From the NCBI GenBank assembly GCA_026002875.1, contig BPGE01000001.1, positions 62,001-126,000 of the forward strand: a DNA stretch of 64,000 nt, in the 5' to 3' direction. Each line of letters starts with the position of its first letter. Positions within the stretch are counted from its first letter, which is position 1. Under the pieces are notes generated by a model, which was not told the origin of the DNA, did not search any database, and worked only from the letters and a program-made list of their open reading frames with translations. A program made the translations under genes and the position numbers. This document shows positions 1-64,000 of the stretch, in pieces. The DNA comes from Bryobacteraceae bacterium (GTDB lineage Bacteria > Acidobacteriota > Terriglobia > Bryobacterales > Bryobacteraceae).

Positions 1-1017
1 CTGGAGCGAGTCCTCGAAATACCGCACGGCGCGCAGCATGCTTTCCGCCGTGTTCATATTGGCCTGCTGCCGGCCGCGCAGGTACAGGTGGTACGCTTCC
101 AGGGTGGCGGGTCTTTGCATGGCAGGAGCTGCCGTTCCTGCCGCGCCCGTCTGGATGCGGAGCGCCGCGGCGATGGAGCGTGCAATCTCGTCCTGGATGG
201 CGAACACGTCGGCGGCGGTGCGCTCGTAGCTCTCGGCCCATAGGGTGGCGCCGTCGCGGACGGCCACAAGCCGCGCGGTGACGCGGAGCCGCTGCCCCTG
301 CCTGCGGACGCTGCCTTCCACCAGCATGGAGGCGTTGAGCTTCATGGCCGCTTCATCGAGCGACGGAGGCTTGCCGCGGTATTCGGCCACGAGGCTGCGG
401 GCCACGACGCGGAGACCGGGCGTGCGGGCGAGGCGGTTGATGATTTCCTCCGTCAGTCCGTCGCTGAAGTATTCATTCTCGGGATCGCCGCCGACGTTCT
501 CGAACGGCAGCACGGCGATGGTGGCGACGGGCGCTTCGCGCAGGCGCCGCATGGAGCGCGCCTGCCACCAGCCGAGAGAGATGCCGATGGCGGCCAGCAG
601 CAGGAGAATGCCGGCGAGCCGCCAGCCGCGGGGCATGGGAGTGAGCTGCGGCTCCGGCTGCGCCGGGGCGGGGGCGCTGGCGAACGAGAATTCGGGGACG
701 TAGCCGCCTCTGGGGAGCAGGATCCGGACCCGGTCTTCCCGCCCCGGGCCGCTGTAGTAGTCTTCGAGCCGCGCCCGGAGCCGGCGGGCTTCCACCCGGA
801 CCACGGAGTCGATGCGCGGATCGAAGGAGGGGTCGCGCCCGAAGAACTCGATGCCGAGCACGGACTCCTTCAGGCGGTCGGGCTGGCCGGCGAGCGCGGT
901 TTCCACGAGGTGCCGGAGGAAGTGCGGCAGGCGCCCGGCGGAGGCGAATCCCTCGCTGGAGACGACTGATTCGAGGGCGGCCCGCACTTCGTCCGCGCTC
1001 GGCCGATGCTCTGTCAT
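1..1017 (-). CDS. FlgO/TolB-domain membrane protein leading into TPRs, 3' end missing
   Basis: The gene runs off the left edge, so only the first 339 residues are present. Residues about 25-112 form an N-terminal module (FFGRDPSFDPRIDSVVRVEA, then ILLPRGGYVPEF) found in acidobacterial and rhizobial adenylate-cyclase-like or TPR proteins. A proline-rich linker and one membrane segment (about 132-151) follow. From about 163 there is a FlgO/TolB-N-like domain (IAVLPFENVGGDPENEYFSDGLTEE). The last residues (YHLYLRGRQQAN) look like the start of TPR repeats. Such proteins are probably signalling or scaffold proteins, but no reaction is known. The start is the ATG that follows a CCCCTGAA leader. The gene is divergent from the acyltransferase to its right. 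Confidence 0.72.
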   Translation of the reverse strand, partial: MTEHRPSADEVRAALESVVSSEGFASAGRLPHFLRHLVETALAGQPDRLKESVLGIEFFGRDPSFDPRIDSVVRVEARRLRARLEDYYSGPGREDRVRILLPRGGYVPEFSFASAPAPAQPEPQLTPMPRGWRLAGILLLLAAIGISLGWWQARSMRRLREAPVATIAVLPFENVGGDPENEYFSDGLTEEIINRLARTPGLRVVARSLVAEYRGKPPSLDEAAMKLNASMLVEGSVRRQGQRLRVTARLVAVRDGATLWAESYERTAADVFAIQDEIARSIAAALRIQTGAAGTAAPAMQRPATLEAYHLYLRGRQQANMNTAESMLRAVRYFEDSLQ

Positions 1018-1036
1018 TTCAGGGGGTTCTACCGCG

Positions 1037-1042
1037 AGTATA
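1037..1042 (-). promoter_or_regulatory. -10 element for the FlgO/TPR gene
   Basis: TATACT on the minus strand lies 19 bases before the ATG at 1017, one base from the TATAAT consensus. The bases expected at -35 do not resemble TTGACA, so the call rests on the -10 element alone. Confidence 0.4.
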
Positions 1043-1101
1043 CCGTTAAACCTACCCGCGCAGCCTTTTGCGGCCGGGCCGCGCGCCCGCATTCTGGGGC
1101 C

Positions 1102-2316
1102 ATGAGCGAAACCCGGCGGGTTCCGCGGTATCACGCGTTCGACGCCCTGCGGGGCTCGATGATGCTGCTGGGCGTGGCGCTGCACAGCGCCACCGCCTAC
1201 TCGACGTATCCGGACGTGTGGTGGCTGAAGGACCCGCAGACGAGCCGTTGGGCGGACCTGTTCATCCTGTGGATCCACGCGTTCCGGCTGCCGCTGTTCT
1301 TCGTGATGAGCGGGTTTTTCGCGGCTCTGCTGGTGGAGCGCAGGGGCCTGGGCGGCTTTCTTCAGAACCGCGCCGCGCGGCTGATGCTGCCGTTTCTGCT
1401 GGGCATGGCGGCGATGTTTCCCTTCCTGAAGCTGGCGAGCGTGTATGCGCGGTTCCAGGCGAGCGACCCGGAGCCGTGGAGGCGCGTGGCGGAATGGCTC
1501 GGGCAGGGGCGGCTCTGGCGCTCGATCCAGCCGATGCACCTGTGGTTCCTGATCGTGCTGATGATCCTCTGCGCATGCGCAGCGCCTGCGGAACCGGTGT
1601 TGAGGCGCGCTCTTGGGAGCCGCTGGTTCGCCCGGCTGCTGGAGCGCCGGGCAGGCTGGCTGGTGTGGGCGGCGGCGACGTTCCTGTCCCTGCTGCCGAT
1701 GGAGATGGGCATCCTCGACACGCCCGGGCGGCTGATTCCGCAGCCCAGGGTGGTGGCGGCTTACGCCGTCTTCTTCGCCTTCGGATGGGGCCTGTTCCTG
1801 CACCGGGCAGAACTCTGGCGCCTGCGGCGGCACGGAGCCGGAACTGTGGCGGCGGGCGCCGTGTGCGCGCTGTTGTCGGCGGGCGCGGTGGAGCGGCAGG
1901 CGGCGGCGCTGCCGGAGCGGCTCGTGTTCGCGCACCATGCGGCTGCGCTGCTGACGGCGCTGGCTTGCTGGCTGACCCTTCTGGGACTGACGGGCATCGC
2001 TGTGCGCCGCCTGGACGAGGGCTCGCCGCGGTGGCGGTATCTGGCGGACTCGGCTTACTGGGTCTTTCTGTTCCACCCTCCGGTGCTGGTGGCCGTGCAG
2101 CTGCCAATGATGGGGCTGGACTGGCCTGCGGAGATGAAGTTTCTGGCGGGGCTGCTGTTTGCCGTGCCGGTTCTGTTCTGGACGTACGACCGGTGGGTTC
2201 GTCCGTCGTGGACCGGCGCTCTGCTGAACGGCCGCCGGATGCCGCGCGGACTGCCCGCCGGAGGCGCTGCGGCAGAGGCGCCGGCCGCGTCTCCGGGATC
2301 CTGCGCGGTTCAATAG
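1102..2316 (+). CDS. Acyltransferase family 3 membrane protein (OpgC-like)
   Basis: This 404-residue integral membrane protein opens with the acyltransferase-3 hallmark RYHAFDALRGSMMLLGVALH, including the family His near the end of the first membrane segment. About ten hydrophobic segments follow, including LPLFFVMSGFFAALLV and a conserved QPMHLWFLIVLM stretch. Family members move acyl groups such as acetyl or succinyl onto glycans or lipids at the cytoplasmic membrane. The resemblance to glucan-modifying OpgC/MdoC is general, so the substrate is unknown. The ATG at 1102 follows GGGG and places the N-terminus just before the hallmark motif. An upstream in-frame ATG at 1006 would add a non-family tail. 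The 3' end overlaps the convergent YdcF-like gene by 7 bases. Confidence 0.85.
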   Translation: MSETRRVPRYHAFDALRGSMMLLGVALHSATAYSTYPDVWWLKDPQTSRWADLFILWIHAFRLPLFFVMSGFFAALLVERRGLGGFLQNRAARLMLPFLLGMAAMFPFLKLASVYARFQASDPEPWRRVAEWLGQGRLWRSIQPMHLWFLIVLMILCACAAPAEPVLRRALGSRWFARLLERRAGWLVWAAATFLSLLPMEMGILDTPGRLIPQPRVVAAYAVFFAFGWGLFLHRAELWRLRRHGAGTVAAGAVCALLSAGAVERQAAALPERLVFAHHAAALLTALACWLTLLGLTGIAVRRLDEGSPRWRYLADSAYWVFLFHPPVLVAVQLPMMGLDWPAEMKFLAGLLFAVPVLFWTYDRWVRPSWTGALLNGRRMPRGLPAGGAAAEAPAASPGSCAVQ

Positions 2317-2936
2317 CGGAGCCAGTAATAGAGCAGCTTGAGGTACTCGTTGTAGACGCCGAGGAAGCCGTGCTCGTTCTCCCACCAGCGGTCGACGCTG
2401 TAGCGGCGGTCCGGGACGGCGAAGAACGAGATGCGAATGTCCGAGCCGCGGAATTCCCTGCGGAAGATCCAGCGGGCGCGGCGCGTGTGGATGGCGTTGG
2501 TGACGACCAGGACCGAAGGGGCGGGATGCCCGCGGAGCCACGTGCGGAAGGCTTGCGCCTCGTCGCGCGTGCTGGTGACGCCGCCGGGGAAGGGGATCTC
2601 GTGAATCGCCTCGCGGGGCACGCCGTCGCGCTGGAGCATTTCCAGAGCCAGGTCGGTGATGTTGGGCACGAGGCCCATCTGGACGGCGCGGGAGGACTCG
2701 GCGCGGGCGATGGCGATGCGCGGGGCGAGGCCCTGTTTCCAGAGCGCGGCGGCAGCGGCGGGGCGGGTGTCGAGGTCGCCGTTGAGCAGGAAGATCAGAT
2801 CGGCCCGCTGCGCCGGCTCCGCGTCGACGAGGAGGTGGCCGGCGGCGGCGAGGATGCGCCACCGTGCCAGCCAGAGGCCGAGGGCGAGCACGAGGAAGAC
2901 AGCCGATCCGATGAGCAGGCGCCGGCGCGACCGCAT
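2310..2936 (-). CDS. YdcF-like DUF218 protein, membrane anchored
   Basis: The 208-residue protein has an N-terminal membrane anchor (RRRLLIGSAVFLVLALGLWL) followed by a DUF218/YdcF-type domain. That domain shows an ADLIFLLNGDLDTRP strand-loop, a VTSTRDEAQAFRTWL segment and VLVVTNAIHTRRARWIF, which correspond to the family's conserved Thr/Glu and Thr-x-His blocks. YdcF/SanA relatives act at the envelope, and an enzyme activity is unproven. The start at 2936 is chosen because it begins directly at the positively charged signal-anchor and has GGAAAG five bases upstream. The longer frame would add 30 unlikely residues. Confidence 0.75.
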   Translation of the reverse strand: MRSRRRLLIGSAVFLVLALGLWLARWRILAAAGHLLVDAEPAQRADLIFLLNGDLDTRPAAAAALWKQGLAPRIAIARAESSRAVQMGLVPNITDLALEMLQRDGVPREAIHEIPFPGGVTSTRDEAQAFRTWLRGHPAPSVLVVTNAIHTRRARWIFRREFRGSDIRISFFAVPDRRYSVDRWWENEHGFLGVYNEYLKLLYYWLRY

Positions 2937-2943
2937 ACTTTCC

Positions 2944-2949
2944 AGAGTA
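2944..2949 (-). promoter_or_regulatory. Start-proximal TANNNT element of the YdcF-like gene
   Basis: TACTCT on the minus strand ends 7 bases before the ATG at 2936. It matches the start-proximal pattern seen at several genes here and would give an almost leaderless transcript. A GGAAAG that could bind the ribosome lies between, so a normal leader is also possible. Confidence 0.3.
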
Positions 2950-3001
2950 GCCCTGCGGCGGTTCCGGTGCGTGTCCGCAAGTCCGCGGGGCATAATGAGA
3001 T

Positions 3002-3739
3002 TTGACCCCGGACAATGCCATCGCACAGGCCCGGCAGTGGATTGCCGCCGCGGAGCGGATCGCCGCGCTCACGGGGGCGGGCATCTCGGCCGAGAGCGGC
3101 ATCCCGACATTCCGCGGCTCCGGCGGGCTGTGGCGGAATTTCCGCGCCGAGGATCTGGCGACGCCGCAGGCCTTTCAGCGCGATCCGAAGACCGTGTGGG
3201 AGTGGTACGAGTGGCGGCGCGGGCTGATCGCGGAGGCGAAGCCGAACCTGGGCCACTACGCGCTGGCGCAGCTCGAGCAGCGCCTCGGAGACCGGTTTAC
3301 GCTGATCACGCAGAACGTGGACGGGCTGCACAACCGCGCCGGATCGCAGCGCGTGCTGAAGCTGCACGGCGACATCTGGTGGACGATGTGCATCGCCTGC
3401 CGCGACGTGCGCAGCGACTTCCGCGTGCCGCTGCCGGAGCTGCCGCCTCGCTGCGAAGCCTGCGGCGGGATGCTGCGCCCGGGCGTGGTGTGGTTCGGCG
3501 AGCCGCTGCCTGGCGCGACGTGGGAGCAGGCGGAGGAAGCCGTGCGGCGGTGCGATCTGCTGATCGTGGCGGGCACGAGCGCCGTCGTGTATCCTGCGGC
3601 GTCGCTGGCGCCGCTGGCGCAGCGCCACGGGGCGCGCGTGATTGAAGTGAACACGGAGGAAACGCCGCTGAGCGGCGCGGCCGATCTCTGCCTGCGCGGA
3701 CCGTCGGGCGAGATTCTGCCGCAGATCATTGAATCATGA
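3002..3739 (+). CDS. cobB: Class III sirtuin, NAD-dependent protein deacylase
   Basis: The 245-residue protein has the sirtuin NAD-binding motif GAGISAESGIPTFRG (about 25-39), TQNVDGLH (about 103-110), the catalytic His122 in LKLHGD, and a zinc site of Cys130, Cys133, Cys151 and Cys154. The Tyr69-x-x-Arg72 pair (WYEWRR) is the class III signature of SIRT5 and CobB, which bind acidic acyl groups, so desuccinylase or demalonylase activity is likely besides deacetylation. The best start is TTG at 3002. The nearby ATG at 2995 is out of frame, and later ATGs would cut into the Rossmann fold. It is the first gene of an operon with larC, metG and tatD and overlaps larC by ATGA. Confidence 0.93.
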   Translation: MTPDNAIAQARQWIAAAERIAALTGAGISAESGIPTFRGSGGLWRNFRAEDLATPQAFQRDPKTVWEWYEWRRGLIAEAKPNLGHYALAQLEQRLGDRFTLITQNVDGLHNRAGSQRVLKLHGDIWWTMCIACRDVRSDFRVPLPELPPRCEACGGMLRPGVVWFGEPLPGATWEQAEEAVRRCDLLIVAGTSAVVYPAASLAPLAQRHGARVIEVNTEETPLSGAADLCLRGPSGEILPQIIES

Positions 3740-4887
3740 GAATCGCCTATTTCGACGCCTTTTCCGGCATTGCCGGAGACATGACGGTGGCTGCGCTGAT
3801 CGACGCGGGCGCGGACGCGCAGGCGCTGTTCGACGCGCTGGATTCGCTCGGCACGGGCGCGCGGTTCCGCGCGGAGAAGGTGAAGCGCAAGGGCATTGCG
3901 GCGACGTACTTCTCCGTCGAGCACGAGGACCAGAAGAAGCACCGCCACCTGCCGCACATCGTGAAGATGATCGAAGGCTCGCGGCTCGGGGAACGGGCGA
4001 AACAGAACGCGATCAAAGTGTTTCAGGCGCTGGGAGAGGCGGAAGCGAAGGTGCATGGCGTGCCCGTCGAGAAGGTTCATTTCCACGAGGTCGGCGCGGT
4101 GGACTCGATCTGCGACATCGCCGGGGCGTGCCAGGCTCTGGAAATGCTGGGCGTGGAGGCGGTGCACGCATCCAGAGTGAATACGGGCAGCGGAACCGTC
4201 GAGGCGGATCACGGCGTGATGCCCGTGCCCACGCCGGCGACGGCGCTGCTGCTGGAGGGCGCGCCGGTGTATGCGCGCGGACCGGAGACGGAACTGACGA
4301 CGCCCACAGGCGCGGCGATTCTGGCGGCGCTGGCGCGGGGCTACGGGGCGATGCCGCCGATGACGATCGAGCGCGCGGGTTTCGGCGCGGGCACGAAAGA
4401 GTTCCCGATGATGGCCAACGTGCTGCGCGTGCTGATCGGGCTGGCGAGCGGCGCGCCCGAAACGGAGCTGGTTTCGGTGATCGAAGCCAACATCGACGAT
4501 GCGACGCCGGAGCTGCTCGGCTACGCCATGGAGCGGCTGCTGGAAGACGGCGCGCTCGACGTCACGCTCGAGCCGGTGTACATGAAGAAGCAGCGGCCGG
4601 GCGTGCGGCTGTCGGTGATCGCGCCGCCCGCGGCGCGCGAGCGGCTGGCCGCGCTGCTGCTGGCGGAGACGACGACGCTCGGCGTACGCTTCTGGGAAGC
4701 GGAGCGGCGCGTGCTGCCGCGGCGCCATGAAGAAGTGGAGACGCCCTACGGCCGGGTGCGCGTGAAAGTGTCGCCGTCGGGCAGCGCGCCGGAATTCGAG
4801 GACTGCCGGCGGCTGGCGAAGGAAACGGGCCGGCCGCTGAAGGAGATTTACGCCGCGGCGATCGCGGCTTACAGGAATTCGCAATGA
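3736..4887 (+). CDS. larC: LarC, nickel insertion in nickel-pincer cofactor synthesis
   Basis: The 383-residue protein begins with the LarC/DUF111 signature MRIAYFDAFSGIAGDMTVAA and has the VHFHEVGAVDSICDIAGA block (about 112-130). LarC uses CTP to insert nickel into the pyridinium dithio cofactor made by LarB and LarE, which activates lactate racemase and related LarA enzymes. In Lactiplantibacillus the protein is split as LarC1/LarC2 by frameshifting, whereas here it is one uninterrupted frame. LarB, LarE and LarA are not in this window. The gene overlaps both neighbours by 4 bases, so it is translated together with the sirtuin and MetG. Confidence 0.92.
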   Translation: MRIAYFDAFSGIAGDMTVAALIDAGADAQALFDALDSLGTGARFRAEKVKRKGIAATYFSVEHEDQKKHRHLPHIVKMIEGSRLGERAKQNAIKVFQALGEAEAKVHGVPVEKVHFHEVGAVDSICDIAGACQALEMLGVEAVHASRVNTGSGTVEADHGVMPVPTPATALLLEGAPVYARGPETELTTPTGAAILAALARGYGAMPPMTIERAGFGAGTKEFPMMANVLRVLIGLASGAPETELVSVIEANIDDATPELLGYAMERLLEDGALDVTLEPVYMKKQRPGVRLSVIAPPAARERLAALLLAETTTLGVRFWEAERRVLPRRHEEVETPYGRVRVKVSPSGSAPEFEDCRRLAKETGRPLKEIYAAAIAAYRNSQ

Positions 4888-6836
4888 GCGAGAAGTTCTA
4901 CATTACGACCCCAATTTACTACGTGAACTCGGCGCCGCATCTGGGCACCGTCTACTGCACGCTGGCCGCCGACACGATCCGGCGGTACCAGGGCATGCTG
5001 GGCCGGAAGACGCTGCTCGTGACGGGAAGCGACGAGCACAGCCAGAATGTCGAGCGGGCGGCGAAGAAAAAAGGGCTGTCTCCGCTGGACTTTTCCACGG
5101 AACTGGCGGCGGAATTCCAGCGGGAATGGAATCTGTTCGGCATCCCGTACCGGTTCATCCGGACGTCCGATCCGCGCCATCACGCCACCGTGCAGTGGCT
5201 GTTCGACCGCTGCCGGGCCAACGGATTCATCGAAAAGGGCGCTTACACGGGCCAGTACTGCTTCAACTGCGAGCTGTACGTGAACGACGCGCAGCCGGGA
5301 GATCCCTGCCCGGACTGCCAGCGGCCGACGGAGACGGTGACGGAAGAAAACTATTTCTTCAAGCTTTCGGCGTTTGAAAAACCGCTGCTCGATTTGTACG
5401 AAAAACAGCCGGATTTCGTGGTTCCGGACTACCGGATGAACGAGATCCGCTCGTTTGTGAAGGGCGGGCTGCGGGACCTTTCGATCACGCGGTCGAACCT
5501 GCAGTGGGGCATTCCGGTGCCGGTGGAAGGCCATCACGTGTTCTACGTGTGGTTCGACGCGCTGATCAGCTATCTGACGGCGGTGCGCGACGAGGAGTGG
5601 TGGCCGGCGGACGTGCACCTGATCGGGAAAGACATCCTGCGGTTCCACGCCATTTACTGGCCGGCGTTTCTGATGGCGGCGGATCTGCCGCTGCCGCGGC
5701 GGATCGTGGCGCACGGCTGGATCCTGAAGGACTCGGTGAAGATGTCGAAGTCGCGGGGCAACGTGGTGCGTCCCGAGCCGCTGCGGCAGGTGATCGGCGC
5801 CGACGGGCTGCGGTATTTCCTGCTGCGCGAGATTCCGTTCGGGCAGGACGGCAACTTCAGCTACGACGCGCTGATCACGCGGCTGAACGCGGATCTGGCC
5901 AACGGGCTCGGCAACCTGGTCTCGCGCACGCTGACGATGATCCGGCAATACCGCGGCGGGCGCATTCCGGCGTTCGCGGCGGACGAGGCGATCCGCGCGC
6001 AGGCGGAGGAGACGATCCGGGCGTGGCGTGGCTCGTTCGATGCGTTCGAGTTTCACCGCGGGCTGGAGCAGCTCTGGTCGCTGCTGGGCGCGGTGGACAA
6101 GGCCATTGTGGCGTATCAGCCGTGGCTGCTGGCGAAGAAGGACGACGCGGAAAGCCGGGCGAAGCTGGACACGATTCTCGGGACCGCGGCGGAGGTGATC
6201 CGCATCGCAGCGGTTCTGCTGGCGCCCGTGATGCCGGAGTCCATGCAGAAAATCTGGTCGCAGCTCGGCATGGAAGGCATCGTGGAAAGTGAGAGGATCG
6301 ACCGGCTCGCCTGGGGCGGTTTGCGGGAAGGGCAGGCGATCGGAGAGGTGGAGGCGGTGTTTCCGCGCCTCGACATGGCGAAGACGATTCAGAAGATCGA
6401 GGAGCTGGACGAGGTGGAAGCGGACCGCATCGCTGCCCTGCTGGGCAAGGCGGAGGCGCCCGCTCCGGCGCAGTGGCAGCGGCCGGAAGGCGTGCCGCCG
6501 CTGGAGCCGGAGATTACGATCGAGGATTTCGCGAAAGTGGACCTGCGCGTGGCGCAGGTGCTTTCGGCCGAGCGGGTGAAAGGCGCCGACAAGCTGCTGC
6601 ACCTGACCGTGGACGTGGCGGAAGAGAAGCCGCGCACGATCGTGGCGGGCATCGCGCAGCAGTATGAACCGGAGCAGCTCGTGGGCCGGAAGGTGGTGAT
6701 TGTGGCGAACCTGGCGCCGCGGAAGCTGCGGGGGCTGGTTTCGCAGGGGATGATCGTGGCCGCGTCGCTCGAAAACGGGCCGCCGGTGCTTGTGGCGCCG
6801 ATCGGCGACGTGCCAGTCGGGGCCAGGCTGAAATGA
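4884..6836 (+). CDS. metG: Methionyl-tRNA synthetase with C-terminal tRNA-binding domain
   Basis: The 650-residue class I synthetase charges tRNA-Met. The HIGH-type motif is PHLG (18-21), the second signature is KMSKS (286-290), and one four-Cys zinc knuckle starts at Cys126 (CFNC, then CPDC). Residues about 540-650 form the OB-fold tRNA-binding domain (FAKVDLRVAQVLSAERV, then GRKVVIVANLAPRKLRGL, then SQGMIVAA) that aids dimerisation and tRNA capture. Its length equals that of full MetG with this appended domain. ATG 4884 overlaps the larC stop, and its own stop overlaps the tatD start. Confidence 0.97.
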   Translation: MSEKFYITTPIYYVNSAPHLGTVYCTLAADTIRRYQGMLGRKTLLVTGSDEHSQNVERAAKKKGLSPLDFSTELAAEFQREWNLFGIPYRFIRTSDPRHHATVQWLFDRCRANGFIEKGAYTGQYCFNCELYVNDAQPGDPCPDCQRPTETVTEENYFFKLSAFEKPLLDLYEKQPDFVVPDYRMNEIRSFVKGGLRDLSITRSNLQWGIPVPVEGHHVFYVWFDALISYLTAVRDEEWWPADVHLIGKDILRFHAIYWPAFLMAADLPLPRRIVAHGWILKDSVKMSKSRGNVVRPEPLRQVIGADGLRYFLLREIPFGQDGNFSYDALITRLNADLANGLGNLVSRTLTMIRQYRGGRIPAFAADEAIRAQAEETIRAWRGSFDAFEFHRGLEQLWSLLGAVDKAIVAYQPWLLAKKDDAESRAKLDTILGTAAEVIRIAAVLLAPVMPESMQKIWSQLGMEGIVESERIDRLAWGGLREGQAIGEVEAVFPRLDMAKTIQKIEELDEVEADRIAALLGKAEAPAPAQWQRPEGVPPLEPEITIEDFAKVDLRVAQVLSAERVKGADKLLHLTVDVAEEKPRTIVAGIAQQYEPEQLVGRKVVIVANLAPRKLRGLVSQGMIVAASLENGPPVLVAPIGDVPVGARLK

Positions 6837-7624
6837 CCGTCCCGCTGATCGACACGCACTGCCATCTGGACGCGCGCGCCTTCGACGCCGACCGGGAGGC
6901 CTGCATCGAGCGCGCCCGCGCAGCAGGCGTGGAGCGGCTGGTGGCCATTGGCACGGGCGACGGGCCGCCGGACCTGGAGGCGGGCATCCGGCTGGCCGAG
7001 CGGTATCCGTTCATCTCGGCGACCGTGGGCGTTCACCCGCATGATGCGGCCAAAGCCACGGAAGACACGTGGCCGGAGCTGGCGGCCCTGATGGCGCATT
7101 CGAAGGTGGTTGCCGTGGGTGAAATCGGACTGGACTACCACTACGACTTTTCGCCCCGGGAAGTGCAGCGGGCCGTGTTCGCCCGGCAGCTGGAGATGGC
7201 GCGCGAGGCGGGGCTGCCCGTAGTGATCCATACGCGGGAGGCGTGGCAGGACACGGTGGAGCTGATCCGCCGCCACGGAGCGGCGGGCGGCGTGTTCCAC
7301 TGTTTTTCCGGAGGCCCGCGCGAGGCCGAAGAGGCCCTTGAGCTGGGATTCCATGTCAGTTTTTCGGGCATCGTGACGTTCCCCAAGGCGGAGGAGATCC
7401 GGGAGGCGGCACGGCTGGTGCCGGACGACCGGCTGCTGATCGAGACCGACGCGCCCTATCTGGCGCCCGTGCCATACCGAGGCAAGAGAAATGAGCCGGC
7501 GTATCTGGTGGAGACGGCGCGCTGCGTGGCCCTGCTGCGCGGCGCCGAGCCGGACCGGATCGCCCGGCTGACCTGGGACAACTGGAGCCGCCTGTGTTTG
7601 CAGGGAACCGTAACGAATCGCTAA
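6833..7624 (+). CDS. tatD: TatD family metal-dependent DNase
   Basis: The 263-residue TIM-barrel hydrolase has the TatD metal motifs in order: DTHCHLDARAF (His-x-His), GEIGLDYHYDF, PVVIHTREA, VFHCFSGGPREAEE and LLIETDAPYLAP. TatD enzymes are 3'-5' exonucleases or DNases acting in DNA repair and quality control. The metG-tatD order is very common in bacteria. The ATG overlaps the metG stop by four bases, so translation is coupled. Confidence 0.95.
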   Translation: MTVPLIDTHCHLDARAFDADREACIERARAAGVERLVAIGTGDGPPDLEAGIRLAERYPFISATVGVHPHDAAKATEDTWPELAALMAHSKVVAVGEIGLDYHYDFSPREVQRAVFARQLEMAREAGLPVVIHTREAWQDTVELIRRHGAAGGVFHCFSGGPREAEEALELGFHVSFSGIVTFPKAEEIREAARLVPDDRLLIETDAPYLAPVPYRGKRNEPAYLVETARCVALLRGAEPDRIARLTWDNWSRLCLQGTVTNR

Positions 7625-7638
7625 ACTTGAGGCATCCG

Positions 7639-8640
7639 ATGCCTGCCGGAAAGCTGGGCCTGGCGCTCACAGCGCGTGAAATCACCGCTTTGGTGGCCGA
7701 CGATCTCAAACAGGTGGAGAGCGTCTTCCGGCTGGAATCAATCGGCAGCGTCGACGCGGTCTCCAGCATTGCCAGCTACCTGCAGGGCAACGGCGGCAAG
7801 AGGCTGAGGCCGATCCTGCTGCTGGTGAGCTGCCGGCTGTTCCGGGATCCGACGCCGGAGGCGATCCAGCTTGCTGCGGTGGTGGAGCTGATCCACACGG
7901 CCACGCTGGTGCACGACGACGTCATCGACGAGGCGAAGACGCGGCGCGGCAAGAGCTCCGCCAATGTCGTCTGGGGCAATCAGATCTCCGTGCTGGCCGG
8001 CGACTGGCTGTACATGCAGGCGTTCCAGATCGCGCTGCGGCTGCGGCGGTTCGACATCCTCGACCTGCTGATCACGCTGACGCAGCGCATGGTGGACGGG
8101 GAGCTGCTGCAATTGGAGCGGCTGGGGCGGATCGACATCAGCGAAGCGGATGCGCTGGAGCTGATCGATCACAAGACGGCGAGCCTTTTCGCGGCGTGCA
8201 CCAAGCTGGGCGGCATCGCTGGGGGCGCGAGCGAGGAAGAGCAGGCGCTGCTGAGCGATTTCGGGTGGAACCTGGGGATGGCGTTCCAGATCGCGGACGA
8301 CATTCTCGACTTCACCGCGCGCGAGTCCGTGCTGGGCAAGCCGGTGGGCAACGATCTGCGCGAGGGCAAAGTGACTCTGCCGCTGTGCTACGCGCTGGAC
8401 AGCGCCACAGAGGAAGAGCGCGCCCGCGTGCAGGCGGTTCTGGAAGACCGGGCCTATCAGCGCGCGAGCTTCGATCAGATCAAGGCCGTGGTTGTGCGTC
8501 ACGGCGGCATCGAACGGGCGCGGCTCCGGGCGCGGGAGTTCACGGCCAAAGCGCGCGGGCTGCTGGAGCAGTTTGCCGACACGCCCGCCCGCGCGGCGCT
8601 GCTGGCGGCGACGGATCTCGTGGCCGACCGCGACCGCTGA
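7639..8640 (+). CDS. ispB: Long-chain trans-polyprenyl diphosphate synthase
   Basis: The 333-residue all-helical prenyltransferase has GGKRLRP (about 52-58), the first Asp-rich motif DDVID at 93-97 and the second DD-x-x-D at 220-224 (QIADDILDF). It adds isopentenyl units to make the side chain of menaquinone or ubiquinone; chain length cannot be read reliably here. ATG 7639 follows TTGAGG at good spacing. A GTG at 7594 would overlap tatD and add 15 residues before the usual start, so it is less likely. The gene probably belongs to the upstream operon. Confidence 0.93.
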   Translation: MPAGKLGLALTAREITALVADDLKQVESVFRLESIGSVDAVSSIASYLQGNGGKRLRPILLLVSCRLFRDPTPEAIQLAAVVELIHTATLVHDDVIDEAKTRRGKSSANVVWGNQISVLAGDWLYMQAFQIALRLRRFDILDLLITLTQRMVDGELLQLERLGRIDISEADALELIDHKTASLFAACTKLGGIAGGASEEEQALLSDFGWNLGMAFQIADDILDFTARESVLGKPVGNDLREGKVTLPLCYALDSATEEERARVQAVLEDRAYQRASFDQIKAVVVRHGGIERARLRAREFTAKARGLLEQFADTPARAALLAATDLVADRDR

Positions 8641-8664
8641 CAGGCCTGAAGCCGGGATCAAGTC

Positions 8665-10497
8665 ATGGACCGGCGCGGCTTCGTTGTTGTGACTCCGGCG
8701 GCGGCGCTGGCTCCTTCCTGCCGCGTAAAGAGGGCGGAAGACGGATGGCCCGCAGCCTGGGACCGGCTGCTGCTCGAGAAGGCGATCCGGTCGCGCGACC
8801 AGCGTTTCGATCCGGCGCACTCGATGCTGCGCGTTCTGCTGGGCCCCGAATACCGCTACCACACGAGGCTGCGCGAGTGCCAGGCGCATCCGACGCGCGA
8901 ATCGCTCGAGTATGCGCTGCTGCTGCTGGAGCCGGGTTCGCCGGAACGCACGGAGCGGGCGTTGCGGATTCTGGACCGCGTGCTGGCGCTGCAGGTAACG
9001 GATCCGGCATCACAATGGTACGGGCTTTGGGGGTGGTATCTGGAAGAGCCGCCGGAGAAGATGGCGCCGGCGGACTGGAACTGGGCGGACTTCAACGGAT
9101 CGCTGCTGGCGCAGATCGAATTCCGGCACGGGGCGCGGCTGCCCGAGGATCCGAGGCGGCGTCTGCGCGAGGCGCTGCTCCACGCCGCGCGCTCCATCCA
9201 GCGGCGCGACGTCCGGCCAGGCTATACGAACATTGCGGTGCTGGGCGGGTTTGTGACTCTCGCCGCGGGCGAACTTCTGGAAGACCGGGATCTGGCGGAC
9301 TACGCACGCGAGCGGATGCGGCGCGTGTGCGCCGAGATCGACCGCACGGGCAGCTTCGCCGAATACAATTCGCCAACGTATGCGCGCGTGACGCTGGCGG
9401 CGCTGGTGCGGATCCGGATGTACGTGAAAGACGAAGAAGCGCGGCGGCGCGCGGCGGCGGTGGAGCGGCGGCTGTGGGAGCACATGGCGGCGCACTGGGA
9501 CGCGGCGCGGCGGCAGTTCTGCGGACCGATGAGCCGCTGCTACTCGAACGACTTCGGCCAGCCCGTCTGGTTCGAGAAAGCGCTGCGCGGGAGGCTCGGG
9601 CTGTCCACGCCGGAAAACCGCACGGGGGAGGATGACGGAGAGACGGCGCTGCACGACTACCGCTGCCCGGAGGATCTGGCGCCGCGGTTCCTGAGCCCTG
9701 CGGCCGGGCGGATGCACCGGGAGCTGTACATCGCGGAACCGCCCACTTCCGGAGCGTCTTTCTTCTCGCGGGATTTTTCGCTCGGGAGCGCCTCGCGCAG
9801 CGACTTCTGGGTGCAGCGGAGGCCGCTGATCGGCTACTTCGGCGATGCCTCGCGGCCGGCGCGCGTCATTCAGCTCCGGGTGGTGAAGGACGGCTATGAC
9901 TTCGCTTCAGCCGTGTTTCACAGCGTACAGGACCGGGGGCGCGTGCTGGCGGTGATCGGCTTCCGAAATCCGGGCGGCGACCGGCATATCTCGCTGGATC
10001 CTGTGCGGGACGGGCGCTTCGAGTGCGGGCGGCTGTTCGCTGAATTTCATATCGGCGGGCTGCCCGGCGGCGCCCGCATCGAATCCGATGAACGGCGCGT
10101 GGAAGCTGACAGCCCGCTGGTTCGCGCGCGGCTTCTGCTTCTGGGAGGACGTTTTGGCGGACGGCGGCTGGAGCTGCGCGTCCATCCGCGGGATGGTTCG
10201 CTGACGGCGACCCTCGACTTCAAGCCTCCGGACGCGCCGCGGCTGGTGGAGTGGGCGCGGGTGCAGACAGGCTTCGCGGCGCTGGCGCTGGAAGTGGCAG
10301 ACGCCGGCGCGCCGTTTACGGAGATCGAACCTGCAATGCGGGTGGACGGGAACCTGGCGGAGCTGGCATGGGACGGCCTGTGGATGCGGGCGCTCGTGCG
10401 TGTAGCGCCGGTGGAAGAACACGCGCGCGTGTTCGAGGCGCGCATCGGCGGCCAGCCTGCGCCAACACCCCGGCTGAGCGAAGTCCGGCTTGCCTGA
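8665..10497 (+). CDS. Unrecognised exported protein, possibly alpha/alpha-toroid polysaccharide enzyme
   Basis: I do not recognise a named family for this 610-residue protein. The N-terminus MDRRGF resembles a Tat signal, followed by a weakly hydrophobic stretch ending in Cys19, so export as a possible lipoprotein is conceivable but not clear. Residues about 40-330 are helix-rich and full of Trp, Tyr and Asn (WYGLWGWYLEE, NWADFNGSLLAQIEF, GYTNIAVLGGFV, FAEYNSPTYARVTLAALV), like the alpha/alpha toroid of heparinase or alginate lyases. Residues about 370-600 look beta-rich. It starts 24 bases after the polyprenyl synthase and may be co-transcribed. Its 3' end faces the GH127 gene. Confidence 0.55.
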   Translation: MDRRGFVVVTPAAALAPSCRVKRAEDGWPAAWDRLLLEKAIRSRDQRFDPAHSMLRVLLGPEYRYHTRLRECQAHPTRESLEYALLLLEPGSPERTERALRILDRVLALQVTDPASQWYGLWGWYLEEPPEKMAPADWNWADFNGSLLAQIEFRHGARLPEDPRRRLREALLHAARSIQRRDVRPGYTNIAVLGGFVTLAAGELLEDRDLADYARERMRRVCAEIDRTGSFAEYNSPTYARVTLAALVRIRMYVKDEEARRRAAAVERRLWEHMAAHWDAARRQFCGPMSRCYSNDFGQPVWFEKALRGRLGLSTPENRTGEDDGETALHDYRCPEDLAPRFLSPAAGRMHRELYIAEPPTSGASFFSRDFSLGSASRSDFWVQRRPLIGYFGDASRPARVIQLRVVKDGYDFASAVFHSVQDRGRVLAVIGFRNPGGDRHISLDPVRDGRFECGRLFAEFHIGGLPGGARIESDERRVEADSPLVRARLLLLGGRFGGRRLELRVHPRDGSLTATLDFKPPDAPRLVEWARVQTGFAALALEVADAGAPFTEIEPAMRVDGNLAELAWDGLWMRALVRVAPVEEHARVFEARIGGQPAPTPRLSEVRLA

Positions 10498-10517
10498 GCC
10501 GCGCTTCCCGCGCGGGA

Positions 10518-12476
10518 TTACCAGCCGCAATTGCGGCACGGCAGCCAGACGGTGTAGTCCGCGGGACCGCGGTCGTGAAACGCGTAATAGGGGATGAACG
10601 TGAGCCGCACGCGCTGCTCCGGCAGAATGGGCTGGTAACCGTACAGCGGCTGTTTTCCCAGAGGCGGGTTGTACGCGAGTCCTGACGTGCGCAGCAGCAC
10701 AGCCCCGGCGGGCGCGCCGGCCGCGGGCACGGCTTCCATCGCGGCGCTGCCGTCGAGCGCGGCATCGAAGACGGAGAATCCCGGGTTGTCGTGACTCTCG
10801 AGGCAGTAAATGAACGGGCCGCGCTGCAGCGCTGCTTTTCCGTAGTCTTCGCTGACGCGCGGATTGGCGAAGACGCGCCGCGGCGCCATGTTGAAAGCGA
10901 GACGGACGCGGTCCCCGGCCCGCCACACGCGCTTGAGGGCCAGGTATTCATTCGCGCGGACGGAGTCCCGCAGAGGCTCGTCATTGACCGTGGCCTGCGT
11001 ATTGTCAGACCAGGAGGGGATGCGGACATGGAGCGTGAATTCCCTCGGCTGTTGCAGCGAGACTGCGATCTCCGCCCCGCCCTGCCAGGGCTGCCCGGTG
11101 CGGATGGCCAGGCGGAGCGGCTCGCCCGACTCCAGCTTCCAGTCCAGAGTGGCGTTGTCGTAGAAGTGCACCCATACGCCGTCCTTCGAGGTGCTGAAAA
11201 AGTATGCGCCCAGAGCGGTAAACGTGCGCTGGAGGTTCGGCGGGCAGCACGTGGTGGAATACCAGGGATTGCGGATGCGGTCCGAGGCGGGCGCGGCAAG
11301 AGGGTTGCGGTAGCAGTACAGCGTGCCGCTCGACGACATGCCCGAGCAGATGCCGTTGTACAGCGCGCGCTCCATCAGGTCGGCGTACTTCGCCTCGCCG
11401 GTGAGATGCAGCAGCCGCTGGTTGAAGAGCATGCCCGCGATGGCAGCGCAGCTTTCCGTGTAGGCCTGCTGGTTGGGCAGCTCGTAGGCGTCTCCGAAGG
11501 TTTCGCCAGCGGCGCGCGAGCCGACGCCGCCGGTGACGTACATCTTGCGGAAGGCGAGATCCTCCCACAGGCGCAGGATCGTTGAGCGGAAGGCTTCGTT
11601 GCCTGTTTCGAGAACGTAATCGGCGGCGCCGGCAGAGGCGTACAGCGCACGCACGGCGTGGCCTTCCAGCTGCGTGCGTTCGGTGAAAGGCTTGCCGGAG
11701 AAGATGTAAACGAGGTCGCGCTCGCGCAGCTTGAGCCGTTCCCGCTCGACGCCGCTGAACAGGTATTCGGCGAGGCCCAGATAACGGCGGTCTCCGGTGG
11801 TCCGGTAGAGCTCAGCGAGGGCGAGCTCCAGCTCCGGGTGGCCCGTCAGAAGCGGCTGCTTCGGGGCGGGGCCGAAATCACGCAGGAGGTGCTCGACGAA
11901 CCGGATGCCGCCATCAAGGAGCTTCCGTTTGCCGGAGGAACGGTAGCAGGCGATGCCGGCCTGCAGCAGATGGCCCAGGCAGTAGAGTTCATGGCCGGTG
12001 ACCTGCTGCTGCCAGCGCAGCGGAGCGCGGTCTTCGACGAACCAGGTGTTCAGATAGCCGGATGGCTCCTGCGCGGCGAGGATCGTATCAGTGAGCTCGT
12101 CGAGAGTGGCCTCGAGTTTCGCATCTGGCCGGACCTGCAGGCTCCAGGCGGCGGCTTCCATCCACTTGTAGAGGTCGGAATCGGTGTAGAGCGGGCCGCG
12201 GCGGGGTGGCTGGCGGTCCGGACGGGCGAGCCGGCGGAAGTTGTCCACGATGCCGTTCTGTTCGAGCAATTCGAGCAGCGTGGGGAGAGAGCGCTCGATG
12301 GTGACGTCCTGGCGCGTCTTCCAGAAACCGGGCTGGAACCGGACGGCGCGGACAGGAACCGGGTGAAGCAGCGCGTGAGGGCTTTTCTGCAGATGCAACA
12401 GGCCCTCTTCCCGCCACGGCTGCTGCGCGGCTGCAAGAGAAGCTGTCAGGAAGGCCAGCAGGACGGCATTGCGCAT
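10518..12476 (-). CDS. GH127 (DUF1680) beta-L-arabinofuranosidase, secreted
   Basis: The 652-residue protein has a Sec signal (about 1-18, cut near AAAQQ). It matches the GH127 zinc-cysteine glycosidase family; the Bifidobacterium founder HypBA1 is 658 residues. The metal and catalytic residues are all present with the same spacing: Glu325, Glu341 (acid/base position, in YTESC), Cys343, and the Cys410-Cys411 pair in STTCCPPNLQRT, one of which is the nucleophile. Members release L-arabinofuranose from plant cell-wall glycans and glycoproteins. The gene is minus-strand, 32 bases after the flippase. Confidence 0.9.
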   Translation of the reverse strand: MRNAVLLAFLTASLAAAQQPWREEGLLHLQKSPHALLHPVPVRAVRFQPGFWKTRQDVTIERSLPTLLELLEQNGIVDNFRRLARPDRQPPRRGPLYTDSDLYKWMEAAAWSLQVRPDAKLEATLDELTDTILAAQEPSGYLNTWFVEDRAPLRWQQQVTGHELYCLGHLLQAGIACYRSSGKRKLLDGGIRFVEHLLRDFGPAPKQPLLTGHPELELALAELYRTTGDRRYLGLAEYLFSGVERERLKLRERDLVYIFSGKPFTERTQLEGHAVRALYASAGAADYVLETGNEAFRSTILRLWEDLAFRKMYVTGGVGSRAAGETFGDAYELPNQQAYTESCAAIAGMLFNQRLLHLTGEAKYADLMERALYNGICSGMSSSGTLYCYRNPLAAPASDRIRNPWYSTTCCPPNLQRTFTALGAYFFSTSKDGVWVHFYDNATLDWKLESGEPLRLAIRTGQPWQGGAEIAVSLQQPREFTLHVRIPSWSDNTQATVNDEPLRDSVRANEYLALKRVWRAGDRVRLAFNMAPRRVFANPRVSEDYGKAALQRGPFIYCLESHDNPGFSVFDAALDGSAAMEAVPAAGAPAGAVLLRTSGLAYNPPLGKQPLYGYQPILPEQRVRLTFIPYYAFHDRGPADYTVWLPCRNCGW

Positions 12477-12508
12477 GGATCGGTTGTATCAAACCGCAGC
12501 GACGGCGG

Positions 12509-14083
12509 TCAGCCGAGCGGAGTGCGGAGCTTGCGGCGGAGGAACTCGCGGTCTTCCGCCGTCGACATGGCAAGGAATGCGGCAGCGCCCGCCGCTGCGC
12601 TGACAGACGCAGCGAGGAAGAGTCGCGCCCAGCTCGAAATGGGCATTGCATGGCGGAACAGCAGGGCGGAGACGCCCGTGGCCATGCCCGTCAGAAGCGC
12701 CGGGACAAGGCTGCGGAGGAGATACTCCCGGACCGGGATGCCTGATTCCCGAAGCGCGTAGGGCACGAGCGTGAAAACAGCAATCCCGATGCTTGAAGCC
12801 AGCTTGACCAGCGCCACGGCGGCCAGCCCCTTCCAGCGGATGGCGAAGACCCCGCCGGCGACGACGAACAGCGCCTCGATGGCCAGCGCCGCCGTCGGGA
12901 CGCGCAGGCGGCGGGTGCCGAGGAGGTATTGGTACGGGACGGCCGTGAGAGAGCGGAGGATCATGGCGGCGCCGTAGAAGAGGAGCACTGTGTCGCTCCG
13001 TTGCCAAAATTCGCCGCTCAGATAGCGTGGGCCGACCCATAGGGCGAGGAACGGCTGGCCGAGCGCCATCACGCCCCCCAGCAGCAGGAAGGCGAGGGAG
13101 CACATCCAGCGGTTCACGCGCAGGAAAAACGTGCGGGACTCCTCCTGCTGTCCGGAGGCCGACAGGGCGGTGAAGTAGGGCGCCAGCACGGCGCTGAGGG
13201 CGGCCGTCAGGCGCCGGGCGTGCAGGGCCAGATAGCGGCCGATGTGGTAGTGCGCCACGGCCGCGGGACCGGAGTGCTGCACGATGACGAGCTGATCCGT
13301 CTGGAACGCCAGCAGTTCGCTCACCCGCATCATGAGATTCGCGCTGCCGTAGGAGGTGAGCTGTTTCACCACGGGCTTATCCAGAGCCGGCGGCCACAAG
13401 TCCGAGATCACCTTCCAGCGGTGGAGGATGAACTGCTGCACCACCCAGGGCAGCATGGTGCCTGCGGCCTGCGCCAGGGCGACGAACAGCAGCCCGGCGC
13501 CCGCCTCGATGGCGGCGACGATGAACAGACCCGAGGCCAGTGTCCCTGCGATGTTGGTGGCGACCAGCCAGTCGTAACGCCTGAGCCCGCTGAGAACCGA
13601 GCCGGCCAGCGTGCCGGTCAGGTTCAGCGCCAGGACGGCGAAACTCAGACACAGAACGGACCGGACGGTCGATTCGTCCAGAGGTCCGGTCTGGATCCAG
13701 CGGACGGCCAGGGCTGCCAGAGGCCAGGAGGCCAGAAGTCCGATTCCGGTGATGCCGCAAAGGAGCCAGAAGGCGTTCCGGATGACCACGCGCAGCCCGC
13801 CGGGCTCTCCTGAGGCCGCGGCGCGTGCGACATAGTAGGCGATGGCGTTGCGGAGGCCGAAATCCAGCAGGCCGAAGTAGCCGGAAAGCTCCCACGCCAC
13901 GCTCAACAATCCATAGGAGGTGTCTCCCAGGCGGCGGAGCATGTAGGGCGCGAGAAAGAACGTGACAAGAACCGTGACCCCGAAATGCAGGCCGCTCAGC
14001 AACGCCCCGCCGCCAGCGCCGACAGAGCGGAATGCCTCCGGCGATGCGGCGCCGGCGCCGTGCGGCCGGTCAGCGCCGGCCAT
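12509..14083 (-). CDS. Wzx-like polysaccharide flippase (MOP superfamily)
   Basis: The 524-residue protein has about 14 hydrophobic segments and the typical opening of oligosaccharide flippases (GLHFGVTVLVTFFLAPYMLRRLG, then SYGLLSVAWELSGYFGLLDFGLRNAI). These transporters flip lipid-linked glycan units across the cytoplasmic membrane. An in-frame stop lies 5 codons upstream, so ATG 14083 is the first usable start. The gene follows the GNAT and asparagine-synthase-like genes on the same strand after a 152-base gap, which suggests a small surface-glycan operon. Confidence 0.86.
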   Translation of the reverse strand: MAGADRPHGAGAASPEAFRSVGAGGGALLSGLHFGVTVLVTFFLAPYMLRRLGDTSYGLLSVAWELSGYFGLLDFGLRNAIAYYVARAAASGEPGGLRVVIRNAFWLLCGITGIGLLASWPLAALAVRWIQTGPLDESTVRSVLCLSFAVLALNLTGTLAGSVLSGLRRYDWLVATNIAGTLASGLFIVAAIEAGAGLLFVALAQAAGTMLPWVVQQFILHRWKVISDLWPPALDKPVVKQLTSYGSANLMMRVSELLAFQTDQLVIVQHSGPAAVAHYHIGRYLALHARRLTAALSAVLAPYFTALSASGQQEESRTFFLRVNRWMCSLAFLLLGGVMALGQPFLALWVGPRYLSGEFWQRSDTVLLFYGAAMILRSLTAVPYQYLLGTRRLRVPTAALAIEALFVVAGGVFAIRWKGLAAVALVKLASSIGIAVFTLVPYALRESGIPVREYLLRSLVPALLTGMATGVSALLFRHAMPISSWARLFLAASVSAAAGAAAFLAMSTAEDREFLRRKLRTPLG

Positions 14084-14235
14084 TGCGTGCCCCCGTCAGC
14101 CGCTGAATCCGGCGGCGCTGCCGGCGCTGTGCAACGCTGCCAGTCGAGGACAGGAAATTCATCGTGGAAGGCCAGGACGCGGCGGTCAGGCGCCGCGCCA
14201 CATGCGCCAAGATAGCACGGAGCGGCGGCGCCGGG

Positions 14236-14889
14236 TCATGGACGATCTTCCCGGACGGCGAACAGCGCCTCCGCTGCCCGCTCCGGGCTCAGGAACCGGG
14301 CCGTGTCTCCGTTCTGAAGAGGGCGGATATCGAACCATTGCAAGCCCGGCAGCTTCCATGAAGTGATCAGCAGCCGCCGGCGCCAGCCCAGCTGCGCGAA
14401 CAGCCGGTGCATCGGCTCGTTCCAGGGGACGCAGGCGCTGTGAAGCACCCGCCAGGATCCGCACGCTGCCACCGCTTCGTACATGACCCGGGCCAGTCCG
14501 TGGCGCCTCCATTCCCTGGTGACAAGGACTTTGGAAATGTAGCCGTGGCTTTCCGGTAGAGGCGCGTCGAGATCAAGGTAGTCGATGCGGGCGATGCGCC
14601 GCTCGAGCCAGAGGTAGGCGCAAATGCGGCCGCCGCGGATGATTGCGCAGAGGTCGGAATCGCCGCGTTCCAGCCATTGCCGCGCCTCGTCCAGACTCAA
14701 CCAGCCCCCGGGGTAGAGCAACTGCTCCAGATCGGCAGCCTGGAGCGCCCGGAACTCGAAGCCTTCGGGAAGAGCAGGGGCGGTCATTGTCTCCGGAGGC
14801 TGCAGGCAATAGAACACGAGACTCCGGCGATAGGCGGCAAGGCCCAGCTTTTGCAGCCGCCAGCGAAGCGTGCCCGACCAGCTGCTCAT
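14236..14889 (-). CDS. GNAT family N-acetyltransferase
   Basis: The roughly 217-residue protein has a GNAT core. YISKVLVTREWRRHGLARVMYEAV (about 118-141) is the acetyl-CoA P-loop strand-helix, and the following HSACVPWNEPMHRLFAQLGW supplies the late Asn and Phe positions of the fold. The substrate is unknown. The ATG at 14889 overlaps the upstream stop as ATGA. An ATG two codons earlier (14895) is equally in frame. Its position between an asparagine-synthase-like enzyme and a flippase suggests acetylation of a glycan or peptide precursor. Confidence 0.82.
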   Translation of the reverse strand: MSSWSGTLRWRLQKLGLAAYRRSLVFYCLQPPETMTAPALPEGFEFRALQAADLEQLLYPGGWLSLDEARQWLERGDSDLCAIIRGGRICAYLWLERRIARIDYLDLDAPLPESHGYISKVLVTREWRRHGLARVMYEAVAACGSWRVLHSACVPWNEPMHRLFAQLGWRRRLLITSWKLPGLQWFDIRPLQNGDTARFLSPERAAEALFAVREDRP

Positions 14890-16613
14890 GCGCATCCCCG
14901 CGAACCCGTTCCAGAGCGCCGTGCCGCCTCAGACAGTGCGAGCGCCGGCCGGAGCCAGTAAGCGAAATTGCGCAGACTCAGCCTGTGCGCCCAGGCGGCG
15001 GCGGCCAACAGGGGCACGTTGAGATAGTCCGCCGCCAGACGGCCCTGGCGCCATTCCGACAGCACACTCCGGCAGAATATGGCGGTTTTTCTGGAACTCC
15101 ATTCCTGATTCAGCTGCCATTGCGTTTTCAATGGCGGACCTTCGCGAGGCACCGGGCACGGCAGGCGTCCCGGGTAACTCTGCCACGGCACCCGGACGCA
15201 GTTTTGCGGAACCCTCTGCAGCACAACATGATAGAGCCGGTGAGACAGATAGGGATCGAGGGGCGGCGCGAGGCAGAGCACCGAATGCAGCACGCGGCGG
15301 TCATAGAAGGGCAGGGCCAGATCGAGTCCGATACCCGGCGCAACTTCGAAAAAGTCGTGCAGATGCCGGCGGAGGTCGTTCAGAATCACAAACAGGTGCA
15401 TCGCCTTTTGCGCGGGCGCATGGGCGTACTGGGACAGGGCCTCGCGCATCGCCATAGATGCGTGCTCCGCTGCGAGGGAGCGCCATTGCGGCCGGAACAA
15501 CCGGCAGGGCATTTCATGGCCATGGAGATACTCGCGGATGGCCGGCCCGATTTCACCGCGCCCGAGTTTTTCCATCACTCCGGGAGGCATCAGCAGAAAC
15601 CCCACGGTTTCGCCGCCGCCATCCCCGCTGAAAACGCGTCCGGGGGTCAATGGGGCGGCGGCAGCCGCCAGGGCCTGCGCCGTTGTTGTCCCGATGGTGC
15701 GCGGCGGGGCTTCGATCGGATATTCCGCTTCCTCCAGGGGCAGCCCGAGAAGCGAGGCGAAGCGCCTCGAGTATTCGTAATCCTCGCTTTCCGGAATGCG
15801 CAGGGTGGACAGGCGGAGCGGGACGTCCATTTCATGAAGCAGCGAAACGATCCACCGCGAGTCCAGTCCTCCGGACAGGAGCGCTTTTGCCGTCTCGCCC
15901 GCGCCCGGCGCACGGTCCCGCACGGCGGCTGAGACGGCTTCCACGCAGCCGTCCGCCGCCTCTTCGAGGGAAAGCGGAAGCAACTCGATTCGGGACCAGT
16001 CGAAATACCGGTCCCGGCGGACCTCTGACGGCGTCCAGAGGAGATATTCCGAGTCCCGCAACACGCGGATTTCTTCGTACAGAGTCCGGTCCGCAAGCGG
16101 GTAACAGAAGGCCTCCTGCTCCACAAACGCCGCGAAGTCGAACGTGCGGGGAAGAGAGGGCAGATGCAGCAGAATCTCCAGCATGGTGGAGAAGACCAGC
16201 GCGCCGCCGCATCGCGCGAAATACAGCGGACGTCCGCCCAGGCTGTCTGCCGCGAGCCAGAGCCTGCGTGCCGCGCCATCCCAGGCGAGGGCGGCAAAAG
16301 TACCGTTCGCCTGCGACAGATCCTGCGGGCGGTTGCTGCAGAGGCAATCCAGCAGACGCTCGAGCACTGCCGGCTGGTCTTCCTCAGGCGGGCCGCCTTC
16401 CCAAATGAGTTCGCCCGCCAGGGCAGCGAGTCCGCGCGGGGACTCGATCCGGGCGAATGCGCGCGGGCGGGAGGGACCGCACCACAGCGTCAGGAGCCCG
16501 GAGTCCATCCGGTCGAAGGGGAGATCGAGCCTCTCCAGCGCGGTTTTCAATTCAGACGGCAGGTTTCCGCTCTCGCCCGTGCCGCAGACACCGCAGAAAT
16601 ACACCATCCTCAT
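14886..16613 (-). CDS. Asparagine-synthase-like amidotransferase, N-terminal Cys displaced
   Basis: The 575-residue protein has an N-terminal Ntn-glutaminase-like domain (NGTFAALAWDGAARRLWLAA, then GGRPLYF) and a C-terminal ATP-pyrophosphatase domain with the PP-loop SGGLDS at 247-252. Family members activate a carboxyl with ATP and transfer nitrogen to it. A functional class II glutaminase needs Cys directly after the initiator Met. Here the first codons read MRMVYFCGVCG, so the candidate Cys is at position 5 or 7 and no start codon precedes it. It may therefore use ammonia or another amine. It is the first gene of a set with a GNAT enzyme and a flippase. Confidence 0.85.
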   Translation of the reverse strand: MRMVYFCGVCGTGESGNLPSELKTALERLDLPFDRMDSGLLTLWCGPSRPRAFARIESPRGLAALAGELIWEGGPPEEDQPAVLERLLDCLCSNRPQDLSQANGTFAALAWDGAARRLWLAADSLGGRPLYFARCGGALVFSTMLEILLHLPSLPRTFDFAAFVEQEAFCYPLADRTLYEEIRVLRDSEYLLWTPSEVRRDRYFDWSRIELLPLSLEEAADGCVEAVSAAVRDRAPGAGETAKALLSGGLDSRWIVSLLHEMDVPLRLSTLRIPESEDYEYSRRFASLLGLPLEEAEYPIEAPPRTIGTTTAQALAAAAAPLTPGRVFSGDGGGETVGFLLMPPGVMEKLGRGEIGPAIREYLHGHEMPCRLFRPQWRSLAAEHASMAMREALSQYAHAPAQKAMHLFVILNDLRRHLHDFFEVAPGIGLDLALPFYDRRVLHSVLCLAPPLDPYLSHRLYHVVLQRVPQNCVRVPWQSYPGRLPCPVPREGPPLKTQWQLNQEWSSRKTAIFCRSVLSEWRQGRLAADYLNVPLLAAAAWAHRLSLRNFAYWLRPALALSEAARRSGTGSRGCA

Positions 16614-16964
16614 GATGACACCGACTTGCCGGAACCGCACAGGAAGAGATCCTCCGTCCGGGGGCGGGAGCGCCGGAATCGGGGACTTTTGCCCTGCGTG
16701 AAGAATCCGCGTAACCTTTTCGCCTTGCGGCGCCGTCCTATAGGCAATCCCCGTTACGAGTGCGGGCGCCCTCACCCAAACACCCCAACTGGCGCCCGCA
16801 TACCTCCCTTGCTCGAAAGAAACCCGCTCAGCCCAGGCCGTCCCAGGGACCGTCCGCTCTCGCGGCTGCGAATCCCCAGGGGCGTTTGTTGCTGCTGATG
16901 GCCCGCAGGGTCCCAGGAGGGCTGGCGGGCTGCTGCCAATAGGCGTCGCCGGCAAGCGGCTGTT
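16614..16964. other. 351-base intergenic region
   Basis: No convincing gene is visible here on either strand. It separates the end of the peptidase-glycosidase fusion from the start of the asparagine-synthase-like gene, both on the minus strand, so it should hold the terminator of the first and the promoter of the second. It contains one clear inverted repeat (16761-16800). I see no good -35/-10 pair close to the start at 16613. Confidence 0.6.
16761..16800. repeat. Perfect 10-base inverted repeat, possible terminator or attenuator
   Basis: TGCGGGCGCC at 16761-16770 pairs perfectly with GGCGCCCGCA at 16791-16800 across a 20-base loop of mostly A and C. A stem this GC-rich should form in RNA. 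There is no T-run on either side, so it is not a classic intrinsic terminator. It lies about 165 bases past the fusion gene on the minus strand. Confidence 0.5.
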
Positions 16965-19900
16965 TCAAAGGGGCTGTGCGGTCGTGATCTCGTACCACGG
17001 CGTCTCTGCGCTCAGGCGGAAACGATGTCCCTGCGGCGTCCTCTCCACCGGGAGCGGCGCCATGCGTTTGCCGGCGCTGTCCAGCGGGTACACCGAAATG
17101 GCGCGGAACTTCGATTTCAGGGTCACTGTGGCGCCGACGTGCTCCATCACGACCGGTCCCGTCACGGAATAGGGCGATGACGGCCGGTCCGGGTTCACCG
17201 GCGCCAGGGTGAACCACGAGGGATCCTTCCGGTACGGGATCAATTTCTGTTGCTCGCCCAGCGTAAACCCCGGATTGGTGAGCAGCATCCGCGCCGAAGT
17301 TTCCAGCGGTTTTCCGTCCAGCGCCGTCAGGAGGATCGAGGCGAAGCCGCGGTCGGCTGAGGAAAGCGCCACCGTCATGGGGCCGGCGCTGGCCGGTTGT
17401 TCCAGAACGAAGCCGAAGACACCGGCCGCCTGCTCGGCGTGAATCAGGAAGATCTGGCGGAGCGGATCGTAGGAGATGTCGCCGTTTTCGGCCCGGTAGG
17501 GAGGCTGGGTTTTTTCAGGCCGGGGAGCGGTCTCCACGGTGGGGTCAACGGCCACGCGGCGCTGGAACGCGAGGTTCGGGTCGATGCCGAGATTTTCGAA
17601 AAACGCGGCCAGGCGGAACTGCATGCGCTCCGCCGTGGCCTTCTCGCGCAGCGAGCGGGGCAACGGAATGACATGCTCGCGCTCGGCCGGACGGACCAGC
17701 CCCTTGCGGAACAGGTAGCCTGCCTGTCCGAAGGCCGCGAGCTTCGTGAAATCCCCGTTGAGGTCGAACGCGGAGGGCGCATTGCGGCCCCAGTTGCGGC
17801 CGTGCTCGTAGGCAAAGTGCATCACGCCGTCCCAATCCTGGAAAGACGCGAAGGCGGCGAAGGTGGGGTCGATCTCGGCAGCCTGCCGGTTCGGGTAGGG
17901 CTGGTTGAATTCGCTCACCGTGTACGGCTTGTTGGCCTGCCGCGCGAAGGCCTTGTGCAGGTACTGCAGGTAACCGGAGCCAGCACCCGAGGTGTCGCGG
18001 ATGCGCCAGTCGGACGAGTCCCAGGGGCGGTTCGGGAAATTGTAGTGGTCGATGTAAAAGTGATCGTCGATGTAGTCGAGCCCGGCGTGCGTGTCGAAAT
18101 TCAGGGGGCCGCCGAATTCGACCTGCGTGCCGGTGACGGGGACGGACGGGCCGAGCCGCTCCCAGACGACGGCGGCGATGCGGTCCAGGTACGCCTTGTC
18201 CCGCGCGATCACTTCTTCGAGCGCGGCCTCGGGCCAGTATTTCCTGAGCGCGCCGGTCTGGAACGAGTACAGCAGCGAGCTTTCGTTGTTGATCTCGACC
18301 ATTGCCAGGACGGGGTCGTCCTTCAGGCGCAGGGCGTCGATGATTTTCCGGGCGAACTCGCACTGGAGCTCCACCATCCGGTCATCGAGGATGTGGAGGG
18401 GCTTCGACTGGTTCGGGACGGGGAAATCGAACGGGCCGACGGGATCGATGCCCGGACGGAACGTGTAGCCGACGTGCAGATTGAGGTTGACGTAGATGCC
18501 CTCTTCGCGGAAGGCGTCGAGCAGGATGCGAAGCCGGTCCACGGCGACGGGGTTGAGCGTGGGATAGGGATCTGTGGTGAGGATGGAGCGGGCGTTGGAA
18601 GGATCGGAGTCCGGGCTCGTGTCCATGTGATGAAGGCGGACCAGGTTAACGCCGAGGCGGCGCAGACGTTTGGCGATGCGCGCGGCGTCGGCGGGTTCGG
18701 GGAAGTTGGCGCCGAATGCGAGATTCACGCCCCAGAAACGGACGCGGCGGCCCAGAGCGTCCACGAAGCGGCCGTCCCGCACAGTGATGCGGTGATCGGG
18801 AGTCAGCGGCTGGTTCAGGAACGAGAAATCGACCGGACCGATGAGGTTGTCCTGATCGATGGCGACGCGGAACATGCGCGGTTCGGGCTCGGGGAAGAGG
18901 ACGCGCTGGAGAAATGCCAGCACATCGGCCGCCTCGTCGATGATTTTCGAGGTGGGCTTGCCGGCGCCGTGGCCGGCGGCGGTCTCGATGCGGATGAGGA
19001 TGGGCGCGTCTCCGCCCTGCGCTTCCTGGAGCGTGGCGGCGTATTTGAAGGAGTGCGCCGGGACGACGCGGTCGTCATGGTCCGCGGTGAGGACCAGCGT
19101 GGCCGGATACGCCGCGCCCGGCCGGATGTTGTGCAGCGGCGAGTAGCGGTAGAGGACCTGGAATTCCTCCGGGTCTTTCGGCGAGCCGTACTCGCTGGCC
19201 CACGCGTGGCCGATGGTGAAGCGGTCGAACCGCAGCATGTCCATGACGCCCACCGCCGGGAGCGCCGCGCCGAACAGGTCCGGCCGCTGGTTGAGCACGG
19301 CGCCGACGAGCAGGCCGCCGTTGGAGCCGCCGCGGATGGCGAGCTTCTTCGCGCTGGTGTACTGGCGGCGGATGAGGTGCTCCGCGGCGGCGATGAAGTC
19401 ATCAAACACGTTCTGCTTGTTCTGTTTCATTCCCGCGCGGTGCCAGTCTTCGCCGTACTCTCCGCCGCCGCGCAGATTGGCCGAGGCGTAGACGCCGCCG
19501 CGCTCGAGCCATGCCAGCGTCGACACGCTGAATGAAGGAGTGACGGAGATGTTGAAGCCGCCGTAGCCGTACAGGATGGCGGGGTGCGAGCCGTCGAGTT
19601 TCAGCCCCTTGCGGGCGGTGATGTACAGCGGCACGCGCGTGCCGTCTTTGCTGACGGCGAACTCCTGCCGCGTTTCGTACTTCGAGGGGTCGAATGGCAG
19701 CTTCAGCGGGAACAGCGGGCTGCAGGCTCCCTCCGCGCAGCGGAAGAGCGTCTCGGGCGTCATGAAGTTCGAGACGGAGAAGACGGTGGAGGAGTCTTCC
19801 GCCAGCGTGAGGGAAGAGTTCTGCGCCAGAGGAACGGTGCGCGGCGGACCGCCGGAGAGCGAAGCGATCTTGACGAGCCCGGAGACGTCATGCATGTAGT

Positions 19901-20969
19901 TCAGGACAAGCTGGTCGCCGGCGAGGCGCGCCTGGCGCAGCGTGTCTTCCGCCTCAGGAACCACTGTCCTCCAGTTTGCGGGCGCGGGGTTTGCGAGGTC
20001 GATCTCGATGATGCGGTAGCGCGGGGCGCCGTCGTTGGTGAGCAGCAGAATGCGCGAGCCGCGGCTCCCGACATAGCGGTAGGAGTAGCGGAACTCCCCG
20101 ATGACGGGCTTCGGGGCGCGCTCGGGCGACTGGAGGTCGATGAAGTGAATCAGCCGTTCAATGGCCGTGCTGCCTGCGGTTTCGAGGATGAGGTAGCGCC
20201 CGTCCGCGGTGAGGTGGGGAGTGAACATGTAGCGCGGATGGTCCGGAGTGCGGTAGGAGACCGTGTCCTCCGATTGGGGCGTGCCGATGCGGTGATAGCA
20301 GAGCGTGAAATTCTCGTTGACCGCCTGCAGCGCCGCGCCCGGCTGGGGTTCCGGGTAACGGCCATACCAGAAGCCTTCTCCTCTGGCGTCCCATTCCGCA
20401 TGGCTGAATTTGGACCACTCGAGCATGTCCGGCAGATCCTTCGCCGTGGCTACATCGCGGACGCGCCAGGTGACCCAGTCCGAACCGGAGCGGGAAACGG
20501 CGTAGGCGAGCAGGCGGCCATCGCGCGAGATCGAGAACGTGTTGACGGAAGCCGTGCCGTCGGGCGAAAGCGTGTTGGCGTCCAGCAGCACGCGGTCTTT
20601 GCCGGCTTCGCGCACGTAGAGCACCGGCTGGTTCTGGAGCCCCGACTGCCGCAGGAAGAATGTGCGCGGACCGCGGACGAAATACCCTGCAACAGCACTG
20701 CCGGCGCGGCTCACCGTGGGATAGCGGTCGTACTGATAGAGCTTTTCGAGCAGCGCACGGATGGCGGGGCGCTGCGGAATGCGCGCGAGAAACGCCTGCG
20801 TGCGCGCATTCTGCGCCTGGATCCAGGCGCGCGTTTCGGCGGAGTCCGGATCTTCGAGCCAGCGGAAGTTCTCCGTGACGGAGACGCCATGAAACACCTC
20901 TGTCGAAGGCCTGGGCGTGTTCTGCGCCAGGAGCGGCAGGCAGCCGAGAATCCAGACAAGCTTGCGCAT
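16965..20969 (-). CDS. Secreted fusion: prolyl oligopeptidase (S9A) plus clan GH-A glycoside hydrolase
   Basis: One uninterrupted frame of 1334 residues. A short Sec signal ([16 protein letters not shown]) leads into a full prolyl oligopeptidase: beta-propeller to about 430, then the alpha/beta hydrolase with Ser549 (RGGSNGG), Asp in ADHDDRVVP (629-637) and His667 (GHGAGKP). That domain ends near residue 692. From about 699 a cellulase-like TIM barrel begins ([20 protein letters not shown]). Its acid/base is Glu896 (EINNES) and its nucleophile candidate Glu1020 (TVSEFNQP). A beta-rich tail follows. The normal S9A length is about 700, so this is a true two-enzyme chain or an unusual fusion in the assembly. 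ATG 20969 begins the signal peptide. Confidence 0.85.
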
Positions 20970-20975
20970 GGCTCG

Positions 20976-20981
20976 ATCATA
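20976..20981 (-). promoter_or_regulatory. Start-proximal TATGAT element of the peptidase-glycosidase gene
   Basis: TATGAT on the minus strand ends 6 bases before the ATG at 20969, so transcription would begin at or next to the start codon. No Shine-Dalgarno sequence lies in between, and no good -35 hexamer is visible. Confidence 0.45.
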
Positions 20982-21039
20982 ACGCCCGGCCCGGCAGGCG
21001 GGTCCGGGGTCGCCTACCATGGAGGTTTCAGGTGGCCTC

Positions 21040-22077
21040 ATGCTCGATCTGCGCACGCACCCGCACCGCCGCTACAATCCGCTCACGGGCGAGTGGCTTC
21101 TGGTAAGCCCGCACCGCACGCAGCGTCCCTGGCAGGGGCAGGTGGAGAAGCTGCCGCCGGAGACGCGGCCCGCCTACGATCCTGCATGCTATCTCTGCCC
21201 GGGCAATGCACGGGCCGGAGGACACCGCAACCCGCAGTACGAAAAAACATTCGTTTTCACAAATGATTTTTCGGCCCTGCTTGCGGAATCACCGGAGGGA
21301 GATGCTTCCGCCCATGGACTGTTGCGCGCCGAGGGGGTCCGCGGCGTCTGCCGGGTCATCTGCTTCTCTCCGCGCCACGATCTGACGGTGGCGGAGATGG
21401 AGACGGCGGACGTTGCCGCCGTGGTGGAGACGTGGGTGGAGGAGTTCGAATCGCTGATGCGCGAGCCGTTCATCCGCTACGTGCAGATCTTCGAGAACCG
21501 CGGCGAGATGATGGGCTGCTCGAATCCGCATCCGCACTGTCAGATCTGGGCCAGCAGCGTCGTGCCGGATGAAGTGGCGCGGGAAGAGGCCATGCAGACG
21601 GAGTACTGGCGCGCGCACGGCCGGACGCTGCTCGGAGATTATCTGGAGCTTGAGATCGGGCTGGGCGAGAGGATCGTGTGCATGAACGACCATTTCGCCG
21701 CGCTCGTGCCATGGTGGGCTGTGTGGCCGTTCGAGACGATGATCGTCAGCCGCCGGGCGGCGACGGGGATCGACGAGCTGTCGGGCGAAGAGCGCGCCGG
21801 GCTGGCGGACATCCTCAAGCGGATCACGACCCGCTACGACAACCTGTTCGAGATTTCGTTCCCCTACTCGTTCGGCTTCCATCAGCGCACGGCGGGAGAG
21901 CGCAACCCGGCATGGCATCTGCACGCGCATTTCTTTCCGCCGCTGCTTCGTTCGGCGACGGTGAGGAAGTTTCTGGTCGGCTACGAAATGCTGGCCATGC
22001 CGCAGCGGGACATCACGGCGGAGGCGGCGGCGGCGCGGCTGCGCGAACAGAGCGAAGTGCACTACCGGAAGCGCTGA
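21040..22077 (+). CDS. galT: Galactose-1-phosphate uridylyltransferase
   Basis: The 345-residue enzyme exchanges UMP between UDP-glucose and galactose-1-phosphate in the Leloir pathway. It has the opening [21 protein letters not shown], a zinc-type CYLC pair, the catalytic [14 protein letters not shown] with the nucleophilic His in His-Pro-His, and a late [16 protein letters not shown] 21040 is preceded at short spacing by GGTGG. An in-frame ATG at 21019 would add 7 residues. It is divergent from the fusion gene, about 70 bases apart. No galK or galE lies nearby. Confidence 0.93.
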
Positions 22078-22106
22078 CCGGCAGTGAAGCCGGCTTTCCG
22101 CTGAAC

Positions 22107-22112
22107 TAGGCT
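22107..22112 (+). promoter_or_regulatory. Start-proximal TAGGCT element of the dehydratase gene
   Basis: TAGGCT lies 6 bases before the ATG at 22119, with GGGAGC in between. It shares the wider string TAG-x-CTGGG with the elements at 23653 and 25494. The intervening GGGAG could also act as a ribosome-binding site. Confidence 0.4.
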
Positions 22113-22118
22113 GGGAGC

Positions 22119-23633
22119 ATGGACGGGGCGCTCCTGATCCGCGTGGACGAGCGGGACAACGTGGCGATTGTTGCAGCGGAATCCGGACTCGCCGCGGGCG
22201 CGACAGCCAATGGAGTGAAATTGCGCGAGTCCGTGCCCGCGGGGCACAAGGTGGCGCTGGCGCGCATTCCGCGCGGCGGGGACGTGATCCGCTACGGCGC
22301 CGTGATCGGGCGGGCCGCCGGGGAGATCGAAGCGGGCGCGTGGGTCAGGGAAGATCTGCTCGAGCTGCCGGCGCCGCCGCCGCTGGAATCGCTACGCGCT
22401 CCCGACCGTCCGCCGCCGCGCGGCGAACCGCTGGACGGATTCGGCTTCCAGGGCTACCGCAATGCGGATGGAACGGCGGGCACGCGGAACGTGCTCGGAC
22501 TGACAACGACGGTGCAGTGCGTCGCGGGCGTGGTGGAGCACGCGGTGGAGCGCATCCGGCGCGAGCTGCTGCCGCTGTACAGGAACGTGGACGGCGTAGT
22601 GGCGCTGACGCACAACTTCGGCTGCGGCGTGGCGATCGACGCTCCGGGGGCGGAGATTCCGATCCGCACCGTGCGCAACCTGGCGCTGAATCCGAACCTT
22701 GGCGGCGAAGTGATGGTGGTGAGCCTCGGCTGCGAGAAGATGCAGCCGGCGCGGCTCGGATTGCAGTGCGAAGAGCCTTTCCTGGTGCGGCTGCAGGATC
22801 CGGAACACGGTTCGTTCGAGTCGATGGTGGCGCGGATTCTGGAGCTCGCAGAGAAGCGGCTCGAGCGTCTGAACGCGCGGCAGCGCGAATGGCTTCCGGC
22901 ATCGGATCTTGTCGTCGGAGTGCAGTGCGGCGGCAGCGACGCATTCAGCGGCGTGACGGCGAATCCGGCGGTGGGCGTGGCGGCGGATCTGCTGGTGCGC
23001 ACGGGCGCGACGGTGATCTTCAGCGAGATGACGGAAGTGCGGGACGCGGCGCATCTGCTGGCGGCGCGCGCGGCCTCCGCGGAGGTGGTGGAGGATCTGA
23101 AGCGGGAGTTCGCGTGGTACGACGCCTATCTGGCGCGCGGCGGCGCTGACCGCAGCGCGAACCCCACGCCGGGCAACAAGCGGGGCGGGCTGGCGAACGT
23201 GGTGGAGAAGTCGCTGGGCTCGGTGGCGAAATCCGGTTCGATGCCGCTTGCAGGAGTGGTTCCTCCGGGCGAACGGGCGCAGCGCAAGGGGCTTCTGTTT
23301 CTCGCCGGACCGGCGAGCGATTTCATCTGCGGGACGCTGGAGCTGGCGGCGGGCATGAACGTCCACGTGTTTACGACGGGCGAGGGCACGCCGTACGGGC
23401 TGGCAATGTGCCCTGTGATCAAGGTCAGCACGCGGACGGCGCTGGCGCGGCGGTGGCCGGATCTGATCGATTTCGACGCCGGGCGCATCGCGTCGGGCGC
23501 TCTGACTCTGGAACAGGCTGGATGGGAAATGTTCCGGCTGGTTCTGGATGTCGCTTCGGGACGGAAGACGTGGACAGAGCGGCACGGGCTGGCCAATGGC
23601 CTGACGTTGTTCAACCCGGCGCCAGTGACCTGA
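22119..23633 (+). CDS. uxaA: UxaA/GarD family sugar-acid dehydratase
   Basis: The 504-residue protein combines an N-terminal SAF domain (about 1-95) with the C-terminal altronate/galactarate dehydratase domain ([63 protein letters not shown]). It dehydrates D-altronate, or alternatively galactarate, to a 2-keto-3-deoxy acid on the hexuronate or sugar-acid route. E. coli UxaA is of similar length (about 495). Altronate is favoured by overall resemblance, but the two substrates cannot be separated by eye. A GntP-type permease two genes downstream fits sugar-acid uptake. Confidence 0.9.
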
Positions 23634-23652
23634 ACGGGCGTGCCGGTTGCGC

Positions 23653-23658
23653 TAGTCT
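23653..23658 (+). promoter_or_regulatory. Start-proximal TAGTCT element of the small membrane protein gene
   Basis: TAGTCT lies 7 bases before the ATG at 23666, and GGGCTGC between them is a poor ribosome-binding site. The flanking CTAG-x-CTGGG closely resembles the element before the upstream gene. Confidence 0.4.
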
Positions 23659-23665
23659 GGGCTGC

Positions 23666-24118
23666 ATGCCATCGATCGAGAGGAGGCTGCTGGGGCCGGC
23701 GCGGCTGATGACCGCGTGGTTCGTGCTGTGGGCGGGGTTCTGGGGGGCGTTCTTCGTGATGATCGGAATGGCGGATCCCGGCAGCATCGATCCTGGCGAA
23801 CCGAAGGCGATCGCGCGGATCTTCACATGGCTGGGGCTGGCGTCGGGGGTGATTTACGGATGCCTGGCGAACCTGACGGCGGGACGCGGGATTTCGATCG
23901 CGCGCTGCGCGTTGTGGGGCGCTGTGGCGGCGGCTCTGCCTCCCGTCATGCTGGCGAAGTTCAATCAGCTTCTGGTGATGGCGCCCGTGGGCGCAGCCAT
24001 CGGCGGCGCACTGGCGTTCGCGGGCAGCCGGGCGGGCGCGCTGGAGCATGACGGCGGCGCGTGGCTGGCGGCGGCGCGGTTCGTGCAACGGGGATTCACG
24101 GGCAATTCGGACGCCTGA
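23666..24118 (+). CDS. Small four-helix membrane protein, function unknown
   Basis: The 150-residue protein has four predicted membrane segments at about 14-34, 50-71, 75-96 and 100-122, and a polar C-terminus. No family is recognised. It sits between the sugar-acid dehydratase and a GntP permease on the same strand, with 32- and 40-base gaps, so it may be an accessory of that transport and catabolic set. The start is the first ATG after the upstream stop. The longer frame that begins inside uxaA would add about 86 residues of non-protein-like sequence and is rejected. Confidence 0.7.
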   Translation: MPSIERRLLGPARLMTAWFVLWAGFWGAFFVMIGMADPGSIDPGEPKAIARIFTWLGLASGVIYGCLANLTAGRGISIARCALWGAVAAALPPVMLAKFNQLLVMAPVGAAIGGALAFAGSRAGALEHDGGAWLAAARFVQRGFTGNSDA

Positions 24119-24143
24119 AAGCGCGGGTTGCTGCGGGCTGAGA

Positions 24144-24149
24144 TAGAAT
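24144..24149 (+). promoter_or_regulatory. Start-proximal TAGAAT element of the GntP gene
   Basis: TAGAAT, one base from TATAAT, lies 9 bases before the ATG at 24159. No convincing -35 sits 16-18 bases upstream. The intervening ACGGGGCC gives only a weak ribosome-binding site. Confidence 0.45.
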
Positions 24150-24158
24150 AACGGGGCC

Positions 24159-25496
24159 ATGGTCGAGGGCCCTGCGCTGCTCGTGCTCACGCTCGGCGCG
24201 GTGGTCCTGCTGCTGTTGCTGATCCTCGTTCTCAAGCTCCACGCGTTCTTCTCGCTCCTGCTCGTCAGCATGGTCCTCGGCCTTGGCTCGGGCATGGCGC
24301 CGTTGCGCGTGCTGAAGTCCATGCAGACGGGTTTCGGCGACGCGCTCGGCTTCATTGCGGTGGTGGTTGCGCTGGGATCCGTGATCGGGCGGATGCTGGA
24401 GCATTCCGGGGGCGGGCGCGCACTGGCGGACTGGCTGCTGGCGAAAACAGGGCCGAAGCACGCCGTGTGGGCGGTCTTCTTTGCGGCGTTTCTGATCGGG
24501 CTGCCGATCTTTTTCGAGGTTGGCTTCATTATTCTGATCCCGCTGGTCTACAGCCTGACGCGCGAATCGGGCAGGAGCCTGCTGTATTTCGGCCTGCCGG
24601 CGGCCGCAGCGCTGACCGTGACGCACGCGATGGTGCCGCCGCATCCGGCGCCCGCGGCGGCGGCGCAGCTGCTGGGAGCGGACATGGGGAAAGCCATTCT
24701 GTATGGCGCGGCGCTTTCCGTTCCGATGGCGCTGATCGGAGGCATGGGGTACGGGCTGTGGATCGCGGGGCGCATGCACGTGCCGGTTCCTGATTCCGCG
24801 CCCGTGGCAGCGCCTGCACAGCGGGGTTCGAACAGCGCCCCGCATCCGATGCTGGTGGCTCTGGTGCTGGTGCTGCCCGTGATCCTGATCTTTGCGGCGA
24901 GTGTCGCCGAGATGACGCAGGCAGCGGGGCTGGCCGCTTTTCAATTTCTCGGACACCCGTTCACGGCGCTGATGATCGCGGCGCTGGCGGCCATGGCGTG
25001 GTTCGGATTGCGGCGCGGACTGAACCGCGATGGCGTGCTGAAGCTGGCGGAGGAGGCGCTGAAGCCGCTGGGAAGCCTGCTGGCGATCATCGGCGGCGGC
25101 GGCGCATTCAAGCAGATCATCATGGACAGCGGCGCGGGGGCTTACGGCGGGCGGCTGCTGGCGGAGAGCGCGGTGTCGCCGCTGATCGTGGCGTACCTTG
25201 TGGCGTTCGGGCTGCGGGTGGCGCAGGGTTCGGCGACGGTGGCCATCATCACGGCAGGCGGAATTGTCGCGCCTCTCTTCAAAGGGCTGCCGGGCCATTC
25301 GCCCGAAATCCTGCTGCTGGCGCTGTGCGCGGGAGGCACGGCTCTGTCGCACGTCAACGATGCCGGGTTCTGGCTGGTGAACCAGTGCTTCGGACTCAGC
25401 GTGCCGGACACGCTGCGCAGCTGGACGGTGATGAAGGTGATCACTTCCGCCGTCGGCATCGCCTGCGTGCTTCTCGTCCATCGCCTGCTCGGATAG
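24159..25496 (+). CDS. gntP: GntP family gluconate/sugar-acid proton symporter
   Basis: The 445-residue protein has 11-12 hydrophobic segments and family landmarks: LKLHAFFSLLLVSMVLGL near the N-terminus, IGRMLEHSGGGRALADWLL, VPPHPAPAAAAQLLGADMGK, and a late GTALSHVNDAGFWLVNQCFG. GntP permeases import gluconate and related acids with protons through the cytoplasmic membrane. Placed beside a UxaA/GarD dehydratase, it may carry altronate, galactarate or another aldonate. The gene name is used at family level. Confidence 0.88.
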   Translation: MVEGPALLVLTLGAVVLLLLLILVLKLHAFFSLLLVSMVLGLGSGMAPLRVLKSMQTGFGDALGFIAVVVALGSVIGRMLEHSGGGRALADWLLAKTGPKHAVWAVFFAAFLIGLPIFFEVGFIILIPLVYSLTRESGRSLLYFGLPAAAALTVTHAMVPPHPAPAAAAQLLGADMGKAILYGAALSVPMALIGGMGYGLWIAGRMHVPVPDSAPVAAPAQRGSNSAPHPMLVALVLVLPVILIFAASVAEMTQAAGLAAFQFLGHPFTALMIAALAAMAWFGLRRGLNRDGVLKLAEEALKPLGSLLAIIGGGGAFKQIIMDSGAGAYGGRLLAESAVSPLIVAYLVAFGLRVAQGSATVAIITAGGIVAPLFKGLPGHSPEILLLALCAGGTALSHVNDAGFWLVNQCFGLSVPDTLRSWTVMKVITSAVGIACVLLVHRLLG

Positions 25497-25499
25497 ACT
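25494..25499 (+). promoter_or_regulatory. TAGACT element overlapping the gntP stop codon
   Basis: The TAG stop of the permease is also the first half of TAGACTGGG. It lies 19 bases before ATG 25519 and 7 bases before an in-frame TTG at 25507. If it is a -10 element, the TTG would be the natural leaderless start of the M2 peptidase. Confidence 0.35.
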
Positions 25500-25518
25500 G
25501 GGCGGGTTGGAGCCATCC

Positions 25519-27306
25519 ATGAACCGTTCCCTTGTCCTTGCGGCCATTCTCGCGGCCACCGGCTGCCGCACCGCGCCCACCGTGGAGGAGGCGCGCCAGT
25601 TTCTCGAAAGAGCGGAGAGCGAGCTGCTGCAGCTCTCGAACGAGGCATCGCAGGCGGCGTGGGTGCAGTCGACTTACATCACGCTCGACACGGAGGCGCT
25701 GGCGGCGAAGGCCAACGAGCGCCTGATTTCGGCCAGCGTCCGCCTGGCCAAGGAAGCGGCGAAATACGAGAAAGCGTCTCTGCCCGAAGATCTGCAGCGG
25801 AAGCTCAAACTGCTGAAGCTGGCCATCACGCTGCCTGCGCCGTCGGATCCTGCCGAAGCCGCCGAGATGACGAAGCTGGCGGCGGGGCTGGAGTCCGCGT
25901 ACGGCAAGGGCAAATACTGTCCCGGCGGAGACGAGAAGAAGTGCCTGAACATCGATGAAATCACGCGGATCATGGCGACGAGCCGCGATCCGGAACAGCT
26001 GCTGGAAGTGTGGCAGGGCTGGCACTCGATTGCGCCGCCCATGAAGAAGGATTTCGCGCGCGTGGTGGAGATCGCCAACAAAGGCGCGCGCGAGCTGGGG
26101 TTTGCCGACACAGGCGCGCTGTGGCGCAGCGGGTACGACATGCCGCCCGAGGAGTTCTCGCGCGAGCTGGACCGCCTGTGGGAACAGGTGAAGCCGCTGT
26201 ATGAACAGCTCCACGCCTACGTCCGATGGAAGCTGCGCGAGAAGTACGGTGCGTCCGCCGTGCCTGAAAACGGTCCGATTCCGGCGCACCTGCTCGGCAA
26301 CATCTGGGCGCAGCAGTGGGACAACCTGTATCCGGAACTGGCGCCGAAGGGGGCTGATCCGGGCTACGACCTGACTGCAATCCTCAAGCGGCGCAACACG
26401 ACGCCCGTGGACATGGTGAAGTACGGCGAGCGGTTCTTTACGTCGCTCAGCTTCGAGCCGCTGCCGCCGACGTTCTGGGAGCGCTCGATGTTCACGCGCC
26501 CGCGCGACCGCGACGTTGTCTGCCACGCCTCGGCGTGGGACGTGGACAACGTGGACGACCTGCGCATCAAAATGTGCATCGAGATCAACGCCGACGACTT
26601 CAACGTGATCCACCACGAGCTGGGCCACAACTTTTACCAGCGTGCTTACAACCGGCAGCCGTTCCTGTTCCGCGCGGGCGCCAATGACGGCTTCCACGAA
26701 GCCGTGGGCGACACGATCGCGCTGTCGATCACGCCGGAGTATCTCGTGAAGATCGGGCTGCTGGACCGCGCTCCGGACGCGAGCAAGGATCTGGGGCTGC
26801 TGATGGCGCGCGCGCTGGACAAGGTCGCGTTCCTGCCCTTCGGGCTGCTGATCGACCAGTGGCGGTGGAAGGTGTTTTCGGGAGAGGTGAAGCCGGAGCA
26901 GTACAACCGCGCCTGGTGGGAGCTGCGGCGGAAGTATCAGGGCGTGGCTCCGGCGAGTGAACGGGGAGAAGAGTTCTTCGATGCGGGCGCCAAGTACCAC
27001 GTGCCGGCCAACGTGCCCTACACGCGGTATTTCCTGGCGCACATTCTTCAGTTCCAGTTCCACAAGGCGCTGAGCGATGCGGCGGGCTGCACGGGTCCCG
27101 TCCACCGCTGCTCGATTTACGACAACAAAGAAGCCGGGCGACGGCTGAAAGAGATGCTTGAGATGGGCGCGAGCCGTCCGTGGCAGGAAGCGCTCGAGAA
27201 GGTCACCGGCACGCGGCAGATGGACGCGGGGGCGATCCGGGCTTACTTCAAGCCGCTGGAAGACTGGCTGACTGAACAGAACAAGGGCAAGCCGGTGGGC
27301 TGGTAG
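25519..27306 (+). CDS. M2 family (ACE-like) zinc peptidase, lipoprotein
   Basis: The 595-residue protein starts with a lipoprotein signal (MNRSLVLAAILAATGC, lipid on Cys16). The zinc site is His366-Glu367-x-x-His370 (HHELGH), with the third ligand Glu394 in GFHEAVGD, the M2 HEXXH plus HEXXXD arrangement. M2 peptidases are dipeptidyl carboxypeptidases related to angiotensin-converting enzyme, and the length matches a single ACE domain. It probably trims peptides at the outer or periplasmic membrane face. ATG 25519 has GGTTGGAG upstream. TTG 25507 would add four residues. Confidence 0.92.
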   Translation: MNRSLVLAAILAATGCRTAPTVEEARQFLERAESELLQLSNEASQAAWVQSTYITLDTEALAAKANERLISASVRLAKEAAKYEKASLPEDLQRKLKLLKLAITLPAPSDPAEAAEMTKLAAGLESAYGKGKYCPGGDEKKCLNIDEITRIMATSRDPEQLLEVWQGWHSIAPPMKKDFARVVEIANKGARELGFADTGALWRSGYDMPPEEFSRELDRLWEQVKPLYEQLHAYVRWKLREKYGASAVPENGPIPAHLLGNIWAQQWDNLYPELAPKGADPGYDLTAILKRRNTTPVDMVKYGERFFTSLSFEPLPPTFWERSMFTRPRDRDVVCHASAWDVDNVDDLRIKMCIEINADDFNVIHHELGHNFYQRAYNRQPFLFRAGANDGFHEAVGDTIALSITPEYLVKIGLLDRAPDASKDLGLLMARALDKVAFLPFGLLIDQWRWKVFSGEVKPEQYNRAWWELRRKYQGVAPASERGEEFFDAGAKYHVPANVPYTRYFLAHILQFQFHKALSDAAGCTGPVHRCSIYDNKEAGRRLKEMLEMGASRPWQEALEKVTGTRQMDAGAIRAYFKPLEDWLTEQNKGKPVGW

Positions 27307-27323
27307 TCATGCAGCGGCACGCG

Positions 27324-27340
27324 GTGCGATAGAATCGCAC
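27324..27340. promoter_or_regulatory. Palindromic operator over a TAGAAT -10 element
   Basis: GTGCGATAGAATCGCAC has perfect 6-base arms (27324-27329 and 27335-27340) around a loop that contains most of TAGAAT (27330-27335). The -10-like element ends 10 bases before the NIPSNAP ATG at 27346. A repressor dimer bound here would block transcription of the NIPSNAP-sialidase pair. Confidence 0.45.
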
Positions 27341-27345
27341 GCGGC

Positions 27346-28131
27346 ATGGAACGACGAACTCTCCTGGCCGGCGGCGCCGGCCTTCCCGCAGCAGCCATGA
27401 TGCAATCATCGAATCCTTCTTCGGCGCCCGCGATCCTGGAAATGCGCTATTTCCGTCTTCGCAATACGCTGGACAACCAGCGCGCCCGCCTGAGCGAGCA
27501 CCTGGGCAAGGCGCTCGTGCCGGCCATGGGCAGGGCGGGTGCAGGGCCCGTGGGGCTGTTCTCGAGCACCATCGCCCCGGACTCGCCGTTCCTTCTGCTG
27601 GTAGCGCAGCATGCTTCTATGGCTGCTTTCGAGCAGTGCTGGCAGAAGCTCGGCTCGGACAGCGGGCTGAAAGCCGCTACAGACGCGCTGTACAAGCAGG
27701 TGCAGCTGCCGTATCAGCGCATGGAGGTGCATCTGCTGCGCGGCTTCCGCAAGTTCCCGGCGATCGAGGTTCCTCCGGGCGGCGAGGGCCGCGCGCCGCG
27801 CATCTTCGAACTGCGCACCTACGAATCGAACACGCCGGAATCGCTGGCGAAGAAGATCGGCATGTTCGAGGACGGCGAGATCGACCTGTTCCGCAAGTTC
27901 GGGCTCGTGCCCGTGTTCTTCGGCGAGATGATTGCGGGCGCGAAGATGCCGAACCTGACCTACATGGTGGCGTTCGACAATCTCGCCGCGCGCGAGGCCA
28001 ACTGGCGCGCCTTTGCGACGAGTCCCGAGTGGAAGAAGATGGCCGCGACGCCGGGGCTGAGCGACGGCGAAGTGGTGTCCAACATCAGCAGCGTGATCCT
28101 GTCGCCGGTGGCGGGCTCGATGATCCGGTGA
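27346..28131 (+). CDS. Tat-exported protein with two NIPSNAP domains
   Basis: The 261-residue protein begins MERRTLLAGGAG, a twin-arginine signal. It contains two ferredoxin-like NIPSNAP repeats: the first from about residue 28 (LEMRYFRLRN), the second from about 146 (RIFELRTYES), with the recurrent pattern of FSS or FFGEMI and later Trp or Phe. NIPSNAP proteins are common in planctomycetes and acidobacteria, and no enzyme activity is settled. The stop overlaps a possible GTG of the following sialidase-fold gene by two bases, so the two are probably one unit. Confidence 0.85.
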   Translation: MERRTLLAGGAGLPAAAMMQSSNPSSAPAILEMRYFRLRNTLDNQRARLSEHLGKALVPAMGRAGAGPVGLFSSTIAPDSPFLLLVAQHASMAAFEQCWQKLGSDSGLKAATDALYKQVQLPYQRMEVHLLRGFRKFPAIEVPPGGEGRAPRIFELRTYESNTPESLAKKIGMFEDGEIDLFRKFGLVPVFFGEMIAGAKMPNLTYMVAFDNLAAREANWRAFATSPEWKKMAATPGLSDGEVVSNISSVILSPVAGSMIR

Positions 28132-28136
28132 CCGCC

Positions 28137-29252
28137 ATGCGAGCCGCTGTTCTCCTGCTTGCCGCGGCGCCCGCGTTCTGTCAGCCGCCGCGCGGCTACT
28201 CGATTCCACTGATCGATCTCGCGCAGGAGACGGCGCGGCAGAGGGTGGTGGATCGCGAGCCGGGGCAGTATCTCGGCCATCCGACAACCGTGCTCCTGGA
28301 AGACGGACGGACGGTGCTGGCCGTGTATCCGAAAGGCCACGGGCGCGGCGCGATCGTGCTCAAACGGAGCCCTGATGGCGGCAGGACGTGGTCGGAACGG
28401 CTGCCGGTGCCGGAGAACTGGGCCACGTCGCAGGAGACGCCGACGATCCACCGCGTGATCGACGCCAACGGGAAGAAGCGGCTGATCCTGTTTTCGGGCC
28501 TTTATCCGATTCGGATGTCTGTCTCGGAAGACGACGGCGTGACGTGGACGCCGCTTGAACCGATCGGCGATTTCGGCGGCGTCGTGGCGATGGCAAGCGT
28601 GGAGCGGCTGCGCGACGGGCGCTCCATGGCGCTGTTCCACGACGACGGACGCTTCCTGCGCAAAGGCGGCAGGCCGGACCGGTTCATCGTCTACAAGACG
28701 ATCTCGCAGGATGGCGGCTTGACCTGGAGCCAGCCGCAGGCGATCCTGTCGCACCCGCAGGCGCATCTGTGCGAACCGGGGCTGGTGCGTTCTCCGGACG
28801 GGAAGCGCATCGCCATCCTGCTGCGCGAGAACAGCCGGAAGTTCAACTCGTTCGTCTCGTTCTCTGATGACGAAGGCGAGACGTGGAGCGAGCCCCGCGA
28901 GCTGCCGGGCGCGCTGACCGGCGACCGCCACACTGCGGTGTATGCGAAAGACGGGCGGCTGTTCATCTCCTTCCGCGACACCACGCTGGAGAGCGCTACG
29001 CGAGGCGACTGGGTGGCGTGGGTTGGGCGGTTCGACGACATCGAGCAGGGAAGGGAAGGGCAGTACAGGGTGCGGCTGATGAAGAACCACAAGGACTTCG
29101 ACTGCTGCTATCCGGGCGTGCTGCGGCTGCCGGACGACACGATTCTGACCACGACCTACGGCCACTGGACGCCCGGCGAGCCGCCCTACATCGTGAGCAT
29201 CCGGCTGAAGCTGGCGGAGCTGGACCGCAAGGCGCGCGCGCTGAAACGCTGA
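28137..29252 (+). CDS. Sialidase-fold (Asp-box) exo-glycosidase, secreted
   Basis: The 371-residue protein has a Sec signal (MRAAVLLLAAAPAFCQ). Four Asp-boxes fit a six-bladed propeller: SPDGGRTW, SEDDGVTW, SQDGGLTW and SDDEGETW. Such proteins cleave terminal sialic acid or related sugars, and in soil bacteria the substrate is often something else. ATG 28137 is six bases after the NIPSNAP stop. A GTG at 28128 would overlap that stop and add three residues. It is probably co-transcribed with NIPSNAP. Confidence 0.83.
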   Translation: MRAAVLLLAAAPAFCQPPRGYSIPLIDLAQETARQRVVDREPGQYLGHPTTVLLEDGRTVLAVYPKGHGRGAIVLKRSPDGGRTWSERLPVPENWATSQETPTIHRVIDANGKKRLILFSGLYPIRMSVSEDDGVTWTPLEPIGDFGGVVAMASVERLRDGRSMALFHDDGRFLRKGGRPDRFIVYKTISQDGGLTWSQPQAILSHPQAHLCEPGLVRSPDGKRIAILLRENSRKFNSFVSFSDDEGETWSEPRELPGALTGDRHTAVYAKDGRLFISFRDTTLESATRGDWVAWVGRFDDIEQGREGQYRVRLMKNHKDFDCCYPGVLRLPDDTILTTTYGHWTPGEPPYIVSIRLKLAELDRKARALKR

Positions 29253-29333
29253 GGCGCGCTTCTCTGCGCGGCGTTAGAATCGAACCGTTGCCGCTGCGCC
29301 CGGACCGGCGCGGCGGATCAGAGAGGAAAGGCC

Positions 29334-31292
29334 ATGTCATCATCCGTCCTTCGTGCGTTGTCCGGTTTCCTGCTTGCCGTTGCCGCCGCCGCGGTCTGCT
29401 CCGCACAGCAGAGCTACACTCTGCGGTCGCCTGACGGGCGGATCGAAGTGCGGATCCGCGCCGCCGAGCGGCTCTCGTATGACGTCGCCGTGCGCGGCAG
29501 GACCGTGATGGAAAACTCGACCGCCTCCATCCGCATCGATGGCGTGCGGCTGGGCATGAAACTCAAGGTGCGGGACGCCAAAGAGCGCTCGCACGATGCG
29601 GTTCTGGAGCCGCAGGTGAAGCTGAAGGCGGCGAAGATCCGCGAACAGTACAACGAATTGCGAATCGAAGCGGAGGGGGGCTTCACTGTCACGTTCCGCG
29701 CCTACAACGAGGGGGCGGCTTACCGGCTGGAGACGTCGCTGCCCGGGGAGCGGGTGAGGGTTTTCGAAGAGGAGGCGTCGTTCCGGTTTCCGGAGGACTA
29801 TCAGGCGATCTATCCAGCCGAGGAGAGCTTTTTCTCGCACAATGAGCGGACCTATGCCCGGCGCAGGCTGAGCTCGATCGCCCCCGGAACGCTCGGCTCG
29901 CTGCCGGTGGTCGTGGATGCCGGCGGAGTGAAGCTTGCGCTGGCGGAAGCCGACATTGAGGACTACCCGGGGCTGTGGTTCCGCGGCACCGGAAGCAGGG
30001 GGCTGGATGCAACGTTCCCCCCTTATCCGCGCAAGGAATCGCTGCGCGGCGACCGAGATTTCCGTGTCGCCGAGGCGGAAGACTACATCGCGGAAACGCG
30101 CGGCACGCGCACGTATCCGTGGCGGCTGATCGCGGTGGCGGAAAAAGACGGGGATCTGCTGACGAATCCGCTGGCATGGCTTCTGCAAAAGCCAGCGCAG
30201 ATCACCGATGCAGGCTGGATCCGCCCCGGCAAGGTTGCATGGGACTGGTGGAATGCCCTGAACGTTTACGGCGTGGATTTCCGCTCCGGCGTGAACACTG
30301 CCACGTACAAATACTTCATCGACTTCGCGGCGAAGTACGGCATCGAGTACATCGTGCTGGATGAAGGCTGGTACAGGCTGGGCAACGTGCTCGACGTCGT
30401 GCCGGAAGTGAACATGCAGGAGATCCTGTCCTACGCGGCGCAGAAGAAGGTAGGCGTGATTCTCTGGGTGGTGTGGAAGACGCTGGCGGACCAGATGCAG
30501 GCGGCGCTCGACCAGTACGCAAAGTGGGGAGTGAAAGGCATCAAGGTCGATTTCATGCAGCGCGACGACCAGAAGCTGGTGCAGTTCTACCACGATCTGG
30601 CGCGCGAGGCGGCGAAGCGGAAGATGCTGGTGGACTATCACGGGGCGCAGCGGCCGGCGCTGATGACGCGGACGTGGCCCAACATCATCAGCACGGAAGG
30701 GGTGAAGGGGCTCGAATGGAGCAAGTGGAGCGCCGAGATCGAACCGCCGCACACGGTGATGCTGCCATTTACGAGGATGTTCCTGGGGCCCATGGATTTC
30801 ACTCCCGGAGCGATGCGCAACGCCGCGCGGGGCAACTTCGCGCCGGTCTTCCAGGCGCCGATGTCCAGCGGCACGCGCTGCCATCAACTGGCGATGTACG
30901 CCATCTACGAAAGCCCGCTGCAGATGCTTTCCGACAGTCCGTCGAACTACCTGCGCGAGCCGGAAGCGATGGAATTTCTCGGGCCCGTGCCCTCCGTCTG
31001 GGACGAGACGGTGGTGCTGGACGCCAGCATCGGCGAGTATGTGGCCGTGGCGCGGCGGAACGGCAGGCAGTGGTACGTCGGCGTCATGACCAACTGGACG
31101 GAGCGCGAGCTGGAGCTGAAGTTCGATTTTCTGCCGCAGGGCGAATTCGCGATGACGTCCTACGAAGACGGCGTCAACGCGCACCGCTGGGGCAGCGACT
31201 ACCGGATGAAGAAGGGCAAAGTGAACCGGCAGACCGTTTTGAAGGTGAAGCTTGCGCCCGGCGGCGGATGGGCGGCGCGAATCACTCCGTAA
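29334..31292 (+). CDS. GH97 alpha-glycosidase, probably retaining alpha-galactosidase type
   Basis: The 652-residue secreted enzyme has a signal peptide (cut after about residue 24, CSAQQ), an N-terminal beta-sandwich (SPDGRIEVRIRAAERLSYDV), a TIM barrel (VAWDWWNALNVYG; YIVLDEGWY) and a C-terminal beta domain. The Asp406 in KGIKVDFMQRDD sits where the retaining GH97 branch keeps its nucleophile, whereas inverting SusB-type enzymes lack it. Alpha-galactosidase or a related retaining activity is therefore favoured. AGAGGAAAGG precedes the ATG. A TAGAAT 53 bases upstream (29275) may be its promoter. Confidence 0.9.
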   Translation: MSSSVLRALSGFLLAVAAAAVCSAQQSYTLRSPDGRIEVRIRAAERLSYDVAVRGRTVMENSTASIRIDGVRLGMKLKVRDAKERSHDAVLEPQVKLKAAKIREQYNELRIEAEGGFTVTFRAYNEGAAYRLETSLPGERVRVFEEEASFRFPEDYQAIYPAEESFFSHNERTYARRRLSSIAPGTLGSLPVVVDAGGVKLALAEADIEDYPGLWFRGTGSRGLDATFPPYPRKESLRGDRDFRVAEAEDYIAETRGTRTYPWRLIAVAEKDGDLLTNPLAWLLQKPAQITDAGWIRPGKVAWDWWNALNVYGVDFRSGVNTATYKYFIDFAAKYGIEYIVLDEGWYRLGNVLDVVPEVNMQEILSYAAQKKVGVILWVVWKTLADQMQAALDQYAKWGVKGIKVDFMQRDDQKLVQFYHDLAREAAKRKMLVDYHGAQRPALMTRTWPNIISTEGVKGLEWSKWSAEIEPPHTVMLPFTRMFLGPMDFTPGAMRNAARGNFAPVFQAPMSSGTRCHQLAMYAIYESPLQMLSDSPSNYLREPEAMEFLGPVPSVWDETVVLDASIGEYVAVARRNGRQWYVGVMTNWTERELELKFDFLPQGEFAMTSYEDGVNAHRWGSDYRMKKGKVNRQTVLKVKLAPGGGWAARITP

Positions 31293-31314
31293 TGCAGCCC
31301 GGGCGGGAGATGTC

Positions 31315-32292
31315 ATGATCGGCGTCACGATGGGCGATGCCAGCGGCGTCGGCCCGGAGATTGTGCTGAAAGCCTGGCGCGAGGGGCTCGTCGGTTCTCC
31401 GTTCGTCGTATACGGCGAGATGGCGGCGCTGGAGCACTACAACCGCCTGTTCGCGTTTGACGTGCCATTGAGGCGCGTGCACGAGCCGGGCGGCGCCGCC
31501 CCGGAGGCGCTGTGCGTGATCGATCTGGAACTGCTGCGCCCGGAGGACGTCCATCCGGGCGAGCTGAGCGCGGCTGCGGGGCGCGCGGCGCGGGAGGCTG
31601 TCGTGCGGGCGGCGCGGGCGGCTCTGGAAGGCGCAATCGATGCTGTCGTAACGCTGCCCGTCAACAAGCAGGCGATCCAGATGAGCGACCCAGGTTTCAC
31701 CGGTCACACGGAGTTGCTTGGCGAGGTGTGCGGCGCGCGCGACGTCACCATTCTGCTGGCGAGCGAGCGGCTGATGGTGACGCACGTCAGCACGCACTGT
31801 TCGCTGCGCGAAGCGATCGAGCGCGTGACGCCGGATCGGGTGCGGCGGATTCTCGAACTGACCTGCGAGGCGGTGCTGCGGCTGAAGCCGGACGCGAAGA
31901 TCGCCGTGGCAGGGCTGAACCCGCACGCGGGCGAAGGCGGCGCCTTCGGCGACGAGGAGATCCGCGTCATCGCGCCTGCGGTGGAGCGGGCGCGGGCGCT
32001 GGGCTGGCCGGTGGAAGGGCCGCTGCCGCCGGACACGCTGTTCTATCTGGCGGTGCAGCGCGGACGCTTCGACGCCGTGGTCTGCATGTACCACGACCAG
32101 GGCCACATTCCGCTGAAGCTGCTCGATTTCGAAGGCGGCGTCAATGTCACGCTGGGTCTGCCGATTATCCGGACGAGCGTGGATCACGGCACGGCGTTCG
32201 ACATCGCCGGCAAGGGCGTGGCGTCGCCGAAGAGTTTCGTGGCGGCATTCCGGATGGCGGAGAAGCTGGCCGCGGCGCGGCGGAGCGCCTGA
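31315..32292 (+). CDS. pdxA: PdxA family 4-phosphothreonine/4-hydroxythreonine-4-phosphate dehydrogenase
   Basis: The 325-residue NAD enzyme starts IGVTMGDASGVGPEI and has metal-binding segments FTGHTELL, VSTHCSLREAI and CMYHDQGHIPLKLL, plus NVTLGLPIIRTSVDHGTAFDIAGKG. PdxA oxidises 4-hydroxythreonine-4-phosphate in vitamin B6 synthesis. The PdxA2 branch acts on 4-phospho-threonate or erythronate in sugar-acid catabolism, and I cannot separate them by eye. ATG 31315 follows GGGAGA and trails the GH97 gene by 22 bases. Confidence 0.92.
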   Translation: MIGVTMGDASGVGPEIVLKAWREGLVGSPFVVYGEMAALEHYNRLFAFDVPLRRVHEPGGAAPEALCVIDLELLRPEDVHPGELSAAAGRAAREAVVRAARAALEGAIDAVVTLPVNKQAIQMSDPGFTGHTELLGEVCGARDVTILLASERLMVTHVSTHCSLREAIERVTPDRVRRILELTCEAVLRLKPDAKIAVAGLNPHAGEGGAFGDEEIRVIAPAVERARALGWPVEGPLPPDTLFYLAVQRGRFDAVVCMYHDQGHIPLKLLDFEGGVNVTLGLPIIRTSVDHGTAFDIAGKGVASPKSFVAAFRMAEKLAAARRSA

Positions 32293-32293
32293 A

Positions 32294-33385
32294 TCAGAAC
32301 TTCAGGAACCATTTCCGGCGCCACAGCACATACGCCACCAGCCAGAGGACCAGCACGTTTGTGAGGGCATAGAGCACGCTGGCGTTCTTCTGAATTGAAG
32401 TGATGCCGAGGCAGACGTTCTCGTACCACCACCTATGGAAGCCTGTGGCATCGGCGACATCAGCGAAGATGCCCGACAGCAGGAACATCAGGATGGCGTT
32501 GGAGCCATAGATCTCGAAGAAGCGGAACCACCGCCCCGCGCCGCGCACTTCCGCCAGCCAGTACCAGAAGGCGAAGGCGACCATGGCCAGCCCGGCCATG
32601 AGAAAGGCGAACGGCGGGGTCCACAGATTCTTGTTGATGGGAACCCAGATCGACATCACCTGAGCCGCAGCGAAGAGCGCGGAGCCCCCGAAGACAAACG
32701 CCTGCAGGCGCGCCGCGTGCCACTGGAAATGCCGCAGCACATGGCCGGCCAGCACGCCGAACAGCACGGTGGAGATGGCGGGCAGCGTGCTGACGATGCC
32801 CTCCGGATCCCAGTCCTTCGTGTGCCGCCACATATGGCCGCTCAGGAAGAGCGAGTCGACGTAGCGGGCGAAGTTGCACTCCATCGCCCAGGAGCCTGCG
32901 CCGCAGCCGGGGGTCGGGTAGAAGAGCATCAGGCCCAGATAAAGAACGTTGAAGCCCAGCAGCCAGAGGATCTGCCCGCGAACGCTCGTGTAAAGGAAGA
33001 TCAGGAACGCGATCAGGTAGCACACGGCGATGCGCTGGAGGACGCCGGGGATGCGGATGGTGGCGAGGTCGATGTTCGGAAACGGCCCGGCGAAGACACC
33101 GAGCAGGAACAGGATGACGGCGCGCTGGAAGGCGTGGCGGAGGAGCTCCGCGCGCGACTGTCCGCGCTCGATGCGGCGCGCCGTGGAGAGCGTCATGGCC
33201 ACGCCGACGATCCAGAGAAAGAAGGGGAACACGGTGTCCGTGAAGGTCCAGCCGTGCCACTCCGCGTGCTCAAGCTGCGCGTAGGCGGGCGAAGAGCCGG
33301 GGTTGTTGACGAGGATCATCGAAGCGATGGTGAAGCCGCGGAAGATGTCGAGCGATTGGAGACGGCCCGTGGAAGACTGCTGCAT
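32294..33385 (-). CDS. HGSNAT/NagX-like membrane acetyltransferase family protein
   Basis: The 363-residue membrane protein begins RLQSLDIFRGFTIASMILVNNPG and has the TDTVFPFFLWIVGVAM segment with about ten hydrophobic helices. This is the pattern of the NagX/DUF5009 family related to human heparan-alpha-glucosaminide N-acetyltransferase. NagX relatives are linked to N-acetylglucosamine and chitobiose use. ATG 33385 begins at the family start, but its leader has no clear ribosome-binding site. A longer frame reaching 33508 is unlikely. The 3' end faces pdxA with one base between the stops. Confidence 0.87.
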   Translation of the reverse strand: MQQSSTGRLQSLDIFRGFTIASMILVNNPGSSPAYAQLEHAEWHGWTFTDTVFPFFLWIVGVAMTLSTARRIERGQSRAELLRHAFQRAVILFLLGVFAGPFPNIDLATIRIPGVLQRIAVCYLIAFLIFLYTSVRGQILWLLGFNVLYLGLMLFYPTPGCGAGSWAMECNFARYVDSLFLSGHMWRHTKDWDPEGIVSTLPAISTVLFGVLAGHVLRHFQWHAARLQAFVFGGSALFAAAQVMSIWVPINKNLWTPPFAFLMAGLAMVAFAFWYWLAEVRGAGRWFRFFEIYGSNAILMFLLSGIFADVADATGFHRWWYENVCLGITSIQKNASVLYALTNVLVLWLVAYVLWRRKWFLKF

Positions 33386-33438
33386 ACAAAAGAGAGAAGC
33401 TACCACAGCGACCACGCATGCCGCGGGAAGGATCGGAC

Positions 33439-33444
33439 TAGGAT
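33439..33444 (+). promoter_or_regulatory. Start-proximal TAGGAT element of the M1 aminopeptidase
   Basis: TAGGAT lies 7 bases before the GTG at 33452, with AGCGGAT between. No typical ribosome-binding site is present. Confidence 0.38.
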
Positions 33445-33451
33445 AGCGGAT

Positions 33452-35110
33452 GTGAGCGCAGCAGACATTCACTCTTACGCGAATCCGCAGGAATCGCGCG
33501 TGCGGCACGTCGAGCTGGATCTGGCCGTGTCGTTTGCGGAACGCAAACTGCGCGGCGCGGCGACGCTCGAGCTGGCGCCTGCCGGGCGCAGGCTGGTTCT
33601 GGACACGCGCGGCCTGACGATCCGGCGCGTGAACGGGCGCACGGACAATTTCCGGCTCGGGCCGGAAGACGCGATTCTGGGCGCGCCGCTCGAGATTGAT
33701 CTCGAGCCGGGCGAACGCAGCCTGCTGATCGAGTACGAGACTTCTCCCGAGGCCAGCGGGCTGCAGTGGCTGGAGCCGTCACAGACCGCCGGAAGGCGAC
33801 ACCCGTTCCTGTACTCGCAGTCGCAGGCGATCCATGCGAGGAGCTGGATTCCGCTGCAAGATTCGCCAGCCGTGCGCGTGACGTTTTCCGCGCGCATCCA
33901 CGCGCCGGTGCCACTGAAGGCGCTGATGGCGGCGCGGCGCGTGAAGGACGGGCACTTCCACATGCCCCTGCCCGTGCCTCCGTACCTGATGGCGCTGGCC
34001 GTGGGGGACGTGGAGTTCCGCGCGCTCGGACCGCGCACGGGCGTGTGGGCGGAACCGGCTGTGCTCGATGCGGCGGCCTGGGAGTTCGCCGATGTCGAGA
34101 AGATGGTCGAGGCCGCAGAGCGGCTGTACGGGCGATACCGCTGGGGGCGCTACGATCTGCTGGTGCTGCCGCCTTCGTTTCCGTTCGGCGGCATGGAGAA
34201 TCCGTGCCTGACGTTTGCGACGCCCACGGTGATCGCGGGCGACAGAAGCCTGGTGGCGCTGATTTCCCATGAACTGGCGCACTCGTGGTCGGGGAATCTC
34301 GTGACGAACGCCACATGGAACGATTTCTGGCTGAACGAGGGATTCACGACCTATATTGAGAGGCGCATCCAGGAAGCGCTGTACGGCCGCGCGCGCAGCG
34401 AGATGGAGATGGCCGTCGAAGTGGGCGAACTGGAGGAAGAGCTGCGGCGCCTGCCGGAGGCGGACCAGAAACTGGTGCTCGATTTGAAGGGCCGCGATCC
34501 GGATGACGGCATGACGCAGGTTCCGTATGTGAAGGGCGCGCTGATGCTGCGGTCTCTGGAGGAGAAGCACGGGCGCGAGCGGTGGGACGCGTGGTTGAGG
34601 GGGTATTTCGAGCGGTTCGCTTTTCAGTCCATCACGACGGACGATTTCCTCGCCGAGCTCCGGCGCGGTTTCCCGGGTGAAGACGTCAGCGAATGGCTGC
34701 ATCAGGCCGGACTTCCAAAGAGCGCGCCGCGTCCGCGATACGAATTCGGCGCGGAACCGCGGAAGGATTGGGCGACGCAGGAGTGGCTGCACTGGCTGCG
34801 CTCGATGCCCGGGAAGCTGGCGCCGGCGCGGATGGCGGAACTCGACCGGCAGTGGGGTTTTACGAAGACCGGCAACAGCGAGATTGCGGCGCAGTGGCTG
34901 CTGATGGCCGTGCGCAGCGGATATCAGCCGGCGTTTGACAGGCTGGAGCGGTTCCTGATTGAAGTAGGACGGCGGAAGTTCGTCAAGCCGCTGTACGCGG
35001 AGCTGGCGAAGACGCCGGAGGGCATGAAGCTCGCGCGGCGGATCTATGAAAAAGCGCGTCCAGGGTATCACCCGATCACGCGGGCGACCGTGGACGCGCT
35101 GCTGAAGTAG
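33452..35110 (+). CDS. M1 family aminopeptidase (leukotriene A4 hydrolase-like)
   Basis: The 552-residue protein has the exopeptidase motif GGMEN (Met248), the zinc site His273-Glu274-x-x-His277 (HELAHSW) and Glu296 in WLNEGFTTY, 18 residues further. A C-terminal helical repeat domain (about 430-552) matches the LTA4H architecture. It removes N-terminal residues from peptides. No signal peptide is visible, so it is probably cytoplasmic. The start is GTG 33452, because the long open frame upstream is the antisense shadow of the divergent membrane protein. The spacing to that gene is 66 bases. Confidence 0.9.
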   Translation: MSAADIHSYANPQESRVRHVELDLAVSFAERKLRGAATLELAPAGRRLVLDTRGLTIRRVNGRTDNFRLGPEDAILGAPLEIDLEPGERSLLIEYETSPEASGLQWLEPSQTAGRRHPFLYSQSQAIHARSWIPLQDSPAVRVTFSARIHAPVPLKALMAARRVKDGHFHMPLPVPPYLMALAVGDVEFRALGPRTGVWAEPAVLDAAAWEFADVEKMVEAAERLYGRYRWGRYDLLVLPPSFPFGGMENPCLTFATPTVIAGDRSLVALISHELAHSWSGNLVTNATWNDFWLNEGFTTYIERRIQEALYGRARSEMEMAVEVGELEEELRRLPEADQKLVLDLKGRDPDDGMTQVPYVKGALMLRSLEEKHGRERWDAWLRGYFERFAFQSITTDDFLAELRRGFPGEDVSEWLHQAGLPKSAPRPRYEFGAEPRKDWATQEWLHWLRSMPGKLAPARMAELDRQWGFTKTGNSEIAAQWLLMAVRSGYQPAFDRLERFLIEVGRRKFVKPLYAELAKTPEGMKLARRIYEKARPGYHPITRATVDALLK

Positions 35111-35119
35111 GCGCGGAGC

Positions 35120-36685
35120 TCAGAAGGTCATCGGTCCCTGCTGCGGACGCGGTTCGGGGCGCGGCTTGCGGGGGAGCTTCTCGTCGCGGTTGGCGGTGTG
35201 GACGACGAGCGTGGCCACGACGGCGGACATCTGCATCATGTCCTCGCGGGGGATGCGGTCGTAGACGTCCATGTTGGTGTGGTGCGTGCGCGTGTCGTAC
35301 TCCAGCGGGTCCTGGATGAACTGGAAGCCGGGCAGACCGACGGCGTCGAAGCTGAGATGATCCGTGCCGCTGGTGTTGCGGCTGGTGATGGTGGTGACGC
35401 CGAGATCGCGCAGGGGCGCGAGCCAGGCTTCGAAGATAGGCCGGCACATTTCGTTGCCCTGGAGGTAGATGCCGCGGATGCGTCCGCCGCCGTTGTCGAC
35501 GTTGTAGTAGGCGGAGAACCTGTCGTAGTCGGGCAGCGTCTTCATGGTGGCGCGGTCGGCGAAGTGTTTCGTGACATAGGCGCGCGAGCCGAGCAGCCCC
35601 TGTTCCTCCGCATCCCAGAGGGCGAGGCGCACGGTGCGGTCGAGCTTGAGGTCGAGCTTCTTCAGAATGCGCATGACCTCGAGCATGACCGCCGAGCCGG
35701 CGCCGTTGTCGGTGGCGCCGGTGCCGGCGTGCCACGTGTCGAAGTGGCCGCCGATCATGACGATCTCATCCTTGTGTTTGCCCGAGCCGGGGAGCTCGGC
35801 GATGATGTTGAAATTGTGCTGGTCGGCGTCGTACCACTCGTTGCGAACCTCAGCCTCGATGCGCACGGGAATCTTGCGGTCGAGCAGCCGCCAGATGCGG
35901 TTGTAGTGCTCGGCGGTCAGGACGATGGCCGGCGGGGACTGCGGGTCTTTGGGGTTGCGGGAGCCGCCGCTGGAAGTGAAGAAGGTGCCGAGATCGCCGC
36001 GGCCGTTCTGGATGAGCAGGGCGACCTTCTCTTCCCGGAGGAAGTCGTTCAGCTTGCGGCGGAAGGCCATCATCTGCGCGAAATTGGGCTGGGGCTGGCC
36101 GGGCGTCTGGGGGCGGCGGCCGAAGGGCAGGATCTGCGCCATGGCGATGTCGGCGAGTTCCTGGTCTGTGTAGCGGCGGCCGTCCGGCTTTTCATGCAGC
36201 GCAATTTCCCGGGGCTGATCGACGAGGACGATCCTGCCTCTGAGTTTCCCGCGCCACTTTTCGAGATCGGCTTCGGACGTCATGGGTGCGAAAACCGGTT
36301 CGCCGCTGACCATGCCTTCCGTGGAAGATGTCCACGCCTGGGGAGCGCCGATGAGGGGCATGTAAGCGGGGTCGGTCATGGCGGCATAGAACTTTCTGTT
36401 TTCCCAGCCGCGCCCGAACTGGCCCCAGGGCTCGAAACGGACATCCTCGATGCCCCACTCTTTGAGGGTTTTCTGGACCCATTCGGCGCCGGCGCGGTAC
36501 CGGGGGGAACCGGCGAGGCGCGGGCCGTGGACATCCGTCAGGTGAAAGAGGATGTCCATGACCTTCGAATTCTGGAAGGCTTCCTGCTTGATTCGGTAAA
36601 TTGCCTCAAGATCGACCTTCTCCTGCGCGGGCAGAACGAGGGCGAAAACGAGAAAGAAGAGGGTCAGGCGGATACGGTGTCTCAT
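35120..36685 (-). CDS. M28 family zinc aminopeptidase, secreted
   Basis: The 521-residue protein has a Sec signal (MRHRIRLTLFFLVFALVLPAQ), a protease-associated-like insert (about 120-280) and an M28 catalytic domain. Metal ligands appear in GGHFDTWHAGTGATDNGAGS (His and Asp), the catalytic WDAEEQGLLGS (Glu-Glu), YYNVDNGGG (Asp) and HHTNMDVYD (late His). It likely degrades peptides in the periplasm or outside the cell. ATG 36685 starts the signal peptide. It is divergent from clpX and convergent with the M1 gene, 9 bases apart. Confidence 0.9.
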   Translation of the reverse strand: MRHRIRLTLFFLVFALVLPAQEKVDLEAIYRIKQEAFQNSKVMDILFHLTDVHGPRLAGSPRYRAGAEWVQKTLKEWGIEDVRFEPWGQFGRGWENRKFYAAMTDPAYMPLIGAPQAWTSSTEGMVSGEPVFAPMTSEADLEKWRGKLRGRIVLVDQPREIALHEKPDGRRYTDQELADIAMAQILPFGRRPQTPGQPQPNFAQMMAFRRKLNDFLREEKVALLIQNGRGDLGTFFTSSGGSRNPKDPQSPPAIVLTAEHYNRIWRLLDRKIPVRIEAEVRNEWYDADQHNFNIIAELPGSGKHKDEIVMIGGHFDTWHAGTGATDNGAGSAVMLEVMRILKKLDLKLDRTVRLALWDAEEQGLLGSRAYVTKHFADRATMKTLPDYDRFSAYYNVDNGGGRIRGIYLQGNEMCRPIFEAWLAPLRDLGVTTITSRNTSGTDHLSFDAVGLPGFQFIQDPLEYDTRTHHTNMDVYDRIPREDMMQMSAVVATLVVHTANRDEKLPRKPRPEPRPQQGPMTF

Positions 36686-36836
36686 GGCGAACGTAGTTTG
36701 AGGATATCGGAGGGGACGCGGGCGGGACAACCGAGCCGCCTGAGCGGCGGATTTCCGGCCCGGGTACTGGAACCGGTTCGATCCGTCCGGTGGGCGGCTG
36801 CATCTGTCAGGGAGAGGAAGATCGGCCGGAGGGCCA

Positions 36837-36866
36837 TTGCCAGCCTTGCGGGTTTCGGTGGATAAT
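36837..36866 (+). promoter_or_regulatory. Sigma-70-type promoter of clpX
   Basis: TTGCCA (36837-36842), an 18-base spacer and GATAAT (36861-36866) lie in the divergent region. Transcription would start near 36873, leaving a leader of about 60 bases before the GTG at 36933. Confidence 0.5.
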
Positions 36867-36890
36867 GAGGGCACGGGAACTGCGGGTTTC

Positions 36891-36911
36891 AGGGGGCGCA
36901 CCATGCCCCCT
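36891..36911 (+). repeat. Hairpin in the clpX leader
   Basis: AGGGGGC (36891-36897) pairs perfectly with GCCCCCT (36905-36911) around a 7-base loop. The stem ends 21 bases before the GTG and about 10 before GGGAGATG, so it lies just upstream of the ribosome-binding site. Confidence 0.45.
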
Positions 36912-36932
36912 TCTGGCGCAGGGAGATGATTT

Positions 36933-38198
36933 GTGAAGCGATCCCCGAGCGATGAAATACTCAGATGCTCGTTCTGCCATAAGAGCCAGGATGCGGTTGG
37001 GAAGCTGATTGCTTCCCCGAGCGACTACCCGAGAGCGTACATCTGCGACGAGTGCATTGCCGTCTGCAACTCGATCCTGGCTGACGACCGGCCGGAACGT
37101 CCGTACGGGGCGCCTCAGAAACTGCCCAAGCCGCTGGAGCTGAAAGAGTACCTCGACCAGTACGTCATCGGGCAGGAGTCCGCCAAGAAGAAGCTGGCCG
37201 TGGCGGTCTACAACCACTACAAGCGGATTCAGATGAACCGCCACAAGGTGGGCGAGGTCGAAGTTTCCAAGTCGAACATTCTCCTGATCGGTCCGACGGG
37301 CACGGGCAAGACCCTGCTTGCCCAGACTCTGGCGCGGATTCTGGACGTTCCGTTCGCGATCGTGGACGCGACGACGCTGACGGAGGCGGGATACGTCGGC
37401 GAGGACGTCGAGAACATCATCCTGAGACTGCTGCAGAACGCCGACTGGGACGTGCAGCGGTGCCAGACGGGGATCATTTACATCGACGAGATCGACAAGA
37501 TCTCCCGCAAGGACGAAAACCCGTCCATCACCCGCGACGTGTCGGGCGAGGGCGTGCAGCAGGCGCTGCTGAAAATCCTCGAGGGGACCATTGCCAACGT
37601 GCCGCCGCAGGGCGGACGGAAGCACCCGCATCAGGAGTTCACGCCGGTCGATACGACCAACATCCTTTTCATCTGCGGCGGAGCTTTCGTCGGGCTGGAA
37701 AAGATCATTGCGCGCCGCGTGGGCAAGAAGACGCTGGGCTTCAAGAGCGTCGAGGAAAACAAGGAAGCCGCGCGGGGCGGGCAGCACAGGGACATGGCGC
37801 TGCTCGAGCAGCTGCAGCCGGAAGATCTGATCAAGTTCGGCTTCATTCCCGAGTTCATCGGCAGGCTCCCGGTGGCGGCGGTGCTGGAGGATCTGGACCG
37901 GGATGCGCTGGTGCAGATCCTGGTGAAGCCGCGCAATGCGATCATCAAGCAGTACCAGAAGCTGTTCGAGTACGAAAATGTTAAACTGAAGTTCAGCGAC
38001 GACGCCCTGGAGGCGATCGCTGATCTGGCCCTGCAAAGAAAAGTGGGGGCGCGGGGCCTGCGCATGATCCTCGAAGAACTGATGCTGGACGTCATGTACT
38101 ATCTGCCGTCGTACAAGAAGGTGCGGGAGTTCCTCGTGACGCGGGAGATGGTGATGACGCAGAAGATCAACTGGGCATTGCTGGAAAAGGCCGGCTGA
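36933..38198 (+). CDS. clpX: ClpX, ATPase unfoldase of the ClpXP protease
   Basis: The 421-residue AAA+ protein has the N-terminal zinc domain (CSFC, then CDECIAVC, about 12-42), Walker A GPTGTGKT at 120-127, Walker [11 protein letters not shown] and a C-terminal small AAA domain. It unfolds tagged substrates and feeds them to ClpP, and recognises adaptors and SsrA tags through the zinc domain. Start GTG 36933 follows GGGAGATG; an ATG at 36926 is out of frame. clpP and tig, which often precede clpX, are not adjacent; an M28 peptidase lies there instead. lon follows 91 bases later. Confidence 0.97.
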
Positions 38199-38289
38199 GG
38201 ATCTTCGATCGACGCGGCGTGGCAGGCCGGGCGCCGGGCGGCCCGGGTTCCCTGAAAGAAAGATTGTCCGGAAAGCCAATCATCAACCC

Positions 38290-40755
<2,466 letters not shown>

Positions 40756-41318
40756 GGGCGCCGGCGGAGCGTCGGAGACGTGCGTCCGCAAGCCAGATTC
40801 CTGCTGAGCGCGACGGACGCGCGGCAGTTTCCGCCGCCCGGCCTGCCCGAGGTGGCGTTCCTGGGGCGCAGCAATGTAGGGAAGTCGACCCTGCTGAACT
40901 GCCTCCTGGGGCAGAAACTGGCCCGGACTTCCAATACGCCCGGCAGGACGCAGGCCGTCAATTTCTTCGAAGTGGACGGCCGGGTGATCTTCGCCGATCT
41001 GCCCGGCTACGGATATGCAGAGGCCCCGAAAGCGGTGAAGAGGGGCTGGCAGGGGCTCGCCGAAAGCTACCTGCTCCACCGCGAGAGTTTGGCGCTGTGC
41101 TTCGTGCTGCTCGATGCGCGGCGCGGCTGGATGGAGAGCGATCTCCAGCTCAAGGAGTGGCTGGAGGCGCACTCCCGGCCGTACGCCGTCGTGGCGACGA
41201 AGACGGACAAGTTGAACCAGAAAGAACGAAACGAAAGCCAGAAAGCCATCCGCGGGCCATACCCGGACGGGGACCTGTTCTGGTTTTCGGGCCTGACAGG
41301 CCAAGGAGTGAAAGAGAT

Positions 41319-42857
<1,539 letters not shown>

Positions 42858-42883
42858 CACTGCAGGCCTTTCAGAAAGTGCAT

Positions 42884-42938
42884 CAACGCCCCGGTGGCTT
42901 GCGGGACCCGGGAAATCCTGCGGCCAGCCGGGGCGTTG
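42884..42938 (+). repeat. Perfect 11-base inverted repeat after rho
   Basis: CAACGCCCCGG (42884-42894) pairs with CCGGGGCGTTG (42928-42938) across 33 bases, 26 bases after the rho stop. The loop contains a smaller GGGACCCGGG palindrome. No T-run follows, so it may be a stabilising 3' end or a terminator that depends on Rho. Confidence 0.5.
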
Positions 42939-43011
42939 CTGTCCGGGCCGTTGCATTTCCAGGCAGAGGAGCCTGGGGCGTGGTTCTCTGCCGGCAGGGC
43001 ACAATGGAGAA

Positions 43012-44244
43012 ATGCCCGATCAGCACATTACCCGCCGCGGACTTCTGGGCGCTGTGGCAGGGCTGCCTCTCCGGGCGGAAATGCCGCCGGACGCCGGCGC
43101 GCCCGCCAGTGTCCAGGCGGATTCAGGCAATCTGTTCCCGACGATCGAGGCGCTTGCGCCGCCGGCGGAGTATCCGCTCTCGTTCCTTCAGCCGCGCTTC
43201 CGAGATGTGGAAGTGTGGCGGAGGGAGGCGCGGGCAGCGGTGCTTGCCGCGCTGGGACCCGCGCCTGCTCCCGTGGCGCCGCAGGCAGAGACGGTGGCGC
43301 GTTTCGAAGAGCGCGGCATCGTGTTCGAGAAGATCCTGTTCTCCACCGCGCCCGGCTTGCGCGTACCCGCGTATCTGCTGCGGCGCAAGGATCTGAGAAC
43401 GCCCGCGCCGGCGGTTGTCGATCTGCACTCGCACGGGGGGATGTTCCTGTTCGGCAAAGAAAAGGTCATCGACTTCAGCGACAACCACCCGGCGATGCAC
43501 GAGTATCACGAGGTGAATTACGGCGGGCGGCCCACGGCCACTGAGCTCGCGCGCCGCGGCTACGTGGTGATCACGATCGACGCCTTCCCTTTCGGCGAGC
43601 GCCGATATGTTGCGCCGGGCGAGCTGCCGGGCGGATGGGACCGCGCAAAGCTCAGCCTCGAGGACGTGAACAGGCTGAACGCGCAGTGCCGCGCGAAGGA
43701 ATCGACGATCGTGAAGACACTAACCTATGCGGGTCTCACGTGGCCGGGCGTCACCGCGTGGGATGACATCCGCACGGTCGATTATCTCTGCACGCGGCCC
43801 GAGGTGGATACGAAGCGCATCGGCTGCGTTGGAGTCTCTTTTGGCGGATGGCGCTCGCTGTTCCTGGGCGCGCTGGATGAGCGGATCCGCGCCTGCTGCA
43901 TCGCGGGGTTCATGTCCACGGTGCGGCCGATGATGAGGGCGCACATGGACACGCATTCGTTTGTGCACTTCGTGCCCGGACTGCACCGGCAGCTGGACCT
44001 GCCGGACGCGGCCGGGCTGCGCGCCGGGCGGCCGCTGATGGTGCAGCAATGCCGGGGCGACGCGCTGTTCCCGCCGGAGGGAATGCAGGCCTCGGTAGAC
44101 AAGATCGGAGCCGTGTACTCGAAGGCTGGCGCGAAAGAACTCTTCGCGGCGCGCTTCTACGACGGACCGCACCGCTTCGATGTGCCGATGCAGGAAGACG
44201 CCTTTGCGTGGCTCGACCAGTGGCTGAAACCGGAACCGGTCTGA
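43012..44244 (+). CDS. Tat-exported alpha/beta hydrolase (dienelactone hydrolase/acetyl-xylan-esterase-like)
   Basis: The 410-residue protein begins MPDQHITRRGLLGAVAGLPL, a twin-arginine signal. The hydrolase fold shows VVDLHSHGG (oxyanion side), the nucleophile elbow GVSFGG, an Asp in QQCRGDALFPPEG and the His in DGPHRFDV. It resembles large dienelactone-hydrolase or acetyl-esterase enzymes of soil bacteria, probably de-esterifying plant polymers outside the cytoplasm; the substrate is not visible. GGAG precedes the ATG. Confidence 0.82.
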   Translation: MPDQHITRRGLLGAVAGLPLRAEMPPDAGAPASVQADSGNLFPTIEALAPPAEYPLSFLQPRFRDVEVWRREARAAVLAALGPAPAPVAPQAETVARFEERGIVFEKILFSTAPGLRVPAYLLRRKDLRTPAPAVVDLHSHGGMFLFGKEKVIDFSDNHPAMHEYHEVNYGGRPTATELARRGYVVITIDAFPFGERRYVAPGELPGGWDRAKLSLEDVNRLNAQCRAKESTIVKTLTYAGLTWPGVTAWDDIRTVDYLCTRPEVDTKRIGCVGVSFGGWRSLFLGALDERIRACCIAGFMSTVRPMMRAHMDTHSFVHFVPGLHRQLDLPDAAGLRAGRPLMVQQCRGDALFPPEGMQASVDKIGAVYSKAGAKELFAARFYDGPHRFDVPMQEDAFAWLDQWLKPEPV

Positions 44245-44262
44245 TTGAAGGCGCGGCGAGGG

Positions 44263-47200
44263 TCAGGCGATATCGTCAAACCAGCGATAGATGGCGGGCA
44301 GAACCACCAGTGTCAGCGCGGTGGAGGAGATCAGCCCGCCAATGACGACAACGGCGAGGGGTTTCTGGACTTCCGAGCCGGGTCCGGTGGCGAACAGGAA
44401 GGGGATGAGGCCCAGAGCGGCGATGGTGGCCGTCATCATGACCGGACGGAACCGTTGCGAGGCGCCGCGCATGACGGCCTCGGCCACGTCGAGCCCTGTT
44501 TCGCGCAGGCTGCGGATCTGACTCACGAGTACGACGCCATTGAGCACTGCGATGCCCCAGAGGGCGATGAAGCCCACGGAGGCGGGCACCGAGAGATACA
44601 TGTCCGTCAGGTAGAGCGCCACGACGCCGCCGATGGAGGCGAACGGCAGCACGGAGATGATGAGAAACGCCGGACGCAGGGACTGGAACAGGAGGAACAG
44701 CAGGAAGTAAATGATGCCGATCGTGACGGGCACGATGATCATGAGGTGGCCGCGGGCGCGTTCCAGATTTTCGAACTGTCCGCCGAACTCGAAATAGTAG
44801 CCGGACGGCAGGGAGACTTTTTCCCGCAGTGCAGTCTGAAGTTCCGCCACGTAGCCGCCGAGGTCGCGGTCGCGAATGTTGATGCCGACCACTACCCGGC
44901 GCCGCCCTCCTTCGCGCCGCACCTGCGACAGGCCTTCCTGAATGCGGATATCGGCGAGAGCGGAAAGCGGCACATCCGCGCCTGTGGGCGTTTCCATGAG
45001 GATCGAGCGGATGCTTTCCACGGAATTGCGGAAGCGTTCCGGATAGCGGACCACGGCCTCGAAGCGCCGCTCGCCCTCGTAGATTTCCGTCGCGGGCTTG
45101 CCGCCGACGGCGGCGGCGATGACGTCGTTGACGTCCTCGATGTTCAGGCCATAGCGTGCGATGGCGGCGCGGTCGATGGTGGCGTCGATGTTCATCTGGC
45201 CAGCCACGCGGTCGATCTTGACGTCGCCCGTGCCGCGGATGCGGAGCGCGACGCGGGCCGTCTCGCGGGCAGCCTTCAGCAACTGATCGAGATCGTCTCC
45301 GAAGATTTTCACGGCGACGTCGGCGCGGACGCCCGTGACCATCTCATCCACACGGTCCGAGATGGGCTGGGCCATTACGACGTTGACGCCCGGGAAACGA
45401 TTCAGAATCTCGCGGACCCTGTCTTCGATCATCTCCTGCGTGATGCCGGGGCGCTCCTTGAGCGGCAGGAGCTGGATCATCATGTCGGTCTCGTTGTAGC
45501 CGGCGGGGTCGACGGGAGATTCGCCGCGGCCGAGACGGGACACGACGTGCTTGACGCCGGGGATCTTGCGGATCTCGCGCACGGCTTCTGCTTCCATCTG
45601 CAGGGACTCGTCCAGGCTGATGTTCGGCGCGCGGTCCATGTTGGGCGAGATGGTGCCCTCTTTGAATTCCGGGATGAAGGACGTGCCGAGGAAAGGAACC
45701 AGCGCGAGCGAGCCCGCGAAGAGCAGGACAGCCACGGACGCAGTGATGACCGGATTGCGGAGTGCGCGCGTCGCCAGAATCAGATAGAAGCGTTTGCTCC
45801 AGCGGACGAAGAAGGTCTCGTGCTCGGAGCCGCCTTTCAGGAAGAACGAGCAGAGCACAGGGGAAAGAACGAGCGAGACAACCAGAGAAACAGCCAGCGC
45901 GATGGCGATGGTGTATGCGAGGGGGGAAAACATCTTCCCCTCCATGCCCTGCAGCGTCATCAGCGGCAGGAACACGACGATGATAACCGTGATGCCAAAG
46001 ATGACCGGCGTGCCGACTTCCATCACGGAATCGAGGATGACGCGCGATTTCGGCTCGTCTTTCCTGTGGCCTAATTGCGCGAAGACGTTTTCGACGATGA
46101 CCACAGAGCCGTCCACCATCAGCCCGATGGCGATGGCCAATCCGCCCAGCGACATGAGATTGGCGCTCATTCCCGTGCGTTCCATCACGAGGAACGTGAC
46201 GGCTGGCGTCAGGATGAGGGTGGCGATCACGATGACGGAGGAGCGGAGGTCGCCCAGGAACAGGAACAGCACGATGACGACGAGCACGATGCCTTCCTGC
46301 AGGACGCGGGCGATGGTGGCCAGCGCGGCGTCGACCAGCTCCGAGCGGTCGTAGTAGGGAACGATCTGCAGGCCGTCCGGGAGCATGTTGTTGCTGTTGA
46401 TCTGCTCCACGCGCTCCTTGATGCGGCTGACGATCTCCTTGGCGTTGCCGCCGGCAATCATCGAGACAATGCCGCCGACGGCTTCCGTGTAACCGCCCTT
46501 GAGCATGGCGCCGTAGCGGACTTCCTCGCCGATCCGGACTTCCGCCAGGTCGCGCAGGTAGACGGGCGTATTGCGGAATTCCTTGATGACGATGGAGCGG
46601 ATGTCTTCGATGTTGCGCAGCAGACCGAGTCCGCGGACGAGGAAGACTTCCGGACCCTGCGGGAGAATGCCGCCGCTCGTGTTTTCGTTGTTGCGGCTCA
46701 GCGCCCGGTGGACGTCGGCGATGGTGACGCCGTAGTACCGCATTTTGACGGGATCGACGAGCACCTGATACTGGCGCACGTAACCGCCGGTGCTGTTGAT
46801 CTCGGCGACGCCCGCCACGGAGCGCAGCAGCGGCCGCACGACCCAGTCCTGGATGGTGCGGCGTTCCATCAGTTCTTCCTTCGTCAGGGCCCGCTCGCCG
46901 TCGCCGGGCTTTTCGAGCGTGTACTGGTAGACCTCGCTCAATGCGGTCGCCACGGGCCCAAGCACGGGATTCACGCCGGCCGGCAGGCGGGAACGGACTT
47001 CGTCCAAACGTTCCGAGACGAGCTGCCGGGCGAAGTAAACGGGCGTGTCGTCAGTGAAAACCAGGGTGATGATGGACAGGCCCGGCTCATTCTGCGAACG
47101 CATCTCTGTCATGCCCGGCAAGCCGGTCATGCCGATTTCGATCGGAATGGTGGCCAGCCTCTCCACTTCGTCCGGAGAGCGGCCCGGAACGACCGTTGCG

Positions 47201-47346
47201 ACCTGCACCTGAACGTTGGTGACGTCAGGGAAGGCGTCAACCGGGAGCTTGCGGAAGGCGTCGATGCTCAGGCCGAGCAGGCCAAGGGAAATCACGATGA
47301 CGACAGCCCGGTGACGCAGAGCAGCACTGACAAGCGGTTTGAGCAT
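44263..47346 (-). CDS. czcA: CusA/CzcA-type RND heavy-metal efflux pump
   Basis: The 1027-residue inner-membrane pump has the RND layout: a first membrane segment, large periplasmic loops and 12 helices. It shows the HME-branch opening RKLPVDAFPDVTNVQVQV and the proton-relay helix GLMVDGSVVIVENVF (Asp and Glu). It exports metal cations such as Cu/Ag or Co/Zn/Cd with the adaptor and outer-membrane proteins encoded just upstream. The ion cannot be decided by eye. The start follows the adaptor stop by 9 bases. Confidence 0.93.
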   Translation of the reverse strand: MLKPLVSAALRHRAVVIVISLGLLGLSIDAFRKLPVDAFPDVTNVQVQVATVVPGRSPDEVERLATIPIEIGMTGLPGMTEMRSQNEPGLSIITLVFTDDTPVYFARQLVSERLDEVRSRLPAGVNPVLGPVATALSEVYQYTLEKPGDGERALTKEELMERRTIQDWVVRPLLRSVAGVAEINSTGGYVRQYQVLVDPVKMRYYGVTIADVHRALSRNNENTSGGILPQGPEVFLVRGLGLLRNIEDIRSIVIKEFRNTPVYLRDLAEVRIGEEVRYGAMLKGGYTEAVGGIVSMIAGGNAKEIVSRIKERVEQINSNNMLPDGLQIVPYYDRSELVDAALATIARVLQEGIVLVVIVLFLFLGDLRSSVIVIATLILTPAVTFLVMERTGMSANLMSLGGLAIAIGLMVDGSVVIVENVFAQLGHRKDEPKSRVILDSVMEVGTPVIFGITVIIVVFLPLMTLQGMEGKMFSPLAYTIAIALAVSLVVSLVLSPVLCSFFLKGGSEHETFFVRWSKRFYLILATRALRNPVITASVAVLLFAGSLALVPFLGTSFIPEFKEGTISPNMDRAPNISLDESLQMEAEAVREIRKIPGVKHVVSRLGRGESPVDPAGYNETDMMIQLLPLKERPGITQEMIEDRVREILNRFPGVNVVMAQPISDRVDEMVTGVRADVAVKIFGDDLDQLLKAARETARVALRIRGTGDVKIDRVAGQMNIDATIDRAAIARYGLNIEDVNDVIAAAVGGKPATEIYEGERRFEAVVRYPERFRNSVESIRSILMETPTGADVPLSALADIRIQEGLSQVRREGGRRRVVVGINIRDRDLGGYVAELQTALREKVSLPSGYYFEFGGQFENLERARGHLMIIVPVTIGIIYFLLFLLFQSLRPAFLIISVLPFASIGGVVALYLTDMYLSVPASVGFIALWGIAVLNGVVLVSQIRSLRETGLDVAEAVMRGASQRFRPVMMTATIAALGLIPFLFATGPGSEVQKPLAVVVIGGLISSTALTLVVLPAIYRWFDDIA

Positions 47347-47355
47347 GGCCAGGCC

Positions 47356-48516
47356 TCAGTCCGAGCCGCGGATATTGCGCCGGCGCCGTTCATTGTTGAG
47401 ATGAAAGGCGCCAGAGATCACGACATCCTTGCCGGCGATGTCAGGTTCCAAGACCGCGCGCCCGAAACGGCCGGCCGGCTCCGAGACCACGGGCGTGAGG
47501 ATAAAGCGGTCCGCATCCGCCCGGACGAAAACGAACTCCTCGCCGCCTTCACGAACGAACGCTTCCTGAGGCAGGCACAGCCGCTGCTGCGGGTGTCCAT
47601 GCAGGGTCATCGTGGCCAGCATGGCGGGCTTGAACAGCTTGTTGGGATTCGGCAGCTCCACGCGCACGAAGACGGTGCGTGTCTCCGGGTTGACGAGCGG
47701 GCTGACGAAGGAAATTCGGGAGGAAATACGCCTGCCCGGCAACGCATCGAATTCGACTGTGACGGGCAGTCCCACCGAGACATGGCCGATCTCCTTCTCC
47801 GGAACGTCAGCGACAACCCAGACTTGGCTCAGATCGGTGATCTCGAAGATGGTGTCCGCCGGCTGAACGACCTGTCCGACTGCGGCGCGCCGGCCGAGCA
47901 CAGTGCCGTCGCGGTTGGAAGTCACCACCGCCAGGGATTTCAGGGCTCGCGTCTTCTCAAGCTCCTGGATGGCCTCCGGCGGCATCCCGAGGAGAGCCAG
48001 CTCCTCGCGGGCAGCTTCCAGCTCAGCGGTGGCCTGCGTCAGCTCCGCTTCCCGGCGCTGCAGCTCGGCAGCGCCGATGACGTCAGCCTGAAGCAGTGTT
48101 TTGGCGCGGGCGACAGCGCGCTCAGCCACCATCCTCTGCGACAGAGCCTTCAGCAGTTCGAGCTGCGCTTCGTTCAGTCCCGTGCTGTAGAGCAAGGCCA
48201 GACGCTGCCCCTGGCGCACATCCTGGCCCTCCTCGACGAGGACTTCCGTGATCCTGCCAAGGACGGGAGATCCGATGCGGCTTGTGCGCGTTGCATCCAC
48301 TTCTACACGGGCAGACACGGAAAGGTCTGCGGCGACATCGCGATATTCAGGTTGTCCGATGCGGATTCTCTGGCGGAGAGTGTCGTCGAGCACGATGCTG
48401 TTCGGATCCGCAGCGGCGGCAGACTGGGGCGATGGGGCGGACGGGCGGGCGTCCTTCGAGCAGCCCGTCGTCAGGACGGCGGCAGCGATCAGAAAAACAG
48501 GCAACAGGGGTCTCAT
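47356..48516 (-). CDS. czcB: RND efflux periplasmic adaptor (CusB/CzcB-like), lipoprotein
   Basis: The 386-residue protein starts with a lipoprotein signal (MRPLLPVFLIAAAVLTTGC). It has a split lipoyl domain (VLGRITEVLVEEGQDVRQGQ and TVLGRRAAVGQVVQPADT), a helical hairpin between them (LSQRMVAERAVARAKTLL onward) and a beta-barrel (VWVVADVPEKEIGHV). It links the inner-membrane pump to the outer-membrane channel. ATG 48516 starts the signal and follows AGGAAGTGA. The longer frame overlaps the upstream gene and is rejected. Confidence 0.92.
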   Translation of the reverse strand: MRPLLPVFLIAAAVLTTGCSKDARPSAPSPQSAAAADPNSIVLDDTLRQRIRIGQPEYRDVAADLSVSARVEVDATRTSRIGSPVLGRITEVLVEEGQDVRQGQRLALLYSTGLNEAQLELLKALSQRMVAERAVARAKTLLQADVIGAAELQRREAELTQATAELEAAREELALLGMPPEAIQELEKTRALKSLAVVTSNRDGTVLGRRAAVGQVVQPADTIFEITDLSQVWVVADVPEKEIGHVSVGLPVTVEFDALPGRRISSRISFVSPLVNPETRTVFVRVELPNPNKLFKPAMLATMTLHGHPQQRLCLPQEAFVREGGEEFVFVRADADRFILTPVVSEPAGRFGRAVLEPDIAGKDVVISGAFHLNNERRRRNIRGSD

Positions 48517-48526
48517 CAGCCGGAAG

Positions 48527-49786
48527 TCACTTCCTGTAGAGAGTCGTGGGATCGATGCCGCGGAACTCATCGAGGTCAACGAGCGCTGCCTGGCGATCGA
48601 ACCGCGCGTTGAGAAGTTCGACACGGGCGGACCGCAGAAGCCGCTGGGCGTCCAGCACCTCGAGAATCCCGCGCTCTCCCAACTGAAAGGCCGTTTGCGC
48701 TGCCTTCAACGCCGCTTCGGCTTCCGGCAGAACGCCCTTTTCGTACGCCCTGATCTGCTCTTCGGCTTCTTCCAGACGCCGGTAGGCGCCTTCCAGGGCG
48801 GCCAGCAGTTCGATGCGCCGCAACTCCTCGTTCGCCGCAGCTTCCCTGAGGGCAGCCTGGGCTTCCGCGATCGGGCCTTCCCGGCGGTTCCAGAGAGGGA
48901 TCGGAATGTCGATGCCGACGCGGAAATTCGGCACGTCGGGATACCGTTCGTAATCCGTCCGCACCGTGGGCTGCGGAAGGCGCAAGGATTTTTCGAAGGA
49001 GACTCGCGATTCCGCCCGGATTTTCTCGCTGCGCGCCAGGCGCAGCGCGGGGTGATCCTGAACAGCGTCAGCGCTGATCCTGTCCAGCGAAGGCAGAAGG
49101 GCGACCGGCTCCGGTTCGCCCGAAAGGCTGACTTCTCCATCCAGCGGAGCTCCCACGGCAGCCCGGAAAGCGGCCAGAGCGGAGACGCGCCGGATCCGGG
49201 CCGCATTCACCTGGGCGCGCGCGCTGGCAATTTCGGCGTCAGCGCGCACGAGCTCCAGGCGAGCGGCTTCTCCGACTTCCACCTGGACAGCCACGCGTTT
49301 CCGCAAAGACTCAACCAGTGCGAGGTTTTCCTGAAGCAGCGCCAGCTCCGCATCCCGCCGCAGGACCTCATAGAAGGTCCTTCGCACCTGGCTGAGCACG
49401 GCGATGCGGCGGACCTGGCGTTGCATTTCCGCCACCTCCCTGTTCCGCTCCGCCAGGCCGATGCGCGACGGGCGCAGGGAGCCAAGTTCCAGCGGCTGCT
49501 GGAAACTCAGGATTTGCACCATGCCCGTGACATTGCCCGGCACCCGAACCATCTGACGGCCGGTCTGGGTGCTGGCGAAGGGGTTGGGGTAAGCTCGCGC
49601 TGTTGTGATTCCTGCTTCCGCAGCGTCTACAACGGCCGCGGCTGCAGTCAGCGCCGGGTTATTTTTCTCTGCAAGCTCGAGCGCGTCCCGAAGGGTGAGC
49701 GGAAGCTGCGCCATGGCGGCCTCGGCCAGCATGGCGAGAACGAGACACGAGCGGGAGAAAACGCACGAAGAACCGGATCCGCGCAT
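48527..49786 (-). CDS. czcC: TolC/CzcC-type outer-membrane efflux protein
   Basis: The 419-residue protein has a signal peptide ending AEAAMA-Q and two TolC repeats of long coiled helices (LTLRDALELAEKNNPAL, then DRISADAVQDHPALRLARSEKI) with a beta region (FRVGIDIPIPLWNR). It forms the outer-membrane channel of the efflux pump. ATG 49786 gives a compact signal peptide. A GTG at 49804 adds six residues, and neither has a strong ribosome-binding site. It is the first gene of the operon. Confidence 0.9.
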   Translation of the reverse strand: MRGSGSSCVFSRSCLVLAMLAEAAMAQLPLTLRDALELAEKNNPALTAAAAVVDAAEAGITTARAYPNPFASTQTGRQMVRVPGNVTGMVQILSFQQPLELGSLRPSRIGLAERNREVAEMQRQVRRIAVLSQVRRTFYEVLRRDAELALLQENLALVESLRKRVAVQVEVGEAARLELVRADAEIASARAQVNAARIRRVSALAAFRAAVGAPLDGEVSLSGEPEPVALLPSLDRISADAVQDHPALRLARSEKIRAESRVSFEKSLRLPQPTVRTDYERYPDVPNFRVGIDIPIPLWNRREGPIAEAQAALREAAANEELRRIELLAALEGAYRRLEEAEEQIRAYEKGVLPEAEAALKAAQTAFQLGERGILEVLDAQRLLRSARVELLNARFDRQAALVDLDEFRGIDPTTLYRK

Positions 49787-49912
49787 CGGGAGAAACTCAG
49801 GCACTTCTACAGAGGGCGCCTACTGACAATCAGCGTGAATTTTAATCCTAACACGGCGCCTGATGAGCTTTCGGAAGCGATATGAGGGGGTGCCCACGGT
49901 CCCCGCACGTGG

Positions 49913-50530
49913 TCAGCCGGGAAAAGGCGCAGGCGACGACAGGGCATGTTGGAGAAGATGCAGATATTCCTGCGCAGGGATTTCACATGCGCCGAACTGC
50001 GCCAGATGGGGCGTCCAGTACTGCACGTCGAACAGCGTGAAGCCGGCGGCGCGGAGGCGCTCCAGCAGGGTGACGAGCGCGACTTTGGACATATCCGTCA
50101 CGCGGTGGAACTTCGACTCGGCGAAAAACGCCCCGCCGAGATGCACGCCGAAGATGCCGCCGGCGAGCTGATCGTTCACCCACACTTCCAGCGAGTGAGC
50201 CTTCCCCATGCGGTGCATCTCCTCGTAGACGGCGCGCAGCTTCGGCGTGATCCAGACGCCGGGGCGGGACGCGCATGCCTGCACGACCTCGGAAAACGCC
50301 CTGTCCGCCGTGATCGTAAACGCCCCGCGGCGCAGGGTGCGGCGCAACGAGGCTGGCACGTGGAATGAATCGAGCGGGATGATGCAGCGCGGATCCGGCC
50401 GGTGCCATGTGAAGGCGCGCTCGCCTTCATGGCCCATCGGGAAGATGCCGGTCCGGTAGCCCTCTTCCAGCGATTCGCAAGTCACCGAGAAAGTGACTTT
50501 GACAATGTCGAGCACAGCCCCCTCGTTCAC
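49913..50530 (-). CDS. aat: Leucyl/phenylalanyl-tRNA-protein transferase
   Basis: The 205-residue enzyme adds Leu or Phe to proteins with N-terminal Arg or Lys and so marks them for ClpS-ClpAP degradation. Family blocks are YRTGIFPMGHEGERAFTWHRPDPRCIIPLDSFHVP, ITPKLRAVYEEMHRMGKAHSLEVW, LAGGIFGVHLGGAFFAESKFHRVTDMSKVAL and LFDVQYWTPHLAQFGA. The GTG 50530 start has an AGG just upstream. It lies upstream of the metal-efflux genes on the same strand, with no functional link visible. Confidence 0.94.
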   Translation of the reverse strand: MNEGAVLDIVKVTFSVTCESLEEGYRTGIFPMGHEGERAFTWHRPDPRCIIPLDSFHVPASLRRTLRRGAFTITADRAFSEVVQACASRPGVWITPKLRAVYEEMHRMGKAHSLEVWVNDQLAGGIFGVHLGGAFFAESKFHRVTDMSKVALVTLLERLRAAGFTLFDVQYWTPHLAQFGACEIPAQEYLHLLQHALSSPAPFPG

Positions 50531-50554
50531 CTGCGGACGCGATCCGGATAGAAT
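50526..50554 (+). promoter_or_regulatory. Promoter TTCACC-N17-TAGAAT of the Gfo/Idh gene, apparently leaderless
   Basis: TTCACC (50526-50531), a 17-base spacer and TAGAAT (50549-50554) are followed after 6 bases by ATG 50561. This is the best -35/-10 pair among the start-proximal elements. Transcription would begin at about the A of the ATG. The -35 overlaps the start codon of divergent aat. Confidence 0.5.
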
Positions 50555-50560
50555 GCGCCC

Positions 50561-51496
50561 ATGAAGCTTTTCGCTCTCCTCGCCGTGGCTGCGCTGGCGG
50601 GCTCAGCCGCGGATCTTCGGCTGGGCATCGTCGGCACGGACACGTCGCACGTCATCGCGTTTACCACTATTCTGAACGACCCGAACCACAAGGAACACGT
50701 CGCCGGAGCGCGCGTGGTGGCGGCCTACAAGGGGGGCAGTCCGGACCTGCCGTCCAGCCGGGACCGGGTGGAGAAGTATGCGGCAGAGCTGCAATCAAAG
50801 TTCGGCGTCGAGATCGTGCCCGACATTGCCACGCTGCTGGGCAAAGTGGACGCCGTGCTGCTGGAAAGCGTGGATGGCCGGGTGCATCTGGCCCAGTTCC
50901 GGGAGATCGCGCGATCCGGGAAGCCCGTGTTCATCGACAAGCCGCTGGCTTCGACGCTGGAAGATGCGCGGGAGATTGCGGCCATTGCCCGGAAATACGG
51001 CGTGCGGTGGTTCAGTTCATCGGCTCTGCGGTATTCCTCGCTGCTGCCGGAACTGAAGAAAGATCGGGTGGACGGCGCGCTCGTCTGGGGACCGGGACCG
51101 CTGGAGGCGACGCATCAGCTGGACCTGTCCTGGTACGGGATTCACGCCGTGGAGATCCTGTACACGCTGATGGGGACGGGCTGCGAGGAGGTGACGCGGA
51201 CGTACGCGCCCGATGCGGAGGTCGTTACCGGGCGCTGGAAGGACGGACGCGTGGCAGCGATCCGGCTGTCGCGGCCGTATGGCGGCTACGGCGCCGTGGT
51301 GTTCTCGGGGAAGGAGATCCGTCAATCCCAGAAAGATCTGTATACGGGCTATCGCGGCCTGGTGGAGCAGATCATCCTTTTCTTTCAGTCCCGGGTGCCG
51401 CCGGTGCCGGAACAGGAAACGCTGGAAATGTTTGCTTTTATGGACGCCGCCCAGCGCAGCCGCGAGGCGGGCGGCGCGCCGGTGAAACTGCGCTGA
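50561..51496 (+). CDS. Exported Gfo/Idh/MocA family oxidoreductase
   Basis: The 311-residue protein has a short Sec signal (MKLFALLAVAALAGSAA) followed at once by the Rossmann strand LRLGIVGTDTSHV. It keeps the second-strand area, the VDAVLLESVDGRVHL segment and a DKPLAST motif where cytoplasmic relatives have EKP. A C-terminal alpha/beta domain with DLSWYGIHAVEILYTLMG supplies the usual late His. Family members oxidise or reduce sugars with NAD(P). Export suggests a tightly bound cofactor or a binding role. YwaF-family and sialidase-fold genes follow closely. Confidence 0.83.
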   Translation: MKLFALLAVAALAGSAADLRLGIVGTDTSHVIAFTTILNDPNHKEHVAGARVVAAYKGGSPDLPSSRDRVEKYAAELQSKFGVEIVPDIATLLGKVDAVLLESVDGRVHLAQFREIARSGKPVFIDKPLASTLEDAREIAAIARKYGVRWFSSSALRYSSLLPELKKDRVDGALVWGPGPLEATHQLDLSWYGIHAVEILYTLMGTGCEEVTRTYAPDAEVVTGRWKDGRVAAIRLSRPYGGYGAVVFSGKEIRQSQKDLYTGYRGLVEQIILFFQSRVPPVPEQETLEMFAFMDAAQRSREAGGAPVKLR

Positions 51497-51500
51497 TTCC

Positions 51501-52184
51501 GTGGAAACCGATTTCGTTCTGTTCAGCGCCCGCCACTGGGGCGTGATCCTGGCGATCCCGCTTGCGGCCGCGCTGCTGCGTCTGGCCGCAGGGCGCAGGG
51601 CGGAGCGCGGGCGCGCGGTGCGCCTTGCCACGGGCGTCTTTCTCGCAGTGAATGAGCTCGTCTGGTACGGCTACCGGCTCTACACGGAAGGTGTCCGATT
51701 CCCGGAAGCCCTGCCGCTGAACCTGTGCGACCTGTCGCTGTGGCTCACCGTGTTCACGCTGCTGACGCTGAACCGCTGGCTGTTCGACGCCACGTGGTTT
51801 GTGGGTATCGGCGGCGCTTCGATGGCGGTGCTGACGCCGGAGTTGTGGGCGCCGTTCTGGTCCTATCCGACGATGTACTTTTTCACGGCTCACGGAGGCG
51901 TGATTGCTTCGCTCCTCTTTCTCGCATGGTCGGGCATGGCGCGGCCGCGGCGGCATGCCTTCTGGCGGGCGATGCTTGTGCTTCACGCCTGGGCTGCGTT
52001 CGTAGGGGCGTTCAACCTGATCTTCCACACGAACTACATGTATCTGTGCGGCAAGCCGCATGCGCCGTCGCTCCTCGATTACATGGGTCCATGGCCGTGG
52101 TACATCCTGACGGGCGAGGCGGTGGCCGCAGCCGTGTTCGGCCTGCTGGCGCTGCCGTTTCTGCGGCGGCGCGTGGAAGAATAG
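51501..52184 (+). CDS. YwaF/TIGR02206 family integral membrane protein
   Basis: The 227-residue protein has six to seven membrane segments and the family landmarks PLNLCDLSLWLTVF, FWSYPTMYFFTAHGG and FNLIFHTNYMYLCGKP-x-APSLLD followed by GPWPWYIL. Its function is unknown; the family is related to TMEM164. It starts with GTG four bases after the oxidoreductase stop and probably shares its transcript. Confidence 0.85.
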   Translation: METDFVLFSARHWGVILAIPLAAALLRLAAGRRAERGRAVRLATGVFLAVNELVWYGYRLYTEGVRFPEALPLNLCDLSLWLTVFTLLTLNRWLFDATWFVGIGGASMAVLTPELWAPFWSYPTMYFFTAHGGVIASLLFLAWSGMARPRRHAFWRAMLVLHAWAAFVGAFNLIFHTNYMYLCGKPHAPSLLDYMGPWPWYILTGEAVAAAVFGLLALPFLRRRVEE

Positions 52185-52187
52185 TCT
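52182..52187 (+). promoter_or_regulatory. TAGTCT element overlapping the YwaF-family stop codon
   Basis: The TAG stop of the membrane protein is also the first half of TAGTCT, which ends 5 bases before ATG 52193. GAGCG between them is a weak ribosome-binding site. Confidence 0.35.
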
Positions 52188-52192
52188 GAGCG

Positions 52193-53383
52193 ATGCGGCT
52201 GAAACCTGCTCTCCTGCTTCTTCTCGCCTTTTTATCGGCTGCGGCTGCAGAAAAGCCGTTCCTTGCGAAGGAGGACATCTTCCCGCTGGATGCAAAGCAC
52301 AACCACGCCTCGTCGATCGTGCGGCTGCCGGACGGCGGGCTGATGGTGTGCTGGTACCGCGGCTCGGGGGAAAGAACCGCCGATGATGTGCAGATCATGG
52401 GCGCGGTGAAGTTGCGCGGGGCCAAAACATGGTCGGCGCCTTTTGTGCTGGCCGACGAGCCCGGCTATCCGGACACGAACCCCGTGCTGTTTGTGGACCG
52501 CCAGGGGCGGCTGTGGCTGTTCTGGCAGACGATTCTCGCCAATCTGTGGGAGAGCGCGGTGACGAACTTCCGCATGGCGGAGAAATATGACGGACGCGGA
52601 GTGCCGCGGTGGGACCGCGCAGGGCTGGTCCTGCCCAAGCCCGTGAAGATCGAAGAAGCCGCGGCGGAGCTGGAACGGCGCGCGCGCGGAACCGACTGGG
52701 ATAAGATGGCGGCGCGGATCGCCGGAATGGCAAAGGACAAGCTGACCACGCGGCTTGGATGGATGACGCGGGCGCATCCCGTGCAGTTGCCTTCCGGGCG
52801 CATCCTCCTGCCGATGTATTCCGATGGTTTTGATTTCTCTCTTGTGGCGATCAGCGATGACGGAGGGCTGACATGGCGCGGCTCGCAGCCCATGCTGAGC
52901 GTGGCGGGCATTCAGCCCACGTTCGCTCTGAAGAAAGACGGGACCATCACCGCTTATCTGCGGGACAACGGTCCGCCGCCGAAGCGGGTGCAGGTGAGCT
53001 ACTCGAAAGATCAGGGCGAAACGTGGACGTTCGCCGAGGACACCGAGATTCCGAACTCGGGGACAGGGCTCGAAGTCATCAACCTGCGCGACGGGCGCTG
53101 GCTGATGATCAACAACGATACGGATAAGGGGAGGCACTCGCTTGCGATCACCATCTCCGACGATGAAGGCGCGACCTGGAAGTGGAAGCGGCATCTCGAG
53201 CTCGATACGCGTGCGGACCGCCCCGGCTCGTTCCACTACCCGTCGATCCTGCAGGCGCCAGACGGGACGATTCACGCCAGCTACAGCGTTTTCCTGAACC
53301 ATCTCCCCGAGGGGCAGCCGCGAAAGACGATTCGTTACGCGCAGTTCAATCTCGCCTGGGTGGAAGAAGGCGATCCGAAATAA
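52193..53383 (+). CDS. Secreted sialidase-fold (BNR) protein
   Basis: The 396-residue protein has a Sec signal (MRLKPALLLLLAFLSAAAA) and a six-bladed propeller of the exo-sialidase BNR_2 type. Landmarks are SSIVRLPDGGLMVCWYRGSGE with an early Arg, SDDGGLTW, SKDQGETW, SDDEGATW, and late FHYPSILQAPDGTIHASYS. The distant relation to the sialidase-fold gene at 28 kb shows two separate lineages. Terminal sugar cleavage is likely, but the sugar is unknown. Confidence 0.82.
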   Translation: MRLKPALLLLLAFLSAAAAEKPFLAKEDIFPLDAKHNHASSIVRLPDGGLMVCWYRGSGERTADDVQIMGAVKLRGAKTWSAPFVLADEPGYPDTNPVLFVDRQGRLWLFWQTILANLWESAVTNFRMAEKYDGRGVPRWDRAGLVLPKPVKIEEAAAELERRARGTDWDKMAARIAGMAKDKLTTRLGWMTRAHPVQLPSGRILLPMYSDGFDFSLVAISDDGGLTWRGSQPMLSVAGIQPTFALKKDGTITAYLRDNGPPPKRVQVSYSKDQGETWTFAEDTEIPNSGTGLEVINLRDGRWLMINNDTDKGRHSLAITISDDEGATWKWKRHLELDTRADRPGSFHYPSILQAPDGTIHASYSVFLNHLPEGQPRKTIRYAQFNLAWVEEGDPK

Positions 53384-53452
53384 AGCCGCCCTCAGCAAAA
53401 GAGGGACTCCCCTTCACCGCGGGTGTATGATCGCTGTTTCCGGGAGGCTCGC

Positions 53453-56400
53453 ATGCGGAATTCCGCCCTCATTCTGATCCTGTCCGCGGGGTGCGCCATG
53501 GCCCAGATACAGACACGGGGCGCCGGGGTTTATCCTGGCGATCCGCGCGAGGACTTCGCGCCGGTCTCCAGGATCGACGACACCACGTACAGGAATCTCG
53601 CCTTGCACCGCGCGGCGTGGCACTCGTCCAGTTACGACTACAATCTCACGGCGCAGCTGGTGACGGACGGAATCCGCGAGCAGCAACTGCCGCGGTGGAT
53701 CGTCACCGGAAGCAGCGAAAAGTCCTTGCTCGACAAGAACGAACGGGAGTGGCTGCTGGACGGCAACTGGGTGACGACAGTGGACGTGAAGGGCCCGCGC
53801 GGATGGGTGCAGGCCGGATTTCTGGGCGGCGACGGACCGGTGCAGGCAGACCGCATCGACCTGGAGGCGCGACTCAATCTCGGAAAGGAAGGAAGTCCGG
53901 GGTGGAAAGTCACGGTGCGCGTCTCCGACGACGGCGTCACCTGGCGCGAGGCAGGCCGGATGGAGAGCCGCGAGAGGCCGAAGCACGAGTTCCAGACCAG
54001 CATCGCGTTGTCGCCTGCCGCTGTCGGACGGTGGTTCCGGGTGGAGTTTGATGCGCCTGCGGTGGCCATGTGGCGGGTTGGGGAGATCACGCCCTATTTC
54101 GCCGGCAGAAAACTGTTGCTCAGCGGACCGCACCAGTTCACCAGCGCCTGGAAGAGCGCCGGATCGGGCACGAAATGGGTCATGGTGGATCTGGGCGCCG
54201 AATGCGTGGTTGACCGCGTCGCGCTGCACTGGATCTGGCGACCTTCCGAAGGCCGGATTGAGTTTTCGTCCGACGCAAAGCAGTGGAGGGACGCCACTGC
54301 ATTGCCGTCGCATCAGTCCCTTCGCGATGAGATCAGACTGTCTTCTCCCGTAAAGGCGAGGTACGCGCGCGTGCTGATGACAAAAGCTGCGAGGGAAGAA
54401 GGCTACATGCTCTCCGAGTTTGAAGTGTACGGGCGCGGCGGACCGGTCTGGGCGCCAAAGCCGCAACCGGCTGCCGAGGGCGGGAAGATGCTGCTCTCGG
54501 GCGGGGGCTGGAGGCTGCAGCGCGCCAGCCTGGTTTCTGCGCGCGGCGAGGCGCTCAGCAGGACAGGATTTGCAGATGGCGACTGGATCCCGGCCACCGT
54601 GCCGGGCACTGTTCTCGTTTCGTATCTGAACGCCGGAGCGATCCCAGACCCCAACCATGCGGACAACCAGCTGATGATTTCCGACTCGTTCTTCCACTCG
54701 GATTTCTGGTACCGCAACGAGTTTGTCATCCCTCCCGTGCTGAAAAACGAGAGAGTGTGGCTGAACTTCGATGGAGTGAACTGGAAGGCGCAGGTGTGGC
54801 TGAATGGAGAGCTGCTCGGACGCATCGATGGAGCTTTCCGGCGGGGACGGTTCGACGTCACGGGGAAGGTGCGGCTGGGTGAGAAAAACGCCCTCGCCGT
54901 GCTCGTGGAGAAGAACGCCACGCCAGGCAGCGTCAAGGAAAAGACGTTCGAAAACCCCGACAAGAACGGAGGCGCGTTGGGAGCGGACAATCCAACATTC
55001 CATGCCTCCATCGGCTGGGACTGGATCCCTACCATCCGGGGACGAAACGCCGGGATCTGGAACCGCGTGTTTCTGTCGTCGACAGGCGAGGTAAGCATCG
55101 CTGATCCGCTGGTGGCGAGCCGGGTGAGCCCGGACCGCTCAACAGCGGATGTGCGGCTGGAGTTTCTCGTTCAGAATCATGGAAGCCGGACCGTGGAAGG
55201 GATGGTGCGCGGACAGTTCGGCGATCGGGAATTTTCCAGCCGGGTTCGGTTGAATCCTGGCGAAATCCGCGCCGTGCCTGTTGAATTCCGGCAGGAAAAG
55301 CCGCGCCTGTGGTGGCCCAATGGCTATGGAGAGCCTTACCTGCATCCGGTGAAGGCGAGGTTTGAGACAGGCGGGCGCGCGACGGACGAGCTGTCTTTTC
55401 GCGCAGGCGTCCGGGAGTTCACGTTTAGCGAAGAGGGCGGAGCGCTGCGGATGTGGATCAACGGACGGCGCTTCATCCCGCGGGGCGGCAACTGGGGATT
55501 CAGCGAATCGATGCTGCGCTACCGCGGCAGGGAGTACGACGCGGCGGTGCGCTACCACAAGGATCAGAACTTCACGATGATCCGCAACTGGGTGGGCATG
55601 ATCGGGGAGCAGGAATTTTACGATGCCTGCGACCGGCACGGAATCGTGGTCTGGCAGGACTTCTGGCTGGCGAATCCGTGGGACGGACCCGATCCGGACG
55701 ACCACAGGATGTTCCTCGACAACGCGCGGGATCTGATCGCGCGCATCCGGCGTCACGCATCCATCGGGCTGTACTGCGGACGCAACGAGGGTTTTCCTCC
55801 CGCGCCGCTGGACCGGGAGCTCCGCCGCATGGTGGCGGAGCTGCATCCCGGCATGCATTACATCAGCAGTTCAGCGGATGAAGTGGTGAGCGGGCACGGG
55901 CCGTACCGCGCGATGCCGCTCGAGTATTACTTCAAGGAGCGGGCCACGCCGAAATTCCACAGCGAAATGGGCATGCCGAACATCGTGACGTGGGAGAGCC
56001 TGCGCGAGTTCATTCCAGAGGATCAGGCGTGGCCGCAAGCAAGGCTCTGGGGTTTGCACGACTTCTGCCTGACTGGCGCGCAGGGGGGCGAGTCGTTCCG
56101 CGAACTGATCGACAGGCGCTTCGGCAGCGCGCGCGACGCGCGCGAGTGGGTCGAGCTGGCGCAGTTTCTGAATTACGAAGGTTACCGCGCGATGTTTGAA
56201 GCGCAGAGCCGCAACCGGATGGGGCTGCTGATCTGGATGAGCCATCCGGCGTGGCCGTCGTTCGTGTGGCAGACCTACGACTACTATCTCGAGCCCACCG
56301 CGGCGTATTTCGGCGCGAAGAAAGCGAATGAGCCGCTCCATGTGCAGTGGAATCCGCTCGACAACTCCGTCGAGGTCGTGAACTACCACGCCGGCGATGT

Positions 56401-56929
56401 GTCCGGCCTGACGGTCACGGCCAAGATTCTCGGGCTGAAGGGCGAGGCGCTCTGGGAGAAAGCCGCGAATCTGGACAGCCGGGAAGATTCCGTTCTGACG
56501 CCGTTCAGGCTGGAGATTCCAGCCAATGCGGCGCCCGTGTATTTCATCGTTCTGGAACTGCGCCGGGGCAGCGCGATGGTGTCCTCGAATCTGTACTGGC
56601 GCAGCGCTGCCGGCGAAGACTACACCGCGGTCAGAGCGCTGCCGAAGGTCAAGCTGGAAGCCGCGACGCAGGTCCGCAGGGAAGGCGGCGTCTGGATTCT
56701 CGAAACGAAGCTGCGCAATCCCGAACGCGCGCCGGCGGTGATGGTGCGGTTGACAGCCGTGCGGGAGAAGACGGGAGACCGGGTTCTGCCAGCGCTGTAC
56801 TCGGACAATTACGTCACGCTCATGCCGGGTGAGTCGATCGCAATCCGCACGGAAGTGCAGGAGGCGGATTGCCGCGGAGAACGGCCCGCAATCCGCGTGG
56901 GCGGGTTCAACTCCTCCGGAGCGGAATAG
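53453..56929 (+). CDS. Large secreted GH2 family exo-glycosidase with discoidin-like N-terminus
   Basis: The 1158-residue protein has a Sec signal (about 1-18) and two discoidin-like beta-sandwiches (about 45-200 and 215-330; NLALHRAAWHSSSYDYNLTA, KWVMVDLGAECVVDRVALHW). The GH2 sugar-binding domain (about 345-545, FDGVNWKAQVWLNGELLG), an immunoglobulin-like domain and the TIM barrel follow. The acid/base is Glu779 in GRNEG, where GH2 enzymes usually have NNE or GNE. The nucleophile candidate is Glu838 in HSEMG. It resembles exo-beta-glucosaminidase or mannosidase enzymes. GGGAGG precedes ATG 53453. Confidence 0.88.
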   Translation: MRNSALILILSAGCAMAQIQTRGAGVYPGDPREDFAPVSRIDDTTYRNLALHRAAWHSSSYDYNLTAQLVTDGIREQQLPRWIVTGSSEKSLLDKNEREWLLDGNWVTTVDVKGPRGWVQAGFLGGDGPVQADRIDLEARLNLGKEGSPGWKVTVRVSDDGVTWREAGRMESRERPKHEFQTSIALSPAAVGRWFRVEFDAPAVAMWRVGEITPYFAGRKLLLSGPHQFTSAWKSAGSGTKWVMVDLGAECVVDRVALHWIWRPSEGRIEFSSDAKQWRDATALPSHQSLRDEIRLSSPVKARYARVLMTKAAREEGYMLSEFEVYGRGGPVWAPKPQPAAEGGKMLLSGGGWRLQRASLVSARGEALSRTGFADGDWIPATVPGTVLVSYLNAGAIPDPNHADNQLMISDSFFHSDFWYRNEFVIPPVLKNERVWLNFDGVNWKAQVWLNGELLGRIDGAFRRGRFDVTGKVRLGEKNALAVLVEKNATPGSVKEKTFENPDKNGGALGADNPTFHASIGWDWIPTIRGRNAGIWNRVFLSSTGEVSIADPLVASRVSPDRSTADVRLEFLVQNHGSRTVEGMVRGQFGDREFSSRVRLNPGEIRAVPVEFRQEKPRLWWPNGYGEPYLHPVKARFETGGRATDELSFRAGVREFTFSEEGGALRMWINGRRFIPRGGNWGFSESMLRYRGREYDAAVRYHKDQNFTMIRNWVGMIGEQEFYDACDRHGIVVWQDFWLANPWDGPDPDDHRMFLDNARDLIARIRRHASIGLYCGRNEGFPPAPLDRELRRMVAELHPGMHYISSSADEVVSGHGPYRAMPLEYYFKERATPKFHSEMGMPNIVTWESLREFIPEDQAWPQARLWGLHDFCLTGAQGGESFRELIDRRFGSARDAREWVELAQFLNYEGYRAMFEAQSRNRMGLLIWMSHPAWPSFVWQTYDYYLEPTAAYFGAKKANEPLHVQWNPLDNSVEVVNYHAGDVSGLTVTAKILGLKGEALWEKAANLDSREDSVLTPFRLEIPANAAPVYFIVLELRRGSAMVSSNLYWRSAAGEDYTAVRALPKVKLEAATQVRREGGVWILETKLRNPERAPAVMVRLTAVREKTGDRVLPALYSDNYVTLMPGESIAIRTEVQEADCRGERPAIRVGGFNSSGAE

Positions 56930-56931
56930 GC

Positions 56932-57717
56932 TCAGGCGGAGGTCCGGACGGGCGCGTCGGGCAGCTGATCCCAGAGATGGCGGCCGGTGCCATTCATGAA
57001 CGCCGTGTACGCGGCGGCCACGTCCTGATAAAGGCCGTCGCGGACCACGCGGCCATGGTGCAGCCAGAGAGCGCGGCGGCAAAGAGCTTCGAGCATGCCG
57101 GAGATGTGTGAAACACAAACCAGCGTTGCCCCTTTTTCGCGCAGCTCGATCAGCCGCCGGTGACATTTTTTCTGGAATGCGGCGTCGCCGACGGCGAGGA
57201 TTTCGTCGATCAGGATGATGTCCCCCTGGGCGTGGACGGCGACTGCAAAGGCCAGCCGGAGGACCATTCCAGAAGAAAACGTGCGGACCGGCTGATCCAT
57301 GTATCCGTGGAGTTCAGCGAAATCCGCGATGTCTCCGGCGCGCTCCTGCACTTCGCGGCGCGACAGGCCGAGGATCGCGCCGTACAGCCGCAGATTTTCC
57401 CAACCCGTCAGATCCGGGTGGAAACCCGAGCCGAGCTCCATCAGCGTGCTGACCCGCCCGTCGACCATGAGGCGGCCGCTGTCCGGCTTCAGCAGGCCGG
57501 CGAGGACCGCCAGCAGAGTGCTCTTGCCTGCGCCATTGGCGCCGACGACGGCCAACCCTTCGCCACGAGCGAGCGAGAAGCTGACATCGTGAAGGGCGTA
57601 GAACCCCTCCGCCTGCTTTCCTGTCAGACGGTCCTGCAGGTACTGCCGCAGCAGCTTCTTGCTGCCACGGGGGCGGTAAATCACGGAGATGTTCTCGGCG
57701 CGGATGGCTTCGCTCAT
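56932..57717 (-). CDS. Polysaccharide-export ABC ATPase (Wzt/TagH-like)
   Basis: The 261-residue ATPase has Walker A GANGAGKST, the family-specific ELGSGFHPDLTGWENL, signature FSSGMVLRLAFAVAV and Walker B IILIDEILAVGDAAFQKKC. This set of motifs marks ATPases that export O-antigen, teichoic acid or capsule glycans. There is no C-terminal glycan-binding domain as in long Wzt, so it is the short type. ATG 57717 is two bases from the permease stop. Confidence 0.92.
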   Translation of the reverse strand: MSEAIRAENISVIYRPRGSKKLLRQYLQDRLTGKQAEGFYALHDVSFSLARGEGLAVVGANGAGKSTLLAVLAGLLKPDSGRLMVDGRVSTLMELGSGFHPDLTGWENLRLYGAILGLSRREVQERAGDIADFAELHGYMDQPVRTFSSGMVLRLAFAVAVHAQGDIILIDEILAVGDAAFQKKCHRRLIELREKGATLVCVSHISGMLEALCRRALWLHHGRVVRDGLYQDVAAAYTAFMNGTGRHLWDQLPDAPVRTSA

Positions 57718-57719
57718 TC

Positions 57720-58481
57720 CTAAAGGTACCTGTAAAACCGGCTTTTCATCCGCGAAAAGATAAATCCGCCAACGAGAAGAAAGACAGCAGACACGAACGC
57801 CATTTTCCACATCAGCATCGGCGGAGGAGAACGGTGCCCGAGGATGACATGCTGTGTCGCGAGAACAAGCGCCGCCACCGGGTTGAACTCATACAGGCTC
57901 TTGTACTGCTGGGGCACCATGGCGAAGCTGTAGAAAATCGGGACCAGCCAGAAGAGGACCAGATTGGCCGATTCGACGACGTAGCGCACGTCGCGGATGA
58001 CCACGTGAAGGCTGCTGGAGGCGAGCGTCAATCCGTATATGAAGAGCAGTTCCAGCATCCAGATCACAGGCAGCCACAGGTAATGCCACGTGACCGGCAG
58101 GCCGTACCAGAGGACGAGGGCGAAAACAATCAGAAGCTGAATGCCGAGATGGAGCGTGTTGGCGAGAACAGCAACAAGCGGCAGCAGAGCTGACTGGAAC
58201 GGGGTGCGTTTGACCAGGGCTGCGTTTTCAGTGATGGACACGGTGCCTGTCACGGCTGAGAGGGTGAAAAAGTTATATGGAATCAGCCCGCACAAAACGT
58301 AAAGCGGATAGTTCGGAATCTGGCTTTGAAAGACCCTCGTAAACACGAACGTGAGGATCGCCATCATTGTAAGCGGGTTCAGAAGAGACCAGAAGACGCC
58401 CAGCGACATGTTCCGGTAGCGGACGCGGAAGTCCTTCAGAACGAGTTCGGCGATCACGAAAGCAAGATTGGATCGGCGCAT
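57720..58481 (-). CDS. Polysaccharide-export ABC permease (Wzm/TagG-like)
   Basis: The 253-residue ABC-2 permease has six membrane segments and the family N-terminus DFRVRYRNMSLGVFWSLLNPLTMM with a conserved YPLYVLCGLIPYNFF. It moves a lipid-linked glycan out together with the adjacent ATPase. No glycosyltransferases flank it, so its cargo is made elsewhere or comes from the glycan genes near 12-16 kb. ATG 58481 is used; a longer frame to 58544 is unlikely. Confidence 0.92.
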   Translation of the reverse strand: MRRSNLAFVIAELVLKDFRVRYRNMSLGVFWSLLNPLTMMAILTFVFTRVFQSQIPNYPLYVLCGLIPYNFFTLSAVTGTVSITENAALVKRTPFQSALLPLVAVLANTLHLGIQLLIVFALVLWYGLPVTWHYLWLPVIWMLELLFIYGLTLASSSLHVVIRDVRYVVESANLVLFWLVPIFYSFAMVPQQYKSLYEFNPVAALVLATQHVILGHRSPPPMLMWKMAFVSAVFLLVGGFIFSRMKSRFYRYL

Positions 58482-58590
58482 GTCGTTCGGGCCCGCCGGG
58501 GAGAGGCCGGAGGCCGGATGGGGGCCGCCGGCAAACTCTTCCAATCATAGAGGAGCGCCGCGGCGGGCTGCAATGGGCCAGGCGAGCGGT

Positions 58591-58620
58591 TTGACAGCTG
58601 GGAACGGGCTCTTCTATCCT
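58591..58620 (+). promoter_or_regulatory. Sigma-70-type promoter of the GldA/F/G-like operon
   Basis: A perfect TTGACA (58591-58596), an 18-base spacer and TATCCT (58615-58620, four of six consensus bases) lie 91 bases before ATG 58712. The region of 230 bases between the two divergent ABC systems holds no gene. Confidence 0.55.
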
Positions 58621-58711
58621 ATGTAGCGTCAAACACTTGAGGGAAGGCAGCGTCCATGCTGCCGATGGCGGGACACCTCGGGTCCCGGATTCCTGCATCG
58701 AGGACGATCCG

Positions 58712-59683
58712 ATGATCAGCGTCCAGAATCTGACGAAGAGATACGACCGCAATGTCGCCGTCAACGACATCAGCTTCGAGGTCGGAAAGGGGCAGATCGT
58801 CGGCTTCCTGGGGCCGAACGGCGCAGGCAAGACGACGACCATGCGGATCCTGACGTGTTTCATGCCGCCCACTTCCGGCCGCGCGACCGTTGCCGGCTAC
58901 GACGTGCTGGAGCAGCCGCTGGAAGTCAAGCGCCGCATCGGATACCTGCCGGAAACGCCGCCGTTGTATCCGGAGATGGAGGTGCATGAATACCTGGCGT
59001 TCGTCGCCCGCCTGAAGGGAATCCCGGAGGGCGACGTGGCCCGCAGGGTGGCCGAGGTCAGCCGTCGGTGCGCCGTGGACGATGTCTCGCGAAAACTGAT
59101 TTCGAAGCTGTCCAAAGGCTACCGGCAGCGTGTCGGACTGGCGCAGGCGATCCTGCACAACCCCGACGTGCTGATTCTGGACGAGCCCACCGCCGGGCTC
59201 GACCCGAAGCAGATCCATGAGACGCGGCAGTTGATCCGCTCGCTCGCCGGGGAGCACACAATCATCCTTTCAACGCACATCCTTCCGGAAGTCGAGCAGA
59301 CCTGCGACCACGTGATCATCATCAGCAGGGGCAGGATCGTGGCGCAGGACACGGTGGAGAACCTGACGTCGCGGCTGCGCGGGCAGGAAGCGGTTCTGGT
59401 GGAAGTGGCGGGCGCTGGCGCGGAGGAGATCCGGGGCGCGCTGGCGGCGCTCTCCGGCGTGGCGCGCGTCACGCACCGGGAGTCGCGCGACGGACTCCAC
59501 TCCTTCGAAGTCGAGTCCGCTCCCGGTCAGAACGTCCGGGCGTCGCTCGCCCGCCGCGTTGTCGAACACGGGTGGTCCCTGCACGAGTTGCGTTCGCTCT
59601 CCATGAGCCTCGAACAGGTCTTCCTGGAGCTCACCGCATCCGAGAAGGCGGCTGAAGGAAACGGCAAGGGAGGACGGCAGTGA
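58712..59683 (+). CDS. ABC ATPase of a GldA-type export system
   Basis: The 323-residue ATPase has Walker A GPNGAGKTTT, signature LSKGYRQRVGLAQAI, Walker B VLILDEPTAGLDPKQ and a C-terminal regulatory extension (about 225-323). It pairs with the permease and GldG-like protein that follow, as in the ABC system needed for gliding in Bacteroidetes. In acidobacteria the cargo is unknown. GAGGA precedes the ATG. Confidence 0.92.
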   Translation: MISVQNLTKRYDRNVAVNDISFEVGKGQIVGFLGPNGAGKTTTMRILTCFMPPTSGRATVAGYDVLEQPLEVKRRIGYLPETPPLYPEMEVHEYLAFVARLKGIPEGDVARRVAEVSRRCAVDDVSRKLISKLSKGYRQRVGLAQAILHNPDVLILDEPTAGLDPKQIHETRQLIRSLAGEHTIILSTHILPEVEQTCDHVIIISRGRIVAQDTVENLTSRLRGQEAVLVEVAGAGAEEIRGALAALSGVARVTHRESRDGLHSFEVESAPGQNVRASLARRVVEHGWSLHELRSLSMSLEQVFLELTASEKAAEGNGKGGRQ

Positions 59684-60447
59684 GAAACATCTGGACGATC
59701 TGCACGAAAGAGCTCAAATCGTATTTCGCATCGCCCATCGCCTATCTTCTTCTGGCGATGTATGCCGTCATTTTCGGCTTCTTCTTCTGGAATGCAGTCG
59801 GGTATTTCGTCAACATCAGCATGCAGTCGACGATGTTCGGACGCAGTTTCCCGATGGATGTCAACGAGATGATCATCCGTCCCCTGCTGATGAACACGTC
59901 GGTGGTCGGCCTGTTTCTGATTCCGCTGATCTCGATGAGGCTCTTCGCGGAAGAGAAGCGGACGGGCACGATCGAGCTGCTGATGACCTCGCCGGTCCGG
60001 GACATGGAAGTGATCCTCGGCAAGTGGCTGGCGGCGCTGATTCTCTACGCCTGCCTGCTGGGCATCAGCCTGCTGAACATGGGCTTCCTGTTCGCTTACG
60101 GCAAGCCGGACTGGCGGCCGATGCTGGTCGGGTATCTGGGGCTGCTGCTTCAGGCTGGCGGTCTGCTGGCCATCGGCACGTTCATTTCGACGACCACGCG
60201 CAATCAGATCATCGCCGGCGCCGTGACCTTCGGCGCCTGCCTGCTGCTGTGGGTCTTTGAATGGGTGGCAGGCTACGAGACCGCCACGTGGGCGACCGTG
60301 ATGGGCTACATGTCGGTGGTCCGCCACTACGAGCCGTTTTCCAAAGGGGTGATCGACTCGAAAGACGCCGTCTATTTCCTCTCGCTGATCTTTCTCGGAA
60401 TCTTTCTGACATCGCGGAGCCTCGAGTCGCTCCGGTGGAGGGCGTAA
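59680..60447 (+). CDS. ABC-2 permease (GldF-like)
   Basis: The 255-residue permease begins MRNIWTICTKELKSYFASPIAYLLLAMYAVIFG and has six membrane segments plus the conserved RLFAEEKRTGTIELLMTSPV loop typical of ABC-2 permeases of the GldF group. The GTG overlaps the ATPase stop by four bases, so translation is coupled. Confidence 0.92.
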   Translation: MRNIWTICTKELKSYFASPIAYLLLAMYAVIFGFFFWNAVGYFVNISMQSTMFGRSFPMDVNEMIIRPLLMNTSVVGLFLIPLISMRLFAEEKRTGTIELLMTSPVRDMEVILGKWLAALILYACLLGISLLNMGFLFAYGKPDWRPMLVGYLGLLLQAGGLLAIGTFISTTTRNQIIAGAVTFGACLLLWVFEWVAGYETATWATVMGYMSVVRHYEPFSKGVIDSKDAVYFLSLIFLGIFLTSRSLESLRWRA

Positions 60448-60450
60448 GAG

Positions 60451-61839
60451 ATGAAGATGCCGTTCCTGCGATCCCGTCAAGCCCGCTACGGGGCGTACGC
60501 ATCCACCTACATCCTTGTCGTGCTCGCGATTCTGGTCACGGTGAATTTCCTGGCCAACCGGTATAACAAGTCCTACGATTCCACTTCCAACAAGCGGTAC
60601 TCGCTGGCCGATCAGACCGTCAAGGTCGTGAAAGGGCTGAAAGCCGACGTCGAGATTGCATACTTCGACGAAACATCGGATTTCGCGCGGGCCAAAGACC
60701 TGCTTGACCGCTACAACAACCTCTCGCCGCGGCTCAAGGTGGCCTACATTGATCCTTTCAAGAAGCCGACCGTGGCCAAGCAGTACGGCGTGACGCGCAC
60801 GGGCACGGTGATCCTTTCCACTGCCGGAAAGCGCGAGGAAGCGCGCAGCGTGTCTGAAGAGGAGATCACCTCCGCCCTGATCCGCCTGCTCAAATCGGGC
60901 ACGAAGACGGTCTGCTTCACGACGGGCGCGGGAGAGCACTCGCTCGAGGAAAGCGAGGCGCCAGCCTACTCGTCGCTAAAGGAGCTGATCGAGAAGAACA
61001 ACTACAAGACGGACACGATCAACCTGCTGGAGAAACCCCAGATTCCTGAAGCCTGCACGATCGTCGTCGTCGCCGGTCCGCGGACGGATTATCCGCAGCC
61101 GGTGGTGGACGCCCTGAAGAAATACGTCGAGGACGGAGGCAGGGCGCTCTTCCTGATGGATCCGCCGCTGAAGACGCCCAAGGACAGCGTTGCCGAAAAC
61201 GCCGCGCTGGCCAAAGTTCTCGAGGATTGGGGCGTGAAGCTGAACAAGGACCTCATTCTCGACACGTCGGGCATCGGCGGACTGTATGGCCTGGGGCCTG
61301 AGACGGCGCTGGGCACGCGGTATGAAACCCACCCGATCGTGCGTGAGATGAAGCGCACGGCGACGGCTTTCCCGATCGTCCGTTCCATGGAGCCGAAGCC
61401 GACGGACAAGACCTCGGTCGAAAAGCTCGTTTCGACTTCGCGCAATTCAATCGCCGCCACCAACCTGAACCTGGCCACCGGTTCGCTGGCGATGCCGAAA
61501 GGCGAGCCGCAATCTTACTGCGTGGCCGCGGCCGGCACATACCGGACCGGCAAAGAGAGGGACGGCAATCAGGTGGAAGGCCGCTTTGTGGTCGTCGGCT
61601 CGTCGGATTTTGCGGCCAACTACGCGCTGGGCTTTGGCGGAAACCGGGACCTCGTCATGAACATGCTGAACTGGCTCAGCTCGGACGAGGATCTGATTTC
61701 GATCCGGCCCAAGGATCCGGAAGACCGGCGCATTCAGCTGACGAGGAGTCAGATGACTCTCGTGCGCACGGTTTCGCAGTTCGTGATTCCCCTGGTCGTG
61801 ATCGCGCTCGGCGTCGTCGTCTGGTGGCGCAGGAGGTAG
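60451..61839 (+). CDS. GldG-like membrane protein of the ABC export operon
   Basis: The 462-residue protein has an N-terminal membrane segment (about 14-34), a large extracytoplasmic region with the GldG motifs (YDSTSNKRYSLADQTVKVVKGL; AYFDETSDFARAKDLLDRY; CFTTGAGEH; VVVAGPRTDYPQPVVDALKKY) and one C-terminal helix (VIPLVVIALGVVVWW). GldG resembles an auxiliary periplasmic subunit of the pump. GGAGGG precedes the ATG. Confidence 0.9.
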   Translation: MKMPFLRSRQARYGAYASTYILVVLAILVTVNFLANRYNKSYDSTSNKRYSLADQTVKVVKGLKADVEIAYFDETSDFARAKDLLDRYNNLSPRLKVAYIDPFKKPTVAKQYGVTRTGTVILSTAGKREEARSVSEEEITSALIRLLKSGTKTVCFTTGAGEHSLEESEAPAYSSLKELIEKNNYKTDTINLLEKPQIPEACTIVVVAGPRTDYPQPVVDALKKYVEDGGRALFLMDPPLKTPKDSVAENAALAKVLEDWGVKLNKDLILDTSGIGGLYGLGPETALGTRYETHPIVREMKRTATAFPIVRSMEPKPTDKTSVEKLVSTSRNSIAATNLNLATGSLAMPKGEPQSYCVAAAGTYRTGKERDGNQVEGRFVVVGSSDFAANYALGFGGNRDLVMNMLNWLSSDEDLISIRPKDPEDRRIQLTRSQMTLVRTVSQFVIPLVVIALGVVVWWRRR

Positions 61840-61843
61840 CAGA

Positions 61844-63154
61844 ATGCGGCCGAGGGGACTGCTGATCGCGACGGCAGTGCTGGCCGCGCTGGCGGCGGCC
61901 GTCTGGTGGTCGAACCGTCAGAAAAGAGAGGAACCGGAGAGCGCGTCAAGCCCCAAGCTCCTCTCTCTGAAACAGGACGAGATCACGAAGATCGAGATCC
62001 AGCGCCGGGACGGGGAAACAACCAGGATCGTAAAGGGCAACGACGGCGTCTGGCGCATCACTGCGCCGGAGCCGCTGGCCGGGGACAAGTCTGCCATCGA
62101 AAGCCTGGTGTCCTCGGCGGCTGCCCTGAATGCAGACAAGGTCGTCGAAGAAAAGCCCGAGGATCTGGCCGTGTTCGGGCTGAAAGAACCGCATGCGCGC
62201 GTGGTGATCACCCTGAAGGACGGCAAGACGCGCACCGTGCTGCTGGGCGACGATGCCCCTGTGGGCGGAGGCGGATTCGCGCAGGTGGACGGCGACCCCA
62301 AAGTCTACCTGCTGACTTCCTGGGTGAAGGGAGGGCTGGACAAGCTTGCCGTCGACCTGCGTGACAAGCGCATCCTGACCTTCGACCGGGACAAGATCGT
62401 GCGCATGGAGCTCGAGCGGAAGAAAGAAGCGCTTGAGTTTTCCAAGAACGCCCAGGGCGCTTGGGTCATCAGCCGCCCGCAGATGTACCGCGCGGACTCC
62501 TGGAGCGTCGACGACTACATCCGGCGGCTTCAGGATCTCAAGCTGGACCCGTTGCTGACTTCCGACCAGAAGGCGGATCTCGAAAAGCAGTTCAGGACGG
62601 GCGAGCCGGTGACCACGGTCGCCGTGACCGATGCCGCCGGCACCCAGAAACTGGAGCTGCGCAAGAACAAGGACAAGTACTATGCGCGCAGCTCGGTGGT
62701 CGAAGGCTTCCATCTCGTGCAGGAGTTCGACGCCAAAGCGCTGGACAAGGGTCTGGAAGACTTCCGCAACAAGAAGCTGTTCGATTTCGGCTTCGATGAT
62801 CCGTCGAAGATCGATTACCGCGGGGCCAGGCGCCAACTCAGCCTGAGCAAGCAGGGCGACAGGTGGATGGAGAGCGGCAAGCCGATGGATTCCGTCGGGG
62901 TGCAAACTCTGATCGACCGTCTGCGCGACCTGCAGGCTGTGTCGTTCCCGGCATCCGGCTTCACGCAACCGGTGATCGAAGTGGCGGTGACATCGAAGAG
63001 CGCGGAGAAGGTGCAGATCTCGAAGAGCGGAGACAGATACATCGCCCGCAGAGAAGGCGAACCGGCGCTGTATGAGATCTCAGCCTCCAGCGTGGAAGAC
63101 CTGGAGAAAGCGGCTGGAGATATCAAGGAAGCGCCGCAGGAGAAGAAGAAGTAG
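61844..63154 (+). CDS. DUF4340 protein, partner of the ABC export operon
   Basis: The 436-residue protein has an N-terminal membrane anchor (GLLIATAVLAALAAAVWWSN) and an extracytoplasmic DUF4340 region. That region is built of repeats around a strand-rich core: KIEIQRRDGETTRIVKGNDG, then VRMELERKKEALEFSKNAQG, then DYRGARRQLSLSKQGDRW. DUF4340 genes usually follow GldG-like genes, as here. No enzyme motif is visible. GGAGG precedes the ATG, 4 bases after the GldG-like stop. Confidence 0.9.
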   Translation: MRPRGLLIATAVLAALAAAVWWSNRQKREEPESASSPKLLSLKQDEITKIEIQRRDGETTRIVKGNDGVWRITAPEPLAGDKSAIESLVSSAAALNADKVVEEKPEDLAVFGLKEPHARVVITLKDGKTRTVLLGDDAPVGGGGFAQVDGDPKVYLLTSWVKGGLDKLAVDLRDKRILTFDRDKIVRMELERKKEALEFSKNAQGAWVISRPQMYRADSWSVDDYIRRLQDLKLDPLLTSDQKADLEKQFRTGEPVTTVAVTDAAGTQKLELRKNKDKYYARSSVVEGFHLVQEFDAKALDKGLEDFRNKKLFDFGFDDPSKIDYRGARRQLSLSKQGDRWMESGKPMDSVGVQTLIDRLRDLQAVSFPASGFTQPVIEVAVTSKSAEKVQISKSGDRYIARREGEPALYEISASSVEDLEKAAGDIKEAPQEKKK

Positions 63155-63170
63155 GCGGCCCATCGCCGCC
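63154..63170 (+). repeat. Short hairpin between the DUF4340 and nicotinate phosphoribosyltransferase genes
   Basis: GGCGGC (63154-63159) pairs with GCCGCC (63165-63170) around a 5-base loop, directly at the DUF4340 stop codon. No T-run follows, so it is at best a weak terminator or an mRNA end structure. Confidence 0.3.
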
Positions 63171-63187
63171 GGAAGGATCGAGCCGCC

Positions 63188-64000
63188 GTGAATGCCCTGC
63201 TGACCGACCTGTACCAGCTGACGATGGCGGCGGGCTACTGGTCGGCCGGCAAGGCGGGTGAAACCGCAACATTCGAGCTGTTCGTCCGGCGTCTGCCGGC
63301 CAATCGCAACTATCTCATCGCCGCGGGGCTGGCGCAGGCGGCCGAGTACCTGCTGAGCCTGCGTTTCGAAGAAGAGGAAATCCGCTACCTGCAAGGCTTG
63401 CCGCAATTTCAGCGGGCGGAGCCAGGTTTCTTCGAGGCGTTGCGGCGGTTCCGGTTCACGGGCGACGTCTTTGCAGTGCCGGAGGGCACTCCTGTTTTTG
63501 CGGGCGAGCCGCTGCTCACGGTGCGGGCGCCGCTGATGGAGGCGCAGATCCCGGAGACCTACCTTCTGTCGATGGTCGGCTTCCAGACGATGATCGCCAC
63601 GAAGGCGGCGCGGATGGTGGACGCCAGCGGCGGCCGCGCCGTGGTCGAGTTCGGGACGCGGCGGGCGCATTCACCCATGGCAGGCCTGTACGCGGCGCGC
63701 GCGGCTTTCATTGGCGGCTGCGCAGGTACATCGAACGTGCTGGCGGGCATGCGCTTCGGCATTCCCGTGTTCGGCACCGCCGCGCACTCCTGGGTGCAGA
63801 GCTTTCCCACCGAGCGCGAGGCCTTCCAGCGGCTGCAGGCTCTTCTTGGAGAAAGCACGACCTACCTGATCGACACGTACGACACCCTGGAGGGAGCGCG
63901 TCAGGCGGTGGCGCTGGGCAAGCCCTTCTGGGGCGTGCGGCTCGACAGCGGGAACCTGATCGAACTGTCGCGCGCGGTGCGGAAGATTCTCGACGAAGGC
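63188..64000 (+). CDS. pncB: Nicotinate phosphoribosyltransferase, 3' end missing
   Basis: The first 271 residues are present and the gene continues past the window. It shows ALLTDLYQLTMAAGYW at the N-terminus, FELFVRRLPANRNYLIAAGL, the VVEFGTRRAHSP block with the conserved Glu-Phe-Gly-x-Arg-Arg, GTSNVLAGMRFGIPVFGTAAHSWVQSF and LIDTYDT, then GVRLDSGNL. It joins nicotinate to PRPP in NAD salvage. GTG 63188 follows GGAAGGATC. It lies 33 bases after the DUF4340 gene but has no clear functional link to it. Confidence 0.93.
   Translation, partial: MNALLTDLYQLTMAAGYWSAGKAGETATFELFVRRLPANRNYLIAAGLAQAAEYLLSLRFEEEEIRYLQGLPQFQRAEPGFFEALRRFRFTGDVFAVPEGTPVFAGEPLLTVRAPLMEAQIPETYLLSMVGFQTMIATKAARMVDASGGRAVVEFGTRRAHSPMAGLYAARAAFIGGCAGTSNVLAGMRFGIPVFGTAAHSWVQSFPTEREAFQRLQALLGESTTYLIDTYDTLEGARQAVALGKPFWGVRLDSGNLIELSRAVRKILDEG

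Follow-up and report, generated by a model that had tools for sequence, protein, structure and literature searches.

Peptide bonds and sugar bonds are as a rule cut by separate proteins. The prolyl oligopeptidases (POPs) of family S9A act on short peptides only, with a beta-propeller gating the active site, and the hallmark of clan GH-A glycoside hydrolases (GHs) is a pair of catalytic glutamates located after strands 4 and 7, with an asparagine preceding the acid/base. POPs are about 700 residues long in most species, and their homologues occur in 105 bacterial domain architectures (PMC4522959). In the main text of that survey 'glycos' appears in the reference list only and 'cellulase' is absent, while a legend names sulfatase and acetyl xylan domains, and its Additional file 6 could list a glycosidase partner. 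No description of this fusion was found among the titles and abstract openings listed by term searches of open-licence PMC text, and the chain reported here combines known kinds of enzyme in a new domain arrangement.

Here, we analyse a 64,000-nucleotide stretch of the genome of a Bryobacteraceae bacterium, referred to as the window, in which a POP and a GH are encoded in one chain (Table 1). The fusion had been proposed in an initial annotation together with its coordinates, a clean junction and the absence of an internal signal peptide ahead of the GH half, and all of these are borne out: the frame is uninterrupted, and the two enzymes are linked by about seven residues. The N-terminus is signal-peptide-like, as also claimed, when judged by eye and by hydropathy; on the same basis, the four congeners have a similar N-terminal segment ending in LPLAAQ or LPVAAQ.

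Table 1. Features of the fused gene and its divergent neighbour (window positions)
Feature	Position	Strand	Basis and remarks
Whole fused gene, POP then GH	16965..20969	-	single open frame, ATG at 20969, stop ends at 16965; 1334 aa; recurs in 5/5 genus genomes
Putative Sec-type N-terminal signal peptide, residues 1-16	20922..20969	-	by eye and hydropathy; predicted cleavage site
S9A beta-propeller region, residues 23-411 (PF02897)	19737..20903	-	Pfam
S9 catalytic alpha/beta-hydrolase, residues 478-691 (PF00326)	18897..19538	-	Pfam and 3iuj alignment
Ser549 codon, GGSNGG nucleophile	19323..19325	-	motif, congeners, 3iuj alignment
Asp632 codon, HDDRVVP	19074..19076	-	motif, congeners, 3iuj alignment
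His667 codon, AGHGAG	18969..18971	-	motif, congeners, 3iuj alignment
Junction, residues 692-702	18864..18896	-	POP end ~691, mature GH start ~699
GH5-like clan GH-A catalytic domain, residues 703-1095 (approximate borders)	17685..18863	-	profiles; weak models
Glu896 codon, VEINNE, predicted acid/base	18282..18284	-	invariant in 19/19 GH halves; on NE of GH5 and GH42
Glu1020 codon, TVSEFN, predicted nucleophile	17910..17912	-	invariant in 19/19; on GH5 and GH42 nucleophile
C-terminal beta-rich region of GH half, residues 1096-1334	16968..17684	-	shared with standalone relatives; mostly strands in weak model
galT, divergent from fused gene	21019..22077	+	Pfam GalP_UDP_transf; start codons ~50 bp apart; neighbour in 5/5 genomes

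The fused frame was found, free of stops and at 80-88% identity, in all five genomes of this genus that were examined, of which the window genome is one 4.86 Mb contig and G002 is likewise a single contig. That assembly or sequencing error has joined two genes has a practically negligible probability, since the same junction is present in five genomes, two of them single-contig, at dS values of about 0.6-1.4; an assembly error at this position, which the initial annotation had wished to see checked, can be set aside, and nothing was found that speaks for one. Among the five, dN/dS is 0.09-0.16 in the POP; in the GH half it is 0.06-0.13 within the barrel and 0.10-0.25 in the C-terminal region, and these low values in both halves indicate that both are under purifying selection. 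The residues to which the initial annotation had assigned catalysis – Ser549, His667, Glu896 and Glu1020 – are invariant in all five proteins, as is Asp632, which had previously been placed only within residues 629-637.

The N-terminal half resembles S9A POPs such as prolyl endopeptidase 3iuj in having a propeller and an alpha/beta-hydrolase with conserved triad and motifs. Peptidase_S9_N matches with an E-value of 1.4e-99 (334.1 bits, Pfam cut-off 24) and Peptidase_S9 with 1.4e-64 (218 bits, cut-off 22.6), and residues 24-687 align to 3iuj with an E-value of 4.5e-186 (phmmer), the triad being aligned with that of 3iuj. Asp632, the first aspartate of its motif, is presumably the catalytic one, going by porcine POP numbering. 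Trp590 and Arg634, invariant in the five fused proteins and opposite a Trp and an Arg of 3iuj, we take to be the proline-pocket tryptophan and the substrate-binding arginine (W595 and R643 in porcine POP). The next-best POP-like match in the window genome reaches just E 1.2e-13, so the fused gene seems to be the sole classical POP of this genome. Whereas the usual S9A chain ends near 700 residues, the window protein carries an additional 640-residue glycosidase. The stand-alone chain of about 700 residues is an architecture trait that lies outside the S9A domain definition, and the fused protein departs from it in all five genomes.

Judged by sequence profiles, the C-terminal half is GH5-like and belongs to clan GH-A, and by the Pfam cut-off the window protein is no GH5 member. 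GH5 (Cellulase, PF00150) scores 13.1 bits with the whole chain and 14.5 bits with the half alone, below the cut-off of 23.5 bits, which one standalone relative (G023:C306) barely clears at 23.7 bits. No family in Pfam, NCBIfam or PHROGs matches the half above threshold, and a PDB sequence-profile search with it gave no significant match. GH42 (PF02449) is absent from the window protein's Pfam matches at E <= 1 and is a weak match in seven of 19 aligned GH members (best E 2.8e-4). A profile of 19 GH halves, five fused and 14 standalone, was compared with profiles of 16 GH5 proteins of related genomes, giving a probability of 95.4% (P 1.9e-8) over residues 36-329 of the half, and of 17 GH42 proteins, giving 86.5% (P 4.6e-6) with both glutamates in register. 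In the GH5 comparison, Glu896 falls on the Asn-Glu acid/base and Glu1020 on the nucleophile, and control comparisons – GH half with POP, POP with GH5 and GH42, and ten column-shuffled GH5 alignments – gave 0.9% or less. Asn895-Glu896 and Glu1020 are invariant in all 19 aligned halves, and this invariance, together with the profile register, supports the catalytic roles given to these glutamates at the outset. The likeness to GH5 lies in profile similarity with both catalytic glutamates in register, and the differences are the score below the Pfam cut-off, the lack of a significant PDB sequence match and a C-terminal beta-rich region of its own. In the 19-member alignment a CBM_4_9 module is matched in four members, and the fused proteins lack the stretch that holds an insert in the long ones.

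Two AlphaFold2 models of the GH half, built from six input sequences, are both poor (mean pLDDT 54 and 53), with beta/alpha repeats and Glu896 right after the fourth barrel strand. In the second model the repeats occupy the first half, where 10-residue pLDDT means are 46-89; the second half lies below 50. Strand 7 could not be made out. Most of the top ten Foldseek matches to this second model are GH5-type enzymes with TM-scores of about 0.3-0.4; lower in the same list are barrels from outside GH-A, including GH20, glycogen branching enzymes and histamine dehydrogenase. The models being poor, the Foldseek result lends weak support to the GH5-like, clan GH-A assignment.

Two explanations of the junction would give a separate GH product from the fused gene. 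Processing is one: the chain might be exported whole and then split at the FPEPEPR linker to release both enzymes, in keeping with a short linker whose dN between the two subclades is the highest (0.21-0.32) and with each partner standing alone elsewhere. However, the length of the linker and its P-E-P start are the same in all five proteins, no protease site is known for this sequence, and proline-rich linkers are usually protease-resistant, so that we consider such cleavage improbable. Initiation within the gene is the other, with Met699, invariant in the five, acting as the start of a second, signal-less cytoplasmic GH; this is very improbable, as inspection by eye reveals no ribosome-binding site in the codons upstream of Met699 in any of the five, and the standalone GH at locus L040 has the same Met within its mature domain, reading ...AAMYPVSIDQD right after its signal peptide. 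Met699 therefore looks inherited rather than a start. The mature GH start is retained in the fused form, as is seen by comparing ...AAQTGAPRAAMYPVSIDQD in L040 with ...FPEPAAKMYPVRIDQD in G002.

Outside the genus, the two enzymes were found only apart. Profile searches of the order with the GH half (257 genomes, E <= 1e-20) identified it in 69 genomes and fused to a POP only in the five of this genus, the longest GH frame elsewhere in the order having 1128 residues; POPs at E <= 1e-100 are present in 163 of the 257, and among the matches listed only the same five reach fused length. No further POP–GH fusion was found at class level (399 genomes drawn, 31 with the GH) or at phylum level (396 drawn, six with the GH), no more than two or three candidates having been scored in each genome in the order, class and phylum searches. 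The sole other very long frame, in G681, has extra C-terminal sequence, and its translation lacks a POP. Long POP frames measured from stop to stop occur in G066 (1090 aa), G157 (1004 aa) and G119 (1025 aa), and the last was rejected as a fusion, its locus being without a GH. POP and GH were together at none of 21 POP loci and 19 GH loci outside the genus, nor did a POP flank any other standalone GH locus examined. No relative was found in viral contigs or in PHROGs, and two Paraburkholderia plasmid records have a GH relative at 35%, with no plasmid record covering 80% of the fused protein. The search for proteins with the same two domains in the same order, suggested in the initial annotation, gave the five congeners and no further case among the candidates scored in these genomes.

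A signal-peptide-like start is present in 13 of 15 standalone GH loci inspected (in the other two the start is out of view), and in the standalone GHs of G196 and G248 as well. Separate genes, the glycosidase having a signal peptide, were to count against a fusion. The examined relatives outside the genus have this arrangement, and the five congeners do not; as all five are fused, the separate genes date the fusion rather than refute it.

For POP and GH alike, the closest standalone relatives are found in one and the same chromosomal slot. The POP nearest to the fused half in the tree, in G009 (L041), lies directly between a fumarase gene, class I by Pfam, and tRNA-Phe; it is 58% identical, has a signal-peptide-like start and ends about six residues past the catalytic domain. 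The nearest standalone GHs, G235/L040, G015/L068 and G196/L142, are separate genes in the order class I fumarase, GH, tRNA-Phe; they are 58-62% identical over the GH half, and all three have their own signal-peptide-like start and the same mature N-terminus. These slot relatives come from four genomes in three genera, the GHs from two genera, with two of them from one genus. The fused GHs group with the three slot GHs at 100/100 in a tree of 36 rows, and the fused POPs with G009 alone at 94/91, under the tool's starred level, in a tree of 32 rows (of 33 loci).

The slot was surveyed more widely by examining the downstream side of 60 fumarase genes, from the 190 of 257 genomes with a fumarase match. 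tRNA-Phe follows directly in 25, other genes intervene in six and tRNA-Phe was not seen in 29, three of which rest on short stretches (0.5-2 kb); none of these 60 further loci shows a POP or GH within the stretch covered. Of the six, three are alike, and the one of these that was scanned encodes a MacB/FtsX-type permease; the intervening genes of the others encode a DUF1800 protein, a 2-hydroxyacid dehydrogenase and a product with no Pfam match. Another set of 21 fumarase loci has tRNA-Phe directly after the gene in six, including G005, which is shared with the 60. Within this genus fumarase is far from tRNA-Phe in the two single-contig genomes and on a separate contig from it in G003 and G004, and G001 gave no full-length tRNA-Phe match.

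That the nearest relatives of both halves are in one slot suggests an ancestral pair of neighbouring POP and GH genes fused by deletion, and the simplest reading of the gene orders is that a fumarase–POP–GH–tRNA-Phe array was the ancestral state. In the ancestor of this genus, an in-frame deletion would have taken out the stop codon of the POP together with the signal peptide of the GH, and the fused gene would have come to lie at a galT/altronate-dehydratase locus, while in relatives the array may have been reduced to one gene or the other. Separate adjacent POP and GH genes were not found in any genome searched, and the slot takes unrelated genes as well; the tandem arrangement is thus a reconstructed ancestor.

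The present neighbourhood offers hints as to substrate. All five genomes have, no more than about 6.5 kb from the fused gene, galT, an altronate/galactarate dehydratase, a GntP permease and an M2 (ACE-type) peptidase, and these conserved neighbours point to galactose or sugar acids and peptides, not to plant glycoproteins specifically. The initial annotation had proposed extensins or arabinogalactan proteins, citing a nearby GH127 arabinofuranosidase, and this is unsupported: GH127 was seen near the fused gene in the window and G003 only (two of five) and is absent within about 7 kb either side in G001 and G002, and G004 counts neither way, its sequence breaking off within the flippase gene, after which GH127 comes in the window. 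With the neighbourhood not conserved in this respect, the link was dropped. Intact extensins or arabinogalactan proteins are also unlikely substrates given the gating of S9A enzymes by their propeller; short peptides and glycans containing galactose or uronate would be a better guess.

By the same restriction to short peptides, any substrate common to both sites would be a small glycopeptide, which raises the question of coupling: the GH might trim sugar from short glycopeptides to let the POP cleave behind proline, or the POP might cut first for the GH. The retention of both halves in one chain across the genus agrees with this, as do the adjoining M2 peptidase and galactose/sugar-acid genes, and endoglycoceramidase and GH5_18 structures, enzymes of glycan cores, are among the best Foldseek matches. 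Those matches, however, derive from the low-confidence model at low TM-scores in a list with unrelated barrels, the halves were not found together outside the genus, and a shared substrate or channel is without evidence, so that we regard coupling as rather unlikely. Its more specific version – a single-chain glycopeptide processor, born of fusion of the slot genes, whose proline-specific peptidase acts on the same short glycopeptides as its GH5-like glycosidase of undefined family – is slightly less likely still.

We consider it probable, in preference to these alternatives, that the gene encodes a genuine two-enzyme exported protein with independent sites, serving peptide and glycan scavenging and derived from fusion of the slot genes in the ancestor of the genus. 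The chain would be exported by its one N-terminal signal peptide, most likely to the periplasm; the POP half would cleave short peptides after proline, and the GH half is predicted to hydrolyse a beta-linked sugar by the retaining mechanism, as a GH5-like enzyme of clan GH-A. The two sites are most likely independent and joined for shared expression and export, in the scavenging of peptides and glycans or of glycopeptides. Read conservatively, this would amount to two independent scavenging enzymes on one signal peptide.

Because the closest standalone POP and GH still share a slot in other genera, the locus is an unusually readable case of the origin of a fusion. Of the 257 genomes of the order, 69 carry the GH group, for which Pfam has no separate family, and its activity would be of interest in its own right. 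A genus-wide fusion with both sites intact also lets one ask whether some bacteria take short glycopeptides as one substrate.

Each of the genus's five genomes has, close to the fused gene, an M2 peptidase gene that adjoins the gene for a GntP permease. The downstream side of the locus is variable, because the asparagine-synthetase-like protein, which has a weak amidotransferase domain and whose gene neighbours GNAT and flippase genes, is matched in G004 at only 55% identity, and no such gene was seen in the fused-gene locus stretches of G001, G002 and G003. A fused gene 85% identical, with the same neighbours, is present in public record L038 (DYJN01000002.1), labelled Arcobacter sp., a label that looks wrong.

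The gap between the class I fumarase gene and tRNA-Phe, home of the nearest standalone relatives of both halves, frequently contains no gene in this family, and some genera have differing cargo genes. The cargo includes POP, GH, a MacB/FtsX-type permease, DUF1800 and a 2-hydroxyacid dehydrogenase, and the gap is like a small insertion hotspot.

Coordinates of neighbouring and related features
Feature	Sequence	Position	Remark
Asparagine-synthetase-like protein	window	14886-16955	directly downstream of fused gene
M2 (angiotensin-converting-enzyme type) peptidase	window	25507-27306	
Fumarase/tRNA-Phe slot	L041 (G009)	419-4170	standalone POP
Fumarase/tRNA-Phe slot	L040 (G235)	4418-8025	standalone GH
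Fumarase/tRNA-Phe slot	L142 (G196)	5383-9091	standalone GH
Fumarase/tRNA-Phe slot	L068 (G015)	1034-4742	standalone GH
Further slot-cargo loci	L237, L249, L272, L286		
Standalone GH paralogue	G000:C1 (L076)	1316299-1318944	
Plasmid GH relative	NZ_AP024959.1 (L295)	4688-6817	annotated hypothetical protein

All five genomes of the genus also contain a distant standalone paralogue of the GH half (~27% identity); the tabulated copy has a signal-peptide-like N-terminus and an insert at the position where some relatives have a CBM_4_9 module. The GH relative on a Paraburkholderia plasmid (35% identity) is surrounded by dTDP-rhamnose and lipopolysaccharide genes, a setting that may hint at the GH substrate.
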